This document shows positions 1-64,000 of a DNA stretch of 64,000 nucleotides, one piece after another. The position numbers and the translations under genes are program-made. A model generated the notes under the pieces. The model was not told the DNA's origin, ran no database searches, and saw only the letters and a list, made by a program, of their open reading frames with translations. The stretch covers positions 1,860,001 through 1,924,000 of the forward strand of contig NZ_FQWU01000002.1 in NCBI RefSeq assembly GCF_900129765.1, written 5' to 3'. Source of the stretch: Massilia sp. CF038 (GTDB lineage Bacteria > Pseudomonadota > Gammaproteobacteria > Burkholderiales > Burkholderiaceae_D). Numbering within the stretch: the first letter of the stretch is position 1; the number at the start of each line of letters is the position of its first letter.

Positions 1-244
1 CGCGCGCCTGCGGCGTGGCCGCGGTCACGCCAAACGCCGTCAGCAGCGCCTGCGGCAGCGTGGTGCCAGTGCGCACCTGGGCCACGGCATTGGCCGCGCC
101 CAGCAGACACAGCGCCAGCGAATCGGGTTTCAGGTTGGGACGAAACCCTGGCTGCAGCACCGGCTTGACCTCGTAACTGGGCCGGATCCGCGGCGCGGCA
201 GGCCTGGCTGGTTTGAGGGAGAGCGTCGGGCGCTTGTTGGTCAT
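1..244 (-). CDS. rsmB: RsmB-like 16S rRNA m5C methyltransferase, N-terminal fragment
   Basis: The first 81 codons of a minus-strand gene are visible and the rest lies beyond base 1. A basic, Pro-rich start is followed by a helical stretch beginning PDSLALCLLGAANAV and continuing through TTLPQALLTAF. This resembles the NusB-like N-terminal domain of beta-proteobacterial RsmB (Sun), which methylates cytosine 967 of 16S rRNA. The catalytic SAM-binding domain is outside the window, so the call rests on the N-terminal domain alone. The ATG at 244 has only a weak ribosome binding site. It is divergent from argS across 275 bp. Another NusB-fold protein is the main alternative. Confidence 0.6.
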   Translation of the reverse strand, partial: MTNKRPTLSLKPARPAAPRIRPSYEVKPVLQPGFRPNLKPDSLALCLLGAANAVAQVRTGTTLPQALLTAFGVTAATPQAR

Positions 245-432
245 GATGATTCGATTCTTGATGCTTTATAAAGGTGCAATTGTACCGGGTAAGACTTGCG
301 CGAGGCTTAAGCACGGCTGGCCATAGCGATTAAAACAACAGCTGAGCACGCATCGACAGATGCAAAAAAGTCATTCTTGATGCCTCGCCCGCAACTCTGC
401 CTGGTCCACCCCGCTGGCGCAGCCTGGCGCCG

Positions 433-461
433 TGTTCCGGCTCGCGGCAAACCAGTATAAT
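433..461 (+). promoter_or_regulatory. candidate argS promoter
   Basis: A perfect TATAAT hexamer lies at 456-461, 58 bases upstream of the argS start. Seventeen bases further upstream is TGTTCC (433-438), a poor -35 match. The rest of the 245-519 gap holds no other feature I can support, although it must also carry the promoter for the divergent rsmB gene. Confidence 0.35.
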
Positions 462-519
462 TGTCCTTAGTTATGCCCGTGGCCAGGCCACCGCTCTTTT
501 CAACGACAGATCACCGCAC

Positions 520-2229
520 ATGCTCGCTTCGCAAAAACAAGAAATCGCCGCCCTGTTCCAGGATGCCCTCGCCCCCATCGTCGCGGGCAGCGGTCTGACC
601 CCGAACGTGGTACTGGAACGCCCGCGCGACCCGTCGCACGGCGACATCGCCTGCAATATCGCGATGCAGCTGGCCAAGCAGCTCAAGATGAATCCGCGCG
701 AACTGGCCACCCAGGTGGTCGCGGCGCTGCTGGCCAACCCGGCCGGCAAAGGCCTGGTCGAATCGGCCGACATTGCCGGTCCCGGCTTCATCAACTTGCG
801 CGTGGCTGCCTCCAGCAAGCAGGCCGTGGTCAAGACCATTCTGGCTGAAGGCGCCGCCTTCGGCCGCAGCGCGGCTGGCGCCGGCAAAAAAGTGGTGATC
901 GAATTCGTCTCGGCCAATCCGACCGGCCCGCTGCATGTAGGCCACGGCCGCCAGGCCGCGCTCGGCGACGCGCTGTCGTCGCTGTTTGACGCCCAGGGCT
1001 ACGCCGTCACGCGCGAGTTCTATTACAACGATGCCGGCGTGCAGATCGCCACCCTGGCCGCTTCGGTGCAGGCGCGTGCGCGCGGCATCAAGCCAGGTGA
1101 CGCGGCCTGGCCCGAATCAGCCTACAACGGCGACTATATCGGCGAGATCGCCGCCGATTTTTTGGCCGGTAAAACCGTCAAGGCCAGCGACAGCGACGCC
1201 GTTACCGCCAGCGGCAATGTCGACGATCTGGACTCCATCCGCGCCTTTGCGGTGGCCTATCTGCGCAACGAGCAGGACATCGACCTGCAAGCGTTCGGCG
1301 TCAAGTTCGACAACTACTATCTCGAATCGTCGCTGTACCAGGACGGCAAGGTGGATAAGACCGTCGAGGCCCTGATCGCCTCCGGCAAAACGTATGAGCA
1401 GGACGGCGCGCTGTGGCTGCGCAGTACCGACTACGGCGACGACAAGGACCGCGTGATGCGCAAGTCCGAGGGCGGCTTCACGTATTTTGTGCCGGACGTG
1501 GCGTACCACCTGGTCAAGTGGCAGCGTGGCTATGCGCAGGCCATCAATGTGCAGGGCAGCGACCACCACGGCACCATCGCGCGCGTGCGCGCCGGCCTGC
1601 AAGCCATCGGCCAGGGCATCCCGCAGGGCTACCCCGACTATGTTCTGCACAAAATGGTCACCGTCATGAAAGACGGCGCCGAAGTGAAAATCTCCAAGCG
1701 GGCCGGCTCTTACGTTACCGTGCGCGACCTGATTGAATGGTCGGGCAATGGCGACATCGAAAAAGGCCGCGACGCGGTGCGCTTCTTCCTCACTTCGCGC
1801 AAGGCCGATACCGAGTTCGTGTTCGATGTCGACGTCGCACTCAAGACCTCGGACGAAAATCCGGTGTATTACGTGCAGTACGCGCATGCGCGGATTTGCC
1901 GCATGCTCGAGCAGTTCAGCGGTGCGCTGTCCGACCTGGCGGCAGCAGACCTGTCGCCCCTCGGCGCGCCCACCGAAATGACGCTGCTGGCGACCCTGGC
2001 CGCCTACCCTGAAATGCTGGCGCGCGCGCAGCAGGAACTGGGACCGCACCAGGTCGCGTTCTACCTGCGCGACCTGGCTGCCAATCTGCACAGCTTCTAC
2101 TTTGCCGAACGCGTGCTGGTGGACGACGAAGCGCTCAAGACCGCGCGTCTGGCGCTGATGGTCGCCACGCGCCAGGTACTGCGCAATGGCCTGGCCATGA
2201 TCGGCGTGTCCGCTCCCGAGAAAATGTAA
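520..2229 (+). CDS. argS: arginyl-tRNA synthetase
   Basis: Class Ia aminoacyl-tRNA synthetase that charges tRNA-Arg in the cytoplasm; 569 aa, close to the normal bacterial length. An N-terminal additional domain (about 1-110) is followed by the HIGH motif as HVGH (139-142, within GPLHVGHGR). The KMSKS-equivalent is KISKRAG near residue 393, and the C-terminal part is the helical anticodon-binding DALR domain. The ATG at 520 is used although no clear Shine-Dalgarno precedes it. It opens a plus-strand run of seven closely packed genes that ends with the second SPOR protein. Confidence 0.97.
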
Positions 2230-2243
2230 CCGCAGGATTTCCC

Positions 2244-2921
2244 GTGAAAGCAAGAATGAGAATCGAAAAGCGCTCTTTGCAACGCCAGCTCGGCGGCACC
2301 CTTGGCGGCTTCCTGGCCGGCTTGATCGTCGGCCTCGGCGTCGCCGTGGTGGTGGCCATCGTCATCACCAAAGGTTCGACCCCGTTTACCGACAAGTCGG
2401 GCAAGCTGAAACTGGGCGAGCCAACGGCAGGCCAGGTGGCCGATCCCAACAAGCCGATGTACGGCAACAAGGACGCGGCGCGCCAGGCCAACAAGGAAAT
2501 CAGCGACAAGCACAAGCCGTCGGATGATCCGCTGGGCGACGCTGTAGCGGCCATGGGCGCCGGCCCGGCCGTGAAACCGGCGGCGCCAGCGCCTGCAGCA
2601 GCCACGCCGGCTGCCGCACCGGCTGCCACGCCAGCTGCGGCTCCCGCTGCAGCGCCCGCAGCGGCCGACGCCGCGCCAGAAGAGAAGATCACTTACTTCC
2701 TGCAGGCTGGCGCCTTCCGCGCAATTGACGACGCCGAAAACACGCGCGCCAAACTGGCGCTGCTGGGCTTTGAAGCAGCCATCAGCGAAAAGGCGAACGA
2801 CAGCGGCGTGTTGTACCGCGTACGCATCGGCCCCTTCGACAAAGCCGAAACGATGAACAAGGCGCGTTCGAAACTGCTCGACAGCGGTGTCGATGTCGCC
2901 ATCGTCAAAAACCAGAAATAA
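2244..2921 (+). CDS. SPOR-domain membrane protein (FtsN/DedD-like)
   Basis: 225 aa with a short cytoplasmic basic head, one transmembrane helix (about residues 17-42, Gly/Val/Ala/Ile-rich), and a periplasmic linker that is strongly Ala/Pro-rich (about 110-150). The last 75 residues form a SPOR domain beginning near ITYFLQAGAF. SPOR domains bind denuded septal peptidoglycan, so a role at the division site like FtsN is likely. The start is GTG at 2244, with AGGA shortly upstream. It begins 14 bases after the argS stop, which argues for co-transcription. Orthology to FtsN itself is not proven. Confidence 0.85.
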   Translation: MKARMRIEKRSLQRQLGGTLGGFLAGLIVGLGVAVVVAIVITKGSTPFTDKSGKLKLGEPTAGQVADPNKPMYGNKDAARQANKEISDKHKPSDDPLGDAVAAMGAGPAVKPAAPAPAAATPAAAPAATPAAAPAAAPAAADAAPEEKITYFLQAGAFRAIDDAENTRAKLALLGFEAAISEKANDSGVLYRVRIGPFDKAETMNKARSKLLDSGVDVAIVKNQK

Positions 2922-2936
2922 CAAGGGAACCACGCC

Positions 2937-3614
2937 ATGCGTCTGCTCCACAAATTGCTGCTCTGCCTGACCTTCTGCCTTTCCTGCGGCGTTGCCATGG
3001 GGTCGCCCTCGGCGCCGCAAGCCGGCACCGATTACACGGTCCTGCCGGCCCCGCTGGCCACCAGCGCCGCGCCCGGGAAAGTGGAAGTCATCGAATTCTT
3101 TTCGTATGCCTGCCCGCACTGCCGCGCGTTCGAGCCGGCCCTGGCAGCATGGGTCAAAAAGAATGCCGACAAGGTCAGCTTCCGCCGCGTGCATGTGGCT
3201 TTCCGCCCTGCGGAACAGCCTTTGCAGCGTCTGTACACCACGCTCGAAGCGATGGGCCTGACCGAATCCATGCACGCGAAAATTTTCGCCGCCGTACAGG
3301 ATGAGCACCAGCATCTCAGTTCCGAGCAGGCGGTGCTGGCGTGGGTTGCCAAAGCGGGTATCGATGCCGCCAAGTTCGAGGCCACCTGGCGCTCGTTCGG
3401 CATGCCATCGCGCGTGAGCGCGGCGCAAGCGTCGGTGGCCGCCTTCGATGTCGATCTGTGGCCGTCGATCGGCATTGATGGCCGTTTTTACACCTCGCCT
3501 TCCAAGGTGGCCGAAGGGGCCGGCAAGTCGGTGCAGACGGTCGAACAGCAGCATCAGGCCGGCCTGACCGTGATGGACTTCCTGGTCGCGCAGGCGAAAG
3601 CGGCAAAGAAGTAA
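2937..3614 (+). CDS. dsbA: thiol:disulfide interchange protein DsbA/DsbL family
   Basis: 225-aa periplasmic oxidoreductase that introduces disulfide bonds into exported proteins. A cleavable signal peptide covers about residues 1-22. The thioredoxin-fold active site is CPHC at 59-62 (within FSYACPHCRAF), and the cis-Pro loop is DVDLWPSIG near 180. AAGGGA lies at 2923-2928, just upstream of the ATG at 2937. It follows the SPOR gene by 15 bases. The same argS-SPOR-dsbA-SDR order is familiar from Burkholderiales. A partner DsbB is not in the window. Confidence 0.93.
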   Translation: MRLLHKLLLCLTFCLSCGVAMGSPSAPQAGTDYTVLPAPLATSAAPGKVEVIEFFSYACPHCRAFEPALAAWVKKNADKVSFRRVHVAFRPAEQPLQRLYTTLEAMGLTESMHAKIFAAVQDEHQHLSSEQAVLAWVAKAGIDAAKFEATWRSFGMPSRVSAAQASVAAFDVDLWPSIGIDGRFYTSPSKVAEGAGKSVQTVEQQHQAGLTVMDFLVAQAKAAKK

Positions 3615-3633
3615 CCATGCCAGCGCCAGCGCC

Positions 3634-4416
3634 ATGAGCCGGGTCTTCATTACCGGCGCTTCCAGCGGCATCGGGGAAGCGCTCGCGCGCGAATACGCCA
3701 GCCGCGGCGCCTCGCTGGGGCTGGTGGCCCGCCGCGCCGACGTCCTGGCCGCACTGGCCGCTTCCCTGCCCCATCCCGAGCGCCACGCGGTGTACCCGCT
3801 GGACGTGACTGACCATGCCGCGCTGCGCGCGGCAGCGCACGATTTTGTGGCCCGCTTTGGCGGCGCCGATATCGTCATTGCCAATGCCGGCGTCTCGCAC
3901 GGGACCCTGACCGAGCATCCCGAAGACCAGCACGTGTTCGACACCATCCTGGCGACCAACGTCAGCGCCACGGTGGCCACCTTCACGCCCTTCATCGCGA
4001 CCATGAAGGCGCAAGCCAGTCCATGCCGACTGGTCGGCATTGGCAGCGTGGCGGGCATTCGCGGCCTGCCTGGCGCAGGTGCCTACAGCGCATCCAAGGC
4101 AGCGGTGCTGTGCTATTGCGAATCGCTGCGATTGGAACTCAAACCCTTCGGCATCAAGGTGGTGACCATCGCGCCCGGCTACATTGCCACTCCCATGACC
4201 GCCAAAAACGCCTACCCCATGCCGTTCCTGATGCCGGCCGCGCGCTTTGCCGAACGCGCCGTGCGCGCCATCGACGCCGGCGACAGCTACCGCGTCATCC
4301 CCTGGCAGATGGGCTGGGTCGCCAAACTGCTGCGCGCGCTGCCCAACGCCCTGTACGACCTGGCATTTGGCCAGGCGCCGCGCAAGAAGCGCCAAGTGGA
4401 CGCGCCCCCGGCATGA
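3634..4416 (+). CDS. short-chain dehydrogenase/reductase
   Basis: 260-aa classical SDR with a Rossmann nucleotide-binding start (GASSGIGEA, residues 7-15), an NAG motif (IVIANAGVS), the catalytic Tyr-Lys pair in AYSASKAA, and the catalytic Ser in the GSVAG segment. The C-terminal 35 residues form a basic, amphipathic tail. The substrate cannot be told from sequence; NADP(H)-dependent oxidation of a small alcohol or reduction of a carbonyl is the family reaction. The last bases overlap the start of birA (ATGA), so translation of the two is probably coupled. Confidence 0.9.
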   Translation: MSRVFITGASSGIGEALAREYASRGASLGLVARRADVLAALAASLPHPERHAVYPLDVTDHAALRAAAHDFVARFGGADIVIANAGVSHGTLTEHPEDQHVFDTILATNVSATVATFTPFIATMKAQASPCRLVGIGSVAGIRGLPGAGAYSASKAAVLCYCESLRLELKPFGIKVVTIAPGYIATPMTAKNAYPMPFLMPAARFAERAVRAIDAGDSYRVIPWQMGWVAKLLRALPNALYDLAFGQAPRKKRQVDAPPA

Positions 4417-5186
4417 ACGGCGCCGACATCGCACGCCTGTCGCACGCTGCCGCGGCGCAGCAGGTCGCCATCGAGGTGGTGCAGGAAACCGGCTCCACCA
4501 ATGCCGATCTGCTGCTGCGCTGCGCTGCGCTGCAAAACAATCTGCTGCTGGTGGCGCTGCGCCAGACGGCCGGACGCGGACGGGCCGGCCGCAGCTGGCT
4601 CTCGAGCGAAGGCTCGCTCACGTTTTCACTGGCCTGGAAGCTGCATCTGCCGCTGCACGCGCTGGCGGGCCTGCCGCTGGCCGTGGGCGTGGCGCTGGCG
4701 GAAACGCTGGCCCGCCTCGGCGTGCGCGTGCAGCTCAAATGGCCCAACGATGTACTCAAGGATGGCGCCAAGCTGGCCGGCGTGCTGATCGAAACCCAGG
4801 CCGCGCCCGATGGCGCGCTGTGGGCCGTGATTGGCGTGGGCCTGAACCTGACCATGCCCGACGAACTGGAACAGCAGATTGGCCGCCCTGCCGCCGGCGC
4901 GCCCTGGCTGGCCAACATGGCGCGCGCCGAACTGATGGCAATGCTGCTGGACCAGCTGGCCGACAGTCTGACCGAATTCGAACAAACCGGTTTTGGCGCC
5001 TTCAGCGCGCGCTGGAACCGGCTGCATGCCTGGCAAGGACACCAGGTGGCCATTGTCGACCAGGGCGCCACGCTGCACGAAGGCAGTGCGGCCGGGGTCG
5101 ACGACCGTGGCGCCCTGCTGCTCGATACGGCAGCCGGGCGCCTTGCCATTGTCGCCGGTGACGTGTCGCTGCGGGTGCTGGCATGA
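4413..5186 (+). CDS. birA: biotin-[acetyl-CoA-carboxylase] ligase, monofunctional
   Basis: 257-aa biotin protein ligase that makes biotinyl-AMP and attaches biotin to AccB. The biotin/ATP loop is GRGRAGRSW (about 54-62), and KWPNDVLKDGAKLAGVLIE forms the central catalytic segment. A C-terminal SH3-like domain follows. No N-terminal helix-turn-helix repressor domain is present, so unlike E. coli BirA it should not act as a transcription factor. The ATG at 4413 overlaps the SDR stop by four bases. An upstream extension of the same open frame runs inside the SDR gene and is not coding. The stop overlaps the coaX start. Confidence 0.95.
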   Translation: MNGADIARLSHAAAAQQVAIEVVQETGSTNADLLLRCAALQNNLLLVALRQTAGRGRAGRSWLSSEGSLTFSLAWKLHLPLHALAGLPLAVGVALAETLARLGVRVQLKWPNDVLKDGAKLAGVLIETQAAPDGALWAVIGVGLNLTMPDELEQQIGRPAAGAPWLANMARAELMAMLLDQLADSLTEFEQTGFGAFSARWNRLHAWQGHQVAIVDQGATLHEGSAAGVDDRGALLLDTAAGRLAIVAGDVSLRVLA

Positions 5187-5941
5187 ACGCGGTGCCGCAA
5201 CAGCTGGTGCTGCTGATCGATGCGGGCAATACCCGCATCAAGTGGGCCCTGGCCCGGCCCGGCGCGGCCCTGGGCGACTGGCTGGCCAGCGGTGCAGTGA
5301 CCCACACCGAACTCAATCACCTGCCTGCGTCCTGGCCGCAAACGGGCATCACGCGGGCGCTGGTAGCCAATGTGGCTGGCCCGCGCCTGCGCGACCAGCT
5401 GCAACTGATGATTCCGACCACCGCGATCGACTGGTTCGCCTCGCGCGCGCAGCTCGACGGCATGCACAACCGCTACCGTAATCCGGCCCAGCTGGGCTGC
5501 GACCGCTTTGCCGCCGCGCTGGGCGCGCGCGCGCTGGAACCGGGGCGCCCCATCATTGTGGCCACCTGCGGCACTGCCACCACGATCGACGCGGTGAGCG
5601 CGCAAGGCGACTTTTTGGGCGGGATGATTCTGCCGGGCCTGGGCCTGATGGCCGCCGCACTGGCGCGCAACACGGCCCAGCTGCCGCAGGTGGCTGCGCG
5701 CGATCTGCCGGCCGGCTTTGCCGACAACACCGACGACGCCATCCTGTCCGGCTGCCTGGCCGCCCAGGCAGGCGCCATTGAACGCGCGTTTGCCCTGCAT
5801 GGCGCGGCGCTGTGCGTGCTTTCCGGGGGCGCGGCCCCGTTCATCGCACCGCAACTGGCCGTGGCGCACCGGATGGTCGATAATATCGTCCTGACCGGCC
5901 TGCAACGGGCCGCCAACGCTTCTGACTTCACAACGGGATAG
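5183..5941 (+). CDS. coaX: type III pantothenate kinase
   Basis: 252-aa CoaX, which catalyses the first step of coenzyme A synthesis. The ASKHA fold is visible: phosphate-1 motif LIDAGNTRIKWA (about 11-22), a TCGTATTIDAV phosphate-2 segment near residue 130, and the GGMILPGL segment. The ATG overlaps the birA stop (ATGA). Adjacent birA and coaX are a recurrent pair in beta-proteobacteria. Type III kinases are not feedback-inhibited by CoA, which is family knowledge rather than something visible here. Confidence 0.95.
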   Translation: MNAVPQQLVLLIDAGNTRIKWALARPGAALGDWLASGAVTHTELNHLPASWPQTGITRALVANVAGPRLRDQLQLMIPTTAIDWFASRAQLDGMHNRYRNPAQLGCDRFAAALGARALEPGRPIIVATCGTATTIDAVSAQGDFLGGMILPGLGLMAAALARNTAQLPQVAARDLPAGFADNTDDAILSGCLAAQAGAIERAFALHGAALCVLSGGAAPFIAPQLAVAHRMVDNIVLTGLQRAANASDFTTG

Positions 5942-5944
5942 CAC

Positions 5945-6652
5945 GTGCTGAAATTTTTATTCTGGGCTCTGCTCTGCATCAACGGCATCCTGTTCGCTTA
6001 CGGCCAGGGCTATCTCGGCACGTACAAGCCCACCGAGCATGAGCCGGAGCGGATCCGCAATCAGCTGGCCACCGACCAGCTCAAGCTGCTCAGCGCCGCT
6101 GCCGCAGCGCGTTTGACCACGCCCGAACCAGAACCGGAGACGCCCGCCCCGGCCCCAGTCCCCGCTGCCGATACGGCGCCCAAGGCGACGCTGCTGGCCT
6201 GCAGCTTTGGCAATTTCGATGCGGCCGAGGCGCGCCGTTTCGGCACCCTGGTGGCGCCCCTCAAACTCGGTGCGCGCCAGACCCAGGACAACGTCACGGT
6301 GCAGGAAGTGAGCAAGCACATGGTGATGATTCCGCCTCTGGGCAGCAAGGAAGCGGCCGACCGCAAGGCGGCAGAACTGAAGGAACAGGGTGTCTCGAAC
6401 TACTTCATCATGAATGAGAACGGCCCCACCAAATGGGCCATTTCACTGGGCGTGTTCAAGTCCGAAGCGGCAGCCCAGACTTTGCTGGCGGCCCTGAAGA
6501 AGCAAGGCGTGGGCAGCGCCCGCGTGGTGGCCCGTTCCAGCCCGGCCAGCCGCGTGGTGTACCGCTTCAGCGAGGTCGATACCGACACCCGGGCCAAGCT
6601 CGATGCGGCAGCCGCCAAGTTCGACGACCTCGATCTGCACAGCTGCAAATAA
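5945..6652 (+). CDS. SPOR-domain protein, single membrane anchor
   Basis: 235 aa. A hydrophobic N-terminal anchor (LKFLFWALLCINGILFAY, about residues 2-19) is followed by a Pro/Glu/Ala-rich linker (about 58-78) and a C-terminal region with a SPOR-like repeat (WAISLGVFKSEAAAQTLL). The start is GTG at 5945, three bases after the coaX stop. It is the last gene of the plus-strand run and converges with the STAS-like gene. A SPOR protein directly after coaX is common in this order of bacteria. Peptidoglycan binding at the septum is inferred from the domain. Confidence 0.85.
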   Translation: MLKFLFWALLCINGILFAYGQGYLGTYKPTEHEPERIRNQLATDQLKLLSAAAAARLTTPEPEPETPAPAPVPAADTAPKATLLACSFGNFDAAEARRFGTLVAPLKLGARQTQDNVTVQEVSKHMVMIPPLGSKEAADRKAAELKEQGVSNYFIMNENGPTKWAISLGVFKSEAAAQTLLAALKKQGVGSARVVARSSPASRVVYRFSEVDTDTRAKLDAAAAKFDDLDLHSCK

Positions 6653-6656
6653 GCGT

Positions 6657-7091
6657 CTAGCGGCCGGCGCCGGCCGCGTCGAACAGGGCGCGGTCGGAAT
6701 AGATCTGAATCAGGTTGCCGGTCTGCGACAGGTGCTGGGCAATCGCCACCGTCAGATGAATCAGCCGGGAGCCGGTCAACACGCTGACGCGGCGCAGCTG
6801 CGGGCGGTTGAGCGAGAAAAAGCGCGTCCATTCCTGACTGACTTCGGTGGTGACCAGCACCGCTTCGCTGGCATCGATCAGCAATTCCAGTGTGCCCTGG
6901 CGCGTGATTTCCATCCTGATTTCGTCCAGTGCCGCGGTGCCGAACTGACCGCTGTCCTGGCCGCTGATAGTGACCAGCAGGGTGCCCGGCCGCGGGCGCA
7001 GAAACACGAAGCGCCCCTCGCCAGCGGTCATCTCCAGACTGCCATCAGCCAGGACCGTCTTGCTTAGCGGGAGATTCAGGGGCAGCTGCAT
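6657..7091 (-). CDS. STAS-like domain protein of unknown function
   Basis: 144 aa with no signal peptide or membrane segment. The alternating beta-alpha pattern (LLVTISGQDSG, then LELLIDASEAVLVTTEV and RRVSVLTGSRLIHLTVAIA) suggests a STAS/SpoIIAA-like fold, but no conserved phospho-Ser site of an anti-sigma antagonist was identified. The start ATG (7091-7089) overlaps the stop of the VOC gene, so the two are translationally coupled. The C-terminal codons contain an 18-bp perfect GC palindrome (6660-6677). Function is unknown. Confidence 0.7.
   Translation of the reverse strand: MQLPLNLPLSKTVLADGSLEMTAGEGRFVFLRPRPGTLLVTISGQDSGQFGTAALDEIRMEITRQGTLELLIDASEAVLVTTEVSQEWTRFFSLNRPQLRRVSVLTGSRLIHLTVAIAQHLSQTGNLIQIYSDRALFDAAGAGR
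6660..6677. terminator. GC palindrome between convergent genes
   Basis: An 18-bp perfect palindrome of G and C only lies 8 bases past the plus-strand SPOR stop. It overlaps the last codons of the minus-strand STAS-like gene, where it reads as an Ala-Ala-Gly-Ala run. It could form a strong hairpin and slow polymerase from both sides, but no T-run follows, so a terminator role is only possible. Confidence 0.3.
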
Positions 7092-7486
7092 CAGCCGCCC
7101 TGCCCTGGCAAATCCGGCACTTCGCTCATCAGCGCGAGGTGGTTGCCGTCCGGGTCCTGGAACTGCGCCAGCCACAGTGCCGACTGTTCGGTCTTGTGGA
7201 CCAGGTGCGGCGTTTGCTGGAACGGCACGCCCTTGCCCGCCAGTTCGGCATGCACGGCGTCGATGTCGGGCACGGTGAAATACACGGCCGAGCCACCGGC
7301 AATGCGCTGGCCTGGAGGTGGCACGCCAATCAGCAGGCGCAGCGCGCCACACTGGAAAAACGCCATCTGCGGCGGCGCCGCAAACAGAAACGGCAGTCCG
7401 AGGACATCGCGATAGAACGCGATGCCCCGCTCCAGATCGGCCACCGGCAGCATCAATTGTCCGATGGTCGCGTTCGACAGGTTCAT
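7091..7486 (-). CDS. VOC family protein (glyoxalase/bleomycin-resistance fold)
   Basis: 131-aa single-module vicinal oxygen chelate protein. The N-terminal half carries LPVADLERGIAFYRDVLGL, and the C-terminal half ends FQDPDGNHLALMSE, where the Glu is the usual metal ligand position. Substrate is not predictable; members include glyoxalase I, dioxygenases and resistance proteins. It is the first gene of a two-gene minus operon with the STAS-like gene, overlapping it by an ATGA junction. It starts 17 bases before the rlpA stop, so it could also be read from the cell-shape operon. Confidence 0.85.
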   Translation of the reverse strand: MNLSNATIGQLMLPVADLERGIAFYRDVLGLPFLFAAPPQMAFFQCGALRLLIGVPPPGQRIAGGSAVYFTVPDIDAVHAELAGKGVPFQQTPHLVHKTEQSALWLAQFQDPDGNHLALMSEVPDLPGQGG

Positions 7487-7502
7487 ATCTTCTCCTGAGG
7501 GT

Positions 7503-8519
7503 TTAACGTTTGATCACGATGGGACGCAAGCCCAGCGAAGCGGGTACGGCGCGCGCTGCTTCCTGGGCTTCGCTGCGGCTGGCGAACGGGCCGCTCAGCA
7601 CGCGGTGCAAGGCGCCCGCGCGCACCACGCCGAGCGTGGTGCCAAGCCAGTCCTGCCCCTTGACCCGTTCGCGCACGTCATTGGCCTTGTCGGCGCGCGC
7701 AAAGGCGCCCAGCTGCACATAGAAACCGGCAGCCGGCGCGGCTGCCTCGACTTCACTGTCGGGACGCGCTTTCTCGGACTGGATCTCGGTCCGGTTGGCC
7801 AGGATCAGCGCCGTGATGTCGTCCTGCCCTTGCAAGGCAGCAGGGCGCGCCTCTTCGTCGGCGGGGCGGCGCTTGCTGGCCACGGCATCGCTCTGCCCAC
7901 CAGGCAGCAGGCGCTCCAGCGTGACCATCTGGCTGCCCTTGCTGAGCAAGCCCAGTTTCAGCGCCGCCGTGTAGGACACATCGACAATCCGGCTCGAATG
8001 GAAGGGGCCGCGGTCATTGATGCGCACCACCACCTGCTTGCCGTTGTCGACGTTGGTGATGCGCGCGTACGAAGGAATCGGCAGCGTCGGGTGGGCCGCC
8101 GTCATCTTGTACATATCGTAGATTTCACCGGACGAGGTGCGCTGGCCATGGAATTTTTTCCCGTACCAGCTGCTCAAGCCCTTTTGCGTGAAGGGGCGGT
8201 CATCGAGCATCGGGGTGTAGGTTTTCCCGAACACCACGTAAGGACGGTTCGAGTAGCGTGCGTATGGCTCGGCCTTGACCACGGCATCGGGAATCTGATC
8301 GAGGTTGGCGGGCGGTGAGGTGCCCGGACCGTCGTCCTGATAATAGCCCCCGCGCCCGGAACCGGCGGCCGGCAGATCGGGCGTGATGGGGGCGTGGCTG
8401 ATCGGGCGCGCCCCGTGGCCAGGCAGCTGGCCCACCGCGCGCCCGCCTTCCGGTGAGGTGGCGCAGCCTGCCAGTATGGTGAGTGCGATGAACGCTGGGA
8501 CTAATCTCGACACGTTCAT
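7503..8519 (-). CDS. rlpA: septal ring lytic transglycosylase RlpA family lipoprotein
   Basis: 338 aa. A lipoprotein signal with lipobox LAGC ends near residue 19. A long linker leads to the RlpA double-psi beta-barrel domain (about 115-205), marked by SSWYGKKFHG, the Tyr-containing YDMYKMTAAH and the INDRGPF active-site segment with catalytic Asp. The C-terminal SPOR domain (about 265-338) binds denuded glycan strands. Family members cleave naked peptidoglycan at the septum. It is the last gene of the mre-mrd cluster, 14 bases downstream of mrdB, as in many proteobacteria. Confidence 0.93.
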   Translation of the reverse strand: MNVSRLVPAFIALTILAGCATSPEGGRAVGQLPGHGARPISHAPITPDLPAAGSGRGGYYQDDGPGTSPPANLDQIPDAVVKAEPYARYSNRPYVVFGKTYTPMLDDRPFTQKGLSSWYGKKFHGQRTSSGEIYDMYKMTAAHPTLPIPSYARITNVDNGKQVVVRINDRGPFHSSRIVDVSYTAALKLGLLSKGSQMVTLERLLPGGQSDAVASKRRPADEEARPAALQGQDDITALILANRTEIQSEKARPDSEVEAAAPAAGFYVQLGAFARADKANDVRERVKGQDWLGTTLGVVRAGALHRVLSGPFASRSEAQEAARAVPASLGLRPIVIKR

Positions 8520-8533
8520 CGCGCCTCCATGGT

Positions 8534-9646
8534 CTAAGTTTGAATGAGTTTCCGGTGTCGCTGGATGCTCATCAGTATACCGATACCCAGACCCAATGTC
8601 ACAAAAGCAGTTCCGCCGTAGCTCATGAACGGCAGCGGCACGCCCACCACGGGCAGGATCCCGCTGACCATGCCCATATTGACAAAGGCGTAGGTGAAGA
8701 AAATCATGGTGATCGCCCCGGCCAGCAGGCGCGTGAACAGGTTGGGCGCGTTGGCGGCGATGATCAGGCCGCGCGCGATCAGCATCAGATAGATGAACAG
8801 CAGCCCCAGAATGCCAAGCAGGCCGAATTCTTCCGAGTACACGGAAAAAATGAAGTCAGTCGTGTGCTCGGGGATGAATTCCAGGTGCGACTGGGAACCC
8901 TGCATGTAACCCTTGCCCGAAAACCCGCCCGAGCCAATCGCAATGATCGACTGGATGATGTGGAAGCCCTTGCCCAGCGGGTCGGTGGTGGGGTCGATCA
9001 GTGTCATGACGCGCTCGCGCTGATAGTCGTGCATCATGGACCAGGCAATCGGCAGGCTGCCGGCGCCGGCGATGAACAGGCCAGCGAGTGCTTTCCACGA
9101 CAAGCCCGCCAAAAAGATCACATAAAAGCCCGAGGCCAGCACCAGCAGCGAGGTACCCAGATCGGGCTGCAGCTGGATCAGGCCAACCGGCACCACCAGC
9201 AGCGCCGCCGCCACCAGGAAGGAGTGCCAGCGCACCAGCCCACCCTTCTGGTGAAAATACCAGGCCAGCATCAGGGGCATGGCGATCTTCATGATTTCGG
9301 ACGGCTGGATATCAAAGCCGATGTGCAGCCAGCGGCGCGCGCCCTTCTTCACCACCCCGAACACAAACACCGCAATGAGCAGCGCCACGCCGAAGGTGTA
9401 GACCGGCACCGCCAGGCGCATCAGGGTCTGGGGCGGTACCAGGGCCGCGGCCCACATCACCACAAAGGCGATGACGGCATTGCGTACCTGGCCTTCCATG
9501 CGGCCCGGGAAATCGACACCCGCCGACGACATGCAGACCATGGAGACGGCCAGCAGCAGAAACAGGATCATCGCCAGCGGCCCGTCGAACACGGTGAAGT
9601 AAGGTTTCATGCGCCGCCACAGGGAGCGCCGTTCATTGATCCGCAT
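8534..9646 (-). CDS. mrdB: peptidoglycan glycosyltransferase RodA
   Basis: 370-aa SEDS-family polytopic membrane protein with about ten transmembrane helices. It polymerises lipid II in the elongasome together with PBP2. Recognisable SEDS segments include QPDLGTSLLVLASGFYVIF and the C-terminal PFMSYGGTAF. The start codon lies two bases after the mrdA stop codon, so expression with PBP2 is tightly linked. Catalytic activity as a glycosyltransferase is family knowledge. Confidence 0.97.
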   Translation of the reverse strand: MRINERRSLWRRMKPYFTVFDGPLAMILFLLLAVSMVCMSSAGVDFPGRMEGQVRNAVIAFVVMWAAALVPPQTLMRLAVPVYTFGVALLIAVFVFGVVKKGARRWLHIGFDIQPSEIMKIAMPLMLAWYFHQKGGLVRWHSFLVAAALLVVPVGLIQLQPDLGTSLLVLASGFYVIFLAGLSWKALAGLFIAGAGSLPIAWSMMHDYQRERVMTLIDPTTDPLGKGFHIIQSIIAIGSGGFSGKGYMQGSQSHLEFIPEHTTDFIFSVYSEEFGLLGILGLLFIYLMLIARGLIIAANAPNLFTRLLAGAITMIFFTYAFVNMGMVSGILPVVGVPLPFMSYGGTAFVTLGLGIGILMSIQRHRKLIQT

Positions 9647-9648
9647 GC

Positions 9649-11631
9649 TCAGTCCTTTGGCGCGGGCGTTTCCCCGCCCGCCTTGAATGGCGCCTCTTCG
9701 GCGGTATCGGTTTTCATTTCTTCGAGCGGCACCAGAACGGCGTCTTCCTTTGGCACCTTGGCGTCGTTCTTGCCTGCTGGGCGCTTGCCAAGCAGGTAAT
9801 AGTCGAGCGTCTTGCGCGCGATTGGCGCGGCGATGGCGGCGCCGAAGCCGGCGTTTTCCACCACCAGCGCCAGCGCGATGCGCGGCTTGTCGGCTGGCGC
9901 GAAGGCCACATAGAGCGAATTGTCGCGCAACCGTTCGGCCATGTTCTTGGCATTGTATTTTTCGCCGCGCTTGAGTCCTACTGCCTGCGAGGTGCCGGTC
10001 TTGCCGCCCGAGGTGTAACCCGCGTTGGCAAAGGCCAGCCGGCCCGTGCCCTGCTCGGCCACGCCAATCATGGCGCGCTTGATTACGTCGATATTTTCCT
10101 GCTTGAGCGCGATGCGCATGCTCTCGGTCGGTACCGTGAGGGTGCGCTTTTTGGTAGCAGCATCTTCAATGATCTTGACCAGGTGCGGTTTCATCACCAC
10201 GCCATTGTTGGACAGGTTGGCCACCGCGTGCGCCAGCTGCAGCACGGTGTAGCTGTTGAAGCCCTGGCCAATGCCGATGTTGACGGTGTCACCACCCTGC
10301 CAGGCCTGGGCCAGCTTGTTGCGGGCAAAGCGCTGGCGCTTCCATTCCTTCGATGGCAGCACACCGGTCTTCTCATTTTCCAGATCGATGCCGGTCTTCT
10401 GGCCAAAGCCGAACGGCTTCATGAAGTCATGGATGGCATCGATCCCCATGTCGTTGGCCAGCTGGTAGTAGTAGGTGTTGCAGGAAAAGACAATCGACTC
10501 GAACATGCCGACCGTCCCGTGCCCGCCTGGTTTATCGTCCATCCACTTGTAGCCGCCCAGGGTGAAATAGCCGGGATCGTGAATCGCCTGGTTGGGGCTG
10601 CGCTTGCCCAGTTCCAGCGCGGCCAGCGCCATGAAGGGCTTGAAGGTCGAGCCAGGCGGATAGGTCCCCTGCAGTGGGCGGTTCATCAGCGGGCGGTCCA
10701 GCGAATTGTTCAATTCGGCCCAGCTCTGGCTGTCGATGCCGTCGACGAACAGGTTCGGATCATAGCCCGGCGCCGACACATAAGCCAGGATGTCGCCCGT
10801 GGCCGGATCGATTGCCACCAGCGCGCCGCGGTACTCGCCAAACGCCTCCTCGACGATTTTCTGCAGTTCGATATCGATCGACAGAATCAGGTTATTGCCC
10901 GGAATGGCCTCGGTGCGCGACATGGTGCTGACGGCGCGCCCGCCAGCGGTTTTGATCACTTTTTCGTAGCCGGTCTGGCCATGCAGGTAGCGTTCATACG
11001 ACTTTTCCAGGCCTTCTTTGCCAATGTGGTCAGTGCCGCTGTAGTTGGTGGCGTCGGGGCCGTCTTCCAGAATGCGCGCCTCGTTCTGGTTGATGCGGCC
11101 AATGTAGCCGATCACGTGGGCCGCGCTCTCGCCCATCGGATACTGGCGGAACAGGCGCGCCTGCACGTCCACGCCAGGAAAGCGGAAACGCTGGGCCGTA
11201 AAGCGCGCCACTTCGTCGTCAGTCAGCCGGGTACGCAGGGGTACGCTCTCGAAATTCTTCGATTCGGCCAGCAGCGTCTTGAAGCGCTTGCGGTCCTTGG
11301 GACCGATTTCGACCAGCGTGGCCAGTTCGTCGATCACCGAATCGAGCGTGGCACGCAGCTTGGACGGCGTGATTTCAAGCGTATAGGCTGAATAGTTGCG
11401 GGCCAGGACCACGCCATTGCGGTCGACGATCAGACCGCGGTTGGGCACGATCGGCACAATCGCGATGCGGTTGCCTTCGGCCAGCGCCGCATAGTCATTG
11501 TGCTTGATCACCTGCAGCCACACCACGCGCGCCACCAGCAGGCTGAAACACAGGAACACCAGCGCAAACAGGGCGCCGACGCGCAGACGGAAGAGATGAA
11601 TCTCCCGGTCGTTATTCTTAAATTCAGTCAT
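9649..11631 (-). CDS. mrdA: penicillin-binding protein 2 (elongasome transpeptidase)
   Basis: 660-aa class B PBP. One N-terminal transmembrane helix (about residues 13-38) is followed by a pedestal/dimerisation region and a transpeptidase domain. The acyl-ester Ser is in GSTFKPF, SCN follows in FSCNTYYY, and KTGT is in SGGKTGTSQA. It cross-links lateral-wall peptidoglycan with RodA and is the target of mecillinam. The C-terminal tail is Lys/Glu-rich and probably disordered. It sits between mreD and mrdB in the conserved cell-shape order. Confidence 0.97.
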   Translation of the reverse strand: MTEFKNNDREIHLFRLRVGALFALVFLCFSLLVARVVWLQVIKHNDYAALAEGNRIAIVPIVPNRGLIVDRNGVVLARNYSAYTLEITPSKLRATLDSVIDELATLVEIGPKDRKRFKTLLAESKNFESVPLRTRLTDDEVARFTAQRFRFPGVDVQARLFRQYPMGESAAHVIGYIGRINQNEARILEDGPDATNYSGTDHIGKEGLEKSYERYLHGQTGYEKVIKTAGGRAVSTMSRTEAIPGNNLILSIDIELQKIVEEAFGEYRGALVAIDPATGDILAYVSAPGYDPNLFVDGIDSQSWAELNNSLDRPLMNRPLQGTYPPGSTFKPFMALAALELGKRSPNQAIHDPGYFTLGGYKWMDDKPGGHGTVGMFESIVFSCNTYYYQLANDMGIDAIHDFMKPFGFGQKTGIDLENEKTGVLPSKEWKRQRFARNKLAQAWQGGDTVNIGIGQGFNSYTVLQLAHAVANLSNNGVVMKPHLVKIIEDAATKKRTLTVPTESMRIALKQENIDVIKRAMIGVAEQGTGRLAFANAGYTSGGKTGTSQAVGLKRGEKYNAKNMAERLRDNSLYVAFAPADKPRIALALVVENAGFGAAIAAPIARKTLDYYLLGKRPAGKNDAKVPKEDAVLVPLEEMKTDTAEEAPFKAGGETPAPKD

Positions 11632-11647
11632 TGGGCTCTACCGGCGG

Positions 11648-12160
11648 TCAGATCGGACGCGTGTGGTCGCGGTCGACGGCGCGCCGCTGCGGTGCCAGCA
11701 GCAGCCAGGTAATCAGCGGCCACAGGGCAATCGCGATCACGCTCTCGATGAAATGCAGCCAGCCGGGGAATTTACCCGACACGATAAAGCGCACCGCCAC
11801 CTGCACGGTTTGCGTCATCAACAGCAGCGGGAACACATGCAAGGCCTGGGTCAGAATCGGGAACCACAATACCCGGCGATGAATCATGATCGCAAAATAG
11901 GACAGCAAGGTGTAGGCCAGCGCATTCTCGCCCAGCAGCGTGGCGTCGTGCACATCCATCAAGAGGCCCATGAAAAACGCGATGCCGATACCGACCTTGC
12001 GCGGCTGGTGAATACCCCAGAACACCAGCACCAGCGCCACAAAATCGGGCGCGCCAATGAAGTGCCCCCATGGCAGCAGATTCAGAAGAAAAGCGCCGGC
12101 CAGGCTGATCCCGATGAACAGCGGGCTCACTGGCAGCAGGATGTAATGCGGGCGGTTCAT
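11648..12160 (-). CDS. mreD: rod shape-determining protein MreD
   Basis: 170-aa inner-membrane protein with five or six hydrophobic helices. The N-terminus (RPHYILLPVSPLFIG) and the FFMGLLMDVHDATLLGENAL segment are characteristic of beta-proteobacterial MreD. It bridges MreC and the elongation machinery. The start overlaps the mreC stop by an ATGA junction, and 16 bases separate its stop from the mrdA start. Confidence 0.95.
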   Translation of the reverse strand: MNRPHYILLPVSPLFIGISLAGAFLLNLLPWGHFIGAPDFVALVLVFWGIHQPRKVGIGIAFFMGLLMDVHDATLLGENALAYTLLSYFAIMIHRRVLWFPILTQALHVFPLLLMTQTVQVAVRFIVSGKFPGWLHFIESVIAIALWPLITWLLLAPQRRAVDRDHTRPI

Positions 12161-13293
12161 CGTGCGCCTTCCGGATTGGGGGGCTGAACTGGTGGAATGG
12201 CTGGCGTGGCGGCCGGGTTAGGCGCTGGCGTGACAGGCGGCACGTTGCGTGGCGCGCTGCGCGTTGCGCTGCGCTGGGCCGGCGCCGCGGCAGCAGGCGC
12301 GCTCGCGGTGGGCGCAGCAGGCATGATCGTGGCCGGGGCGGCGCCGGCAGCGGCGGCCGACAAGGGTGCCGCTGGCGCGCCTTCGCGGATGGGGACCATC
12401 TTCGGCAATTGCGACTTCTTGATCGGTTTGGCGTCTTCTTCCGGCGGACGTGGCGGCACGTCCGGCGTGGCCATCAGCATCAGCAGCTGGCGGTGGCGGT
12501 CGATGCCGGCCAGCGGCTGGCATACCACGCTGCCAAACGGTCCGCTGGCACTGTTCTCGACACGCACCACCTTGGCCACCGCCAGCCCGGCCGGGTAGAC
12601 GCCGTCCAGGCCGGACGTGATCAGCACGTCGCCTACGACGATATCGGCGTTCGGTGCGACAAAGCGCAAGTCAAGCAAACCGGATTGACCGCGGCCATAG
12701 GCGACGCTGCGCAAGCCGTTGCGCAGCACCTGGACCGGGATGGCCTGCTCCTTGTCGGTCAGCAGCGTCACTTCGGACGTGAACGGGAACACCCGTGTCA
12801 CCTGGCCGACCACGCCAGCGCTGTCGATCACGGGCAAACCGAGCTTGACGCCTTCGCGCAGGCCACGGTCAAGGACAATCTTGCGGGTCGAGGAATCGCG
12901 TGCGTCGTACAGGATTTCGCTCATGAGCGTGGGCACGGGCACGGCCAGGCGTGCGCCCAGCAGTTTGCGCAACTGGACATTTTCGGCCATCTGCATGCGC
13001 GCCTGCTGCAAGGTTTGGGCCGAGGCCACCTGCGACTCCTGCAGATCGTGGACCTGGCGCTGCAGCGCGGCGATGGAGGAAAAATAGCTGGACACGCTGT
13101 TGAGCGCATCGCGTGGCATGAGGGCAGCCATTTGCAGGGGATACAGCACAGTGCCCGTCACCTGACGCACGGTGGACAAGGTGTGAAAGCGCGAATCGAC
13201 CAACAGCAGCAGAATCGAAATGAAAGCGAAAACCGTCACCTTGACCCGAGCGGGTGCACCCTGTTTGAAAAGCGGCGGTGGGCTGTATTCCAT
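12157..13293 (-). CDS. mreC: rod shape-determining protein MreC
   Basis: 378 aa. A short cytoplasmic head and one transmembrane helix (about 18-40) lead to a coiled coil (about 65-105) and the periplasmic beta-barrel domains that bind PBP2. The last 100 residues form an Ala/Pro-rich, low-complexity tail longer than that of E. coli MreC. The ATG at 13293 (MEYSPPP) is chosen over the upstream TTG at 13302 because a GGA lies just before it. It is separated from mreB by 80 bases without an obvious terminator. Confidence 0.95.
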   Translation of the reverse strand: MEYSPPPLFKQGAPARVKVTVFAFISILLLLVDSRFHTLSTVRQVTGTVLYPLQMAALMPRDALNSVSSYFSSIAALQRQVHDLQESQVASAQTLQQARMQMAENVQLRKLLGARLAVPVPTLMSEILYDARDSSTRKIVLDRGLREGVKLGLPVIDSAGVVGQVTRVFPFTSEVTLLTDKEQAIPVQVLRNGLRSVAYGRGQSGLLDLRFVAPNADIVVGDVLITSGLDGVYPAGLAVAKVVRVENSASGPFGSVVCQPLAGIDRHRQLLMLMATPDVPPRPPEEDAKPIKKSQLPKMVPIREGAPAAPLSAAAAGAAPATIMPAAPTASAPAAAAPAQRSATRSAPRNVPPVTPAPNPAATPAIPPVQPPNPEGAR

Positions 13294-13373
13294 GACTTCC
13301 AATAATGACGGCGCTCACGCGCCACGGTCACCACGCGGCGGCCACGCCACCGCGCCGGTACTGTACTGGGTGC

Positions 13374-14738
<1,365 letters not shown>

Positions 14739-15041
14739 ATGTCCCTGACACTTTCAGACGTAAAACGCATCGCCAATCTGGCCCAGCTCGACATGGACGA
14801 GGCCCATGCCGAGACCGCACTGAAGGAACTTAACGGTATTTTCGCTTTGGCCGAACAAATGCAAGCTATCGACACGACTGGTGTGGCCCCGTTGGCGCAG
14901 CCGCTGGCGGCCGTGCTGGGGAGCTTGCCGCTGCGCCTGCGCGAGGATGACGTGACCGAGGAAAACCGGCGCGAGGATTACCAGGCCCCGGCGCCAAAAA
15001 CCCAGGACGGCCTGTACCTGGTCCCCCAAGTCATTGAGTAA
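14739..15041 (+). CDS. gatC: Asp-tRNA(Asn)/Glu-tRNA(Gln) amidotransferase subunit C
   Basis: 100-aa GatC, the small subunit that wraps around and stabilises GatA in the GatCAB transamidosome. The N-terminal helix (LTLSDVKRIANLAQL) and the C-terminal REDYQAPAP segment are typical. The start ATG at 14739 (MSLTLSD) gives the normal length; ten upstream in-frame codons are not needed. It leads the gatC-gatA-gatB operon, with 16 bases to gatA. Confidence 0.95.
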   Translation: MSLTLSDVKRIANLAQLDMDEAHAETALKELNGIFALAEQMQAIDTTGVAPLAQPLAAVLGSLPLRLREDDVTEENRREDYQAPAPKTQDGLYLVPQVIE

Positions 15042-15057
15042 TTAACAATCGAAGACC

Positions 15058-16533
15058 ATGCATAACAACACACTCAAACAGCTGTCCGTCCTGCTGCAGT
15101 CAAAACAGGTCTCGAGCACCGAACTGGCCACCCATTACCTGGCGCGCGTCAAGGCGAGTAACCTGAACGCCTTTTTGCACGTGGACGAAGCATTGACGCT
15201 GGCGCAGGCCGCCGCCGCCGACGCCCGCATCGCCGAAGGCAGCGCCGGGCCGCTGGCCGGCATCCCGATCGCGCACAAGGATATTTTTGTCACACGCGAC
15301 TGGCGCTCGACCGCCGGCTCCAAGATGCTGGGCAATTACACCAGCCCCTTTGACGCGACCGTGGTCAGCAAATTTGCCCAAGCCGGCATGGTCACGCTGG
15401 GCAAACTCAATTGCGACGAATTCGCCATGGGTTCGTCCAACGAAAACTCGGCCTTTGGCGCCGTGCGCAATCCGTGGGACAAACTGGCCGTGCCGGGCGG
15501 CTCCTCGGGCGGCTCGGCCGCCGCCGTTGCCGCGCGCCTGGCGCCGGCAGCCACTGGCACCGACACCGGCGGCTCGATCCGCCAGCCGGCCGCTTTCTGC
15601 GGCATCACCGGCATCAAGCCAACCTACGGGCGCGTATCGCGCTTTGGCATGATCGCGTTTGCCTCCTCGCTGGACCAGGGCGGCCCGATGGCCCAAACGG
15701 CGGAAGACTGCGCCCTGCTGCTCAACGACATGACCGGCTTCGACGAACGCGACTCCACCAGCCTGACGGCCGAGCAAGGCAATGTACGCGAAGACTACAC
15801 GCGCGAACTGGCCACGCCGCTCAAGGGATTGCGTATCGGCCTGCCGAAAGAATACTTTGGCGAAGGCCTGGCAGCGGACGTGGAACAAGCGGTGCGCGCC
15901 GCGCTCGACGAATTCGTCAAGCTGGGCGCGACCTTGGTCGACATTTCGCTGCCGCGCACCGCGCTGTCGATCCCGGCCTACTACATCATCGCCCCGGCCG
16001 AAGCATCGTCGAACCTGTCGCGCTTTGACGGCGTGCGCTACGGCCATCGCGCCGAGAAGTACACCAATCTGAACGACATGTACAAGAAGAGCCGCGCAGA
16101 AGGTTTTGGCCCGGAAGTCCAGCGCCGCATCATGGTCGGCACCTATGTGCTGTGCCACGGTTACTACGACGCCTACTACGTGCAGGCGCAAAAAATCCGC
16201 CGCATGATCGCCGACGATTTCAAGGCTGCGCTGGGCAGCGTGTGCGACGTGATCATGGGACCAGTGGCGCCAACCGTGGCGTGGGACCTGGGCGCCAAAT
16301 CGAACGACCCGGTGGCGAACTACCTGGCCGACATCTACACGCTGTCGACCAGCCTGGCCGGTTTGCCCGGCATGTCGGTGCCGTGCGGTTTTGGCCAGGG
16401 CGAAAAGAACAGCAAGCGCCCGGTGGGCCTGCAAATCATCGGCAACTACTTCGGCGAAGCCAAGCTGCTGGGCATCGCCCACCAGTACCAGCAAGTGACC
16501 GACTGGCACACCCGCGCGCCTAGCGACATCTAA
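15058..16533 (+). CDS. gatA: Asp-tRNA(Asn)/Glu-tRNA(Gln) amidotransferase subunit A
   Basis: 491-aa amidase-signature enzyme that releases ammonia from glutamine for transfer to Glu-tRNA-Gln or Asp-tRNA-Asn. The catalytic triad is intact: Lys74 in IAHKDIF, cis-Ser149 in PGGSSGGS and nucleophile Ser173 in [10 protein letters not shown], at the canonical 75- and 24-residue spacings. Its presence implies an indirect route to Gln-tRNA or Asn-tRNA in this organism. It lies 16 bases after gatC and 16 bases before gatB. Confidence 0.98.
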
Positions 16534-16549
16534 GAGAAGAGAGAATCAT

Positions 16550-18010
16550 ATGCAATGGGAAGTCGTCATCGGTATTGAGAACCACGTTCAACTCACGACC
16601 AACTCCAAGATTTTCAGCGGCAGCCCGATCAAGTTCGGCGCCGAGCCAAACACCCAGGCCAGCCCGGTGGACCTGGCGCTGCCAGGCGTGCTGCCCGTGA
16701 TGAACAAGGGCGCGGTCGAACGCGCGATCCGCTTTGGTCTGGCCGTGGGCGCGAAGATCGCGCCGCAGTCGATCTTCGCGCGCAAAAACTACTTCTACCC
16801 CGATCTGCCCAAGGGCTACCAGATCAGCCAGTTCGAAGACCCAGTGGTCATTGGGGGCCAGGTCACCTTCGGCTATGAAAAGGATGGCAAGCACGAAACC
16901 AAAACCGTCAACCTGACGCGCGCGCACCTGGAAGAAGACGCCGGCAAATCGCTGCACGAAGACTATTCTGGCATGACCGGCATCGACTTGAATCGCGCCG
17001 GCACGCCGCTGCTGGAAATCGTGTCCGAGCCGGAAATGCGCAGCGCTGCCGAAGCGGTAGCCTACTGCAAGGCACTGCATGGACTGGTGATGTGGCTGGG
17101 CGTATGCGATGGCAATATGCAGGAAGGTTCCTTCCGCTGCGATATCAACGTCTCGGTGCGTCCGGTCGGACAGAAGGAATTTGGCACCCGCTGCGAAATC
17201 AAGAACCTGAACTCGTTCCGCTTTATTGAAGAGGCAATCGGCGTCGAAGTGCGGCGCCAGATTGAACTGATCGAAGACGGCGGCAAAGTCGTGCAAGCGA
17301 CACGCCTGTACGACCCGGACCGCAAAGAAACGCGCGCCATGCGCAGCAAGGAAGACGCGCAGGATTACCGCTACTTCCCCGATCCCGACCTGCCGCCGCT
17401 GACCATTGGCGAGGACTGGATCGCCCGAGTCAAAGCCGACATGCCCGAGCTGCCGGCGGCGATGCGCGCGCGCTTCGTGGGCGACTACGCGCTGCCCGAA
17501 TACGACAGCCTGGTGCTGACCGCTTCCAAGCAGATGGCCACCTACTTCGAAGCCGTCGTGGCCAAGGCTGGCAAAGAAAACGCCAAGGCCGCGGCCAACT
17601 GGCTGATGGGCGACGTGGCCTCGACGCTGAACCGTGAAGGCGTGGACATTGCCGACTCTCCGGTGGAAGCATCGCAACTGGCGCTGCTGCTCAAACGGAT
17701 TGCCGACGGCACCATCTCGAACAAGATCGCCAAGGAAGTGTTTGCGGCGATGTGGGAAGCCAAGTCGAACGACGAAACCATTGCCGACGCGATTATCGAC
17801 CAGAAAGGCCTGCGTCAGATTTCCGACAGCGGCGCGCTGGAAAAGATCGTCGACGACGTGCTGGCTGCCAACGAGAAATCCGTTGAACAATACCGCGCTG
17901 GCAAAGAAGCTGCCATCAACGCCCTGATCGGGCAAGCGATGAAAGCGTCGAAAGGCAAAGCCAACCCGGCCCAGCTGACCGAGCTCCTCAAGAAAAAACT
18001 CGCCACCTAG
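16550..18010 (+). CDS. gatB: Asp-tRNA(Asn)/Glu-tRNA(Gln) amidotransferase subunit B
   Basis: 486-aa subunit that binds and activates the misacylated tRNA with ATP and accepts ammonia through a channel from GatA. The cradle domain starts [13 protein letters not shown] and carries the [13 protein letters not shown] signature. A YqeY-like C-terminal tail (about 330-486) contacts the tRNA elbow. GAGAAGAGAG upstream of the ATG at 16550 is a purine-rich binding site. The gene ends the operon and is followed 18 bases later by a perfect inverted repeat. Confidence 0.98.
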
Positions 18011-18027
18011 AAAAAAATTTACCCCTC

Positions 18028-18084
18028 AATCGGGGTCAGACCTCAATACTGCAACTCTTGCAGTATTGAGGTCTGACCCCGATT
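18028..18084. repeat. 27-bp perfect inverted repeat with 3-nt loop
   Basis: The arms at 18028-18054 and 18058-18084 are perfect reverse complements around the loop CTC. Each arm contains the core GGGGTCAGACC or its complement. A T-rich stretch (ATTTTATTT) follows the right arm, so it can act as a strong rho-independent-like terminator for gatB. The core resembles REP-type palindromes that are dispersed in many proteobacteria. The same core recurs three more times, two intact and one degenerate, in the adjacent array. Confidence 0.85.
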
Positions 18085-18204
18085 TTATTTGCTGGATATT
18101 TAGGTAGACCGAACGAACTTTCAGAATCACGCGGTGCTTTTTCTCAAAGCCCACATATTTAGGCTGAAATTTTGTTGCATCACCGGCCGACCAAACAAAA
18201 AAAG

Positions 18205-18297
18205 GGTCTGACCCCAACTTTGCAACAATTGCAGAATTGAGGTCTGACCCCGATTTTGCAACAATTGCAGAAGCGAGGTTTGGCGCCGATTGGGGGC
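18205..18297. repeat. 36-bp-period tandem array related to the adjacent palindrome
   Basis: Three units start at 18205, 18241 and 18277. The first two share GGTCTGACCCC, a Gly-like AT spacer and TTTGCAACAATTGCAGAA almost exactly. The third has decayed (GGTTTGGCGCCGATT) and runs up to the pyrE stop codon. The unit matches the right arm of the 18028-18084 palindrome, so array and palindrome share an origin. About 120 bases of unique sequence (18085-18204) lie between them with no gene. Confidence 0.8.
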
Positions 18298-18960
18298 TTA
18301 GATGCCGTAGCGGGTGCGGTAGGCGGCGACGGCGTCTTTGTGCTGGGCCAGCTGCGGGTCAGCGCCAGCACCCTTCAGGTAGCTGAACAGGTCGTCCAGG
18401 TTGCCGATCGAGATCACGGGGATGTTGAATTCTTTGCTGACTTCTTGCACTGCGGAGCTGGCCGACAGGGCGCCGTCCTTGCCGGAACGCTCCATTCGGT
18501 CCAGCGCGATCAGCACTGCACACGGCTCGGCGCCGGCCGCGCGGATCATGTCCACCGATTCGCGCACCGAGGTACCGGCCGAAATGACGTCGTCGATAAT
18601 GACAACTTTGCCTGCCAACTTGGCCCCGACGATGGTGCCGCCTTCGCCATGGTCCTTGGCTTCTTTGCGGTTGAAAGCGAACGAAGTGTTGCGGCCCTTG
18701 CCGGCCAGCGCGACCGCGGTGGCGGAAGCCAGCGTGATGCCTTTGTAGGCGGGGCCAAACAACATGTCGAATTCCACGCCCGAGTCGAGCAGGGTCTGGG
18801 CGTAGAACTGCGCCAGCTGCGCCAGCGTGGCGCCTTCGTGGAACAGACCTGCGTTGAAGAAATACGGCGACTGGCGCCCTGCCTTGGTGGTGAACTCGCC
18901 GAAGCGCAGCACCCCCGTGGACACCGAAAACGCGATAAACTGTTGGCGCAAATCACTCAC
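18298..18960 (-). CDS. pyrE: orotate phosphoribosyltransferase
   Basis: 220-aa enzyme that converts orotate and PRPP to OMP in pyrimidine synthesis. The PRPP-binding motif [14 protein letters not shown] (about 137-150) and the N-terminal [16 protein letters not shown] loop are clear. The start is GTG at 18960, preceded by a good GGGGAAA binding site six bases upstream. It is convergent with gatB across the repeat region and divergent from xth across 60 bases. Confidence 0.97.
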
Positions 18961-19020
18961 GTTGTTTCCCCGAATTTTTGAAAAGTGGCGCTATTTTACG
19001 CCACCCTCCCCTTTCGAACC

Positions 19021-19791
19021 ATGCCAAAAATTATCTCCGCTAACCTCAACGGTATCCGTTCCGCCCATAAAAAGGGCTTTTTTACGTGGATGGCGGCGCA
19101 AACCGCTGACTTCATCTGCGTGCAGGAATTGAAGGCGCAACTGCCCGACATGACCGAGGAATTCCTCACGCCAGGCGGCTATCACGGCCACTTCCACTAC
19201 GCCGAGAAAAAGGGCTATTCGGGCACCGGTATCTACAGCCGCGTCAAACCCGATGCGGTGCGCACCGGTTTCGGCAGCCCGGAATTCGATGCCGAAGGGC
19301 GCTATGTGCGCTGCGATTTCGGCGACCTGTCGATCATTTCGGTGTACTGCCCGTCCGGCTCGTCCTCGCCGGAACGCCAGGAGGCCAAGTTCCGCTTCAT
19401 GGAGCTGTTCTTGCCGCACCTGCTGGAACTGCGCGCCGAAGGCCGTGAGGTGGTCATCTGCGGCGACTGGAATATCGCCCACAACGAGATCGATTTGAAG
19501 AATTGGAAGGGCAACAAGAAGAACTCCGGCTTCCTGCCGGAGGAACGCGCCTGGCTGACCCGCATTTTCGATGAAGTCGGCTTTGTCGATGTCCATCGCA
19601 CCATCGACAAGAGCGCCGAGCAGTACACCTGGTGGAGCAACCGCGGCCAGGCGTGGGCCAAGAATGTGGGTTGGCGCATCGACTATCACGTTGCGACCCC
19701 AGGCATCGCGGCCCAGGCCAAGGCGGTATCGATTTACAAGGACGAGCGCTTCTCCGATCACGCGCCTTTGATCATCGATTACAGCATTTGA
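19021..19791 (+). CDS. xth: exodeoxyribonuclease III
   Basis: 256-aa AP endonuclease/3'-5' exonuclease of the EEP family, acting in base excision repair. The first catalytic segments are KIISANLNGIRSA and CVQELKAQ (metal-binding Glu). YSGTGIYSR, GDWNIAHNEIDLKNW and the C-terminal SDHAPLIIDY (catalytic Asp-His) complete the active site. The ATG at 19021 gives the normal length; a 12-codon upstream extension overlaps the pyrE promoter and is unlikely. It converges with the pseudouridine synthase gene, six bases apart. Confidence 0.96.
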   Translation: MPKIISANLNGIRSAHKKGFFTWMAAQTADFICVQELKAQLPDMTEEFLTPGGYHGHFHYAEKKGYSGTGIYSRVKPDAVRTGFGSPEFDAEGRYVRCDFGDLSIISVYCPSGSSSPERQEAKFRFMELFLPHLLELRAEGREVVICGDWNIAHNEIDLKNWKGNKKNSGFLPEERAWLTRIFDEVGFVDVHRTIDKSAEQYTWWSNRGQAWAKNVGWRIDYHVATPGIAAQAKAVSIYKDERFSDHAPLIIDYSI

Positions 19792-19797
19792 ACGCAG

Positions 19798-20706
19798 CTA
19801 CAGCGTGCGCGCGCTTTCAAAGCGGCGCCGCTGCCCCGTCAGCGGATCGTCGAAGGCGATCGCGCGCGCCAGCAGCTTGAGCGGATTGGCAAAATCATCG
19901 GCCCCTTGCGGCAGCGCTTCCGGATAGAACGTGTCATTCAATATCGGCGCGCCAATTGACATCATGTGCACCCGCAGCTGGTGCTTGCGGCCCGTGCGCG
20001 GATGCAGCCGGTACAGCGCCAGTGCGCCACGCTCTTCGATCACTTCAATCCGCGTCTCTGAATTCGGCTCCCCCGCTTCTTCCTGCATGCGGAAAAACGG
20101 CGTGCCTTCGACCATGCGGCTGACATGCGTGAACGGGAATGTGCGCCCGGGCAGCGGCGCAGCCAGGGCTTCGTAAACCTTGTCGACGCTGCGTTTCTGG
20201 AACAGCGACTGGTACGCGCCCCGGCTTTCCTCACGCAGCGAGAACACCACCACACCCGCCGTTTCACGGTCCAGCCGGTGAATCGGCGTCAGTTGCGCGA
20301 TCCCCAGCTTGTTCTTGAGCCGCACCAGCAGCGATTCGTGCAGAAAGCGTCCGCCCGGTGTGGTCGGCAAAAAATGGGGTTTGTCCACCACCAGCAAATG
20401 CGCATCCTGGAATAGGATCTGCTCTTCGAAAGGGATGGGCGTTTCGGCTTCGATTTCGCGGTAGTACCAGATGCGTGTTCCGCGCCGCAACGTGCTGTTC
20501 GGTCCGAGTACGGCGCCAGTGCCATCGACCACGTCGTGCCGTGCCATCCGGTCACGCCATACTGCTTCACCGATGTCGGGAAAACGCGCCACCAGAAAAG
20601 GCAGTGCTGCGGCGGGGGCGGTATCGTCAATCCACAGGTAGCTGGGCGCGACGCCGTCGCGCATGGGCAACGGGACGTGCGCGTTAGCGTCGGCCTGCCT
20701 GCCCAT
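19798..20706 (-). CDS. RluA-family pseudouridine synthase
   Basis: 302 aa. The catalytic Asp lies in the signature HRLDRETAG, preceded by VVDKPHFLPT. An N-terminal S4-like region of about 90 residues (VWRDRMARHDVVDG) precedes the core. The enzyme isomerises uridine in rRNA or tRNA; the exact target is not predictable from this sequence. The HQLRVHM segment near residue 230 is also typical of the family. Its ATG at 20706 touches the M48 protease stop, so the two are probably co-transcribed. Confidence 0.92.
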   Translation of the reverse strand: MGRQADANAHVPLPMRDGVAPSYLWIDDTAPAAALPFLVARFPDIGEAVWRDRMARHDVVDGTGAVLGPNSTLRRGTRIWYYREIEAETPIPFEEQILFQDAHLLVVDKPHFLPTTPGGRFLHESLLVRLKNKLGIAQLTPIHRLDRETAGVVVFSLREESRGAYQSLFQKRSVDKVYEALAAPLPGRTFPFTHVSRMVEGTPFFRMQEEAGEPNSETRIEVIEERGALALYRLHPRTGRKHQLRVHMMSIGAPILNDTFYPEALPQGADDFANPLKLLARAIAFDDPLTGQRRRFESARTL

Positions 20707-21609
20707 TCAGTTCAGCGCCATCGAGCGGTAAGGTGGCAGATTTTGCACCTTGGTACCCTTCGCACGCGCGTACACCGGCAGCAGCACATTCATGTGCGCC
20801 TTCATGCGTTCGATGCGGTCTCCTCCGCCCGGATGTGTCGATATGAACTGGGGCGGCGCGCGTTTGTTCAGCGTCGCCATTTTTTCCCACAGGACGATGC
20901 CTGCCCGCGGATCGAATCCGGCGCGGGCGGCAATATCGAGGCCGATCAGATCTGCCTCGCGTTCGTCGTCGCGCGAAAATCGCAGGGTCAGCAACTGTCC
21001 GCCGGCTTGCGCGGCCATGTCGGTGACGCCTGGATCGAGACCGAAGACCGACGCGATCAAAGCGCCGCCCAGGCGGAAAACCGTGTTGGTGCCAGCTGTC
21101 TTGACCATTTGCGCGCGCGAGTGCTCGCGCAGCGCGTGCGCAACTTCGTGGCCCATGACGGCGGCCGCTTCGTCATCGCTGAGATTGAGCTGGGTGAGGA
21201 TGCCGCTGTAAAAACCGATGCGCCCGCCCGGCATGCAGAAGGCGTTCACTTCTTTCGAGGCGATCAGGTTGACTTGCCAGTCCCATTTGGCGGCGTCGCC
21301 ATTCCAGCGCGGCGTAAACGGAATCAGACGTTTGGCGATGCCACGCAGCCGTACCACTTGCGGGTCGGTTGTTGGCGCCAGCACGCCTTTCTGGCTGGCC
21401 TGCTGCATCAACGTGAGGTACTGCTGCTTGGACTGGCTTTCGACCACTTCGGCCGGCGCCAGCACGCGCAGGCGTGACAAGGGGCGGACTTCGATCCCGT
21501 CCTGGACCGTGGTCTGGCCGCCGTTGGGCGCGGCGTTCTGCTGGGCTGGCGCGCCGGCGGCGCACGCCGCCAGCGCGGCGGCGGCGACGATGTTCCTGAA
21601 CTTGTTCAT
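20707..21609 (-). CDS. M48-family periplasmic metalloprotease
   Basis: 300 aa with a cleavable signal peptide (about residues 1-22, ending AGAPA). The zinc site is HEVAH at 154-158 and the third ligand is the Glu in DEREADLIGLD. The family includes BepA and YcaL/LoiP-type proteases involved in outer-membrane protein quality control. No TPR tail is present, so it is closer to short LoiP-like members. The ATG at 21609 (MNKFRN) is chosen because it opens directly into the signal peptide. The upstream neighbour metW ends 73 bases before it. Confidence 0.92.
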   Translation of the reverse strand: MNKFRNIVAAAALAACAAGAPAQQNAAPNGGQTTVQDGIEVRPLSRLRVLAPAEVVESQSKQQYLTLMQQASQKGVLAPTTDPQVVRLRGIAKRLIPFTPRWNGDAAKWDWQVNLIASKEVNAFCMPGGRIGFYSGILTQLNLSDDEAAAVMGHEVAHALREHSRAQMVKTAGTNTVFRLGGALIASVFGLDPGVTDMAAQAGGQLLTLRFSRDDEREADLIGLDIAARAGFDPRAGIVLWEKMATLNKRAPPQFISTHPGGGDRIERMKAHMNVLLPVYARAKGTKVQNLPPYRSMALN

Positions 21610-21682
21610 GATTGTTTCCCGTGCTGTGATTTTAATAAGACCATCATCGCACCTCGCGCGCCTTTGCGGCCACACACTTCCC

Positions 21683-22300
21683 TCACGCTCCGGGCCTGGC
21701 CTTTTTCCGCAGGCGGAACACGGCCAGGCTGCCGCGCAGATTCGGCAGGAAGGAGACCGGCTTGCCGTCCGCCAGCGCCACCCGGTCCAGCACTTCCAGT
21801 CCGCACTCTGCAGCCAGCTCCTCAAAATCGTAGATGGTGGCGCAACGCACGTTGGGCGTGTCGTACCACTGGTACGGCAGGGATTTGGATACCGGCATGC
21901 GGCCCTTGGCCAGCGCCACCCTGTGGGGCCAATAGGCAAAGTTGGGGAAGGAGATGATGGCTTCGCTCCCCACCCGCACGATGTCGCGCAGCAGTGGTTC
22001 CACATGCTGCATCATCTGCAGGGAGGACAGGCACAGCACGGTGTCGAAGGAATTGTCGCTGAAGATCGACAGGCCCTTCTCCATATCCTGCTGGATCACG
22101 TTGATGCCGCGCTGGGCGCTGGCCAGCAGCGAGCGGTCGTCAATTTCAATGCCGTAGCCGGTGCACTGCTTGTCGCCCTGCAGGTAGCGCAGCATGGCGC
22201 CATCGCCGCAGCCCACGTCGAGCACGTGCGCGTTGGCCGGCACCCAGTGGGCGATGAAGGCCAGGTCGGGCCGTAAGGTGGACAGGTCCTTGAAGTTCAT
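21683..22300 (-). CDS. metW: methionine biosynthesis protein MetW
   Basis: 205-aa class I methyltransferase-fold protein. The SAM-binding glycine motif is [15 protein letters not shown] (about 26-40), followed by YGIEID at strand 2. MetW is the partner of MetX in proteobacteria that make O-acyl-homoserine by the MetX route, and it is needed for full activity in Pseudomonas-type MetXW. The start ATG at 22300 overlaps the metX stop by an ATGA junction, which indicates coupled translation. Confidence 0.95.
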
Positions 22301-23445
22301 GCCTGGCCTTTCAAGTCGTTCCAGATTCGTTCGTAATACGCGCGCACCATGTTCATGTAGCGCTCGTCTTCCAGCAAAAAGGCGTCGTGGCCGTGGGGTG
22401 CGTCGATCTCGGCGTAGGTCACGCGGCGCCGGTTGCACACCAGCGCCTGCACGATTTCGCGCGAGCGTTCCGGCGAAAAGCGCCAGTCGGTGGTAAATGA
22501 CGCAACAAAGAAGTCAGCCTTGGTGCCGGCCAGCGCCCGCGTCAGGTCGCCGTCGAAGGCGCGTGCCGGGTCGAAGTAGTCGAGCGCCTTGGTGATCAAC
22601 AAATAGGTGTTGGCGTCGAAGTATTCCGAGAATTTGTCGCCCTGGTAGCGCAGGTAGGATTCGATTTCGAAGTCGATGCCGAAGTCGAATTTGTACTCGT
22701 TGCTTTCGGCGGCGTTGCGCAGCTTGCGGCCGAATTTTTCGGCCATGTCGTCATTCGACAGGTAGGTGATGTGACCGACCATGCGCGCCACGCGCAGGCC
22801 GTTTTTGGGCACCACGCCATGCTCGTAGAAGTCGCCGCCATGGTACTGCGGGTCGGACAGTATCGCCTGGCGTGCCACGTCGTTGAAGGCGATGTTCTGC
22901 GCCGACAGCTTGGGCGTGGACGCGATCACGACGCAGTGGCGCAGGCGTTCGGGGAACATCATGCTCCAGGCCAGCGCCTGCATGCCACCGAGCGAGCCAC
23001 CCATCACGGCGGCAAACTGGGTGATGCCCAGCTGGTCGGCCAGGCGAGCTTGCGCGGCCACCCAGTCTTCCACGGTCACCACGGGGAAGGCGGCGCCGTA
23101 CGGTTTGCCGGTCTCTGGATTGTTGTGCATGGGGCCGGTCGAGCCAAAGCAGGAGCCAAGGTTGTTCACGCCAATTACAAAGAAGCGATCAGTGTCGAGC
23201 GGTTTGCCCGGGCCGACCATATTGTCCCACCAGCCGGTGCTTTTGGGCTGGTCCGCGTACACGCCTGCCACGTGGTGCGATGCGTTGAGCGCGTGGCAGA
23301 CCAGCACCGCGTTCGACTTGTCGGCATTGAGGGTGCCGTAGGTTTCGTACATCAGCGTGTAATCGGCAATGCTGCCGCCGCCCTGCAGCCGCAGCGGCTC
23401 GGCAAAACGCATCGTTTGCGGTGTGACTATTCCAATGGATGACAT
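22297..23445 (-). CDS. metX: homoserine O-acyltransferase MetX
   Basis: 382-aa alpha/beta-hydrolase-fold acyltransferase that acylates homoserine in methionine synthesis. The nucleophile is Ser151 in [12 protein letters not shown]. The catalytic Asp lies in [12 protein letters not shown], and the His in [17 protein letters not shown] and [18 protein letters not shown] are standard MetX motifs. Annotation pipelines usually call this acetyltransferase. Some proteobacterial MetX enzymes use succinyl-CoA instead, and I cannot settle the donor from inspection. It forms an operon with metW. Confidence 0.95.
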
Positions 23446-23476
23446 GTGATTCAGTAAAAAGTGGACTTCGATATGT

Positions 23477-25231
23477 TCAGATGGTCTGCAGCTGCGCTAC
23501 CGCTTCGGCGATCGCGTTTGGCTCCATGGACCGCATGATCTTGCGGGTATGCGGTGTGATGGTGCCCAGGTCGCAGTTGAGAATCTCCTGCTTGACCGAC
23601 AGCAGCTGCGCCGGATGCATGGAGAATTCGCGCAGTCCCATGCCCAGCAAAAGTCGCGTGAGTTTGGTGTCGCCTGCCATCTCGCCGCACACGGCCACGT
23701 CAATGCCGGCCTTTTTGCCGGCGGCGATAGTCATGGCGATCAGCTGCAAGATGGCTGGGTGAAGCGGGTTGTAGAGGTGTGCCACTTCGTAATCGACGCG
23801 GTCAATCGCCAGCGTGTACTGGATCAGGTCATTGGTGCCGATGGAAAGGAAGTCCATGCGGCGCACGAACATGGGCACGGCCAGCGCGGCCGCCGGAATT
23901 TCGATCATGGCGCCCACTTCGACAGCGCTGTCGTACTTGTGGCCCGCTTCGCGCAGCTGGGCCTTGGCTTGTTCGATCATGGCCAGCGACTGGTCGATCT
24001 CGAAGGCGTGCGCCAGCATGGGAATGAGGATGCGCACCTTGCCAAAGGCCGAGGCGCGCAAAATGGCGCGCAACTGGGTCAGGAACAGCTGTGGCTCGGC
24101 CAGGCAGTAGCGGATCGCGCGCAGGCCCAGGGCCGGATTGAGCGCCGTGTGTTCGGTCGGGTCGAGCGGCTTGTCGGCACCAATGTCGAGGGTGCGGATG
24201 GTGACGGGGCGCCCTTTCATGGCCACCACGGCCTTGCGGTACTGTTCGAACTGCTGGTCTTCGTCAGGCAGGGTGTGCATGTGGCCCGAGCGGCCCATGA
24301 ACAGGAACTCGGAGCGGAACAGGCCCACGCCTTCGGCGCCGGACTCCAGCGCGCCTGGGCAGTCGTCCGGCAGTTCGATATTGGCCAGCAGCGTGATGGC
24401 GGTGCCGTCGCGCGTGATGGCCGGAGTTTTTTTGAGCTTGAGAAGCTTCTTGCGCGCCTTGAGCATGGCAGCCTGGCGCGCACGGTACTGTTCCAGCACC
24501 AGCGGGCTGGGATTGGCGATGACGACGCCGGCATCGCCGTCGATGATGACCCAATCGTCCTGCTCGATCAGCGACGACGCCTGCGACATGCCGACGGCCG
24601 CCGGAATATCCAGGCTGCGCGCCACAATGGCGGTGTGCGAGTTCTGCCCGCCCACGTCCGTCACAAAACCAATGAAGGAGCGGTCGCGGAACTGCAGCAT
24701 GTCGGCCGGCGAGATGTCGTGGGCGACGACGATCATCTGCGGCTGAAATTCGTCGCCCGCGGCGCGCGGCGCCGGCGCCAGCTGGGCGCTGCCCATCAAC
24801 ACCTTGAGCACGCGTTCAGCCACCTGTTGAATGTCGGCCTTGCGCTCGCGCAGGTATTCATCTTCGATTTCGTCGAACTGGGCCGACAGTTCATCGATCT
24901 GCGTAACCAGCGCCCATTCGGCGTTGTAGTGGCGCGTGCGAATGATGTCGAGCGGCGCTTCCGAGATCATGGGGTCGGACAGAATGAGCGCGTGCACGTC
25001 GATGAAGGCACCCAGTTCGGTGGGGGCATCCTTGGGCAGATCGGTCCACAGGGCTTGCAGGCCGCGGTGCACTTCGGCCAGGGCGTCCTGCAGCCGCTGC
25101 ACTTCTTTTTCGAGCTGCTCTTCTGGCACCAGGTAGTGCTTGACGTCGAGCGCGGCAGGCGTGAGCAGATGCGCGCGGCCAATCGAGATGCCTCGCGAAA
25201 CCGGGATACCGTGGAGCGTGAACGATGCCAT
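23477..25231 (-). CDS. ptsI: phosphoenolpyruvate-protein phosphotransferase (PTS enzyme I)
   Basis: 584-aa enzyme I that takes phosphate from PEP and passes it to HPr. The phospho-His is His199 in [13 protein letters not shown]. The PEP-binding C-terminal barrel has the [15 protein letters not shown] segment and the active-site Cys in [11 protein letters not shown]. The ATG at 25231 (MASFTLHGI) is chosen because the upstream open extension overlaps the ptsH end. It follows ptsH by 44 bases. No sugar-specific EIIBC is nearby, so the phosphorelay is probably regulatory. Confidence 0.97.
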
Positions 25232-25275
25232 CGGAAGTCCTGTATGTGTGCGGCCTGGGGTGCGGTCCAGCGGCA

Positions 25276-25545
25276 TTACTCGCCTTCGCCGAATTTGTCG
25301 TTGATCAGCGCAGTAAGCGCCTCGACACATTCCTTTTCGTCTGCGCCATCGGCTTCGAGCGTGACCTTGGCGCCCTTGCCGGCGGCGAGCATCATCACGC
25401 CCATGATGGATTTGGCATTGATGCGGCGACCGTTACGGGTGAGCCAGACATCGCTCTGGAACTTGGCGGCCAGCTGCGTGAACTTGGCCGAGGCGCGCGC
25501 ATGCAGGCCCAGTTTATTGATAATCTCGAGATCTTGTTGAATCAT
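25276..25545 (-). CDS. ptsH: phosphocarrier protein HPr
   Basis: 89-aa HPr. His15 in KLGLHARAS is the phosphorylation site used by enzyme I. Ser46 in NAKSIMGVM is the regulatory site targeted by HPr kinase in organisms that have it; hprK is not in this window. The ATG at 25545 (MIQQDLEI) gives the usual length. It lies between the EIIA-Man gene and ptsI. Confidence 0.97.
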   Translation of the reverse strand: MIQQDLEIINKLGLHARASAKFTQLAAKFQSDVWLTRNGRRINAKSIMGVMMLAAGKGAKVTLEADGADEKECVEALTALINDKFGEGE

Positions 25546-25630
25546 GTTGTAGTCTTTTCCGTTCAAGGATCCACAGCACCTGCGCTCATGCGGCAGCCGC
25601 GTTGCGGCCACCTCCCTACAGCCTCCCTAC

Positions 25631-26032
25631 TTATCCTACCCTGATCCGGTTGTCGACCCGCACCGCGCCGCTCTGGGCGCCGGCCAGCGCCATTTCCACC
25701 ACCACGTCGAGATTGTCGCGCCGGTAGGTGATCGCGCGCAGCAGCATGGGCAGGCTGATGCCGGCGATGACTTCGACCCGCCCGGCGTCCGCCAGCGAGT
25801 TGCAGCAGTTGGACGGCGTACCGCCCTTGATATCGGTGACCACCAGCACACCGCTGCCGTCATCGAGGCGGGCAATGGCCTGGCGCGCCAGTTCGTTCAC
25901 CTCGGCCAGGTCCTGGTCGGCGGTGACGTCGATCGCTTCAAAGCGTTCGGTGGGACCACGGAACACGTGCGCCACGGCGGCAATGAAGGCCTGGCCCAGC
26001 GGTGCGTGGGTCATTAACAGAATGCCGACCAT
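25631..26032 (-). CDS. PTS EIIA component, mannose/fructose (EIIA-Man) type
   Basis: 133-aa single-domain EIIA-Man. The phospho-His is His9 in LLMTHAPLG. DIKGGTPSNC (about 69-78) is the second family signature. Free-standing EIIA-Man next to ptsH and ptsI, without EIIB, EIIC or EIID, is the usual beta-proteobacterial arrangement and is thought to be regulatory rather than a transporter. The ATG at 26032 is one base from the gshB stop, so it is read with gshB. Confidence 0.93.
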   Translation of the reverse strand: MVGILLMTHAPLGQAFIAAVAHVFRGPTERFEAIDVTADQDLAEVNELARQAIARLDDGSGVLVVTDIKGGTPSNCCNSLADAGRVEVIAGISLPMLLRAITYRRDNLDVVVEMALAGAQSGAVRVDNRIRVG

Positions 26033-26033
26033 G

Positions 26034-26981
26034 TCAGTGCTTCCCTGCCTGCTGTTCCAGCGCGTCGATGAACATGGCTGCCACGTCAAATCCGCTCTGG
26101 TCGGTGATCTCCTGGAAGCAGGTCGGACTGGTCACGTTCACCTCGGTCAGGCAGCTGCCAATCACGTCCAGCCCCACCAGCAGCAGGCCGCGTTCGGCCA
26201 GCACCGGACCGAGCGTGTCGCCAATGTGGCGGTCGCGTTCGGACAGGGGCTGGGCCACGCCCACGCCGCCCGCAGCCAGATTGCCGCGGATTTCGTCGCC
26301 CTGCGGAATACGCGCCAGCGAAAACGGCACCGGTTTGCCGCCGATGACGAGGATGCGCTTGTCACCTTTGACGATGTCGGGAATGTAGCGCTGGGCCATG
26401 ATGGTGCGCGCGCCATTGACGGTCAGCGTTTCGATCACGGAACCGAGGTTCATGCCGTCGCTCTTGATGCGGAAAATGCCGGCGCCGCCCATGCCGTCGA
26501 GCGGCTTGAAGATCACGTCGCCATGCTTGGCGTGGAAGGCACGCAGGCGCGCGCTGTCGGACGACACCAGCGTGGGCGAGGTGAATTCGCTGAACTGGGC
26601 GATCGACAGTTTTTCGTTGTGGTCGCGGATGGCGGAAGGCTTGTTGAAGACGCGCGCGCCCTGCTTTTCGGCCAGCTCCAGCAGATAGGTGGCGTACACA
26701 TATTCCATGTCGAACGGCGGGTCCTTGCGCTGCAAGACAGCGTCGAAGGCGGACAGGCGCGTTTCCTGGGCGGCATCGGCGCGGAACCAGTCGTGCGCAT
26801 CGCCCGTGAGGGTGATGCGCGCCACGTTGGCGCTGACGATGCCTTCTTCCAGCGCCATGTCGCTTTGCTCGAACGCGTAGATCTCGTGGCCACGCTTGGC
26901 CGCTTCGCGCATCATCGCGAAGGTCGAATCCTTGTACGTTTTAAAGCCTGCCAGCGGATCGGCGAGGAAAGCAATTTTCAT
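26034..26981 (-). CDS. gshB: glutathione synthetase
   Basis: 315-aa ATP-grasp ligase that joins gamma-glutamylcysteine and glycine. The MKIAFLADPL start, the DPPFDMEYVYATYLLE segment, the ATP-binding KPLDGMGGAGIFR loop and the C-terminal EVNVTSPT metal-binding segment are diagnostic. The ATG at 26981 gives the normal length. It is the first gene of a compact gshB-EIIA-ptsH-ptsI run, and a nested palindrome separates it from gshA, which acts just before it in the pathway. Confidence 0.97.
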   Translation of the reverse strand: MKIAFLADPLAGFKTYKDSTFAMMREAAKRGHEIYAFEQSDMALEEGIVSANVARITLTGDAHDWFRADAAQETRLSAFDAVLQRKDPPFDMEYVYATYLLELAEKQGARVFNKPSAIRDHNEKLSIAQFSEFTSPTLVSSDSARLRAFHAKHGDVIFKPLDGMGGAGIFRIKSDGMNLGSVIETLTVNGARTIMAQRYIPDIVKGDKRILVIGGKPVPFSLARIPQGDEIRGNLAAGGVGVAQPLSERDRHIGDTLGPVLAERGLLLVGLDVIGSCLTEVNVTSPTCFQEITDQSGFDVAAMFIDALEQQAGKH

Positions 26982-27103
26982 GGAAGTTACCAATGAGGGC
27001 AATGCTTGATTTTAGCCGGAAATGGGGATGTGGGTATGAGATGAGGCTGGCAGGGGGAAATTTGCGGGAAACGCGATGGTTACAAGCAAATGTTGGCGTA
27101 AAA

Positions 27104-27189
27104 ACATCGCCCTCGCGAAGGCGGGGGCCTATTCCACTTTACCGAATTCGGTGAAGTGCTTTGGGCCCCCGCCTTCGCGAGGGCGATGT
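27104..27189. repeat. nested palindromic repeat, copy A
   Basis: The 26-bp arms at 27104-27129 and 27164-27189 are perfect reverse complements (core CCCTCGCGAAGGCGGG). Inside is a second palindrome, CACTTT-ACC-GAATTC-GGT-GAAGTG, with one G-T wobble. The right arm ends two bases before the gshA stop codon, so on the minus strand the element begins right after gshA and can form a hairpin between gshA and gshB. It is closely related to the repeat at 31860-31958. The rest of the gap (26982-27103) is unremarkable. Confidence 0.85.
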
Positions 27190-27191
27190 GG

Positions 27192-28490
27192 TTAGTAAAC
27201 TTCCGGATTCGGGTCCGTGCGTTCCATTTCCAGCGATGCCGCCAGCAGACCCAGCCTTGCCACCACCCCGTACACATAGAAGCGGTTCGGCGCCGCCGTA
27301 CCCGGTTTTGCCTTCAAATCCGGCACCGCATGCTGCTGCGCAAACGCCAGCGGCACATACTGCGAACCTGGCGCGTTGAGATTCTGATCCACACCGCGCT
27401 CCGCATGAATCCGGTAGAAGCCGCCCACCACATAGCGGTCAATCATGTACACCACCGGCTCGGCCACCGCATCCTGCATGGTTTCAAAGGTGGGCACGCC
27501 CTCCTGGATCAGGATGTCGTTGATTTCCACACCATCCTTGATCACGGACATCTTGCTGCGCTGCTTGGCCGTCAGGTCCTTGACCTCGCTGGCATCGCGC
27601 ACCGTCATGATCCCCATGCCATAAGTGCCGGCGTCGGGCTTGACGATGACAAACGGTTTTTCCTTGATCCCGTATTCCTTGTATTTCTTGCGGATCTTGG
27701 CCAGGAGCATGGTCACGTTATCGGCCAGGCATTCCGAACCCTGGTCTTCCTGGAAGTTGATCGCGCCACACTTGGTATGGAAGGGATTGACCATCCACGG
27801 GTCCACGTCGATCAGCTTGCCGAACTTTTTCGCCACTTCGTCGTAAGCGGCCAAATGGTTGCTCTTGCGGCGCAGGGCCCAGCCCGCATGCAGAGGCGGC
27901 AGCACCGACTGCTCGTGGATGTTTTCCAGAATCGAAGGAATGCCTGCCGACAGGTCGTTATTGAGCAAGATTGTGCAGGGATCGAAGTCAACCAGGCCCA
28001 GGCGGCGGCCATTGGCCGACCTGACCATCGGTTCCACCACCAGCATGTTCCCGTCCGGCAGCGCCAGCGGGGTCGGCTGGGTGATCTCGGGCGACAGGGA
28101 ACCGAGCCGCACGTGCAAGCCGGTCTGGCGGAAGATCTGCATCAGGCGCGCCACGTTTTGCAGGTAGTGCGGATTGCGGGTGTGGCCTTCCGGCACCAGC
28201 AGCAGGTTGCGCGCGTCCGGGCAGTATTTATCGATGGCGGCCATGGCGGCCTGCACCGCCAGCGGCAGCATTTCGGTGGCCAGGTTATTGAAGCCGCCCG
28301 GGAACAGATTGGTATCGACCGGGGCCAGCTTGTAGCCGGCGTTGCGCAGGTCAACCGAGCAGTAGAACGGCGGGGTGTGCTCCTGCCATTCCATGCGGAA
28401 CCAGCGCTCGATGGCAGGCGTGGCTGCCAGGATCTTTTTCTCGAGATCGAGCAAGGGGCCAGTGAGAGCGGTGACGAGGTGGGGAACCAT
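27192..28490 (-). CDS. gshA: glutamate-cysteine ligase (Thiobacillus-type GshA)
   Basis: 432-aa enzyme for the first, rate-limiting step of glutathione synthesis. It is not similar to E. coli GshA. The length and motifs (FYCSVDLRNAGYKLAPVDTN, LLVPEGHTRNPHYL, FVIVKPDAGTYGMGIMTV) fit the family first defined in Acidithiobacillus and common in beta-proteobacteria. The ATG at 28490 (MVPHLVTAL) is chosen. The 31-codon upstream extension reaches back close to the amtB terminator and is unlikely to be translated. Confidence 0.93.
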   Translation of the reverse strand: MVPHLVTALTGPLLDLEKKILAATPAIERWFRMEWQEHTPPFYCSVDLRNAGYKLAPVDTNLFPGGFNNLATEMLPLAVQAAMAAIDKYCPDARNLLLVPEGHTRNPHYLQNVARLMQIFRQTGLHVRLGSLSPEITQPTPLALPDGNMLVVEPMVRSANGRRLGLVDFDPCTILLNNDLSAGIPSILENIHEQSVLPPLHAGWALRRKSNHLAAYDEVAKKFGKLIDVDPWMVNPFHTKCGAINFQEDQGSECLADNVTMLLAKIRKKYKEYGIKEKPFVIVKPDAGTYGMGIMTVRDASEVKDLTAKQRSKMSVIKDGVEINDILIQEGVPTFETMQDAVAEPVVYMIDRYVVGGFYRIHAERGVDQNLNAPGSQYVPLAFAQQHAVPDLKAKPGTAAPNRFYVYGVVARLGLLAASLEMERTDPNPEVY

Positions 28491-28581
28491 GGAATGACGT
28501 CCTTCAGGCTTCTTGAGTATTGTGAACAGCGTAAATCGGGGCAGAACTTGCATTTTAAAGCCCTGGCGGGCCGGGAAATGC

Positions 28582-28605
28582 AAAAAGGCGCCCCGCAGGG
28601 CGCCT
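28582..28605 (-). terminator. rho-independent terminator after amtB
   Basis: Read on the minus strand, AGGCGCC and GGCGCCT pair around a short loop (28586-28592 with 28599-28605), and five T residues follow at once. It lies 36 bases past the amtB stop and upstream of gshA, so it separates the torF-glnK-amtB transcript from gshA. Confidence 0.8.
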
Positions 28606-28641
28606 GAAGACCCGCTTGCGCGGGCCGAACATCAAGATCGA

Positions 28642-30201
28642 TCAGGAATGATAGGCAGATTCGCCGTGGCTCGTGATGTCGAGGCCTTCCCGTTCTTCTT
28701 CTTCCGGTACGCGCAGACCGATCACCAGGTCCACCAGTTTGTAGGCAATGAAGGCCACCACGCCCGACCAGAGGATGGTGGTACCAACGGCAGTCAGCTG
28801 CGTCAATACCTGGCCACCGATCGAATAATCTGGCGATGGTTTGTTGGCAACGTAGTCGAAAATGCCCTGACCGCCCAGCGATGGCGAAGCGAACACGCCA
28901 GTCAGCAAGGCGCCCAGAATACCGCCCACGCCGTGCACGCCGAACACGTCGAGCGAGTCGTCGGCGCCAATCAGGCGCTTCAGGCCATTCACACCCCACA
29001 GGCAGATAATACCAGCGAGCAACCCGATCACCAAACCGCCCATTGGGCCGACATAACCGGCTGCCGGCGTGATGGCCACCAGACCGGCGACGGCGCCAGA
29101 GGCCGCGCCCAGCATCGATGGCTTGCCCTTGGTAATCCATTCGCCAAACACCCACGAGACGGTAGCGCAAGCGGTGGCCAGCAGGGTATTGATGAAGGCC
29201 AGTGCGGCGATGTCATTCGCTTCCAGTGCCGAACCGGCGTTGAAGCCGAACCAGCCCACCCACAGCAGCGATGCGCCGATCATGGTCATGGTCAGCGAGT
29301 GCGGGGCCATGGCTTCACGGCCGTAACCAACACGCTTGCCCACCATGATGGCGCCCACCAGACCGGCGATCGCTGCATTGATGTGCACCACGGTGCCGCC
29401 AGCGAAGTCGAGCGCGCCCTTCTGGAACAGCCAGCCAGCCTTGGCCGTTTCGCTGGTCAGCGTAGCCGCATCGGTGATGGCGTCAGGGCCGGTCCAGAAC
29501 CAGACCATGTGCGCGATTGGCAGATAGCTGAAGGTGAACCACAGCACCATCACGATCAGCACGGCCGAAAACTTGATGCGTTCGGCAAAAGCGCCCACCA
29601 CCAGGCAGCAGGTAATGGCAGCAAAAGTGCCCTGGAAGGCGACGTAGATGAACTCGGGAATGACGATCCCTTTGCTCCAGGTAGCAGCGTAAGCAAAGCT
29701 GCCCTTGACCGGATCGTAGATACCGTTCAGGAAGCGGCGGTCGAAGCTGCCGATGAAATCATTGCCGCCAGTGAAGGCCAGCGAATAACCGTAGATGCAC
29801 CACAAGACAATGATCAGGGCAAACACCATGAACACTTGCAGCAGCACCGACAGCATGTTTTTCGAGCGCACCAGGCCGCCGTAGAACAGGGCCAGGCCGG
29901 GAATGGTCATCAGGATGACCAGCAGGGTTGCCACGAACATCCAGGCAGTGTCGCCCTTGTTCGGGGTGGGTGCGGCTGCCGGCGCAGCGGCAGGCGCAGC
30001 TTCGGCAACGGCAGCAGCGGCAGGGGCCGTGGCGGTTGCTGCGACTGGCTCGGCTGCGGGCGCAGCTGCCGGGGCGGCGGCGGGCGCAGTGACAGCCGCC
30101 GCTTCCGGTTTCGGTGCATCCTGCGCCGCCGCTGGCAGCGCGCCGCTCATGGCAAACAGGACGGCAGCCCCGGCCAGCCATGTGGTGATCATTTTTTTCA
30201 T
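28642..30201 (-). CDS. amtB: ammonium transporter AmtB
   Basis: 519-aa Amt-family channel, longer than the usual 400-430 aa. Residues 1-26 are a signal peptide, and residues 27-85 form an Ala/Pro-rich linker. The transport core starts at GDTAWMFVATLLVILM. GLALFYGGLVRSKNMLSVL, DFAGGTVVHINAAIAGL and the C-terminal DVFGVHGVGGILGALL (second pore His) are Amt signatures. It imports ammonium and is blocked by GlnK when nitrogen is ample. It is 12 bases from glnK. Long signal-plus-linker N-termini occur in other beta-proteobacterial Amt proteins. Confidence 0.97.
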   Translation of the reverse strand: MKKMITTWLAGAAVLFAMSGALPAAAQDAPKPEAAAVTAPAAAPAAAPAAEPVAATATAPAAAAVAEAAPAAAPAAAPTPNKGDTAWMFVATLLVILMTIPGLALFYGGLVRSKNMLSVLLQVFMVFALIIVLWCIYGYSLAFTGGNDFIGSFDRRFLNGIYDPVKGSFAYAATWSKGIVIPEFIYVAFQGTFAAITCCLVVGAFAERIKFSAVLIVMVLWFTFSYLPIAHMVWFWTGPDAITDAATLTSETAKAGWLFQKGALDFAGGTVVHINAAIAGLVGAIMVGKRVGYGREAMAPHSLTMTMIGASLLWVGWFGFNAGSALEANDIAALAFINTLLATACATVSWVFGEWITKGKPSMLGAASGAVAGLVAITPAAGYVGPMGGLVIGLLAGIICLWGVNGLKRLIGADDSLDVFGVHGVGGILGALLTGVFASPSLGGQGIFDYVANKPSPDYSIGGQVLTQLTAVGTTILWSGVVAFIAYKLVDLVIGLRVPEEEEREGLDITSHGESAYHS

Positions 30202-30213
30202 TATGGGTTCCCC

Positions 30214-30564
<351 letters not shown>

Positions 30565-31314
30565 TTAGAAAGTTTTGGAGATGGTCAGCACGGCCGTGCT
30601 CTTGCCCAGGTCCTTGCCATCGACCGGGCTCACGTACAGTTCCGTGTTGGTGTCGACATAGGCCAGCGCAACGGTGGCGAAACCGAAGTCCTTGGTGATG
30701 CCGATCTTGTAATCGTTGTAGCTGAAGGCGCTATTGTGGGCGACGCGCTGGCGGCCCGCGTGCAGATTCAGGGTCAGGCCCTTGTCCAGCTCGATATTTG
30801 CGCCCAGGTCCAGGTAACCGCTGCCCTTGCTGTCGGCGGTGCCGAACAGGTTGGTGGTGGAATGCGAGTACTTCAGGTACGCCGGTCCGACGCCGACCTG
30901 GCCATACACTTCGAAGGTGTTGGCGCTCGGGTTCAGGTCGTTCGACGGGTAGAAGTAGTACAGGCCGCCCACATCGTAGGTGACGCCGCTGGCGATTTCG
31001 CCGCGCTTGCCGCCGTACAGGTCAATTTCGAGGTCGCCGTCGCCGCCCAGATCCTTGGTCCACTTGATGGTCGACGCCCACACGCCCGCGTAGAAGCCGC
31101 TTGGATTGTGGGTGTAGTCGGCACCGCCTTGCAGCGCCGGCTTGGCGCGCGTTTGCGACAGGCCGCGATAGCGGTAGTCGGTCGTCAGGGCCGCGTTGAA
31201 GGACACCGCGTGCTCTGGGGCCGCTTCCTCTGCCTGCGCGGCCGGCGCACCGATGGTGCCCAGAACGAGGGTCAACGCGGCGGCAAGCGAGAACTTGGTG
31301 GTCAGGTTTTTCAT
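30565..31314 (-). CDS. TorF-family putative outer-membrane porin
   Basis: 249 aa with a cleavable signal peptide (about residues 1-28, ending AQA). The body alternates hydrophobic and polar residues and aromatic girdles as expected for a beta-barrel, and the last residue is Phe (VLTISKTF), an outer-membrane assembly signal. The start DYRYRGLSQT matches the TorF family of about 240 aa. Its place upstream of glnK-amtB suggests a role in passage of nitrogen compounds across the outer membrane, which is not proven for the family. Confidence 0.88.
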   Translation of the reverse strand: MKNLTTKFSLAAALTLVLGTIGAPAAQAEEAAPEHAVSFNAALTTDYRYRGLSQTRAKPALQGGADYTHNPSGFYAGVWASTIKWTKDLGGDGDLEIDLYGGKRGEIASGVTYDVGGLYYFYPSNDLNPSANTFEVYGQVGVGPAYLKYSHSTTNLFGTADSKGSGYLDLGANIELDKGLTLNLHAGRQRVAHNSAFSYNDYKIGITKDFGFATVALAYVDTNTELYVSPVDGKDLGKSTAVLTISKTF

Positions 31315-31445
31315 GGCATTTCCCTTATTGGTTTGAACGAATTGTGCCGTTGCGGTTTAAAATCGTGGATGGAGCATGAAGACGACTCCAGCTTCTTTAG
31401 CAGGAGTCATGCCAGGGCCAAATTCGTGGGGATGCGCTTGTTTTT

Positions 31446-31462
31446 TGCAGGAAGCTTACCCA
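31446..31462 (-). promoter_or_regulatory. candidate sigma-54 promoter for torF-glnK-amtB
   Basis: On the minus strand, TGGGTAAGCTTCCTGCA has the invariant GG and GC dinucleotides exactly ten bases apart. The flanks (TGG at -24, CTGCA at -12) partly fit the TGGCAC/TTGCA consensus. It lies about 130 bases upstream of the torF start. glnK-amtB operons are commonly NtrC/sigma-54 controlled. The remainder of the 31315-31582 gap shows no other strong site, and NtrC boxes were not recognised. Confidence 0.35.
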
Positions 31463-31582
31463 TATTGCCATTGATAAATTACCAAAAGGCGTTGCGAGGG
31501 CTGCACTTCTGCCATTTCGCACTACTTTGATGCAGGGCCGGCACCACAACGGTGCGACTTACTCATTTGACAAGGATTCAAG

Positions 31583-31831
31583 ATGGACATGAACAACTTT
31601 TTCAACGATCTCCAAGGCAAGATCAACCAGGCGATCGAGAGTTCGCCGGCCAAGGATATTGAGAAAAACGTCAAGGCAATGATGACGCAGGGCTTTTCCA
31701 AGCTGGATTTGGTGACGCGCGAAGAGTTTGATATTCAGAATCAGGTGCTGGCCAAGACAAGGGCCAAGCTGGAAGCGCTGGAATTGCGGGTGCAGATGCT
31801 GGAAGAGAGTTTGGCGGCGCAGAAGGCCTGA
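31583..31831 (+). CDS. ubiK: ubiquinone biosynthesis accessory factor UbiK
   Basis: 82-aa BMFP-domain protein (formerly YqiC). The N-terminal half is a helix (MNNFFNDLQGKINQAI), and the C-terminal third is a coiled coil (EALELRVQMLEESLAAQ), which forms a trimer. It assists the Ubi complex and lipid handling in aerobic ubiquinone synthesis. AAGGA sits 7-11 bases upstream of the ATG. As I recall, this gene often sits next to comM in relatives; here comM is 24 kb away. Confidence 0.92.
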   Translation: MDMNNFFNDLQGKINQAIESSPAKDIEKNVKAMMTQGFSKLDLVTREEFDIQNQVLAKTRAKLEALELRVQMLEESLAAQKA

Positions 31832-31859
31832 GGGGCCGGCAACACACTGAACTAAAACA

Positions 31860-31958
31860 ACATCGCCCTCGCGAAGGCGGGCTCGCATGCGAGCCCCCTA
31901 TTCCACGTTTCCGAATTCGGCGACGTGGTATAGGCCCCCGCCTTCGCGAGGGCGATGT
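31860..31958. repeat. nested palindromic repeat, copy B
   Basis: The outer arms (31860-31881 and about 31935-31957) match those of the 27104 copy. The inner hairpin again centres on CCGAATTCGG and is closely similar, including one compensatory pair change. It carries an extra 14-bp palindrome GCTCGCATGCGAGC (31881-31894) near the end of the left arm. It lies between the ends of two convergent genes, ubiK and the alpha/beta hydrolase. Confidence 0.85.
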
Positions 31959-32030
31959 GTTTTTGCCGCGGGCCAGTGCGATGTGTTTTTGCCGCAGGCC
32001 ACTGCGATGTGTTTTTGCTGCGGCCTGGCA
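31953..32030. repeat. 26-bp tandem repeat, three copies
   Basis: Units start at 31953, 31979 and 32005. Each begins CGATGTGTTTTTG and continues with a GC-rich tail that differs by a few bases between units. The first seven bases (CGATGTG) are also the terminal bases of the right arm of the preceding palindromic repeat, so the array appears to have grown from the edge of that element. It ends 11 bases before the hydrolase stop codon. Confidence 0.8.
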
Positions 32031-32040
32031 GCGCCGTTTT

Positions 32041-33069
32041 TTAGCTGCGGGCAAACGCCAGCAGATCGGCATTCACCTTGTCCTTGTGCGTATCGGTCAA
32101 GCCGTGCGGCGCGCCTGGATACACGATCAGCTTGGCGCCCTTGACGATGGCAGCCGATGCCTTGCCCGACGCATCGATCGGCACGATCTGGTCGTCATCA
32201 CCGTGAATGATCAAGGTCGGCTTGTCGAACTTCTTCAAGTCGGCACGGAAATCCGTTTCCGAGAATGCCTTGATCGAATCATAGGTATTCTTGTGCCCCG
32301 CCATCAAGCCTTGCGTGGTCCACGACTGGATCAAGCCCTGCGATACCTTGGCACCCGGACGGTTGAAACCGAAGAAGGGACCTGAGGCAATATCCAAATA
32401 CAGCTGCGAACGGTTCGCCACCGAGCCAGCGCGAATGCCATCAAACACTTCCATCGGCAATCCACCCGGATTGTCGGCTGTTTTCAGCATCAGCGGCGGC
32501 ACTGCCGACACCAGTACCAGCTTGGCCACGCGCTTGGTGCCATGCCGTCCGACATAGCGCGCCACTTCCCCGCCACCAGTGGAAAAACCAACCAGAATCG
32601 CGTTCTTCAAGTCCAGCGCTTCAATCAGCTGGGCCAGGTCGTCGGCGTAGTGATCCATGTCATTGCCGGTCCAGGGCTGGCTGGAACGGCCATGGCCGCG
32701 ACGGTCATGCGCGATCACGCGGAAGCCGTTGTTCGCCAGGTGGAACATTTGCGATTCCCAGCTGTCGGAATTGAGTGGCCAGCCGTGCGAGAACACAATC
32801 GGCTGCCCTGCGCCCCAGTCTTTGTAGTAGAGCTCGACGCCGTCACGGGTGGTCAGTGTGCTGGAGGTGCGCGCCACCGGGCGTGCTGCGGGGGCAGCGC
32901 TGGCCGAAGCGCTCAGGCCTGCCATTGGCACCGCCACCACTGCCGCAGCTGCGGCTGCCATGCTGGCGCCACCCATCAGGGCAGAACGACGGGAGGTGCT
33001 GACAGCAGGTGCCGCCTCGGTGGCGCCAAACAGGAAGTTCTGAATTGCCGATGGGATCGCGTTTTTCAT
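32041..33069 (-). CDS. exported alpha/beta hydrolase (non-haem chloroperoxidase-like)
   Basis: 342 aa. The N-terminus contains a twin-arginine-like sequence (TSRRSALMG, about residues 25-33) followed by an Ala-rich hydrophobic stretch, so Tat export is likely. The catalytic domain starts near [16 protein letters not shown]. The nucleophile Ser is in VGFSTGGGE, the acid in HGDDDQIVP, and the His in APHGLTDTH. The core resembles cofactor-free haloperoxidases/esterases; the true substrate is unknown. It lies downstream of the OhrR-like gene on the same strand, behind two palindromes that may be operators. Confidence 0.88.
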
Positions 33070-33110
33070 GATGTGTTCTTTCTAAAAGAGTGAACCAGCT
33101 GGAATATTAG

Positions 33111-33193
33111 TTAGCGCGCTAAGCATTTGCAGGGCGCCTGGCGCCGTGTGCGCTGCCATGGGAAGAACTTTAGCGCACTAATCGTTAGTGCGC
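33111..33193. promoter_or_regulatory. paired palindromes upstream of the hydrolase, candidate OhrR operators
   Basis: TTAGCGCGCTAA at 33111-33122 is a perfect 12-bp palindrome. At 33173-33193, GCGCACTAA and TTAGTGCGC form a 9-bp inverted repeat around TCG. Both sites use the same half-site type TTAGYGCGC. They lie in the 152-bp gap between the OhrR-like gene and the hydrolase gene, 42 and 104 bases before the hydrolase start. They differ from the AT-rich sites known for other OhrR proteins, so binding is an inference. Confidence 0.5.
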
Positions 33194-33221
33194 AATCTAT
33201 TTTTTAAATTTTTTTCCGCGC

Positions 33222-33659
33222 TCATTTTTCAAGGTTGCGCGCCAGCTTGCTCAAGCCTGCCATCAAGGCTTGCATTTCGCCGGTTTGCAGATTGCACGAT
33301 TGGGCGATCTGCTGGTTCAGGCGGCCCCCCGCCTCGCGCAGCTTGCGCCCGGCATCGGTCAGGGTCAGCACCCGATTGCGCTCGTCCTTCGGATCGCGCT
33401 GGCGCAGCAGATAGCCTTCGGCCTCCAGCCGCTTGACAATGGGCGTCACCGAGCCCGAATCCTGCTCCAGGCGCATGGCCACATCGCGAATGCCCAGCCC
33501 CTCTTCTTCCCACAGCACCAGCATCACCAGGTATTGCGGATAGGTCAGACGCAGCTCGGCCAGCAGGGGCTTGTACAGCTGCGTCATCTTGAGCGAGGTC
33601 GAATACAGGTTGAAGCACAAGTGCTCCACCAACAGCGGTGGTTTGAGTGGGGTCGTCAT
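33222..33659 (-). CDS. MarR/OhrR-type organic peroxide-responsive regulator
   Basis: 145-aa winged-helix protein. The N-terminus VEHLCFNLYSTSLKMTQLYKPLL closely follows OhrR, with the peroxide-sensing Cys at 15. A second Cys at 122 (AQSCNLQ) fits the two-Cys mechanism of Xanthomonas-type OhrR, where oxidation forms an intersubunit disulfide and releases DNA. The recognition region is AMRLEQDSGSVTPIVKRLE and the wing DPKDERNRVLTL. It precedes the alpha/beta hydrolase on the same strand. No ohr gene is in the window. Confidence 0.88.
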   Translation of the reverse strand: MTTPLKPPLLVEHLCFNLYSTSLKMTQLYKPLLAELRLTYPQYLVMLVLWEEEGLGIRDVAMRLEQDSGSVTPIVKRLEAEGYLLRQRDPKDERNRVLTLTDAGRKLREAGGRLNQQIAQSCNLQTGEMQALMAGLSKLARNLEK

Positions 33660-33672
33660 GGATGGCGCTCCT

Positions 33673-34113
33673 TCATGCCAGGTGAGTCAGATTGTGCTGC
33701 ATGCGCTGCAGCAAGGCCACTGCCTGCGCCCGTTCGTCAGGCGCAAAGCCCTGCACCAGGCGCGCATCAAGCTGCTTGCGGTGCTTTTGCACTTTTTTAT
33801 GTACCAGGCTGCCGCGCTCGGTCAGGCTGAGGCGGTGGCAGCGGCGGTCGGCCGCGTCTTCGGTGCGGGCCAGCATGTCACGCTCGATCAACTGCTGGAT
33901 GGTGCGGGCGATCTGCGCCTTGTCGCGCCCACTGTGCTGGACCAGCTCGCCCTGGGTGGAACCGGGATGGCGGGCAAACCAGTTGAGCGCACGCATTTCC
34001 ATCGGCGTGATGGGGTCGCTGTCCTCGCGCAGCACTTGCTGCATGTGCGCCTTGACGCCGTGAATCACGGCGTTGAGCAGGTCGAGCACTTCTTGGTCGG
34101 GGTGGGTCGGCAT
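33673..34113 (-). CDS. MarR-family transcriptional regulator
   Basis: 146 aa. The winged helix is visible in GSTQGELVQHSGRDKAQIARTIQQL and the wing in TEDAADRRCHRLSLTERG. The ATG at 34113 (MPTHPDQEV) is chosen because longer in-frame extensions would run through the palindromic operators at 34160-34209. It is divergent from the Bcr/CflA efflux gene, a standard arrangement in which the regulator represses both. The OhrR-like gene follows on the same strand 13 bases later. Confidence 0.88.
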   Translation of the reverse strand: MPTHPDQEVLDLLNAVIHGVKAHMQQVLREDSDPITPMEMRALNWFARHPGSTQGELVQHSGRDKAQIARTIQQLIERDMLARTEDAADRRCHRLSLTERGSLVHKKVQKHRKQLDARLVQGFAPDERAQAVALLQRMQHNLTHLA

Positions 34114-34159
34114 GGTCGCATCAGAATCATCGTTGCCCCCATTATGAGGCAGCCAAAGA

Positions 34160-34209
34160 TAGTTGACAACATCAACCATCGCGCGCAAAATAGTTGTCAC
34201 AGTCAACTA
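34160..34209. promoter_or_regulatory. two inverted repeats, candidate MarR operators
   Basis: Site 1 (34160-34178) is TAGTTGA-caaca-TCAACCA. Site 2 (34191-34209) is TAGTTGTCacaGTCAACTA. Each is an imperfect 19-bp inverted repeat of the half-site TAGTTG, and their centres are 31 bases (about three helical turns) apart. They lie between the divergent marR gene and the efflux gene, 12 to 61 bases before the efflux start. Confidence 0.65.
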
Positions 34210-34220
34210 ATTAAACCGCA

Positions 34221-35423
34221 ATGCATCCCTCCGACACACGACCCCACTCCTTCTGGCTGATTCCCATTCTGGGCGCGCTGGTGGCGTTTGCCCCGCTCTC
34301 GATCGACATGTATCTGTCCGCCTTTCCGCAACTGGCGCGCGACTTTCCTTCGATGCAAGGCGTGGCCCAGTTCAGTCTGGCGTGCTACCTGATCGGGATG
34401 GCGGTGGGACAGATTTTCTACGGTCCCTTTTCCGACCGCTGCGGGCGCAAGCTGCCCCTGTATGTGGGGCTGGGCGTGTACATTGCCGGGTCGGTTGGCT
34501 GCGCGCTGGCGACCAGCCCCGAGATGCTGCTGGCCTGCCGCTTCCTGCAGGCAGCCGGCGGCTGCGCCGGCGTGGTGATTCCCATGGCGATGGTGCGCGA
34601 TATGTTCGATCAGCAATCGTCAGCGCGCACGCTGTCGCGCCTGATGCTGGTGATGGGCGTGGCCCCTATCCTGGCGCCCTGGATCGGTTCGCACGTGCTG
34701 GGCGCCTGGGGCTGGCGCGCCATCTTCTGGGTGCTGGCCATGTATGGCGTCCTGGCCATCGCCGCGGTGCATTTGATTCTCCCGGAATCGCTGGCGCCGG
34801 AGCGGCGCCGCAGTGTCTCGCTGGCGGCTTCGGCGCGTGCCTACTGGCATATGCTGAGCGAACGCCGCTTCATGGGGTATGCCCTGGCTGCCGCCTTCTC
34901 GACAGCGGGCATGTTTGCCTACATTGCCGCCTCGCCCACCGTGCTGATAGAGCACTACGGGCTCTCGCCCCAGCACTACACCTGGGTGTTCGGCATGAAT
35001 GCCTGTGGCCTGATTGCCGCGTCGCAGCTCAACCATCGCCTGCTGGCCCGGTTCACCCCGGACCGAATTCTGTGGGTCAGTCTGGGTTTGATGGCTGCAG
35101 CCGGGCTGTGCCTGCTGGTGGCCGGTGTCAGCGGCAAGGCGGCCCTGCCGGCGCTGCTGGCGGCGCTGTTCAGTTTTGTCGCCCTGCTGGGCTTTATTTC
35201 ACCCAACACGGGCGCTGGCGCCATGGCCGCGCACGGCGCCCAGGCCGGCAGCGCCTCGGCGTTGCTGGGCACGATCCGCTTCGGCATCTCCTTTTTTGCC
35301 GGCAGCGCGGTGGGTGCGTTCAGCGATGGGTCGGCCCTGACAATGGGCATTGTCATTGCCGTGTGCGGCGGCGCGGCCCTGCTGTCTTACTTGCTGCTGG
35401 CGCGCGCACCGGCGGCGGTCTAG
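34221..35423 (+). CDS. Bcr/CflA-family multidrug efflux MFS transporter
   Basis: 400-aa inner-membrane antiporter with 12 predicted helices. The N-terminus (FWLIPILGALVAFAPLSID, then MYLSAFPQLARDF) is characteristic of Bcr/CflA. GPFSDRCGRKLPLYVGLG is the MFS motif A between helices 2 and 3, and RFLQAAGGCAGVVIPMAMVRD is the drug:H+ antiporter region. Substrates of the family include bicyclomycin, chloramphenicol and sulfonamides. It is probably repressed by the divergent MarR protein. Its stop overlaps the convergent hypothetical gene. Confidence 0.93.
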   Translation: MHPSDTRPHSFWLIPILGALVAFAPLSIDMYLSAFPQLARDFPSMQGVAQFSLACYLIGMAVGQIFYGPFSDRCGRKLPLYVGLGVYIAGSVGCALATSPEMLLACRFLQAAGGCAGVVIPMAMVRDMFDQQSSARTLSRLMLVMGVAPILAPWIGSHVLGAWGWRAIFWVLAMYGVLAIAAVHLILPESLAPERRRSVSLAASARAYWHMLSERRFMGYALAAAFSTAGMFAYIAASPTVLIEHYGLSPQHYTWVFGMNACGLIAASQLNHRLLARFTPDRILWVSLGLMAAAGLCLLVAGVSGKAALPALLAALFSFVALLGFISPNTGAGAMAAHGAQAGSASALLGTIRFGISFFAGSAVGAFSDGSALTMGIVIAVCGGAALLSYLLLARAPAAV

Positions 35424-35962
35424 GGTAGCGCGGCCGGCACGCAAGGCGGGCAATGGGCTTCCATCAGCGCGATCAGGCGGTCGCGAGTGGCGTCGCTCAG
35501 CTCGAAAAACTGCTGCATGGCAGCGCGGGGAATGTCGAATTCAATGAAGAACAACCAGGGTTCGAGCACATCTTTGGCGCCAAAGGCGCTCTGGCCCGCT
35601 TCGGTCTTGCCGGTCAACACGGCGGTGACCTGATCGCTATAGTATTTCACGTCCAGCCGAATTGACTGGATCGGCCGGTAGTCGAAGGTGCCGTCGGCCG
35701 GGTGCCCCAGCGGGCCGTAAGTAAAACCGCCAACCCGGGTGCCGCTGATATCGTAGTAATAGCCTTCGGTCAGGCGCCGCACATCCTGGGTGAACAGCAT
35801 GTGTTTGCTGAAGGGCATAATCGCCAGCTGCTTGCGCGCCAGCATCCAGTCGCCCCCTTTGCGCAGCAGCAGCGAATCTTCGGCAATGAAGACGGCCACG
35901 CTATCGGCCGCCAGTTCGCCGTTGATAATGATCTTGCCTTGAAACTCGCCTTTGCAATCCAT
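35420..35962 (-). CDS. hypothetical protein
   Basis: 180 aa, not recognised. It begins MDCKGEFQGKIIINGEL and has no signal peptide or membrane helix. Alternating beta-like segments dominate the middle, and the C-terminal 40 residues are predicted helix ending in a Cys-Pro-Pro-Cys-like CPPC motif. The last four bases overlap the end of the efflux gene on the other strand. It follows the fused oxidoreductase-kinase gene by 70 bases on the same strand, so it could be co-transcribed with it. Confidence 0.7.
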   Translation of the reverse strand: MDCKGEFQGKIIINGELAADSVAVFIAEDSLLLRKGGDWMLARKQLAIMPFSKHMLFTQDVRRLTEGYYYDISGTRVGGFTYGPLGHPADGTFDYRPIQSIRLDVKYYSDQVTAVLTGKTEAGQSAFGAKDVLEPWLFFIEFDIPRAAMQQFFELSDATRDRLIALMEAHCPPCVPAALP

Positions 35963-36032
35963 GCCCGTGCTCCTGTGCCGATCCGGTTGGTGTGTCCAGC
36001 CAGTATGTTTCGAATCGGCGCTGGTGGCAATC

Positions 36033-39000
36033 TCAATCCGGCGCCAGCGGCAGACAGACGGTAAAGCAGCTGCCCTCTCCGGGGACCGATCGCACCCGCA
36101 AGCTGCCCCCGTGCTGTTCAACAATGCCGAAGGAAATGGACAAGCCCAGCCCCGTCCCCTCCCCGGTTGGCTTGGTGGTAAAGAAGGGGTCGTAGATGCG
36201 GCCCATCACGCTCTCGTCCATGCCGGCGCCGGTGTCGCGAAAATCAATGCACAGCCTCTGGTCGGCAATGCGGCTGCGGATGGTCAGCGTACCTGGCACT
36301 GCATGCGCATCAGCGCCCTTGGCTTCAATCGCCTGACAGGCATTGACGATCAGGTTCATGAAGACCTGGTTCAGCTGCGCCGCCCGGCCTTCGATCAAGG
36401 GGTCGATCTCGAGCAGGCAATCGATGTGTGCTACCCGCGAATACAGGGTGCGCACCAGTTGCACCGTGGACTGCAGGCCGGCGCCGATCCGCATCGGCTT
36501 CTTTTCCCCGTCATCCATGCGCGAAAAGGTGCCCAGGTCCTTGACCAGCGCGCGGATGCGCGCCGTGCCATCGGTGATGGTGGCCAGCTGCTGGGACAAC
36601 GCGGCAAAGCGGGTTTCCAGGCTGGCGCGCACGGCCGGCGCCGCGTCGGCGCCCGCCAGGTCCAGCAGGAACAGGCGGAAGCGTTCCAGATCTTCGGCCA
36701 TCAATTGCGCACCTGCATGTGCGTAGTTGGTCGGGTTATTGATTTCGTGCGCGATGCCGGCGCTGAGCGTGCCCAGGGCTGCCATTTTTTCGTTGAGTAC
36801 CAGCTTTTCCTGGGCGCTGGCCAGTTGCTTGTAGGCCAGCTCGGCACGGGCCTTTTCCAGTTCCACCGACTCCTTCTGCAGCACCACTTCGGAGGTGCGC
36901 TGCGCCACTTCGCGTTCGAGTTGCAGCTTTTGCCCGACCAGCGCGCGCACGCGCAGACGGTAGGCGCCGGCGATCGCTGACAGCAACAGCACCGCAGCGG
37001 CTATCCGGAACCACCAGGTGGCCCAGAACGGCGGCGTGATTTCAATGCTCAGACTGGTGCCAGCCTCGTTCCAGACCCCGTCCTTGTTGCTGCCCGTGAC
37101 GCGGAACACGTAATGGCCCGGCGCCAGGTTGGTGTAGCTGGCGAAGCGCTTGCTGGCGTCCGTGAGGACCCAATCCTTGTCGACGCCTTCCAGCTGGTAG
37201 CGGTAGGCGTTGCGGCGCGGATCGGCGAAATGCAGGGCCGCAAATTCGAGCGCAAACATGGTGTCCTTGTAGGACAGCACGGCGTGGCGCGCGTTCTGAA
37301 TCGGACCATCGAGCGAAAAGCCGTCCCGTGGACGGCCATTGCGGACCGACTCGTTGAAAATCAAAAAGTCGGTAATGCGGATTTGTGGTGCCACCGGGTT
37401 GCCGCGTACGGCGCCAGGATGCAGCAAGGTCAGGCCATCATTGAAGCTGCCGAACGCCATCACGCCGTCCGGCATGCGGTAGGCAGCGCCGACGAAATAA
37501 TCGCCCTCGGCCATGCCGTCGCGCCCCGTGTAATGGCGGAACTGGCCGCTGGCAGGGTCAAAGTTGACGATGCCGCCTTCAGTGCTGATCCATAACTGGC
37601 GCTGGTCGTCTTCCAGGATGGCATTGATGGCCGGGCTGAGCAAGCCATCCTTGGCCAGCCAGGCGCGCACCGTCAGCGAGCCGTCGGCCTCCGTGATGAT
37701 ACGGTTCAAGCCGCCGCCGGTGGCGACCCACAAGGCGCCGTCGCCGCTTTCGTGCAAATGCGAGATGCGATTGTGGCTCAGGCGCACATGGCGGAATTGT
37801 CCGGTGGCGCGGTCCAGCAAGTCCAGTCCATTCGAGGTGGCCACCCACAAACGCCCGCGGCTGTCATCGAGCACGCTCCAGACGAAATCGTCCGCCAGGC
37901 TGGCGTCATCCTGGGCGTCATGACGGTAGGTGACGGCCTGGTCGGTGCGGGTATCGAGCCGGTGCAGGCCGCCGCGCGAGGCGATCCAGAGCATCCCCTT
38001 GCGGTCCGGCACGATGGCCTGGATGAAATTGGCCGCGTTATCGCCCGTGGCAAAGGGACGCGGTGTAAAGCGGCCACGGACCGGGTCGAACTTGCTCAGC
38101 CCGCCATTACGGGTGCCGACCCACAACTGTCCGTCCACATCGCGTCCCAGCGCAGTGGCAAGATCGTCGTTGAGACTTCCGGCAACGCCGGGCTGGTGTT
38201 TGTACACGGTGACCTTGCCGCTTTGCACGTCAAGCAGATTCACGCCGCCACCGTAGGCAGCCAGCCACAGCTGGCCGGGGCCAGCGCCGAGAATCGAAAT
38301 GATCTTGTTGCTGCTCAGGCCAGCGGTCTCGGGCGGTGCGGCGGCAACGATGTGGCGAAATCCCCCACCGCTCAGGTCGATCCGGCTGGCGCCGGCAAAC
38401 CAGGTGCCGATCCACAAAATGCCGGACCGGTCGTGGAACATGCTGGAGACAAAATTATCGGCCAGGCTGGCGTTCTTGCCGGGCTGATGGACCGAGGCCA
38501 CGAACTGAGCCCGCGCCTCGTCCCAGCGCAGCAGGCCGGCTGTTTGCGTGCCTGCCCACATGGTGCCGCGCTTGTCACGAAACAGCGTGGTCACCGGGCT
38601 GGCGGGAAACCCTTCGGCGCTGCCCAGCGTGCGCCGCTGCACCGGTGTGCCATCGCGCACCTGCCACACTTCAAGGCCGACTTGCGTCCCCACCCACAAG
38701 GTCTCGCCCGGTCCCAGGGCCACGACGCGGACGGCATTGCGCTTGGGATCAGCGCCTGCGCTGGTGTCCAGCGGAAAGTGGGCAAACTGTGTGCTGCCGC
38801 GTGGAAGGTAATCGACACCGGCTGCGGTACCGATCCACAAGCCGCCCGCACTGTCGAACACCAGGCCGCTGACGTCGTCGGCGCCAAGCGAACTGCGATC
38901 GTCGGCGTGATGGCGCAGAAAGCTGGGCTGGTTGCGCGCCGGATCAAAGCGGACCAGGCCGGTACGCGTGGTCAGCCACAGCACCCCGTCGGCATCGCTG

Positions 39001-41072
39001 ACAATGTTGCGCACATCGTAGTACGCGCCTTTGCGCGCATTGGCCACGTTATTCAATGCAGCGCTAAAATTGTCGCTGCCCGCGTTGTAGCGCTGCAAGC
39101 CAGTGCGCGTGCCCACCCATAACTGACCGCGCTGGTCCTGGTGCAAGGCCTGGACCGAGTTGTCCGAGATACTGGCGGGATCGGCGGGATCGTGCTTGTA
39201 GTTCAGAAAGCGGTAGCCATCGTAGCGAATCAGGCCGCCCTGGCCTGCGAACCACATGAAGCCGTCGCGGTCTTGCAGCATGGCCGCGACCGAGGCATGG
39301 GGCAAGCCGGTTTCCGTGTTCAACTGCTCAAAGCGCAGCTCGCCTGGTGCGGATGCCAAGGCCGCGGTGCCCAGCACCAGCAGGACCAGGGCCGCCAACC
39401 AGCGCCACAGCGTGCGCTGCATCACAGCAACCCGCGGTGCGGGTCCTGCCGGTGGCACAGGTGCCGCGTAGCCCAGGATCAGGTCGGCCGCTTTTTCCGC
39501 AATCATCACCGTGGGCGCGTTGGTATTGCCACCAATCAGAGTTGGCATGATCGAGGCATCCACTACCCGCAGATGGGCAACACCGTGCACGCACAGGCGA
39601 TCGTCTACCACCGCCATGGCATCGTGCCCCATCTTGCAGGTGCCAACCGGGTGGTAAATCGTGCCTGCCTTGCGGCGGATGAAGGCTTCGATGGCGGCGT
39701 CGTCCTGCACCTCGGCGCCGGGGAACAGTTCCACACCACGATAGGTGTCAAAGGCGGGGGCAGCCAAAATGCGGCGCGCCACTTTCACGCCGCGCACCAG
39801 GCTGGCCATATCGTCCGGATGGTCGAGGTAATTGGGATCGATCAATGCCGGCGCGGCAGGATCGGCACTGGCCAGGCGGATGGTGCCCCGGCTTTTCGGC
39901 CGCAAGTCACACACGTGCAGGGCATAACCATGGCCAAACAGGGTGTACGCCGCACGCGACAAGGTGTGCCCGTGGTCATCCAGATGCGCGGGCGTGAAGT
40001 GCAGCTGCAAGTCGGGCGCCGCCAGCGCGGGAGTGCTTTTCACAAAACCACCGCCTTCAGCAGCATTGCTGGTGAACGGGCCCTTGCGGAAAAGGACGTA
40101 GTTGAAAAAGTGCAGCATCGGTGACAGCGCATTGCGCAGCGACACGCCGAGCGAGACCGCCTTGCTGCATTGATGCACCACCAGCACGTCGAGATGGTCC
40201 TGCAAGTTGTGGCCCACACCCGGCAAGGCGTGGCGCACAGGAATGCCATGGCGCGCCAGCTGGTCGGCCGGTCCAATACCGGACAGCATCAGCAATTGGG
40301 GGGAGTTAATGGCGCCGCCGCATAGCAGCACCTCGCGCTCGGCCCGCAGTTCACGCTCGCTACCGTCTTTCACAAACGCGACCCCGGTGGCACGCTTGCC
40401 TTCCATCAGGATGCGACTGGCATGCGCAGCCGTGATGACGGTCAGATTCGGACGCTGGCGGACGGGGTGCAGGTAGGCACGCGCCACGCTCCAGCGCTCG
40501 CCATTTTTCTGCGTCAGCTGGTAAGGACCGATGCCCTCTTGCTCGGCACCGCTGAAATCGTCGTTGTAGCGATAGCCGGCTTGTTGCCCTGCCTGCACGT
40601 AGATCCCCGTGAGCAGATTGCTGCTGCGCTGATCGGCCACGTTGAGCGGTCCGCCCACGCCGTGGTAAGGCGTGGCGCCGCGCTCGTGATGTTCGGCGCG
40701 TTTAAAGAGCGGCAACACGTCGGCGTAGGACCAACCGCGATTGCCCAGTGCCGCCCAGTGGTCGTAGTCGCTGGCGTGGCCGCGCGTATAGACCATCGCG
40801 TTGCTCGAGCTGCTGCCGCCAAGCGTTTTGCCACGGGGCCAGAACATACGGCGTTGTTCAAGATGTTGCTGGGGTGTGGTGAAGTAACGCCAGTTGAGCA
40901 CTTTGCTCAACATCATGAAGATGATGCCGACCGGCATATGGATCAGGGGATGGCGGTCGGCGGGCCCGGCTTCCAGCAGGCAGACAGTGACGGCCGGGTT
41001 GGCCGACAGGCGGTTGGCCAGCACACAGCCAGCGGAGCCTCCGCCCACGATCAGGTAATCATATTTTTCCAT
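36033..41072 (-). CDS. GMC oxidoreductase fused in frame to a two-component-propeller histidine kinase
   Basis: One uninterrupted 1679-aa frame. Residues 1-550 are a complete GMC (choline-dehydrogenase-like) flavoenzyme: FAD site GGGSAG at 10-15, GGSSSSN at 85-91, active-site His474 in YHPVGTCKMG and the C-terminal GGNTNAP (514-520). A short Pro/Ala linker leads to Met551 and a hydrophobic segment (RTLWRWLAALVLLVLG). Then come about 12-14 propeller blades with WVGT repeats (about 580-1230), a Y_Y_Y-like domain, a second membrane helix (about 1349-1372), a coiled coil, and a full kinase with His1442 in AHEINNP, N-box NLIVNACQA, DTGAGMDE and GEGTGLGLS. The ATG at 41072 starts the GMC part. Met551 could be a second start, but its binding site is weak. 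No receiver domain is attached. A lost stop by assembly error is the alternative. Confidence 0.85.
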   Translation of the reverse strand: MEKYDYLIVGGGSAGCVLANRLSANPAVTVCLLEAGPADRHPLIHMPVGIIFMMLSKVLNWRYFTTPQQHLEQRRMFWPRGKTLGGSSSSNAMVYTRGHASDYDHWAALGNRGWSYADVLPLFKRAEHHERGATPYHGVGGPLNVADQRSSNLLTGIYVQAGQQAGYRYNDDFSGAEQEGIGPYQLTQKNGERWSVARAYLHPVRQRPNLTVITAAHASRILMEGKRATGVAFVKDGSERELRAEREVLLCGGAINSPQLLMLSGIGPADQLARHGIPVRHALPGVGHNLQDHLDVLVVHQCSKAVSLGVSLRNALSPMLHFFNYVLFRKGPFTSNAAEGGGFVKSTPALAAPDLQLHFTPAHLDDHGHTLSRAAYTLFGHGYALHVCDLRPKSRGTIRLASADPAAPALIDPNYLDHPDDMASLVRGVKVARRILAAPAFDTYRGVELFPGAEVQDDAAIEAFIRRKAGTIYHPVGTCKMGHDAMAVVDDRLCVHGVAHLRVVDASIMPTLIGGNTNAPTVMIAEKAADLILGYAAPVPPAGPAPRVAVMQRTLWRWLAALVLLVLGTAALASAPGELRFEQLNTETGLPHASVAAMLQDRDGFMWFAGQGGLIRYDGYRFLNYKHDPADPASISDNSVQALHQDQRGQLWVGTRTGLQRYNAGSDNFSAALNNVANARKGAYYDVRNIVSDADGVLWLTTRTGLVRFDPARNQPSFLRHHADDRSSLGADDVSGLVFDSAGGLWIGTAAGVDYLPRGSTQFAHFPLDTSAGADPKRNAVRVVALGPGETLWVGTQVGLEVWQVRDGTPVQRRTLGSAEGFPASPVTTLFRDKRGTMWAGTQTAGLLRWDEARAQFVASVHQPGKNASLADNFVSSMFHDRSGILWIGTWFAGASRIDLSGGGFRHIVAAAPPETAGLSSNKIISILGAGPGQLWLAAYGGGVNLLDVQSGKVTVYKHQPGVAGSLNDDLATALGRDVDGQLWVGTRNGGLSKFDPVRGRFTPRPFATGDNAANFIQAIVPDRKGMLWIASRGGLHRLDTRTDQAVTYRHDAQDDASLADDFVWSVLDDSRGRLWVATSNGLDLLDRATGQFRHVRLSHNRISHLHESGDGALWVATGGGLNRIITEADGSLTVRAWLAKDGLLSPAINAILEDDQRQLWISTEGGIVNFDPASGQFRHYTGRDGMAEGDYFVGAAYRMPDGVMAFGSFNDGLTLLHPGAVRGNPVAPQIRITDFLIFNESVRNGRPRDGFSLDGPIQNARHAVLSYKDTMFALEFAALHFADPRRNAYRYQLEGVDKDWVLTDASKRFASYTNLAPGHYVFRVTGSNKDGVWNEAGTSLSIEITPPFWATWWFRIAAAVLLLSAIAGAYRLRVRALVGQKLQLEREVAQRTSEVVLQKESVELEKARAELAYKQLASAQEKLVLNEKMAALGTLSAGIAHEINNPTNYAHAGAQLMAEDLERFRLFLLDLAGADAAPAVRASLETRFAALSQQLATITDGTARIRALVKDLGTFSRMDDGEKKPMRIGAGLQSTVQLVRTLYSRVAHIDCLLEIDPLIEGRAAQLNQVFMNLIVNACQAIEAKGADAHAVPGTLTIRSRIADQRLCIDFRDTGAGMDESVMGRIYDPFFTTKPTGEGTGLGLSISFGIVEQHGGSLRVRSVPGEGSCFTVCLPLAPD

Positions 41073-41231
41073 TGCCAAACATTGTGCCACGAGCGCAAGT
41101 GTCTGCAGCAGCTGGCGATGCAAAGTCGGCAAGTGCGCGACGAATCCGTATGTCAGATGTAATCGGTGCTGCACTATTCTCGACGCGGCCGGTCATTCCG
41201 GCCCTTTCACCCATTCCATTTCGGAGAAACT

Positions 41232-42704
41232 ATGTACGTTTCACATACTTTGCGACGCGCGGTGCTGTGCACCACGGTCCTGGCAGCGCCAGCCTTTGCA
41301 ACCGTTACCATTGAACACAACGGCAAGAACCCCTTCCCGCTCGGCGGCAAGGTGTGGTTCCTTGGAAAGCTGGACGGTGTCGGCAAATCGATGAAATTCT
41401 CGGTCAACGGCATCCCTGGCGGTAACGCGAGCGTCGGCACCATCAATTCCCAAAACGGCGAATATATTGCGCCAATGACCATGCCGCCGAATAACGGGGT
41501 GACGGTGACCGCCACCTACCCCAGCGTCCCGCCGCAGTCCGCCAGTACCCAGCTGACCTTCCGTGCGACTACCCCGACGCCGACACCAACGCCGACGCCA
41601 ACACCGACGCCAACCCCGACACCAACCCCGACACCAACGCCCACCCCGACGCCGACGCCCACGCCAACGCCGGGCAGCCCCGCGATTGCCGGTTGCGAGA
41701 TGTTCCCCGCCACGGCGATCTTCAACACCCGCATTGACGATCTGGTGCGCTTCCCCGCGCACGCGCGCAGCAGCGCCTGGATCAGCAGCGTGGGCAACAC
41801 GCGCGCCCTGCACATGGACTTTGGCCGCAACGAAAATCAGAACGATTACGAGACCTACTACGGCATTCCTTACAATGTGGTCGACGGCACGCCAGCGACC
41901 ACCACCTGGCCCAAGGTGTCGTTCGAAATCATGGATGAGGGCAACGGCGAAGGCGTGCCCGACGAAAGCGACTGCGCTGCACCGGATGCCGCCCATACGC
42001 TGACCCGTGCTTGCACCAAGCTGAGCGTGGCCAACCGCCGCTTCCCCTTCCCGAACGACAACATCATCAAGGCCGAATACGGCGCCTGCAACGATTCGAG
42101 CGAATGTGGCGACCGCCATGTGCTGACGGTCGAGAAAGGCGCATGCCGCCTGTGGGAAAGCTACTTCACCTACAAGGTGCAGGGCACCTGGCATGCGTAC
42201 TCGACGGCGGCCTGGAACCTGCGTTCGAACCAGATGCGGCCAACAACCTGGACCTCGGGCGATGCGGCCGGGCTGCCGATTTTGCCGCTGCTGATGCGCG
42301 CGGGCGAGGCGTCGTCGGGCGAGGTACGGCATGCGCTGCGGATTACCTTCAAGGACAGTGTGCTCGACAAGAACTTCATCTGGCCAGCCACGCACGCAGC
42401 GGGCGGCGCCACCAGCGGCGGCATTCCGTTTGGCGCCCTGATGCGCCTGCGCAGCGACTTCGTCATTCCTGCCAACTGGACCACGCAGGCCAAGGCGCTG
42501 GCAACGGCCATGAAGCGTTATGGCGTGTACGTGGCCGATATCGGCAGCAACAGTTACATGACTGGCGAGCCAAGCGCGACCTGGAGCCCGGACACGATCT
42601 CGCAGTTGCAGCGGATCCAGATGGCATCGTTTGAATTTGTCGACACGCGCTCGATCACGGGCAACGCCAACTTCAACAGCAATTCCTACCAGGCAAGCTG
42701 GTAA
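41232..42704 (+). CDS. secreted Ig-like/TP-stalk protein with uncharacterised C-terminal domain
   Basis: 490 aa. A signal peptide (about 1-23, ending AFA) precedes an Ig-like module (about 24-112) almost the same as the one in the DUF1800 protein. A Thr-Pro repeat of 17 units (41571-41672) forms a rigid stalk. The C-terminal 340 residues begin AIAGCEMFPATAIFN, carry several Cys and end with KRYGVYVADIGSNS. They recall a secreted family of unknown role in soil bacteria. The ATG at 41232 has GGAG nine bases upstream. It is divergent from the GMC-kinase gene across 159 bases. Confidence 0.8.
   Translation: MYVSHTLRRAVLCTTVLAAPAFATVTIEHNGKNPFPLGGKVWFLGKLDGVGKSMKFSVNGIPGGNASVGTINSQNGEYIAPMTMPPNNGVTVTATYPSVPPQSASTQLTFRATTPTPTPTPTPTPTPTPTPTPTPTPTPTPTPTPTPGSPAIAGCEMFPATAIFNTRIDDLVRFPAHARSSAWISSVGNTRALHMDFGRNENQNDYETYYGIPYNVVDGTPATTTWPKVSFEIMDEGNGEGVPDESDCAAPDAAHTLTRACTKLSVANRRFPFPNDNIIKAEYGACNDSSECGDRHVLTVEKGACRLWESYFTYKVQGTWHAYSTAAWNLRSNQMRPTTWTSGDAAGLPILPLLMRAGEASSGEVRHALRITFKDSVLDKNFIWPATHAAGGATSGGIPFGALMRLRSDFVIPANWTTQAKALATAMKRYGVYVADIGSNSYMTGEPSATWSPDTISQLQRIQMASFEFVDTRSITGNANFNSNSYQASW
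41571..41672 (+). repeat. Thr-Pro coding repeat, 17 units, mixed codons
   Basis: Seventeen six-base units each encode Thr-Pro. The codons vary (ACC CCG, ACG CCG, ACA CCA, ACG CCA), so the DNA is less uniform than the corresponding array in the DUF1800 gene. It links the Ig-like module to the C-terminal domain. Confidence 0.9.
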
Positions 42705-42862
42705 GCAGTGTCCCCGGCGCCTGCCGGGGTGCGTATCTCGTTTTTGCTCGCGCCGAGACGCTCGAAAACGAGCAAATTCGAGATACAGAGCGGCGCCGCG
42801 CTTCCCTCCGCAGCGCAGGCAAGAAAGAATCGCTTCTCCGCAAAACGTCGCGCCCGCCCCCT

Positions 42863-42953
42863 ACATCGTCCTCGCGTAGGCGGGGACCCATAGCACTTAT
42901 GCTCAGTGGTACTCTTACTTGTCTATGGGTCCCCGCCTGCGCGAGGACGATGT
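42863..42953. repeat. palindromic repeat, diverged copy C
   Basis: The arms at 42863-42892 and 42924-42953 pair over 30 bases with one mismatch. The outer part (ACATCG-CCTCGCG-AGGCGGGG) is recognisably related to the elements at 27104 and 31860. The inner 31 bases are unrelated and lack the CCGAATTCGG hairpin. It lies between two convergent genes. Confidence 0.75.
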
Positions 42954-42980
42954 GGGTAGAGCCAACACTATGCAATCGCC

Positions 42981-43008
42981 AAAAAAAAACCGCGCCCAAG
43001 GGCGCGGC
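42981..43008 (-). terminator. rho-independent terminator of the DUF1501 gene
   Basis: On the minus strand CCGCGCCC and GGGCGCGG pair around a two-base loop (42990-42997 with 43000-43007), followed at once by nine T residues. It sits 24 bases past the DUF1501 stop and ends the DUF1800-DUF1501 transcript. Confidence 0.9.
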
Positions 43009-43031
43009 AAAGACAGAGACTTTAGTGTGAC

Positions 43032-44408
43032 TCAGCCCATGAAACCAAGATCCGTCATGGCAAACTTGCCCAATTCATTCTTGAACACTTGTCCGGCCAG
43101 CGCATCCGGATCGGCCCCGAACCAGCGGCCCAGCGTGGCGCCGAACTGCTGATTCGAGAACTGCGGAATCCACACGCCACGCCCCGTGGCATCGTCCGGC
43201 CCGCCCAGTGTGTAATCCGGAAACGCACCATACAGCCCGCCTTTGACCGCGCCGCCAATGACCAGGTGATGATTGCCCCAGCCATGGTCAGTCCCGCCCG
43301 AATTGGCCAGCAACGTGCGTCCGAAGTCCGACATGGTGAACGTGGTCACGCTGTTGCGCGTGCCAATTTCCGTCATGGCAAGCTGGAACGCTGCCATCGA
43401 CTCCGACACCCGGTGCAGCACATCCCATTGCTGGAAGGCCTGGCCGCCGTGGGTATCGAAGCCGCCGATCGACACAAAGTACACCTGCCGCCCCGGCCCC
43501 TGCGCCGCGCGCTGGCGGATCAAACGCGCCACCGTCTTCAACTGCGCGCCCAGGCTGTAGCCAGGGAACACTGTGGCAAGCGGGCTGGCGCTGTCGGCCG
43601 CCGCCAGGTCGTTGACCAGATCCATGCCTTGCAGCAGCGCCTTGTTGGCCGCGTTGGCGATCAGATTCGGATTCTCGCTGGCCAGAATCTGGCGCAACGC
43701 GGCGCGCCTGGTGTCCGCCTCGGCCTGCGGCCAGAACGTCATGCCCGCCAGACCCAGCCTGCCACTCTCGGGCAGGCGGTTGCCGTGCACGCTGCCGCCT
43801 TCCACGAACAAGCCGCCGGCGCCGACCGAGACCGCATCAAGCCGTCCTCCACTGCCAAGCACATCAAGCAGACGGCCGCCCCAGCCAGTGCCTGCACCGG
43901 CCGGGCTGCCCGCCTGATTTTGCAAGGTCTGGTCCGGATGCGAAAACAGCTGTGGCGGCACACCGGTACCAGCAGCGTACTGGGCTTTGGTGAGCGGCTG
44001 GCGCAAATTGCCCACGTTGAGCACTGCGGCCACTTCGCCCTGCCCGAACAAGGCATCAATCTCGGGCAAGCCGTAGTGGAAACCGAAGGCTTGCTGCACA
44101 GGATTCGGCGTGGCCTGCAGCATGGCACTACGGCCGGCAAGCAGGGTCTTGGCCGAGGTTGACAGCGCCAGCCCGGCAGCACTGCGCGCGCTGTTGTATT
44201 TGGCGTAGCGGTTGGCATCGAGCGGCACGATCAGGTTGTTCCCATCGTTGCCGCCAAACAGGTACAAGCACACCAGCGCCTTGTAATCGCTGACAGCGGC
44301 CTGGGCAGGCGCAGCCCCCAGCAATCCCATGGTGCCGAGTGTGCCCAGCATGCTGACCTGGGCAGAATTGCGCAGAAAGCCGCGGCGCGAAGCGTTTGTT
44401 GGTTTCAT
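43032..44408 (-). CDS. DUF1501 family exported protein
   Basis: 458 aa with a twin-arginine signal ([13 protein letters not shown], Arg pair at 8-9) and a hydrophobic stretch ending AQAA. The mature part starts [21 protein letters not shown], the hallmark of DUF1501, an alkaline-phosphatase-superfamily-like fold of unknown function. GGFDTHGGQ and [20 protein letters not shown] are further conserved segments with possible metal ligands. Two adjacent ATGs exist; 44408 is preferred because AAGGAA is better spaced from it than from 44411. It lies 16 bases after the DUF1800 gene and pairs with it in many genomes. Confidence 0.88.
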
Positions 44409-44424
44409 CATGTTTCCTTTTGGG

Positions 44425-46581
<2,157 letters not shown>

Positions 46582-46698
46582 CACAACCTCCATGTCCTTG
46601 GCCTGCCGGACGGCAGAGCGAAGGACATGATTGCAAACGCGTCGTTACGGATGCCTTACAAAATTTGAATTATTAATAGAACGATATTCAAATAAGCG

Positions 46699-49600
46699 CT
46701 ATCTGTTGCTTGCTTCCTTCAAACCCAGCGACACCGCCAGTTTTTCGGTTTCCAGCGAGGGCGCCACGCCCAGCACGATCGACAGCGTATCGCGGCAGCG
46801 GCGGTAAGCGCCGAACGCGGCGGCGGTGCCATCCTTTTGACGGGCACAGCGCATCCAGCCGCGGTAATTCGCTTCCGACAAGGGCTCCGCCTCCAGCGCG
46901 CGCTGGTACAAGCCCAGCGCCGTCTCCCATTCAGCGCCCGCCTCCAGATCCTGGCCCAGCCGGGCCACCGCAGCGAGAAAGACGTTGCGTGCACGGTCGC
47001 GCATGGGCAGGATCCAGCTGTCTTCGATGCCGTCGCAGAAAGGACCGCGGTACAGCGCCAGCAAGGACGCGGCAAGGCGGCGGATATCGTCGACCGGTGC
47101 CGCCGCTGGCAAGCTGGCAATGGTCAGACAAAGGGCATCCAGCGCCGCCACATCGGACCACACCTGCGCCTCGTTGAGCCAGATTCGTCCACCTGCAACC
47201 GTGACCGCGTCGTCACTTCTGAGCAGCTTGCGCAGCCGGTGCAGCGTGACATTGAGGGCCGAGCGCGCCACGTCGGCATTGCCCCATAACTGGCTGACCA
47301 GCGATGGCTGGGTGCGCCCACCCTCGCCTGCCGCCACCAGGCTTTTCAGCAGGGTCAGAGGACGCTGCTGGGCCTTGCCACTTGGCGCCAGCTCGGTGCC
47401 GGCCAGGGCTATTTCAAATTTGCCCAGCGTGCGCACCGCCACTGGCCATGGCCAGCCTGGCACCGAACGGTGCGGCGACACCAGACTCTGGCGGGTGGCG
47501 ATAGCTGCAGCGTAAGTGCTGTCGATCTCGTTTTCCAGCGCCAGCGCGACGATCCGGGCGGCCAGCTGCGGCAGAGCGGCAAACAGGAGCGCGCCACGGC
47601 GGCGGCGATGGGCCTGCAGCGCGGCCTGCAAGGCTTCACGCGCAGCGCCAGTGTCGCCTTGCTGCGCGTGCGCGCAGGCTTGAATGAACAAGGCCTCCTC
47701 GCGAAGCAGCGCCAGCTGCACGCCGCCTGCCAGATCGGCGGCAGCGCCATAGCAGCGCGCCGCGCCGTCGAAGTCGCCCTGCCATGCCAGGCAGGCGCCC
47801 AGCAGCGCCTCGCACGTGGCGCGCTCGGATGGCGGCATGCCGGCGTCGTAAGCGAAACGCACCGTGGTGCGGGCCGCGTCGAGCGCGCCGGCCAGGTGAC
47901 CAGACAAGGCATGCCAGTGCGTGTCGAGCAGGCTCCATTCGGCCAGCGCACGCCCGGCTGCGGGCATCATTTGATCGAGCACGGTGCGTGCCGCAGCCAG
48001 TTCGCCCGTGTCAATCAGGTGCCGCGCGTGCAGTGCCTGATCTTGCGCGCCGTCGCTGCCGATCAGGCGCGCGGCCATCATTACCTCTTGCGCGCGCTCT
48101 TGCTGGCCTTCCTTGTTGTACCAGCGTGCCACGTGACGCAGCCAGCGCACCTGGTCAAGCGCGCTCGCATGCTCGACCTGCGCCAGCTGCGTGATCAGCG
48201 CGCCGGCGCGCGCCGCGTTGTCGCTCATATCGAAGTAGCGCAGCACGATCGCGCCCGCCGCAAGCAATTCCGATGCTTGCGCGACAGGCTGCATGGCGGC
48301 CAGGGTACGTTCGCAGCACGCAGTCAGCCGCGCCTGATCCGGCACGCCAGCCAGCAGCGCACACAGAAGACGCGAGTGCACACGCAACAGGGCCACCGGA
48401 TCGGACCACAGCGCTGCGTCTTCGGCGCCTGCAGCCAGTACCTCGCGCCACTGTTCCAATCCGGCTGGATCGGCCCAATCGGCCTCGTAACTATCGACAA
48501 TGGCAGCCGCAGCCAGCAGTTGATCGACCCGCTGGCCGGATTGCCGGAATGCCGCTTCTGCTTTCATCAGCAGCGTTCTTGCATGCCGGGGCCGCAGCTC
48601 GACCAGCGACATGCCATGCCAGTAATCGAGCTGCGGCATCGCTTGCGCGAGCATTGCATCCAGACTGCTTAGCCACAGGCGCCAGCTTTCGCCACGGCCC
48701 ATGGCCAGCATGCCCGCGGCAGTGCGCACCAGGAAGCGCGCAAACGCCGCTGCATCGCCGGCTTCCTGGAACAAGCGCTCTGCCTCGTCCAGCCGGCCGC
48801 TTTGCTCCATCAGCACAGCCGCGCGTCCGCTCATGGCCGTCAGTGCCGATGCCTCGAGCTCACTGCGAGCCCGCCCCCGCAGAAAGTCGCCAAACAGCGG
48901 ATGGAATTGATAGATGCCGTCGCTGCTGCGCTCAACAAACTGGCGCGTACGGCATAACTGCGCCATCAGGCGCGGCGCCGCGTCTGCGCCGGCCAGTCCA
49001 CCAATGTCGGCCTGCGCCAGCGAGGGCGCGCAAGACAGCAGCAACAACGCATGCCGGTCAGGCGCAGCCATCGGGCCCAGGACTTCGCCCTCAAAATAGC
49101 GGAACACAGCGTCCACGCCGCCGGCGCGCAGCATCGCTAGCGCCGCCGGCCAGCCTGCCGCAAGCGCCACCCAGGCGTCGGCGCTGTCGCCCGCGCCAGC
49201 CATGGCAAACGCTTCATCGCCCTGGGCGCGCAGAACATCCCAGTCCAGCACCGTCAGCGTGCCACCAAGTTCGAGCCGCGCCAGTCTGGCAGGCGGGGTA
49301 TCGCGGCTCAGCGCCAGCAGCGTCACACCATCCGGTACTTCGCTGAACGCGTACTCGAGCAGCTGGCCGGCGTTATCCCAATCAAACTCCTGCAAATTGT
49401 CGAGAACCAGGACCGCGCCGGTCGGCAAGGCCGCATAAAAGGTACGGAAGAACAGACGCGCGAAACCGGCCGCGCCGCTATGCAGATCCGGCGCCTGCCA
49501 TGCCATGCAGCCGTCGAGCTTGCGCAAGGCTTCGGAGAAATAGAAGAACAAGGTACCGGGATCGGCGTCCGCGGCATCGATGCGGCACCAGATCGCTGGC

Positions 49601-49821
49601 GCGCGGTCATGTTCCAGCCAGCTTGCCGCCAGCGTCGACTTGCCCGCGCCCGGCGGTGCCGCCAGCCAGATCACGCGGTGCTGCAAGCGCAACTGGCCGA
49701 TCAGCGCAAACAGACGCGCACGCGCCAGCACGCCCTGCACGCGCGGGGGCGTGAGCTTTGCATACCTGGTTGGCGGGAATTGCGGCGCTACCGCCGCCAG
49801 CCTTTTCGCAGTCGATCGCAT
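46699..49821 (-). CDS. large STAND-like NTPase regulator with C-terminal wHTH-BTAD
   Basis: 1040-aa MalT/BTAD-type transcription factor. Walker A is APPGAGKST (about 55-63), and a Walker B-like AVLVLDNLQEF is near 140. The middle is a long array of TPR-like helices (about 330-790). The C-terminus has an OmpR-type winged helix (VRTLGKFEIALAGTELA, LNVTLHRLRKLL) and a bacterial transcriptional activation domain to the end. Such proteins sense an inducer through the TPR region and activate nearby genes. It lies directly upstream of the DUF1800-DUF1501 pair on the same strand, a plausible target. Its inducer is unknown. Confidence 0.85.
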   Translation of the reverse strand: MRSTAKRLAAVAPQFPPTRYAKLTPPRVQGVLARARLFALIGQLRLQHRVIWLAAPPGAGKSTLAASWLEHDRAPAIWCRIDAADADPGTLFFYFSEALRKLDGCMAWQAPDLHSGAAGFARLFFRTFYAALPTGAVLVLDNLQEFDWDNAGQLLEYAFSEVPDGVTLLALSRDTPPARLARLELGGTLTVLDWDVLRAQGDEAFAMAGAGDSADAWVALAAGWPAALAMLRAGGVDAVFRYFEGEVLGPMAAPDRHALLLLSCAPSLAQADIGGLAGADAAPRLMAQLCRTRQFVERSSDGIYQFHPLFGDFLRGRARSELEASALTAMSGRAAVLMEQSGRLDEAERLFQEAGDAAAFARFLVRTAAGMLAMGRGESWRLWLSSLDAMLAQAMPQLDYWHGMSLVELRPRHARTLLMKAEAAFRQSGQRVDQLLAAAAIVDSYEADWADPAGLEQWREVLAAGAEDAALWSDPVALLRVHSRLLCALLAGVPDQARLTACCERTLAAMQPVAQASELLAAGAIVLRYFDMSDNAARAGALITQLAQVEHASALDQVRWLRHVARWYNKEGQQERAQEVMMAARLIGSDGAQDQALHARHLIDTGELAAARTVLDQMMPAAGRALAEWSLLDTHWHALSGHLAGALDAARTTVRFAYDAGMPPSERATCEALLGACLAWQGDFDGAARCYGAAADLAGGVQLALLREEALFIQACAHAQQGDTGAAREALQAALQAHRRRRGALLFAALPQLAARIVALALENEIDSTYAAAIATRQSLVSPHRSVPGWPWPVAVRTLGKFEIALAGTELAPSGKAQQRPLTLLKSLVAAGEGGRTQPSLVSQLWGNADVARSALNVTLHRLRKLLRSDDAVTVAGGRIWLNEAQVWSDVAALDALCLTIASLPAAAPVDDIRRLAASLLALYRGPFCDGIEDSWILPMRDRARNVFLAAVARLGQDLEAGAEWETALGLYQRALEAEPLSEANYRGWMRCARQKDGTAAAFGAYRRCRDTLSIVLGVAPSLETEKLAVSLGLKEASNR

Positions 49822-49885
49822 GGTGGTTCAAGTCTTTGCATGGATGCTGGCCGGGCCGGCGGATCGCGCTCGGTGGCCTGTGAAG

Positions 49886-49895
49886 TTGTATACAA
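49886..49895. promoter_or_regulatory. TTGTATACAA palindrome in divergent promoter
   Basis: A perfect 10-bp palindrome lies in the 105-bp gap between the divergent BTAD regulator and response regulator genes. It includes TACAAT (49891-49896), a fair -10 hexamer for the response regulator, which starts 30 bases on. It could be a promoter core, an operator, or both. Confidence 0.35.
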
Positions 49896-49926
49896 TACAC
49901 GATTGCCTTTTGCCCCTACCAATATC

Positions 49927-50502
49927 ATGTCGATCTTCAAAGCCGAGAACCTGGCACAGGCGGATCAGCGTGCAGCCTTGCCGCAGCCGCGCCACAGTGT
50001 GCTGGTGGTCGACGATGTGCGTGCCAATGCCTCGGTCATGGCCGCGATCCTGCGACCGCACTTCAATTTGTTTGAAGCACATGACGCCGACCAGGCGCTG
50101 GCCTTGCTCGATGCCTTGCCTGCCGGGCAGACACTGGCCTGCATCATCAGCGACCACCGCATGCCGCGCATGAGCGGCGTGCAGCTGTTCGACCTGCTGC
50201 GCCAGCGCGTGCCGCACACGCAGCGCGTCATGGTCACCGGCTACATGGACATGGACGCACTGGTGGACGCCATCAATCGCGCCGAAATCTACCGCTTTGT
50301 GGCCAAGCCCTTCGACGCCACCGACTTCCTGCTGACGGTGCAATGCGCCGCCGCCGCGTTCGAAACCGTCCAGGCGCAGGAGGCACTTGAACACGCGCAG
50401 GCACACCAGCTGCACGAGCTGCGCGCGGCGCTGCACGCAGCGCGCGGGCATCAGCAAGCACTGGAAGCGCAGCTGCGTGCACGCAGCCATGCCCCGTCTT
50501 AG
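49927..50502 (+). CDS. orphan response regulator, receiver domain plus coiled coil
   Basis: 191 aa. The receiver domain (about 23-140) has the acidic pair in LVVDDVRAN (Asp29-Asp30), the phospho-acceptor Asp76 in CIISDHRMP, Thr in MVTGYMDMD and Lys in VAKPFDATD. The remaining 50 residues are a Gln/Ala-rich coiled coil (ALEHAQAHQLHELRAALH) with no DNA-binding or enzymatic output. The receiver is of the type found in RpfG-like proteins. It may act by protein contact. The fused kinase at 36033-41072 lacks a receiver and is a possible partner. The stop overlaps the convergent GH9 gene by four bases. Confidence 0.85.
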   Translation: MSIFKAENLAQADQRAALPQPRHSVLVVDDVRANASVMAAILRPHFNLFEAHDADQALALLDALPAGQTLACIISDHRMPRMSGVQLFDLLRQRVPHTQRVMVTGYMDMDALVDAINRAEIYRFVAKPFDATDFLLTVQCAAAAFETVQAQEALEHAQAHQLHELRAALHAARGHQQALEAQLRARSHAPS

Positions 50503-52994
50503 GGCGCCGCCCCGCTGCATGCCATCAAGGCCACCTTGTTGATGCAGGCGCCGTAGCCATTCACACCACTGAACAGATAGACCGAGGTCCCAGGCGCCGC
50601 CGGTGGGGCCGGGAACGATGCAGCGCCATTGACCACTTTCTGCTGCGCGCGGTTATCCTTGCGCTGCACGCAGACGACGTTGGCCGGCAAGCCGCGCAAG
50701 GTGATCGCCCCGCTGCCGGGCGCGATGGTGCACGCTAGCGCAGTACCGCAAGTGCTGCCGGTACAGGTGCCGGGAACCGTGCCGGCTGCCGGGTCCTGGC
50801 TGGCGTCGTACAGGAAGCCATGCATCGCCACGTTCCACACCATGGTTTCCCAGGTACTGAACTCGTTGCTGTTGATGAGGGACCAGCCGTCACCCCAGCG
50901 CCGCAGGCCGGGCAGCTTCTCCCACGCGGGGAACAGCTTGTTGCTCACGGCCGTCTGATAGGCGGCGCCACTGCGGCCCTGGCTCGGGCCATAGATCACG
51001 ATGCCAGGCACGTTGCCCTTTGGTTTGCCCACGTGCTCCTGCGTGACGCCGTCAGTGAGGCCAAACTTGGTGAAGTAGGAATCCAGATGCGCAGGGCTGC
51101 GCGGCACCACCGTTCCCAGGCCCGTCACAAACGAGCGGTTCAAGGGATTGAGGCCGAGCGAAAAATCGGCGTACTGGCTCACCGCATTGGTGTAGGCCTG
51201 TTTTTTGGCCGAGTCACTGGTAAAGCGCGCGGCAAACGCATACACGTCGGCATACTTGCCTTGCGTGGTCGCGGCGCCCCAGGCGACGAACTTGGTGGCG
51301 CCCTGGGCGTAGGCTTCATTCTCTGGCGCTGGTCCCATGTACGTGCCATTGTCGGCAAAGCTGAAGATGCGCTGCTTGAGTGCCTGGGCCAGTGCTGCGT
51401 CCACCGGTCTGGCTTGCTGCGTCAGGTAGCTGACAAAGTGCACGGTCTGCGCGCTGGCGGCCAGGTTGCCTGGCAAGTACTGCTCGGGCCAGCTGCCGCC
51501 AGCGACCACAATCGCCTGCGCCGTGCGTTTGAACAGCGCATGGTAGGTCTCTTCGCCAGTGGCCAGGTACAGCTGCAGCGACGCATACATGAAGCGCGTT
51601 TTAACGGCCCGTACATCGGCGGTGCGTGCAAGGTAGGCCCAGGCAGCGCGCGCCCGGCCCAGCAATGCGTCGGCGCGGGCGCGGTCATACGGACGGATCA
51701 CGCGTGAGGCTTGTGCGAAGATCCCGGCCGACAAAGCGGTGACGTCTTCGCTCACGGCCCAGGTGCCGTAGCGGCCAGGATCGTTGGCGGCACTGTGCAC
51801 GCCGTACACGGGATGGCGGTCGGTTTCCGTACCGGCGCGTACGCCGCCGTACTGCGGGTCCTGCTTGTCGAAGACCTGCAGATTCTCCCATCCCAGCACG
51901 GCCCACATGGCTTCATCGACAAAGTCCGGGATGCCATTGCCGGACTCGGGAATCTGGTACTGACGGTCGATGAAATGGGTGGGGAAAGCGTCGTAGTACG
52001 ACAGCATCAGGATGGGAATAATCGTGTGCATCGGACGGCGGTCGAAGTCGCCCGCATCGTGATGGCCGCCGCGGATCGGGTGCATGGCCGCATTCGGCGG
52101 CACCGTCAGCACCGGCTTGTCGACCCATGGCGTGCGCGTGTCGGCCACACGCTGGTGGCACACGGCGCGGGTATGTTCGGTGTACGGCATGTCGAGCGCC
52201 ATGCCGCAGCGCTGGTGGTACAGGCCGCGGGTTGAAACGTAGGCGATCTCGCGGCTGGCCGCGTCGCCGACCAGGAAGGGATGTGAACGGCCGCAGCCTG
52301 CAACGGCCACAAAATAAGGGCCGCCTTCAGGCACGCGCTCCAGTGGCAAGCGATACACATGCTCGCCCGATGCTGCTGCGCCGGTGCCGGTGTCGTCCTT
52401 GATGTAGCGGCCCTGGCCCGCGGTGACCACACGGCCGCTGCGCGCGTCGATCACTTCGAACGCGGGCGCCGTGCTCAGTTTGACGGCACCTGCGTCGCCC
52501 AGAAACGCGCCAAAGTTGGCATAGCGCGAAGTCGCCAGCTTGCTGTAACCAACCTGGTTGACCTTGACCGATTCGCACAGCGTGCTGCGGCTGCTGAAGG
52601 TGAGCGCCGTGTTCCCATAGGGCGTGGTGATGGCATACGGCCGCCCATCGGCCAGGGCCTGACTCATACGCAGATAGATGCGGTGCCTGACCGTTACCGG
52701 GAACAGGTTCGGACTGCTGGCCGTCAGCGAGCGCTCTTCGTCATACGGCATGGACATGCGGCTGATGGCCCCAACCTGGGCACCATTGATGCGCCATTTG
52801 GCCAGCGCCAGATCGAGCGGGTCGGCACTGCTGGCGGTACCACCAGCCTCGTTGCGTTTGTCGGTTTGCAGCTCGACCATCAGGACGCCGGGCGCGGCGC
52901 CCTGTACGCCAATGATGGCGGTAGCGGCATGGACGGCGGGCGCCAGCATCGAGGCAAGGAAGGCGGCAGCTAGATAAGTGGGTTGGCTGGGCAT
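50499..52994 (-). CDS. secreted glycoside hydrolase family 9 enzyme
   Basis: 831 aa with a signal peptide (about 1-23). An N-terminal CelD-type Ig-like domain (about 140-235, SVKVNQVGYS) is followed by the GH9 (alpha/alpha)6 barrel. Catalytic base region: Asp313 and Asp316 in GGHHDAGDFD. Catalytic acid: Glu711 in SNEFSTWE. GH9 members are mostly endoglucanases. A further Ser/Gly-rich C-terminal part of about 90 residues with five or six Cys follows and is not a recognised carbohydrate-binding module. Actual substrate (cellulose, beta-glucan, other) is not settled by sequence. Confidence 0.88.
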   Translation of the reverse strand: MPSQPTYLAAAFLASMLAPAVHAATAIIGVQGAAPGVLMVELQTDKRNEAGGTASSADPLDLALAKWRINGAQVGAISRMSMPYDEERSLTASSPNLFPVTVRHRIYLRMSQALADGRPYAITTPYGNTALTFSSRSTLCESVKVNQVGYSKLATSRYANFGAFLGDAGAVKLSTAPAFEVIDARSGRVVTAGQGRYIKDDTGTGAAASGEHVYRLPLERVPEGGPYFVAVAGCGRSHPFLVGDAASREIAYVSTRGLYHQRCGMALDMPYTEHTRAVCHQRVADTRTPWVDKPVLTVPPNAAMHPIRGGHHDAGDFDRRPMHTIIPILMLSYYDAFPTHFIDRQYQIPESGNGIPDFVDEAMWAVLGWENLQVFDKQDPQYGGVRAGTETDRHPVYGVHSAANDPGRYGTWAVSEDVTALSAGIFAQASRVIRPYDRARADALLGRARAAWAYLARTADVRAVKTRFMYASLQLYLATGEETYHALFKRTAQAIVVAGGSWPEQYLPGNLAASAQTVHFVSYLTQQARPVDAALAQALKQRIFSFADNGTYMGPAPENEAYAQGATKFVAWGAATTQGKYADVYAFAARFTSDSAKKQAYTNAVSQYADFSLGLNPLNRSFVTGLGTVVPRSPAHLDSYFTKFGLTDGVTQEHVGKPKGNVPGIVIYGPSQGRSGAAYQTAVSNKLFPAWEKLPGLRRWGDGWSLINSNEFSTWETMVWNVAMHGFLYDASQDPAAGTVPGTCTGSTCGTALACTIAPGSGAITLRGLPANVVCVQRKDNRAQQKVVNGAASFPAPPAAPGTSVYLFSGVNGYGACINKVALMACSGAAP

Positions 52995-53191
52995 GACGGT
53001 CCTGTCAGTGAATGCGAACAGCTGCGGACTGTACTATTTGAAAAGTTACAGATTGATTTCAGCTGGCCCAAAATCCCCGTTGTGTTTCTTGCAAACAAAT
53101 CGTTACAGTTATTTCGTTGACACGTGCGCCGCAGCTGCGCAGCGCGTGGCAGGATCGCTTTATCGCATCCAACTTCGTGAGGAGTAATTGC

Positions 53192-53620
53192 ATGGAAACA
53201 ATGGAACTGCAACGTGGTCGCTTGATCGACCACATTCAGCTGGTGGTGCGCGACCTGGCTGCATCGAAGCGCTTCTACAGTGCCGTGTTCGAGGTGCTGC
53301 AGGTCCCGATGGGCGGTAGCGGCGAGGATTTTTTCTGGGCCGACGAATTGTTTGTGTCCACCGCCGACAGTCAGGCGGCGCACGGCGCACTGACCGGACG
53401 CTGCCACCTGGCATTCCAGGCGCCAGACCGCGCGGTGGTCGAGGCGTTCCACAAGGCGGCCGTGGCCGCCGGCGGCAAGGATAACGGCGCGCCGGGCGAA
53501 CGCCCCTATCACCCCGGTTACTACGCCGCGTTCGTGACTGACCCTGACGGCAACAATATCGAAGCCGTCTTCCATGGCGAGGCCAAACGCAGCGCGCCGT
53601 CGGTGCGTATTACCTTCTGA
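53192..53620 (+). CDS. VOC family protein
   Basis: 142-aa vicinal oxygen chelate protein. The metal-ligand His is in RLIDHIQLVVRDLAASKRFY, a second His is in GRCHLAFQAP, and Glu is in DPDGNNIEAVFHG. This places it with the glyoxalase-like group seen next to lactoylglutathione lyases, but the substrate is unknown. GAGGAG lies 10 bases upstream of the ATG at 53192. It is divergent from the GH9 gene across 197 bases, in which I see no other feature. Confidence 0.87.
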   Translation: METMELQRGRLIDHIQLVVRDLAASKRFYSAVFEVLQVPMGGSGEDFFWADELFVSTADSQAAHGALTGRCHLAFQAPDRAVVEAFHKAAVAAGGKDNGAPGERPYHPGYYAAFVTDPDGNNIEAVFHGEAKRSAPSVRITF

Positions 53621-53696
53621 GACAGCAGCAGAAAGACTTTCCGGCCACGATGATGCTCAAGCATAATGCTTGAACAACATATCAATAAGGCCAGCC

Positions 53697-54779
53697 TTGC
53701 AAGAGAACCAGAGCAATTCCCTCGATGACGACGATGGCGCCCCCGGCTGGGACGCCATCGATGGCGCCCTGTTCCCCCTCTACGGGGAGACCAAGCCACA
53801 GCACATGGGCACCGTTCTGCCGTACATGTTTGGCGGTCCGGACCCGCTGGACGGAATCAGCATCTACCAGCGCACCGAGCCTGTTCCGCACTGGCATTAT
53901 GTGACATACGGCTTTTCGGAACTATATGCAAAAGAATCGGAAGATCCGGCTTGCAGCGGTTATGGCATCGAGCTCACCTTCCGCTTGCGCGCACACGAAG
54001 ACGACACCAGCGCGCCCATCTGGGCCATTTCGTTTCTACAGAATCTCGCTCGCTACGTCTTTGAAACAGGAAATGTGTTTTCCCCTGGGGACCGCATGTC
54101 GGCCAATGGACCGATTGCCGTGGAGATGCCAACCGCCATTTGCGCCATGGCATTCGTTCAAGACCCGGAGTTGCCACCGACCGACACGGCAAATGGCCAC
54201 CTGACGTTTCTGCAAGTTGTCGGCTTGACTGTGGAAGAAGAACAAGCCGCCAAGCATTGGCAGACCGATAAAATGTTGCAGGCATTGCTGACGCACATGC
54301 CCCTCTGGGTGACCGATCTGGGACGCGCTTCCCTGCTGAACAACCCGGCGATCATGGCCGAAATTCAGGCCGGGACGGAACGGGATGGCTCATCCAGCGG
54401 TGCTATCTATACTGCTGTGCTGACAGTGCGGGAACGCAAGCACCTGCTGCGCGCAACGGTCGTGGAGGTGGAAATGGGCGCGCACCAGATCATCGATGTA
54501 TGCGCACTTTTGCCACTGAGGATACCGTTTGAACAGCCATATTTCGTCAATGGCCCCGACTGGCAGATTCGATTTGAACCGGGTAAGGAATGCGGCGTAA
54601 AGAAGGAAGAACGCGTTCTCATCGTGACGATGGACGCCGCTTGCGCCCGTGCTTTCGCCGGCACGGTTCTGGCGAAAGCGGGACGCTACCAACTTGCCGC
54701 CCTACCGACAGTGGTGTGGCAAGTAAAGCAAACCTTGATCAAGGATGCCAACGGCAGTGTCGTGCGTACTGTCGGCTAG
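53697..54779 (+). CDS. suppressor-of-fused (SUFU) domain protein
   Basis: 360 aa. The N-terminal part (PGWDAIDGALFPLYGETKPQ, then PHWHYVTYGFSELYAKE) matches the SUFU domain, with a HWHYVTYG core typical of bacterial members. A second part (about 250-360) is less conserved. The role in bacteria is not established; comparative work has suggested immunity functions in polymorphic toxin systems. TTG at 53697 is chosen as start since AAGG lies seven bases upstream; a TTG at 53670 is the alternative. No toxin gene is adjacent. It converges with the PEP-CTERM gene. Confidence 0.82.
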   Translation: MQENQSNSLDDDDGAPGWDAIDGALFPLYGETKPQHMGTVLPYMFGGPDPLDGISIYQRTEPVPHWHYVTYGFSELYAKESEDPACSGYGIELTFRLRAHEDDTSAPIWAISFLQNLARYVFETGNVFSPGDRMSANGPIAVEMPTAICAMAFVQDPELPPTDTANGHLTFLQVVGLTVEEEQAAKHWQTDKMLQALLTHMPLWVTDLGRASLLNNPAIMAEIQAGTERDGSSSGAIYTAVLTVRERKHLLRATVVEVEMGAHQIIDVCALLPLRIPFEQPYFVNGPDWQIRFEPGKECGVKKEERVLIVTMDAACARAFAGTVLAKAGRYQLAALPTVVWQVKQTLIKDANGSVVRTVG

Positions 54780-54794
54780 CGAGTCAGCCTTCGT

Positions 54795-55418
54795 TCAGCG
54801 CGGCGCGCGGACCCGCCATGCCAGCCCGCCCAGCATCATTGCCAATGCAAACAGGGCCAATGCCGACGGTTCCGGCACATCGACACTGGGCTCGTAGGTC
54901 GTCAGCACCAGATTATCCAAATTAAGAATTTGGTTCGGGTTATCTGGGAGCACCGAGAAGCTGTAGAAGGGCTCGGGACTGATCGCCACCAACTGACCGC
55001 GCAGGAAACTGCTTCCCGCAGCAGGGTTGAATAATTGCTCCCACCAGATCGCATTGCCATCGATGTCGTACAGGGTGACCGTGACGTTCCAGATCGAGTA
55101 GCTGTCGATGCTGAGGCTTGACATCGCCGTGCTCAACTGCACGATCGGGTTCCTCGAACTCATGAAATGGTTGCTCGGGTCGCCGTTATAAAAACTGGTT
55201 TGCAACAGTTGGCCCTGCGTGAAGGTCAATCCAAGTGAGGCGTACTGCGTGGACAAGGTTTGCAGGTAAGTATTCGGCATGGCGACATCATCGGCCGTGC
55301 CGAGGATGCCGTCCAACCCAGGCGTGTGTTCAAAGTCAATGCTGATGGTGCCAGCAAACGCTGGCGCCGCGAACAGACCACATAGCGCGAAGAGGATCGA
55401 GGAAGCAAGTTTTTTCAT
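54795..55418 (-). CDS. PEP-CTERM sorting-domain protein
   Basis: 207 aa with a signal peptide (about 1-22, ending AFA). The C-terminus has the PEP-CTERM layout: VPEPSALAL, then a hydrophobic helix and a basic end (WRVRAPR). Exosortase cuts near the PEP motif and the protein is probably attached to or released into the extracellular matrix. The body (IDFEHTPGLDGILG) resembles secreted beta-sandwich proteins of unknown function. Exosortase genes are not in the window. It is divergent from comM across 174 bases. Confidence 0.88.
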   Translation of the reverse strand: MKKLASSILFALCGLFAAPAFAGTISIDFEHTPGLDGILGTADDVAMPNTYLQTLSTQYASLGLTFTQGQLLQTSFYNGDPSNHFMSSRNPIVQLSTAMSSLSIDSYSIWNVTVTLYDIDGNAIWWEQLFNPAAGSSFLRGQLVAISPEPFYSFSVLPDNPNQILNLDNLVLTTYEPSVDVPEPSALALFALAMMLGGLAWRVRAPR

Positions 55419-55592
55419 GAGGCGTCAGAGGAAGGAGTAAATGGGATCGAGTTGCTTTTTGAGCATACTTTACATTCGCAATTTAATCTACATTCGGACT
55501 GGCAGATCACGCACCTTTGGTCACTCTCAATCCCCGCTGCCGCCGCGCGCTTATCATCGGGCGCACCTCCACTGTCCACCTGCCCAGCCGCC

Positions 55593-57110
55593 ATGAGCCT
55601 TGCCGTTTTACGCAGCCGCGCACTGTCCGGCATGGAAGCGCTGGAGGTCAGTGTGGAAGTACACCTGGCCAATGGCCTGCCTTCGCTCACCATTGTTGGC
55701 CTGCCCGATGCCGAGGTGCGCGAATCGAAAGATCGGGTGCGCGCCGCCCTGCAAAATGCCGGCTTTGAATTTCCCGCGCGCCGCATCACCATCAACCTGG
55801 CGCCAGCCGACTTGCCGAAGGAATCCGGCCGCTTCGATCTGCCGATCGCCATCGGCATTCTGGCGGCATCAAAACAGATTCCCGCCGCGGAACTGGATCA
55901 ATACGAATTTGCCGGTGAACTGTCGCTCTCGGGCGAGTTGCGGCCCGTGCGTGGCGCGTTGGCCATGACCTTCGCCATGCAACGCGACCCCGTGGGACGT
56001 GAGCGCGGTTTCATCGTGCCGATGGAAAATGCGGACGAAGCTGCGCTGGCAGTGGACGCCCGCGTTTTCCCCGCGGGAACGCTGCTGCAAGTATGCGCTC
56101 ACTTTTGCGCGGCTGCGCAGCAAGACCGCCTGGTGCGGCATCAACCAAAGGACAGGCAGGGCGCGCCCTCGTATCCCGACTTCTCCGATGTCAAAGGCCA
56201 AAAGACCACCAAGCGTGGCCTGGAAATCGCTGCCTCGGGTTCACACAGTGTGCTGCTGATTGGTCCACCCGGGGCCGGCAAGACCATGCTGGCTTCGCGC
56301 TTTCCGGGTTTGCTGCCGGCGATGAACGACGACGAAGCGCTGGAGTCGGCCGCCCTGCAATCACTGAATGGGATCTTCAATCCGCAACGCTGGAAGATGC
56401 GGCCGTTTCGCAGTCCGCATCACACCTGCTCCGGCGTGGCGCTGATCGGCGGCGGGCCGCTGGCGCGGCCGGGCGAAGTCTCGCTGGCGCATCTGGGGGT
56501 GCTGTTTCTTGATGAACTGCCTGAATTTAACCGCCATGTACTGGAAGTGCTGCGCCAGCCGCTGGAGTCTGGCCAGGTCACCATTGCACGTGCGGCGCGG
56601 CACGCCGATTTTCCTGCACGCTTTCAACTGATTGCGGCCATGAACCCCTGCCCTTGCGGCTACCACGGTCACCCTTCCGGCAAGTGCAATTGCACCTTCG
56701 AAGCCGTGCTGCGGTATCAGAACCGGATTTCCGGTCCCTTACTGGACCGGATTGATATTCAAATTGAGGTGGCGGCCATGGATCCGGAAGTACTGGCGCG
56801 TCTGGCCGATGGCGACAGCAGTGCCAATATTGCTGCCCGGGTGGCCAGCGCCCACGCGCGCCAGTTTCAGCGCCAGGACAAACCGAACGAACGCTTGAGC
56901 ACACAGGAGATCGACCGTTACTGCAAGCTCGACAAGGCCGGCGAAGCCGAGTTGCGCGCGGCCATGCAGCAATACCACTGGTCAGCGCGCGCGTACCACC
57001 GCGTGCTCAAGGTGGCGCGCACCATCGCCGACCTTGATGGCGGCAAGCATGTGTCGGCGGGCAATGTGCACGAAGCAATTCAGCTGCGGCGCGGTCTGCG
57101 CGAACGCTGA
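55593..57110 (+). CDS. comM: YifB/ComM-family Mg-chelatase-like AAA+ ATPase
   Basis: 505 aa. N-terminal Lon-protease-like fold domain (about 1-170, GLPSLTIVGLPDAEVRESKDRV) followed by an AAA+ module. Walker A is GPPGAGKT at 224-231 and Walker B is LFLDELPEF. The C-terminal part holds the Mg-chelatase-like lid. ComM is a hexameric helicase that drives branch migration in natural transformation. The ATG at 55593 (MSLAVLRSRAL) gives normal length; an upstream open extension is not coding. comM is a known insertion hotspot in other bacteria. It is flanked on both sides by PEP-CTERM genes. Confidence 0.95.
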   Translation: MSLAVLRSRALSGMEALEVSVEVHLANGLPSLTIVGLPDAEVRESKDRVRAALQNAGFEFPARRITINLAPADLPKESGRFDLPIAIGILAASKQIPAAELDQYEFAGELSLSGELRPVRGALAMTFAMQRDPVGRERGFIVPMENADEAALAVDARVFPAGTLLQVCAHFCAAAQQDRLVRHQPKDRQGAPSYPDFSDVKGQKTTKRGLEIAASGSHSVLLIGPPGAGKTMLASRFPGLLPAMNDDEALESAALQSLNGIFNPQRWKMRPFRSPHHTCSGVALIGGGPLARPGEVSLAHLGVLFLDELPEFNRHVLEVLRQPLESGQVTIARAARHADFPARFQLIAAMNPCPCGYHGHPSGKCNCTFEAVLRYQNRISGPLLDRIDIQIEVAAMDPEVLARLADGDSSANIAARVASAHARQFQRQDKPNERLSTQEIDRYCKLDKAGEAELRAAMQQYHWSARAYHRVLKVARTIADLDGGKHVSAGNVHEAIQLRRGLRER

Positions 57111-57121
57111 CCGCGCCGTGC

Positions 57122-57706
57122 TCAGCGTGCTCGCCGGCGCGCGCTGGCCAGTCCTGCCAGACCCAGGGCAAGCAGCGCCAGGGAAGCGGGCTCTGGCACG
57201 TCATTGCCGCGCAGATCAATATTGTCGAACTGATGGAACGGGCTTTGCTGCACCCAGGTCACGGAATCGAGATTGTCGAACCCGCTCAGCACGAAGTGCT
57301 GAAATGCCAGCGGTTCGCCAACGTTGAAGGATTGCATCACTGTACCGCCGCCGTGCACGTGTCCTGTGAAGCTGACCTGGGCACCGTCAGAATAGAAGGT
57401 CGATACTCTTGCCAGATCGATCGCAAGCAAGGAAAACACAGTGCCATCCATGCGCGCCAGCGTCGTGGTTTCGTTGGAAAAATTGTTGAACAGGCCGGCG
57501 GATCCCGCATACCAGCCAGCCAGATTTTGCTGAGCACTGGCAAACAAAGTCGTGGCCGTCAGTCGGTAGCCATCTTCCTCATAGACTGCAAAGGTCTGGA
57601 AGTCGGTACCAGCCTGCTCGAGTGCATCAAAATCAATGCGCGCGGCTTGCGCCGGGGCCAGGAAACTGGACGTGAATAACAGTGCGGCGAACAGGATACG
57701 CTTCAT
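57122..57706 (-). CDS. PEP-CTERM sorting-domain protein
   Basis: 194 aa. The signal peptide is about residues 1-21 (ending AQA), and the tail has VPEPASLALLALGLAGL followed by RRRAR, a textbook PEP-CTERM. The body starts IDFDALEQAGTDFQTF and looks like a jelly-roll secreted protein. The ATG at 57706 has AAGGGG seven bases upstream. It converges with comM, 11 bases from its stop. Function beyond sorting is unknown. Confidence 0.88.
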   Translation of the reverse strand: MKRILFAALLFTSSFLAPAQAARIDFDALEQAGTDFQTFAVYEEDGYRLTATTLFASAQQNLAGWYAGSAGLFNNFSNETTTLARMDGTVFSLLAIDLARVSTFYSDGAQVSFTGHVHGGGTVMQSFNVGEPLAFQHFVLSGFDNLDSVTWVQQSPFHQFDNIDLRGNDVPEPASLALLALGLAGLASARRRAR

Positions 57707-57888
57707 TTGGAACCCCTTGTCGTGGATGACACACTTATTTCGATGCGGCAAATAAGTTATAAGCAAGACATGTACCAGCGGGGCAATAATGAGCGTATTC
57801 AAGCACTTGGTGCATGGCGTCCGCCCTTATTTTTCCAAACTGTAAGAAGTCCCGACAGAAATTACTTTCCATCGGGTACTACAGCGGC

Positions 57889-58422
57889 CTACACAGTCAA
57901 GTTCCCTTCGATGGAATCGTCCAGCGTCACGCCGACCGCAGCACCGATCATCATTTTCACACCGGCTACGGCGTTGCCATGCTTTGTGTCCCAGTAATAG
58001 CCATGCGAAGGGGCGACCTTGATCACCGTGATGCGAGGATCATCTTCGCCCTCGGTAAACCAGGTCTTGAGAACAAACTTCCACAGTTGCTTGATGCGCG
58101 CTTTGTCGCGCGAGACTGTGGCGTGCCCCTCCAGGTGCAGAAATTCGGAATGCGGGGAACCCTGGAAGAACAGACGCACATGCGCATTGTTCTGCAATTC
58201 CTGATTCTTGTGACTATCACTGGCGCTCATGAACCACAGATTGCCTTGCGGGTCGACCTCGAGCACGCTCATCGGACGCACATCCTCATTGCCCGCCTGA
58301 TCCTTGGTGCAGAAGAAGCAGGTCTCGGCAGCTTTGATGATGGCCGCCATCTTCTCGACAGCGGCGCTGCCGGACAGATCTTCCATATTGTGTTCAGGTT
58401 GCTGCTTGTTAATCGAATCCAT
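57889..58422 (-). CDS. pyridoxamine-5'-phosphate-oxidase-like general stress protein
   Basis: 177-aa split-barrel flavin-binding family protein (general stress protein 26 type). CFFCTKDQAGNEDVRPM and LWFMSASDSHKNQEL form the flavin-binding core. Active oxidase function is doubtful; members often bind FMN or F420 and are stress-induced. The ATG at 58422 has AAGGAG seven bases upstream, which decides it over an upstream in-frame extension. It follows the PEP-CTERM gene across a 182-bp gap in which I see nothing else, and is divergent from the lipoprotein gene. Confidence 0.87.
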   Translation of the reverse strand: MDSINKQQPEHNMEDLSGSAAVEKMAAIIKAAETCFFCTKDQAGNEDVRPMSVLEVDPQGNLWFMSASDSHKNQELQNNAHVRLFFQGSPHSEFLHLEGHATVSRDKARIKQLWKFVLKTWFTEGEDDPRITVIKVAPSHGYYWDTKHGNAVAGVKMMIGAAVGVTLDDSIEGNLTV

Positions 58423-58529
58423 GTGAATCTCCTTTTTTCTCAGTTTGTCCATGACAAATCCTACGCCAGCGGCGGCTGCTTCCATGTTCGCTGGCTAACA
58501 GAAAACCCAAGTCCTGCTACCATGACGGG

Positions 58530-59075
58530 ATGCGACTATCCCGACTTCAGCCTTACGTTCTGCCTGTTCTGGCCGCGCTCGCGCTGGCTGCCTGCAGTCC
58601 CAAATACAATTGGCGCGACTACAGCAGCAACGACGCGCCCTTCCGCGTGATGTTCCCGGACAAGCCAGCCACGCATACCCGCGCCATCGATTTGAACGGC
58701 CTCAAGCTCAACATGACCATGACCGCTGCCCAGGTCGATGGCACGACGTTTGCCGTGGGCACGGCGGAAGCGCCCGACGCTACCCTTGCCGAGGCTGCAC
58801 TCGGGTCCATGAAGACAGCCCTGGTCAACAATATCGGCGCCACCATCAACAGCGAAAAGACGGCGCGCGCGTCCTCATCGAGCAGCGCGGCAAGCGCGCG
58901 CAGCGCCGCCATCGACGTCCAGGCCAGCGGCAAACGCAACGGTGTGCCGATGAAACTGATCGCCCATTTCGAATCGCGCGACAAGCGCTTTTACCAGGTC
59001 ATCGTGATGGGGCCAGAGAAAGAAATGTCGAAAGAAAACGTCGACATGTTCATGTCCTCATTCAAGTTGCAGTGA
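58530..59075 (+). CDS. putative lipoprotein
   Basis: 181 aa. The signal peptide ends in a lipobox LAAC, so Cys22 is likely lipidated. The body (FRVMFPDKPATHT, LNMTMTAAQVDGTTFAVGT) recurs in small exported proteins annotated as hypothetical. A Ser/Ala-rich low-complexity stretch lies near residues 114-126. No enzymatic motif is visible. It is seven bases upstream of the MFS gene on the same strand and may be co-transcribed. Confidence 0.78.
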   Translation: MRLSRLQPYVLPVLAALALAACSPKYNWRDYSSNDAPFRVMFPDKPATHTRAIDLNGLKLNMTMTAAQVDGTTFAVGTAEAPDATLAEAALGSMKTALVNNIGATINSEKTARASSSSSAASARSAAIDVQASGKRNGVPMKLIAHFESRDKRFYQVIVMGPEKEMSKENVDMFMSSFKLQ

Positions 59076-59082
59076 GGCGGCT

Positions 59083-60324
59083 ATGAGCGCGACGCTCAAG
59101 GGCGCGGCGGCGCTGCGGGTTTTCTCGTGTTTCGCGTTCGGCTACTTGCTGTCGTATGCGCTGCGCTCGATCAACGCGGTCATCGCGCCAGCCCTCGTCA
59201 CCGAACTCCACCTGAGCAATGCTGACCTTGGCCTGCTCTCGTCCGCCTACTTCGTGGCCTTCGGCTGCATGCAGCTGCCACTGGGCATCTGGCTCGACAA
59301 ATATGGGCCGCGTCGCACCGAAGCGGCCTTGCTGCTGCTGGCGGCGCTGGGCGCGCTGGTGTTTGCCAGCAGCAGTACCTTGATGGGCTTGTGGATTGGG
59401 CGTGCGCTGATCGGCATTGGTGTGTCGGCCTGTCTGATGGCCGCACTCAAGGGATACCGCCAGTGGTTCCCCATGGAACAGCAGGGCAGGCTTGCATCCT
59501 GGATGCTGATGGCAGGCACCTCCGGTGCTCTGAGCGCCTCGGTGCCGGTCACCCTGCTGCTGCCGCACACGGGCTGGCGCGCGCTGTTCTATGGCATGGC
59601 TCTGCTGTTGCTGCTCACGGCCGCCGGCCTGTTCTTTCTGCTGCGCGATGCAGAACAGCATGCCGATGCAACCGTACCGGTGGCAGCAAACGCTGCAGCC
59701 GGCGGCTACCGCACGATTTTTCGCGCGCCCTATTTCTGGCGTATCGCGGCGCTGGGCTTTGTGAACCACGCGATGTTTGCCGCGCTCCAGACCCTGTGGG
59801 CGGGCCCGTGGCTGACGACCGTGCTGGGCGCCAGTGAAGATCAGGCCAGCGGCATGCTGTTTGCGATGAATCTGATCCTGATGCTCGCTTACCTTGCGCT
59901 GGGCTGGGCTGCACCACGGCTGGTGCGCGCAGGCTGGGATATGAACCGCCTGATTATCATCGGGACGGCCGGGATGGCGCTGGCGCAAGCGGCCATGGTC
60001 GTCGCAGGCGGGTCGGCCGCCTGGCTGCTGTTGCTGGTGCTGGCCTTGTGTGTGCCTGTGACCTCGCTGGTACAATCGGGATCCGGTCTGGCCTTCCCTG
60101 CGGCGCTGGCCGGGCGTGCCAATGCCGCGTACAACCTGACCCTGTTCCTGGGCGCGTTCACCTGGCAATGGGGCTTTGGCGTACTGGTTGATCTCATCAA
60201 GGCGGGTGGAGCAGCGCCGGCGATGGCGTTTCGCCTGACCATGGCGGCCATGGTGCTGCTGCAGCTGGCCGCACTGGGGTATTTTCTTTTTCACCGGGTC
60301 GAGCCGGATAAGTACGCGCAATAA
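59083..60324 (+). CDS. MFS transporter
   Basis: 413-aa major facilitator with 12 predicted helices. Motif A is visible as GIWLDKYGPRRTE between helices 2 and 3, and RALIGIGVSACLMAALKGYRQW marks helix 4. It resembles sugar-phosphate/organic anion type MFS proteins; substrate is unknown. The ATG at 59083 follows the lipoprotein stop by seven bases. It is followed by a 91-base gap before the DUF1840 gene. Confidence 0.88.
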   Translation: MSATLKGAAALRVFSCFAFGYLLSYALRSINAVIAPALVTELHLSNADLGLLSSAYFVAFGCMQLPLGIWLDKYGPRRTEAALLLLAALGALVFASSSTLMGLWIGRALIGIGVSACLMAALKGYRQWFPMEQQGRLASWMLMAGTSGALSASVPVTLLLPHTGWRALFYGMALLLLLTAAGLFFLLRDAEQHADATVPVAANAAAGGYRTIFRAPYFWRIAALGFVNHAMFAALQTLWAGPWLTTVLGASEDQASGMLFAMNLILMLAYLALGWAAPRLVRAGWDMNRLIIIGTAGMALAQAAMVVAGGSAAWLLLLVLALCVPVTSLVQSGSGLAFPAALAGRANAAYNLTLFLGAFTWQWGFGVLVDLIKAGGAAPAMAFRLTMAAMVLLQLAALGYFLFHRVEPDKYAQ

Positions 60325-60415
60325 ACTGTTTTTTCGCTTGCGCACGTGTGCGGGATGACCGCGCCGCGAGTTCGTGTTATCGTTTCGTCATGAACCACAC
60401 TGTAAGAAAGCTCCT

Positions 60416-60760
60416 ATGTTAATCACGTTTACGTCCAAGGCCGCAGCAGAAGTGTTGATGTACAAGGAACACGCCAAGCGCATTCTGGACTTGCTGCACA
60501 AAGATGCCTCCCGCGGTGTCATCACGGCAGCCGAAATGCCGCACGCGGTCGCGGTACTCGAAAAAGAAATCGATGAACAGCGCAAGCATTTGGCGTCTGA
60601 AGAAATCCAGCGCGACGTGCACGCGCACCACGGTGAAGCCGGTGACGACGCCGAGCACGAAGAAGTTGAAGTCGTCGCCTTCCCGACGCGCGCTTATCCG
60701 CTGCTCGAAATGCTGCGCGCTGCCCAGGCAGGCGGAAACGACGTCCTCTGGGGCGTGTAA
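60416..60760 (+). CDS. DUF1840 family protein
   Basis: 114 aa, all soluble and mostly helical. The start MLITFTSKAAAEVLMYKEHA and the C-terminal AFPTRAYPLLEMLRAA fit DUF1840, a small beta-proteobacterial family of unknown function. The middle is rich in Glu, Asp and His. The ATG at 60416 is chosen over an in-frame upstream start because it matches the family start. The stop overlaps the hydrolase ATG by one base, so translation is coupled. Confidence 0.85.
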   Translation: MLITFTSKAAAEVLMYKEHAKRILDLLHKDASRGVITAAEMPHAVAVLEKEIDEQRKHLASEEIQRDVHAHHGEAGDDAEHEEVEVVAFPTRAYPLLEMLRAAQAGGNDVLWGV

Positions 60761-61599
60761 TGCCGGCGCTGGTGGCGCCCCATACCCACCAGCTTGCCGC
60801 CGCCGATGGCACCTTGTTGCATGTGTCCGATTACCTGCTCCCTGGTTCGAGCGGCCCCAGCATTGTGCTGATGCACGGGCTGGGCGAACACAGTGGACGC
60901 TACCGCCAGCTGGCTCACTTTTTCAATCATCTTGGCTTGTCGGTGCGCTGTTATGACCACCGCGGACATGGCCGTTCGCAAGGCGCGCGCGGCGACGTGC
61001 CGAACGGTGATCCCATGCTGCAGGATGCCCAGATCGTGATTGAACATTTCGCGGCGCGCTTTACGCGTCCGCCCTTCCTGTTCGGGCATAGCATGGGCGG
61101 CTTGTTCGCAGCGCGTTTCGCCCTGAGCGGCGTCACACCGCTGCGCGGGCTGGTGCTGTCGTCGCCGGCACTGTCGGTGGGTCTGTCAGCGCTGCAGCGG
61201 CGGCTGCAGCGGTTCCTCCTCAGCGTGGCGCCAAGGCTGGCAGTGCCGAACGGCTTGCAACCTGATTATTTGTCCCACGACGAGGCCGTCGTTCGTGCTT
61301 ATAAAGCAGATCCGCTGGTGCACGGTAAAATCAGCGCGCGCCTTCTGCAGTCGATGCTTGAATCGATCGTCTATTGCCAGCAGCATGCGGTGACGCTGGC
61401 GATGCCGGTACTGCTGCAGGTGGCGGGCGACGATCGCCTGGTCGACGCCGCCGGCAGTCATGCATTCTTCGCCAAGCTGCCTTCAGGGCGCGCCACACTC
61501 AAGCTGTACGAGGGATTTTTTCACGAAATTTTCAATGAGGTGGACGCGGCCCGTCCACGCGGCGACTTGCAGCACTGGCTGAGCACTCAGCTCACCTGA
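60760..61599 (+). CDS. lysophospholipase/monoglyceride-lipase-like alpha/beta hydrolase
   Basis: 279-aa hydrolase. The nucleophile Ser is in LFGHSMGGLFAARF, the acid in VAGDDRLVDAAGS and the His in FFHEIFNEVD. The start HGLGEHSGRYRQLAHFF is characteristic of the monoglyceride lipase/PldB group. No signal peptide is present, so it acts in the cytoplasm or at the inner membrane. It forms a two-gene unit with the DUF1840 gene. Its end overlaps the convergent PAP2 gene by 13 bases. Confidence 0.9.
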   Translation: MPALVAPHTHQLAAADGTLLHVSDYLLPGSSGPSIVLMHGLGEHSGRYRQLAHFFNHLGLSVRCYDHRGHGRSQGARGDVPNGDPMLQDAQIVIEHFAARFTRPPFLFGHSMGGLFAARFALSGVTPLRGLVLSSPALSVGLSALQRRLQRFLLSVAPRLAVPNGLQPDYLSHDEAVVRAYKADPLVHGKISARLLQSMLESIVYCQQHAVTLAMPVLLQVAGDDRLVDAAGSHAFFAKLPSGRATLKLYEGFFHEIFNEVDAARPRGDLQHWLSTQLT

Positions 61600-62288
61600 T
61601 ACAGTCGTGCGTAATGCTTGTTGCGCATCGCGACCCGCCACATGGTACTGACAATGGCGCACGCGATCCACATCGACCACAGCGTGTGCGTCAGGAAGTG
61701 CGCGCCGCGCAGCTGCTGAATCCAGCCAATCACAAAGCCCAGCAACAGCATTGCCGCGCCCATCAGCGCCGCTTTGCGCGGGTGTTCGGGCAGCCAGAAG
61801 ACGGCCAGCGACACCAGCCACAATGCGGAAGACGCGTGCCCGGCCGGCATGCAGTGACCCGCCGGCACACCGGCGATCAGCGGTTGCAGCAGCCGCACGT
61901 AAGGCTCGTCGCCGCCAAACGCCACCAGGTCCCAGGGACAATGCGAGTAACTAAGGCGTTTGAGCAGACTCACGGCCAGCGGCACCAACAGTGCTGACAG
62001 CGCGACCAGGCGCATGCGCAAGCGCAGCCGTTCGTCCCAGCGCTTGCGCGGGCGCCACAAGTCATACGCTACTGGCAGGATGAAGCACGCAGCAAGCACG
62101 ATCATGATCCGCTTGATGTACTTGTGATTGACGGTCTCTGCGAACCAGGCGTGCCGCAGCGGGAACGCGACCGGACCGTTGCCGGCCATCGCATGGGCAA
62201 GCCACATGTCGATATCTGTCACAGCGCCGATCGCCAGAATGACAACAGCGCATAGCGCCAGAACAGTGGTGGTACGGTTAGACGTCAT
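61587..62288 (-). CDS. PAP2-family membrane phosphatase
   Basis: 233-aa polytopic membrane protein with six predicted helices. The three PAP2 motifs are recognisable: KRLSYSHCP (motif 1), PAGHASSAL (motif 2) and RGAHFLTHTLWSM (motif 3, with catalytic His). Members dephosphorylate lipid phosphates such as undecaprenyl pyrophosphate or lipid A. The ATG at 62288 overlaps the end of eptA by 11 bases, so the two are coupled. Joint action with EptA on lipid A is an inference from this. Confidence 0.9.
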   Translation of the reverse strand: MTSNRTTTVLALCAVVILAIGAVTDIDMWLAHAMAGNGPVAFPLRHAWFAETVNHKYIKRIMIVLAACFILPVAYDLWRPRKRWDERLRLRMRLVALSALLVPLAVSLLKRLSYSHCPWDLVAFGGDEPYVRLLQPLIAGVPAGHCMPAGHASSALWLVSLAVFWLPEHPRKAALMGAAMLLLGFVIGWIQQLRGAHFLTHTLWSMWIACAIVSTMWRVAMRNKHYARLYQVS

Positions 62289-63918
62289 TGCGGCAAGGTC
62301 CGACGAGATCGAGACGTGGATTGTACAGCGCCGTATTCACATTCAGCATCCCGAGCACGGAGTGGAACACGTTATCGTGCGAAAAACTCTGGCTTGTGCG
62401 CGCGGCCAGACAGCGCTGATCGATCTGATAGCGATCGCGATACCCCGCCGACAGCCAGAGCATCAAGGGAACCTCGCGCTGCTCGGCCGGCGCGATCATG
62501 TAGGGCGCGCCATGCAGGTAAAGATTGTGCTCGCCGAGCGACTCGCCATGATCGGAAAAATACAACATCGCGGTGTTGATCGGGTCGCGTCGCTCGCTGG
62601 CCTTGAGTAGTTCAATGGTCTTGTTCAGCACATGATCGGTGTAGAGGATCGTATTGTCGTACGCTGCCACGATCGACTCGCGCGAGCACTTTTCCAGCTC
62701 GTTCGTTTCGCAGACCGGGCCAAAACGCTGGAAGGCAGCGGGATAGCGCTTGTGGTACGCCGGTCCGTGGCTACCCTTCTGGTGCAGCACGATGACCAGA
62801 TCGTCGCGCGCTTCATGGATGATCTCCGGCAGGCGCTCGAGCAGGCGCTCATCGTAGCATTCATCGGCAACGCACCACGGGTTCCCCTTCTCGGGCACCG
62901 ACAGATCCTCGTAAGCCACCCGGTCGCAAGCGCCCTTGCAGCCTGAATTATTATCGCGCCAGAGTACTTCGAAACCGGCGTGACGCAGCACATCGAGCAA
63001 GCCTTCCTGGGCATAGGCCTGGGTGTCCGAATAGTGTTCGCGTCCCAGCATGGAAAACACACATGGCAGCGACACCGCGGTGGCCGTGCCGCACGAAGCG
63101 ACGTGATTAAAGTTGAGCAGCTCTGGCTGCAGCGCCAGTTGCGGGTTGGTCGCACGGGCATAGCCATTGAGCGAAAAATTTGCCGCACGAGCGGTTTCGC
63201 CGACGACAATGACCGTGACCGAGCGATGCTTGTTCTCGCTCGCGGTGACACCCTTTATCGCATCGGTACCCAGCGGGGCAACGACAATGCGGCGCGCGAA
63301 GCGCTGCTTGATATAGCCATTGATGGCCTGGATGTAGTTCGTTGGTGTGAGCAGGTAGCGCAGCTCGCGGTGCTCGCGCAAGGTCGGTGCCAGCGTCTTG
63401 AAGAACACCACCAGCAGCACCAGTGCCAGTGTCAGTGACAGGGCTGCGACGCCGGCACGCCGGCCCAGGCCGCGCAGGCCTTGCGGAAAGCTGACCTGCG
63501 CCCGCCACACAAGCAATGCAGGCAGCACACCGAGCAGCGACAGCGCAAGCAGCATCTGAACGCTGAACAGCTCACTGGCTTCACGTACATCGGTCTCGAA
63601 CAGGTTCTGGATCATCGACTTGTCGATCTGCACACCGTAACTGACCATGAAGAAGGCAGTCAGCGCTGTGGCGACAAACAGCGCGATCAAAATCGGCTTG
63701 AGCACATAGCGAAAACTGAATAATGCGAGAACCGCATTGAACAGCAGCGCGATCAGGACAAAGCATCCCAGCAGCAGTGGGACTTGCGACATGCTGAAGC
63801 CACCGGCGGCGGCACTGAAGCTGCGCCAGAAGGCGACGTTGTAGGCGCTGGCCAGCAAGGCCGATGCCAACAGGGTCAGGACATCGTGACTGAGGCGGGG
63901 ACGGGTGAATATCTTCAA
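62278..63918 (-). CDS. eptA: lipid A phosphoethanolamine transferase EptA family
   Basis: 546 aa. Five N-terminal membrane helices (about 15-170) precede a periplasmic sulfatase-fold domain. The metal site includes Glu241 in VVGETARAANFS, the nucleophile is Thr280 in SCGTATAV, and Asp-His is in YFSDHGESLGEH. It transfers phosphoethanolamine from phosphatidylethanolamine to lipid A, the basis of polymyxin resistance in related enzymes (MCR, EptA). The frame has no ATG near its start. TTG at 63918 (MKIFTRPRL) gives family length; a TTG at 63990 would add 24 aa. It is upstream of the PAP2 gene. Confidence 0.92.
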   Translation of the reverse strand: MKIFTRPRLSHDVLTLLASALLASAYNVAFWRSFSAAAGGFSMSQVPLLLGCFVLIALLFNAVLALFSFRYVLKPILIALFVATALTAFFMVSYGVQIDKSMIQNLFETDVREASELFSVQMLLALSLLGVLPALLVWRAQVSFPQGLRGLGRRAGVAALSLTLALVLLVVFFKTLAPTLREHRELRYLLTPTNYIQAINGYIKQRFARRIVVAPLGTDAIKGVTASENKHRSVTVIVVGETARAANFSLNGYARATNPQLALQPELLNFNHVASCGTATAVSLPCVFSMLGREHYSDTQAYAQEGLLDVLRHAGFEVLWRDNNSGCKGACDRVAYEDLSVPEKGNPWCVADECYDERLLERLPEIIHEARDDLVIVLHQKGSHGPAYHKRYPAAFQRFGPVCETNELEKCSRESIVAAYDNTILYTDHVLNKTIELLKASERRDPINTAMLYFSDHGESLGEHNLYLHGAPYMIAPAEQREVPLMLWLSAGYRDRYQIDQRCLAARTSQSFSHDNVFHSVLGMLNVNTALYNPRLDLVGPCRNDV

Positions 63919-64000
63919 TGGACAGCCTGCGAACGGTCGATGCCCCGAGATAGGGACATCAGAGTCACACAGTACTACCGCGCTCGTCAAACGGCCGTCA
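63919..64000. other. window edge upstream of eptA
   Basis: The last 82 bases lie upstream of the chosen eptA start. They remain open in the eptA frame to a TTG at 63990. No regulator or PmrA-like box was recognised; the region is cut by the window end. Confidence 0.4.

Follow-up and report, generated by a model that had tools for sequence, protein, structure and literature searches.

The window, i.e. the whole 64,000-nucleotide stretch of the Massilia sp. CF038 genome analysed here, carries on its minus strand (41072-36033) a single open frame of 1679 codons, which runs from an ATG at 41072 to a stop at 36035-36033 with no internal stop in the ORF reading (Table 1). An initial annotation of the same DNA had reported this stop-free frame without giving its strand, and our reading agrees with it in length. 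A GTG also lies in frame upstream of the ATG, at 41174. The 1679-residue product opens with a complete GMC (BetA-like) enzyme, passes through a short linker, and ends in a complete propeller sensor kinase that starts at Met551. The joined locus is present as a single copy at full identity in its own genome, an assembly of 14 contigs with 100% completeness.

Table 1. Features of the joined open frame and of the gene that diverges from it (window positions; residues numbered from the ATG at 41072).
Feature	Position	Strand	Basis
Joined open frame, 1679 aa + stop	36033..41072	-	ORF reading
GMC oxidoreductase half, residues 1-536, choline-dehydrogenase-like subfamily	39465..41072	-	Pfam, PRK02106, solo relatives
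Linker, residues 537-550 (APVPPAGPAPRVAV), atypical codons	39423..39464	-	Codon log-odds
Complete propeller sensor kinase half from Met551, residues 551-1679	36033..39422	-	Solo same-genus relatives
Hydrophobic segment 554-572	39357..39413	-	Hydropathy; N-termini of solo relatives
Y_Y_Y domain 1282-1345, end of periplasmic propeller region	37038..37229	-	Pfam
Second hydrophobic segment 1349-1367	36972..37028	-	Hydropathy
HATPase_c domain 1564-1677	36042..36383	-	Pfam
Divergent neighbour gene, likelier ATG near 41232 (from translation)	41166..42704	+	Conserved beside solo kinases

The GMC half is complete, as had been proposed. GMC_oxred_N matches residues 4-294 at 200.4 bits (Pfam cut-off 23) and GMC_oxred_C residues 392-525 at 143.6 bits (cut-off 24.6), and the active-site histidine and GGNTNAP segment named in the initial annotation are found: YHPVGTC, which we take to be the GMC active-site motif, starts at 473 and thus places the histidine at 474, and GGNTNAP starts at 514. 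The PRK02106 subfamily model (NCBIfam) covers residues 2-536 at 675.2 bits, above its cut-off of 605. The substrate of this half is not settled, because its score against the choline dehydrogenase equivalog (BetA, TIGR01810) is 583.7 bits, below the curated cut-off of 732.1. Solo GMC relatives in the family are 62-77% identical to it.

The kinase half exceeds the Pfam curated cut-offs for Reg_prop (159.2 vs 20.4 bits), Y_Y_Y (69.1 vs 26.6) and HATPase_c (82.6 vs 26.4), and contains GIAHEINNP at 1439, LNQVFMNLIVNACQ at 1567, DTGAGMD at 1613, and GTGLGLS at 1639, which we take to be the H, N and G boxes. The claim that all kinase boxes are present holds for the H-, N- and G-box-like motifs and HATPase_c, but Pfam HisKA gave no match in the joined protein at E 0.001, and the phospho-acceptor region is assigned from GIAHEINNP together with kinase models and chains whose matches begin at about residue 1413 or 1416. 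A Pfam scan of the 9 neighbouring ORFs (32041-49827) found no response regulator; a nearby cognate regulator is not required of every kinase. The residue numbers given earlier for the catalytic histidine and for the first hydrophobic segment (551-570) hold, the latter being computed here at 554-572.

Comparison with solo relatives suggests that neither gene was trimmed when the two were joined. The kinase occurs alone in three other genomes of the genus (G002, G006, and G016; 62-63% identical), and the distance from Met551 to LRFEQLN is 28 residues here against 27 in each solo kinase, with a signal-type segment at the N-terminus of each solo kinase and of the window kinase half. Solo GMC proteins stop 7-22 residues past EKAADLI in 12 of 16 loci (the remaining 4 gave no motif match, hence no readable end), and the window GMC has 18 residues between this motif and the kinase Met. 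Because the kinase start is equivalent and the GMC tail is of normal length, the GMC stop alone appears to be missing. Taken together, the solo kinase loci and the GMC tails point to a GMC unit that lies between the kinase gene and its usual neighbour and has lost its stop.

The 14 linker codons before Met551 have a codon log-odds of -7.9, a value as low or lower being reached by 552 of 67,258 14-codon windows in 130 genes and by none of the 130 gene ends; the codon model is somewhat harsh on low-GC3 linkers, since it was trained only on those long ORFs that have GC3 > 0.7 (130 of 178). The actual frame scores -4.4 over 18 codons and the +1 frame -3.35 over 17, where gene ends average +6.67, and none of the three frames scores as coding. 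As no frame of the linker looks coding, we read it as former non-coding DNA; specifically, it looks like intergenic DNA that may have been turned into coding sequence. A consensus scan, in itself weak evidence, found no promoter or terminator within 39380-39700.

The same codons bear on the strongest of the alternatives, i.e. that a one-base indel before 39422 hides a stop, so that the GMC gene would end at a TGA overlapping the kinase ATG (TGATG), as an operon overlap. A one-base error could create the join because the +1 linker frame ends in exactly this TGA; that frame also has G or C at the third position in 16 of 17 codons (10 of 18 in the actual frame), the linker codons score poorly as they are read, and the join occurs in one genome only. 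However, the +1 frame scores poorly as well, no linker frame looks coding, and a TG before an ATG is likely a chance match. Frame errors are also not common in this assembly: a scan of 464 kb of the same genome, with a crude frame-change model whose non-coding training comprised 4969 bases, returned 59 internal events, of which 51 are compatible with overlapping starts and stops, 5 pass directly to a stop codon, and 3 are left as candidate frameshifts. We thus regard an assembly error as unlikely, while the missing stop is known from one assembly, that of the single strain sampled from the species.

Gene order around the solo kinases places the GMC gene as the odd element of the locus. In all three relatives the solo kinase is divergent from a gene 71-73% identical to the window gene at 41166-42704 (L175, L176, and L177); this window gene carries a long proline-threonine repeat and gave no match to a Pfam family. 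In 3 of 3 relatives, gene order follows that of the window as far as about 49.8 kb, and in the two whose loci were extended there is also a 70% match to the gene at window positions 50.5-53 kb. DUF1501 and DUF1800 genes adjoin at window positions 43032-46644, in an order that is kept next to the solo kinase in the three relatives. The 20-kb loci of the solo kinases contain no GMC match at E 1e-5 and, conversely, no orthologue of the window kinase is found in the 16 GMC loci checked, 2 of which (L040 and L169) have a more distant propeller or kinase stretch (37-38% identity) that is not joined to the GMC gene. The initial annotation had held that relatives with a stop between the halves would speak against a fusion; what the relatives show is a separation of another form, with the halves at separate loci.

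In L040 (Pseudoduganella aquatica), a propeller gene at 5911-9183 has the strand of the solo GMC gene and precedes it by about 1.5 kb; its C-terminal part is GGDEF-like by eye. At window positions 33222-34206, a tandem pair of MarR-type regulator genes diverges from the gene of an MFS transporter at 34221.

The synteny is one-sided, because the ORFs on the downstream side of the kinase (window 20-36 kb) gave no match that passed the filter in any of the 17 relative loci. At base level, the leader of the GMC gene is faintly similar to the three kinase leaders, with 9, 68, and 192 of 500 shuffles, respectively, scoring as high as the real sequence, which is significant for one, and the linker showed no similarity (171, 414, and 484 of 500 shuffles as good). 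With leader similarity this weak and none in the linker, the edges of an insertion are undefined, and the GMC unit is not flanked by strong direct or inverted repeats. Judged from gene order, the GMC gene was probably inserted between the kinase and its neighbour, and we infer a gain in this lineage in preference to a loss in the three relatives.

The window GMC may have arisen by relocation, replacement, or gain. In 5 of 12 family GMC loci (L174, L178, L179, L180, and L181), the GMC gene is directly followed by a gene with a GATGFIG-type start, presumably SDR-like, and a gene of this type (61-65% identical) lies in the window's own genome on contig C6 near 669.5 kb (L183:7445-9454) with no GMC gene beside it. 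Further flanking genes of the five family loci are found nearby. The tree leaves the window GMC unplaced, its nearest rows by path being G036, G345, and G337, which fall outside the five loci, and relocation within the genome was not preferred over the other two origins.

Searches for other joined copies returned the window's own genome and no other. Within the genus, a joined match occurs in 1 of 17 genomes, i.e. in none of the 16 others, and the family sample gives 1 of 392 (0 of 391 others) with a 369-residue junction query at E 1e-90. A query with residues 1-1679 likewise recovers only the own genome among the matches listed for the family, and the order (1 of 399), phylum (1 of 398), and class (1 of 360) samples each yield the same genome. 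These samples overlap and the thresholds are strict; two candidates were scored per genome in the order, phylum, and 1-1679 family searches, and joins in which both the GMC and the kinase are more distant could escape them. A named scan of relatives kept 80 of 370, and records of the own genome may be left out of it. In addition to the solo kinases, a GMC gene stands alone in G001, of the same genus, at 69% identity.

Two further candidates for a fusion in the genus or family were rejected. The solo kinase of G006 lies in an open frame of 1663 codons that reads upstream through the divergent leader and the neighbour, and a GMC gene of G109 lies in one of 1504 codons with about 950 residues, non-genic by eye, before a clear GMC start.

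The initial annotation had called the domain combination unfamiliar and proposed a search for homologues with both domains in one chain. The genus-to-phylum genome searches bear out the first point, and the second produced the own genome only. A full-text literature search yielded no report of a GMC-kinase fusion by title or abstract start, which does not prove its absence from print. An established fusion keeps its domain order in several species, and among the genomes searched the order is seen here in the own genome only.

We find the best explanation, with a probability of roughly 60%, to be that two complete and normally separate genes were joined head to tail in one lineage through loss of the GMC stop; the likeliest account of the locus is that a stop separating two complete genes, each of a known kind, was lost recently and in a single lineage. 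As to the order of events, we infer that a GMC dehydrogenase gene came to sit between the gene of the sensor kinase and the divergent gene that usually adjoins it, and that loss of the GMC stop let the frame continue across 18 tail and linker residues to the Met and signal peptide of the kinase. On the simplest model, the halves would keep acting as a cytoplasmic BetA-like alcohol/choline-type dehydrogenase and as an ordinary propeller histidine kinase with a periplasmic sensor. The kinase would be made from its retained start at 39422 or within the 1679-residue chain, and in the long chain the former signal peptide might serve as an internal membrane anchor or be cut by signal peptidase. The ALA in TAALASAPGEL is presumably a candidate cut site, with cleavage after ALA.

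The internal start is consistent with production of the kinase by itself. The anti-Shine-Dalgarno energy is -3.3 at 39422 and -1.5 at the GMC start (41072), compared with medians of -3.25 for 126 uncurated gene starts and -2.3 for 500 random sites. The ribosome-binding site at 39422 is thus of average strength for this genome and exceeds that of the GMC start, and the kinase may still be made alone. This overturns the description of the site as weak and removes support from the view that separate translation is not favoured.

Segment 554-572, a probable signal peptide in the solo relatives, may act here as a transmembrane or internal signal segment. Together with segment 1349-1367, it would allow the GMC and kinase domains to lie inside and the propeller outside, so that the topology put forward earlier, with a cytoplasmic GMC and kinase and a periplasmic propeller, is a possible one. 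Such an arrangement, the shared frame, and the complete domains and motifs of both halves would also suit a working chimera, in which a cytoplasmic GMC modulates the kinase by its flavin redox state or substrate through the membrane-anchored chain. A newly born flavoenzyme-gated kinase would have captured the GMC on its upstream side, and the signal peptide, now internal, would either tether the cytoplasmic redox enzyme to the periplasmic propeller and the cytoplasmic kinase or be cut, both proteins then arising at a fixed ratio from a single translation product. Against this stand the lack of any other joined copy in the genomes searched, a linker that does not look selected as coding DNA, the kinase's full signal-type segment and its own start of average strength, and the position of the GMC at the opposite end of the chain from the kinase domain. 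We consider both this modulation and the gated kinase improbable. Of the initial interpretation, the in-frame join, a possible topology, and a combination unseen elsewhere thus persist, but the disfavoured separate translation does not, and the reporting from enzyme to sensor has no backing from conservation and no support beyond the shared frame and the possible topology.

An old joined gene, since split or lost in relatives, is very improbable: the leader that separates the GMC start from the neighbour is faintly similar to the kinase leaders and the position of the window GMC in the tree is not firm, but separate losses would be needed in 16 of 16 other genus genomes, and the linker looks new.

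If the frame is real, loss of the GMC stop would have produced a very young join in which each parent gene is still whole, while three relatives keep the kinase locus unjoined, and would offer a useful case for how bacterial multidomain sensors begin and for the fate of a signal peptide that comes to lie inside a chain. If an indel is responsible, the locus is an ordinary annotation trap. Neither a real join nor an indel would alone establish a new kind of sensor.

Each half resembles a well-known class of protein. Residues 2-536 align from end to end with BetA-like GMC oxidoreductases, the two GMC domains and the motifs included, and the best structure match is PDB 9lq0, an oxygen-dependent choline dehydrogenase; the difference is that the C-terminus of the joined protein runs on into the kinase. 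Likewise, the second half shares the propeller repeats, Y_Y_Y, membrane segment, and kinase core of two-component-propeller sensor histidine kinases (PDB 4a2l and 3v9f match the propeller, 8vc9 and 5idj the kinase core), but an enzyme precedes it in frame, and its best whole-kinase relatives are solo. For the joined chain, CbrA of Pseudomonas putida is reported to have an SLC5 transporter-like domain N-terminal of a sensor kinase in one chain (PMC7096432). As here, a metabolic-protein domain precedes the sensor kinase; in CbrA the domain is a transporter and the gene is established, whereas here it is a flavoenzyme, joined in one genome only.
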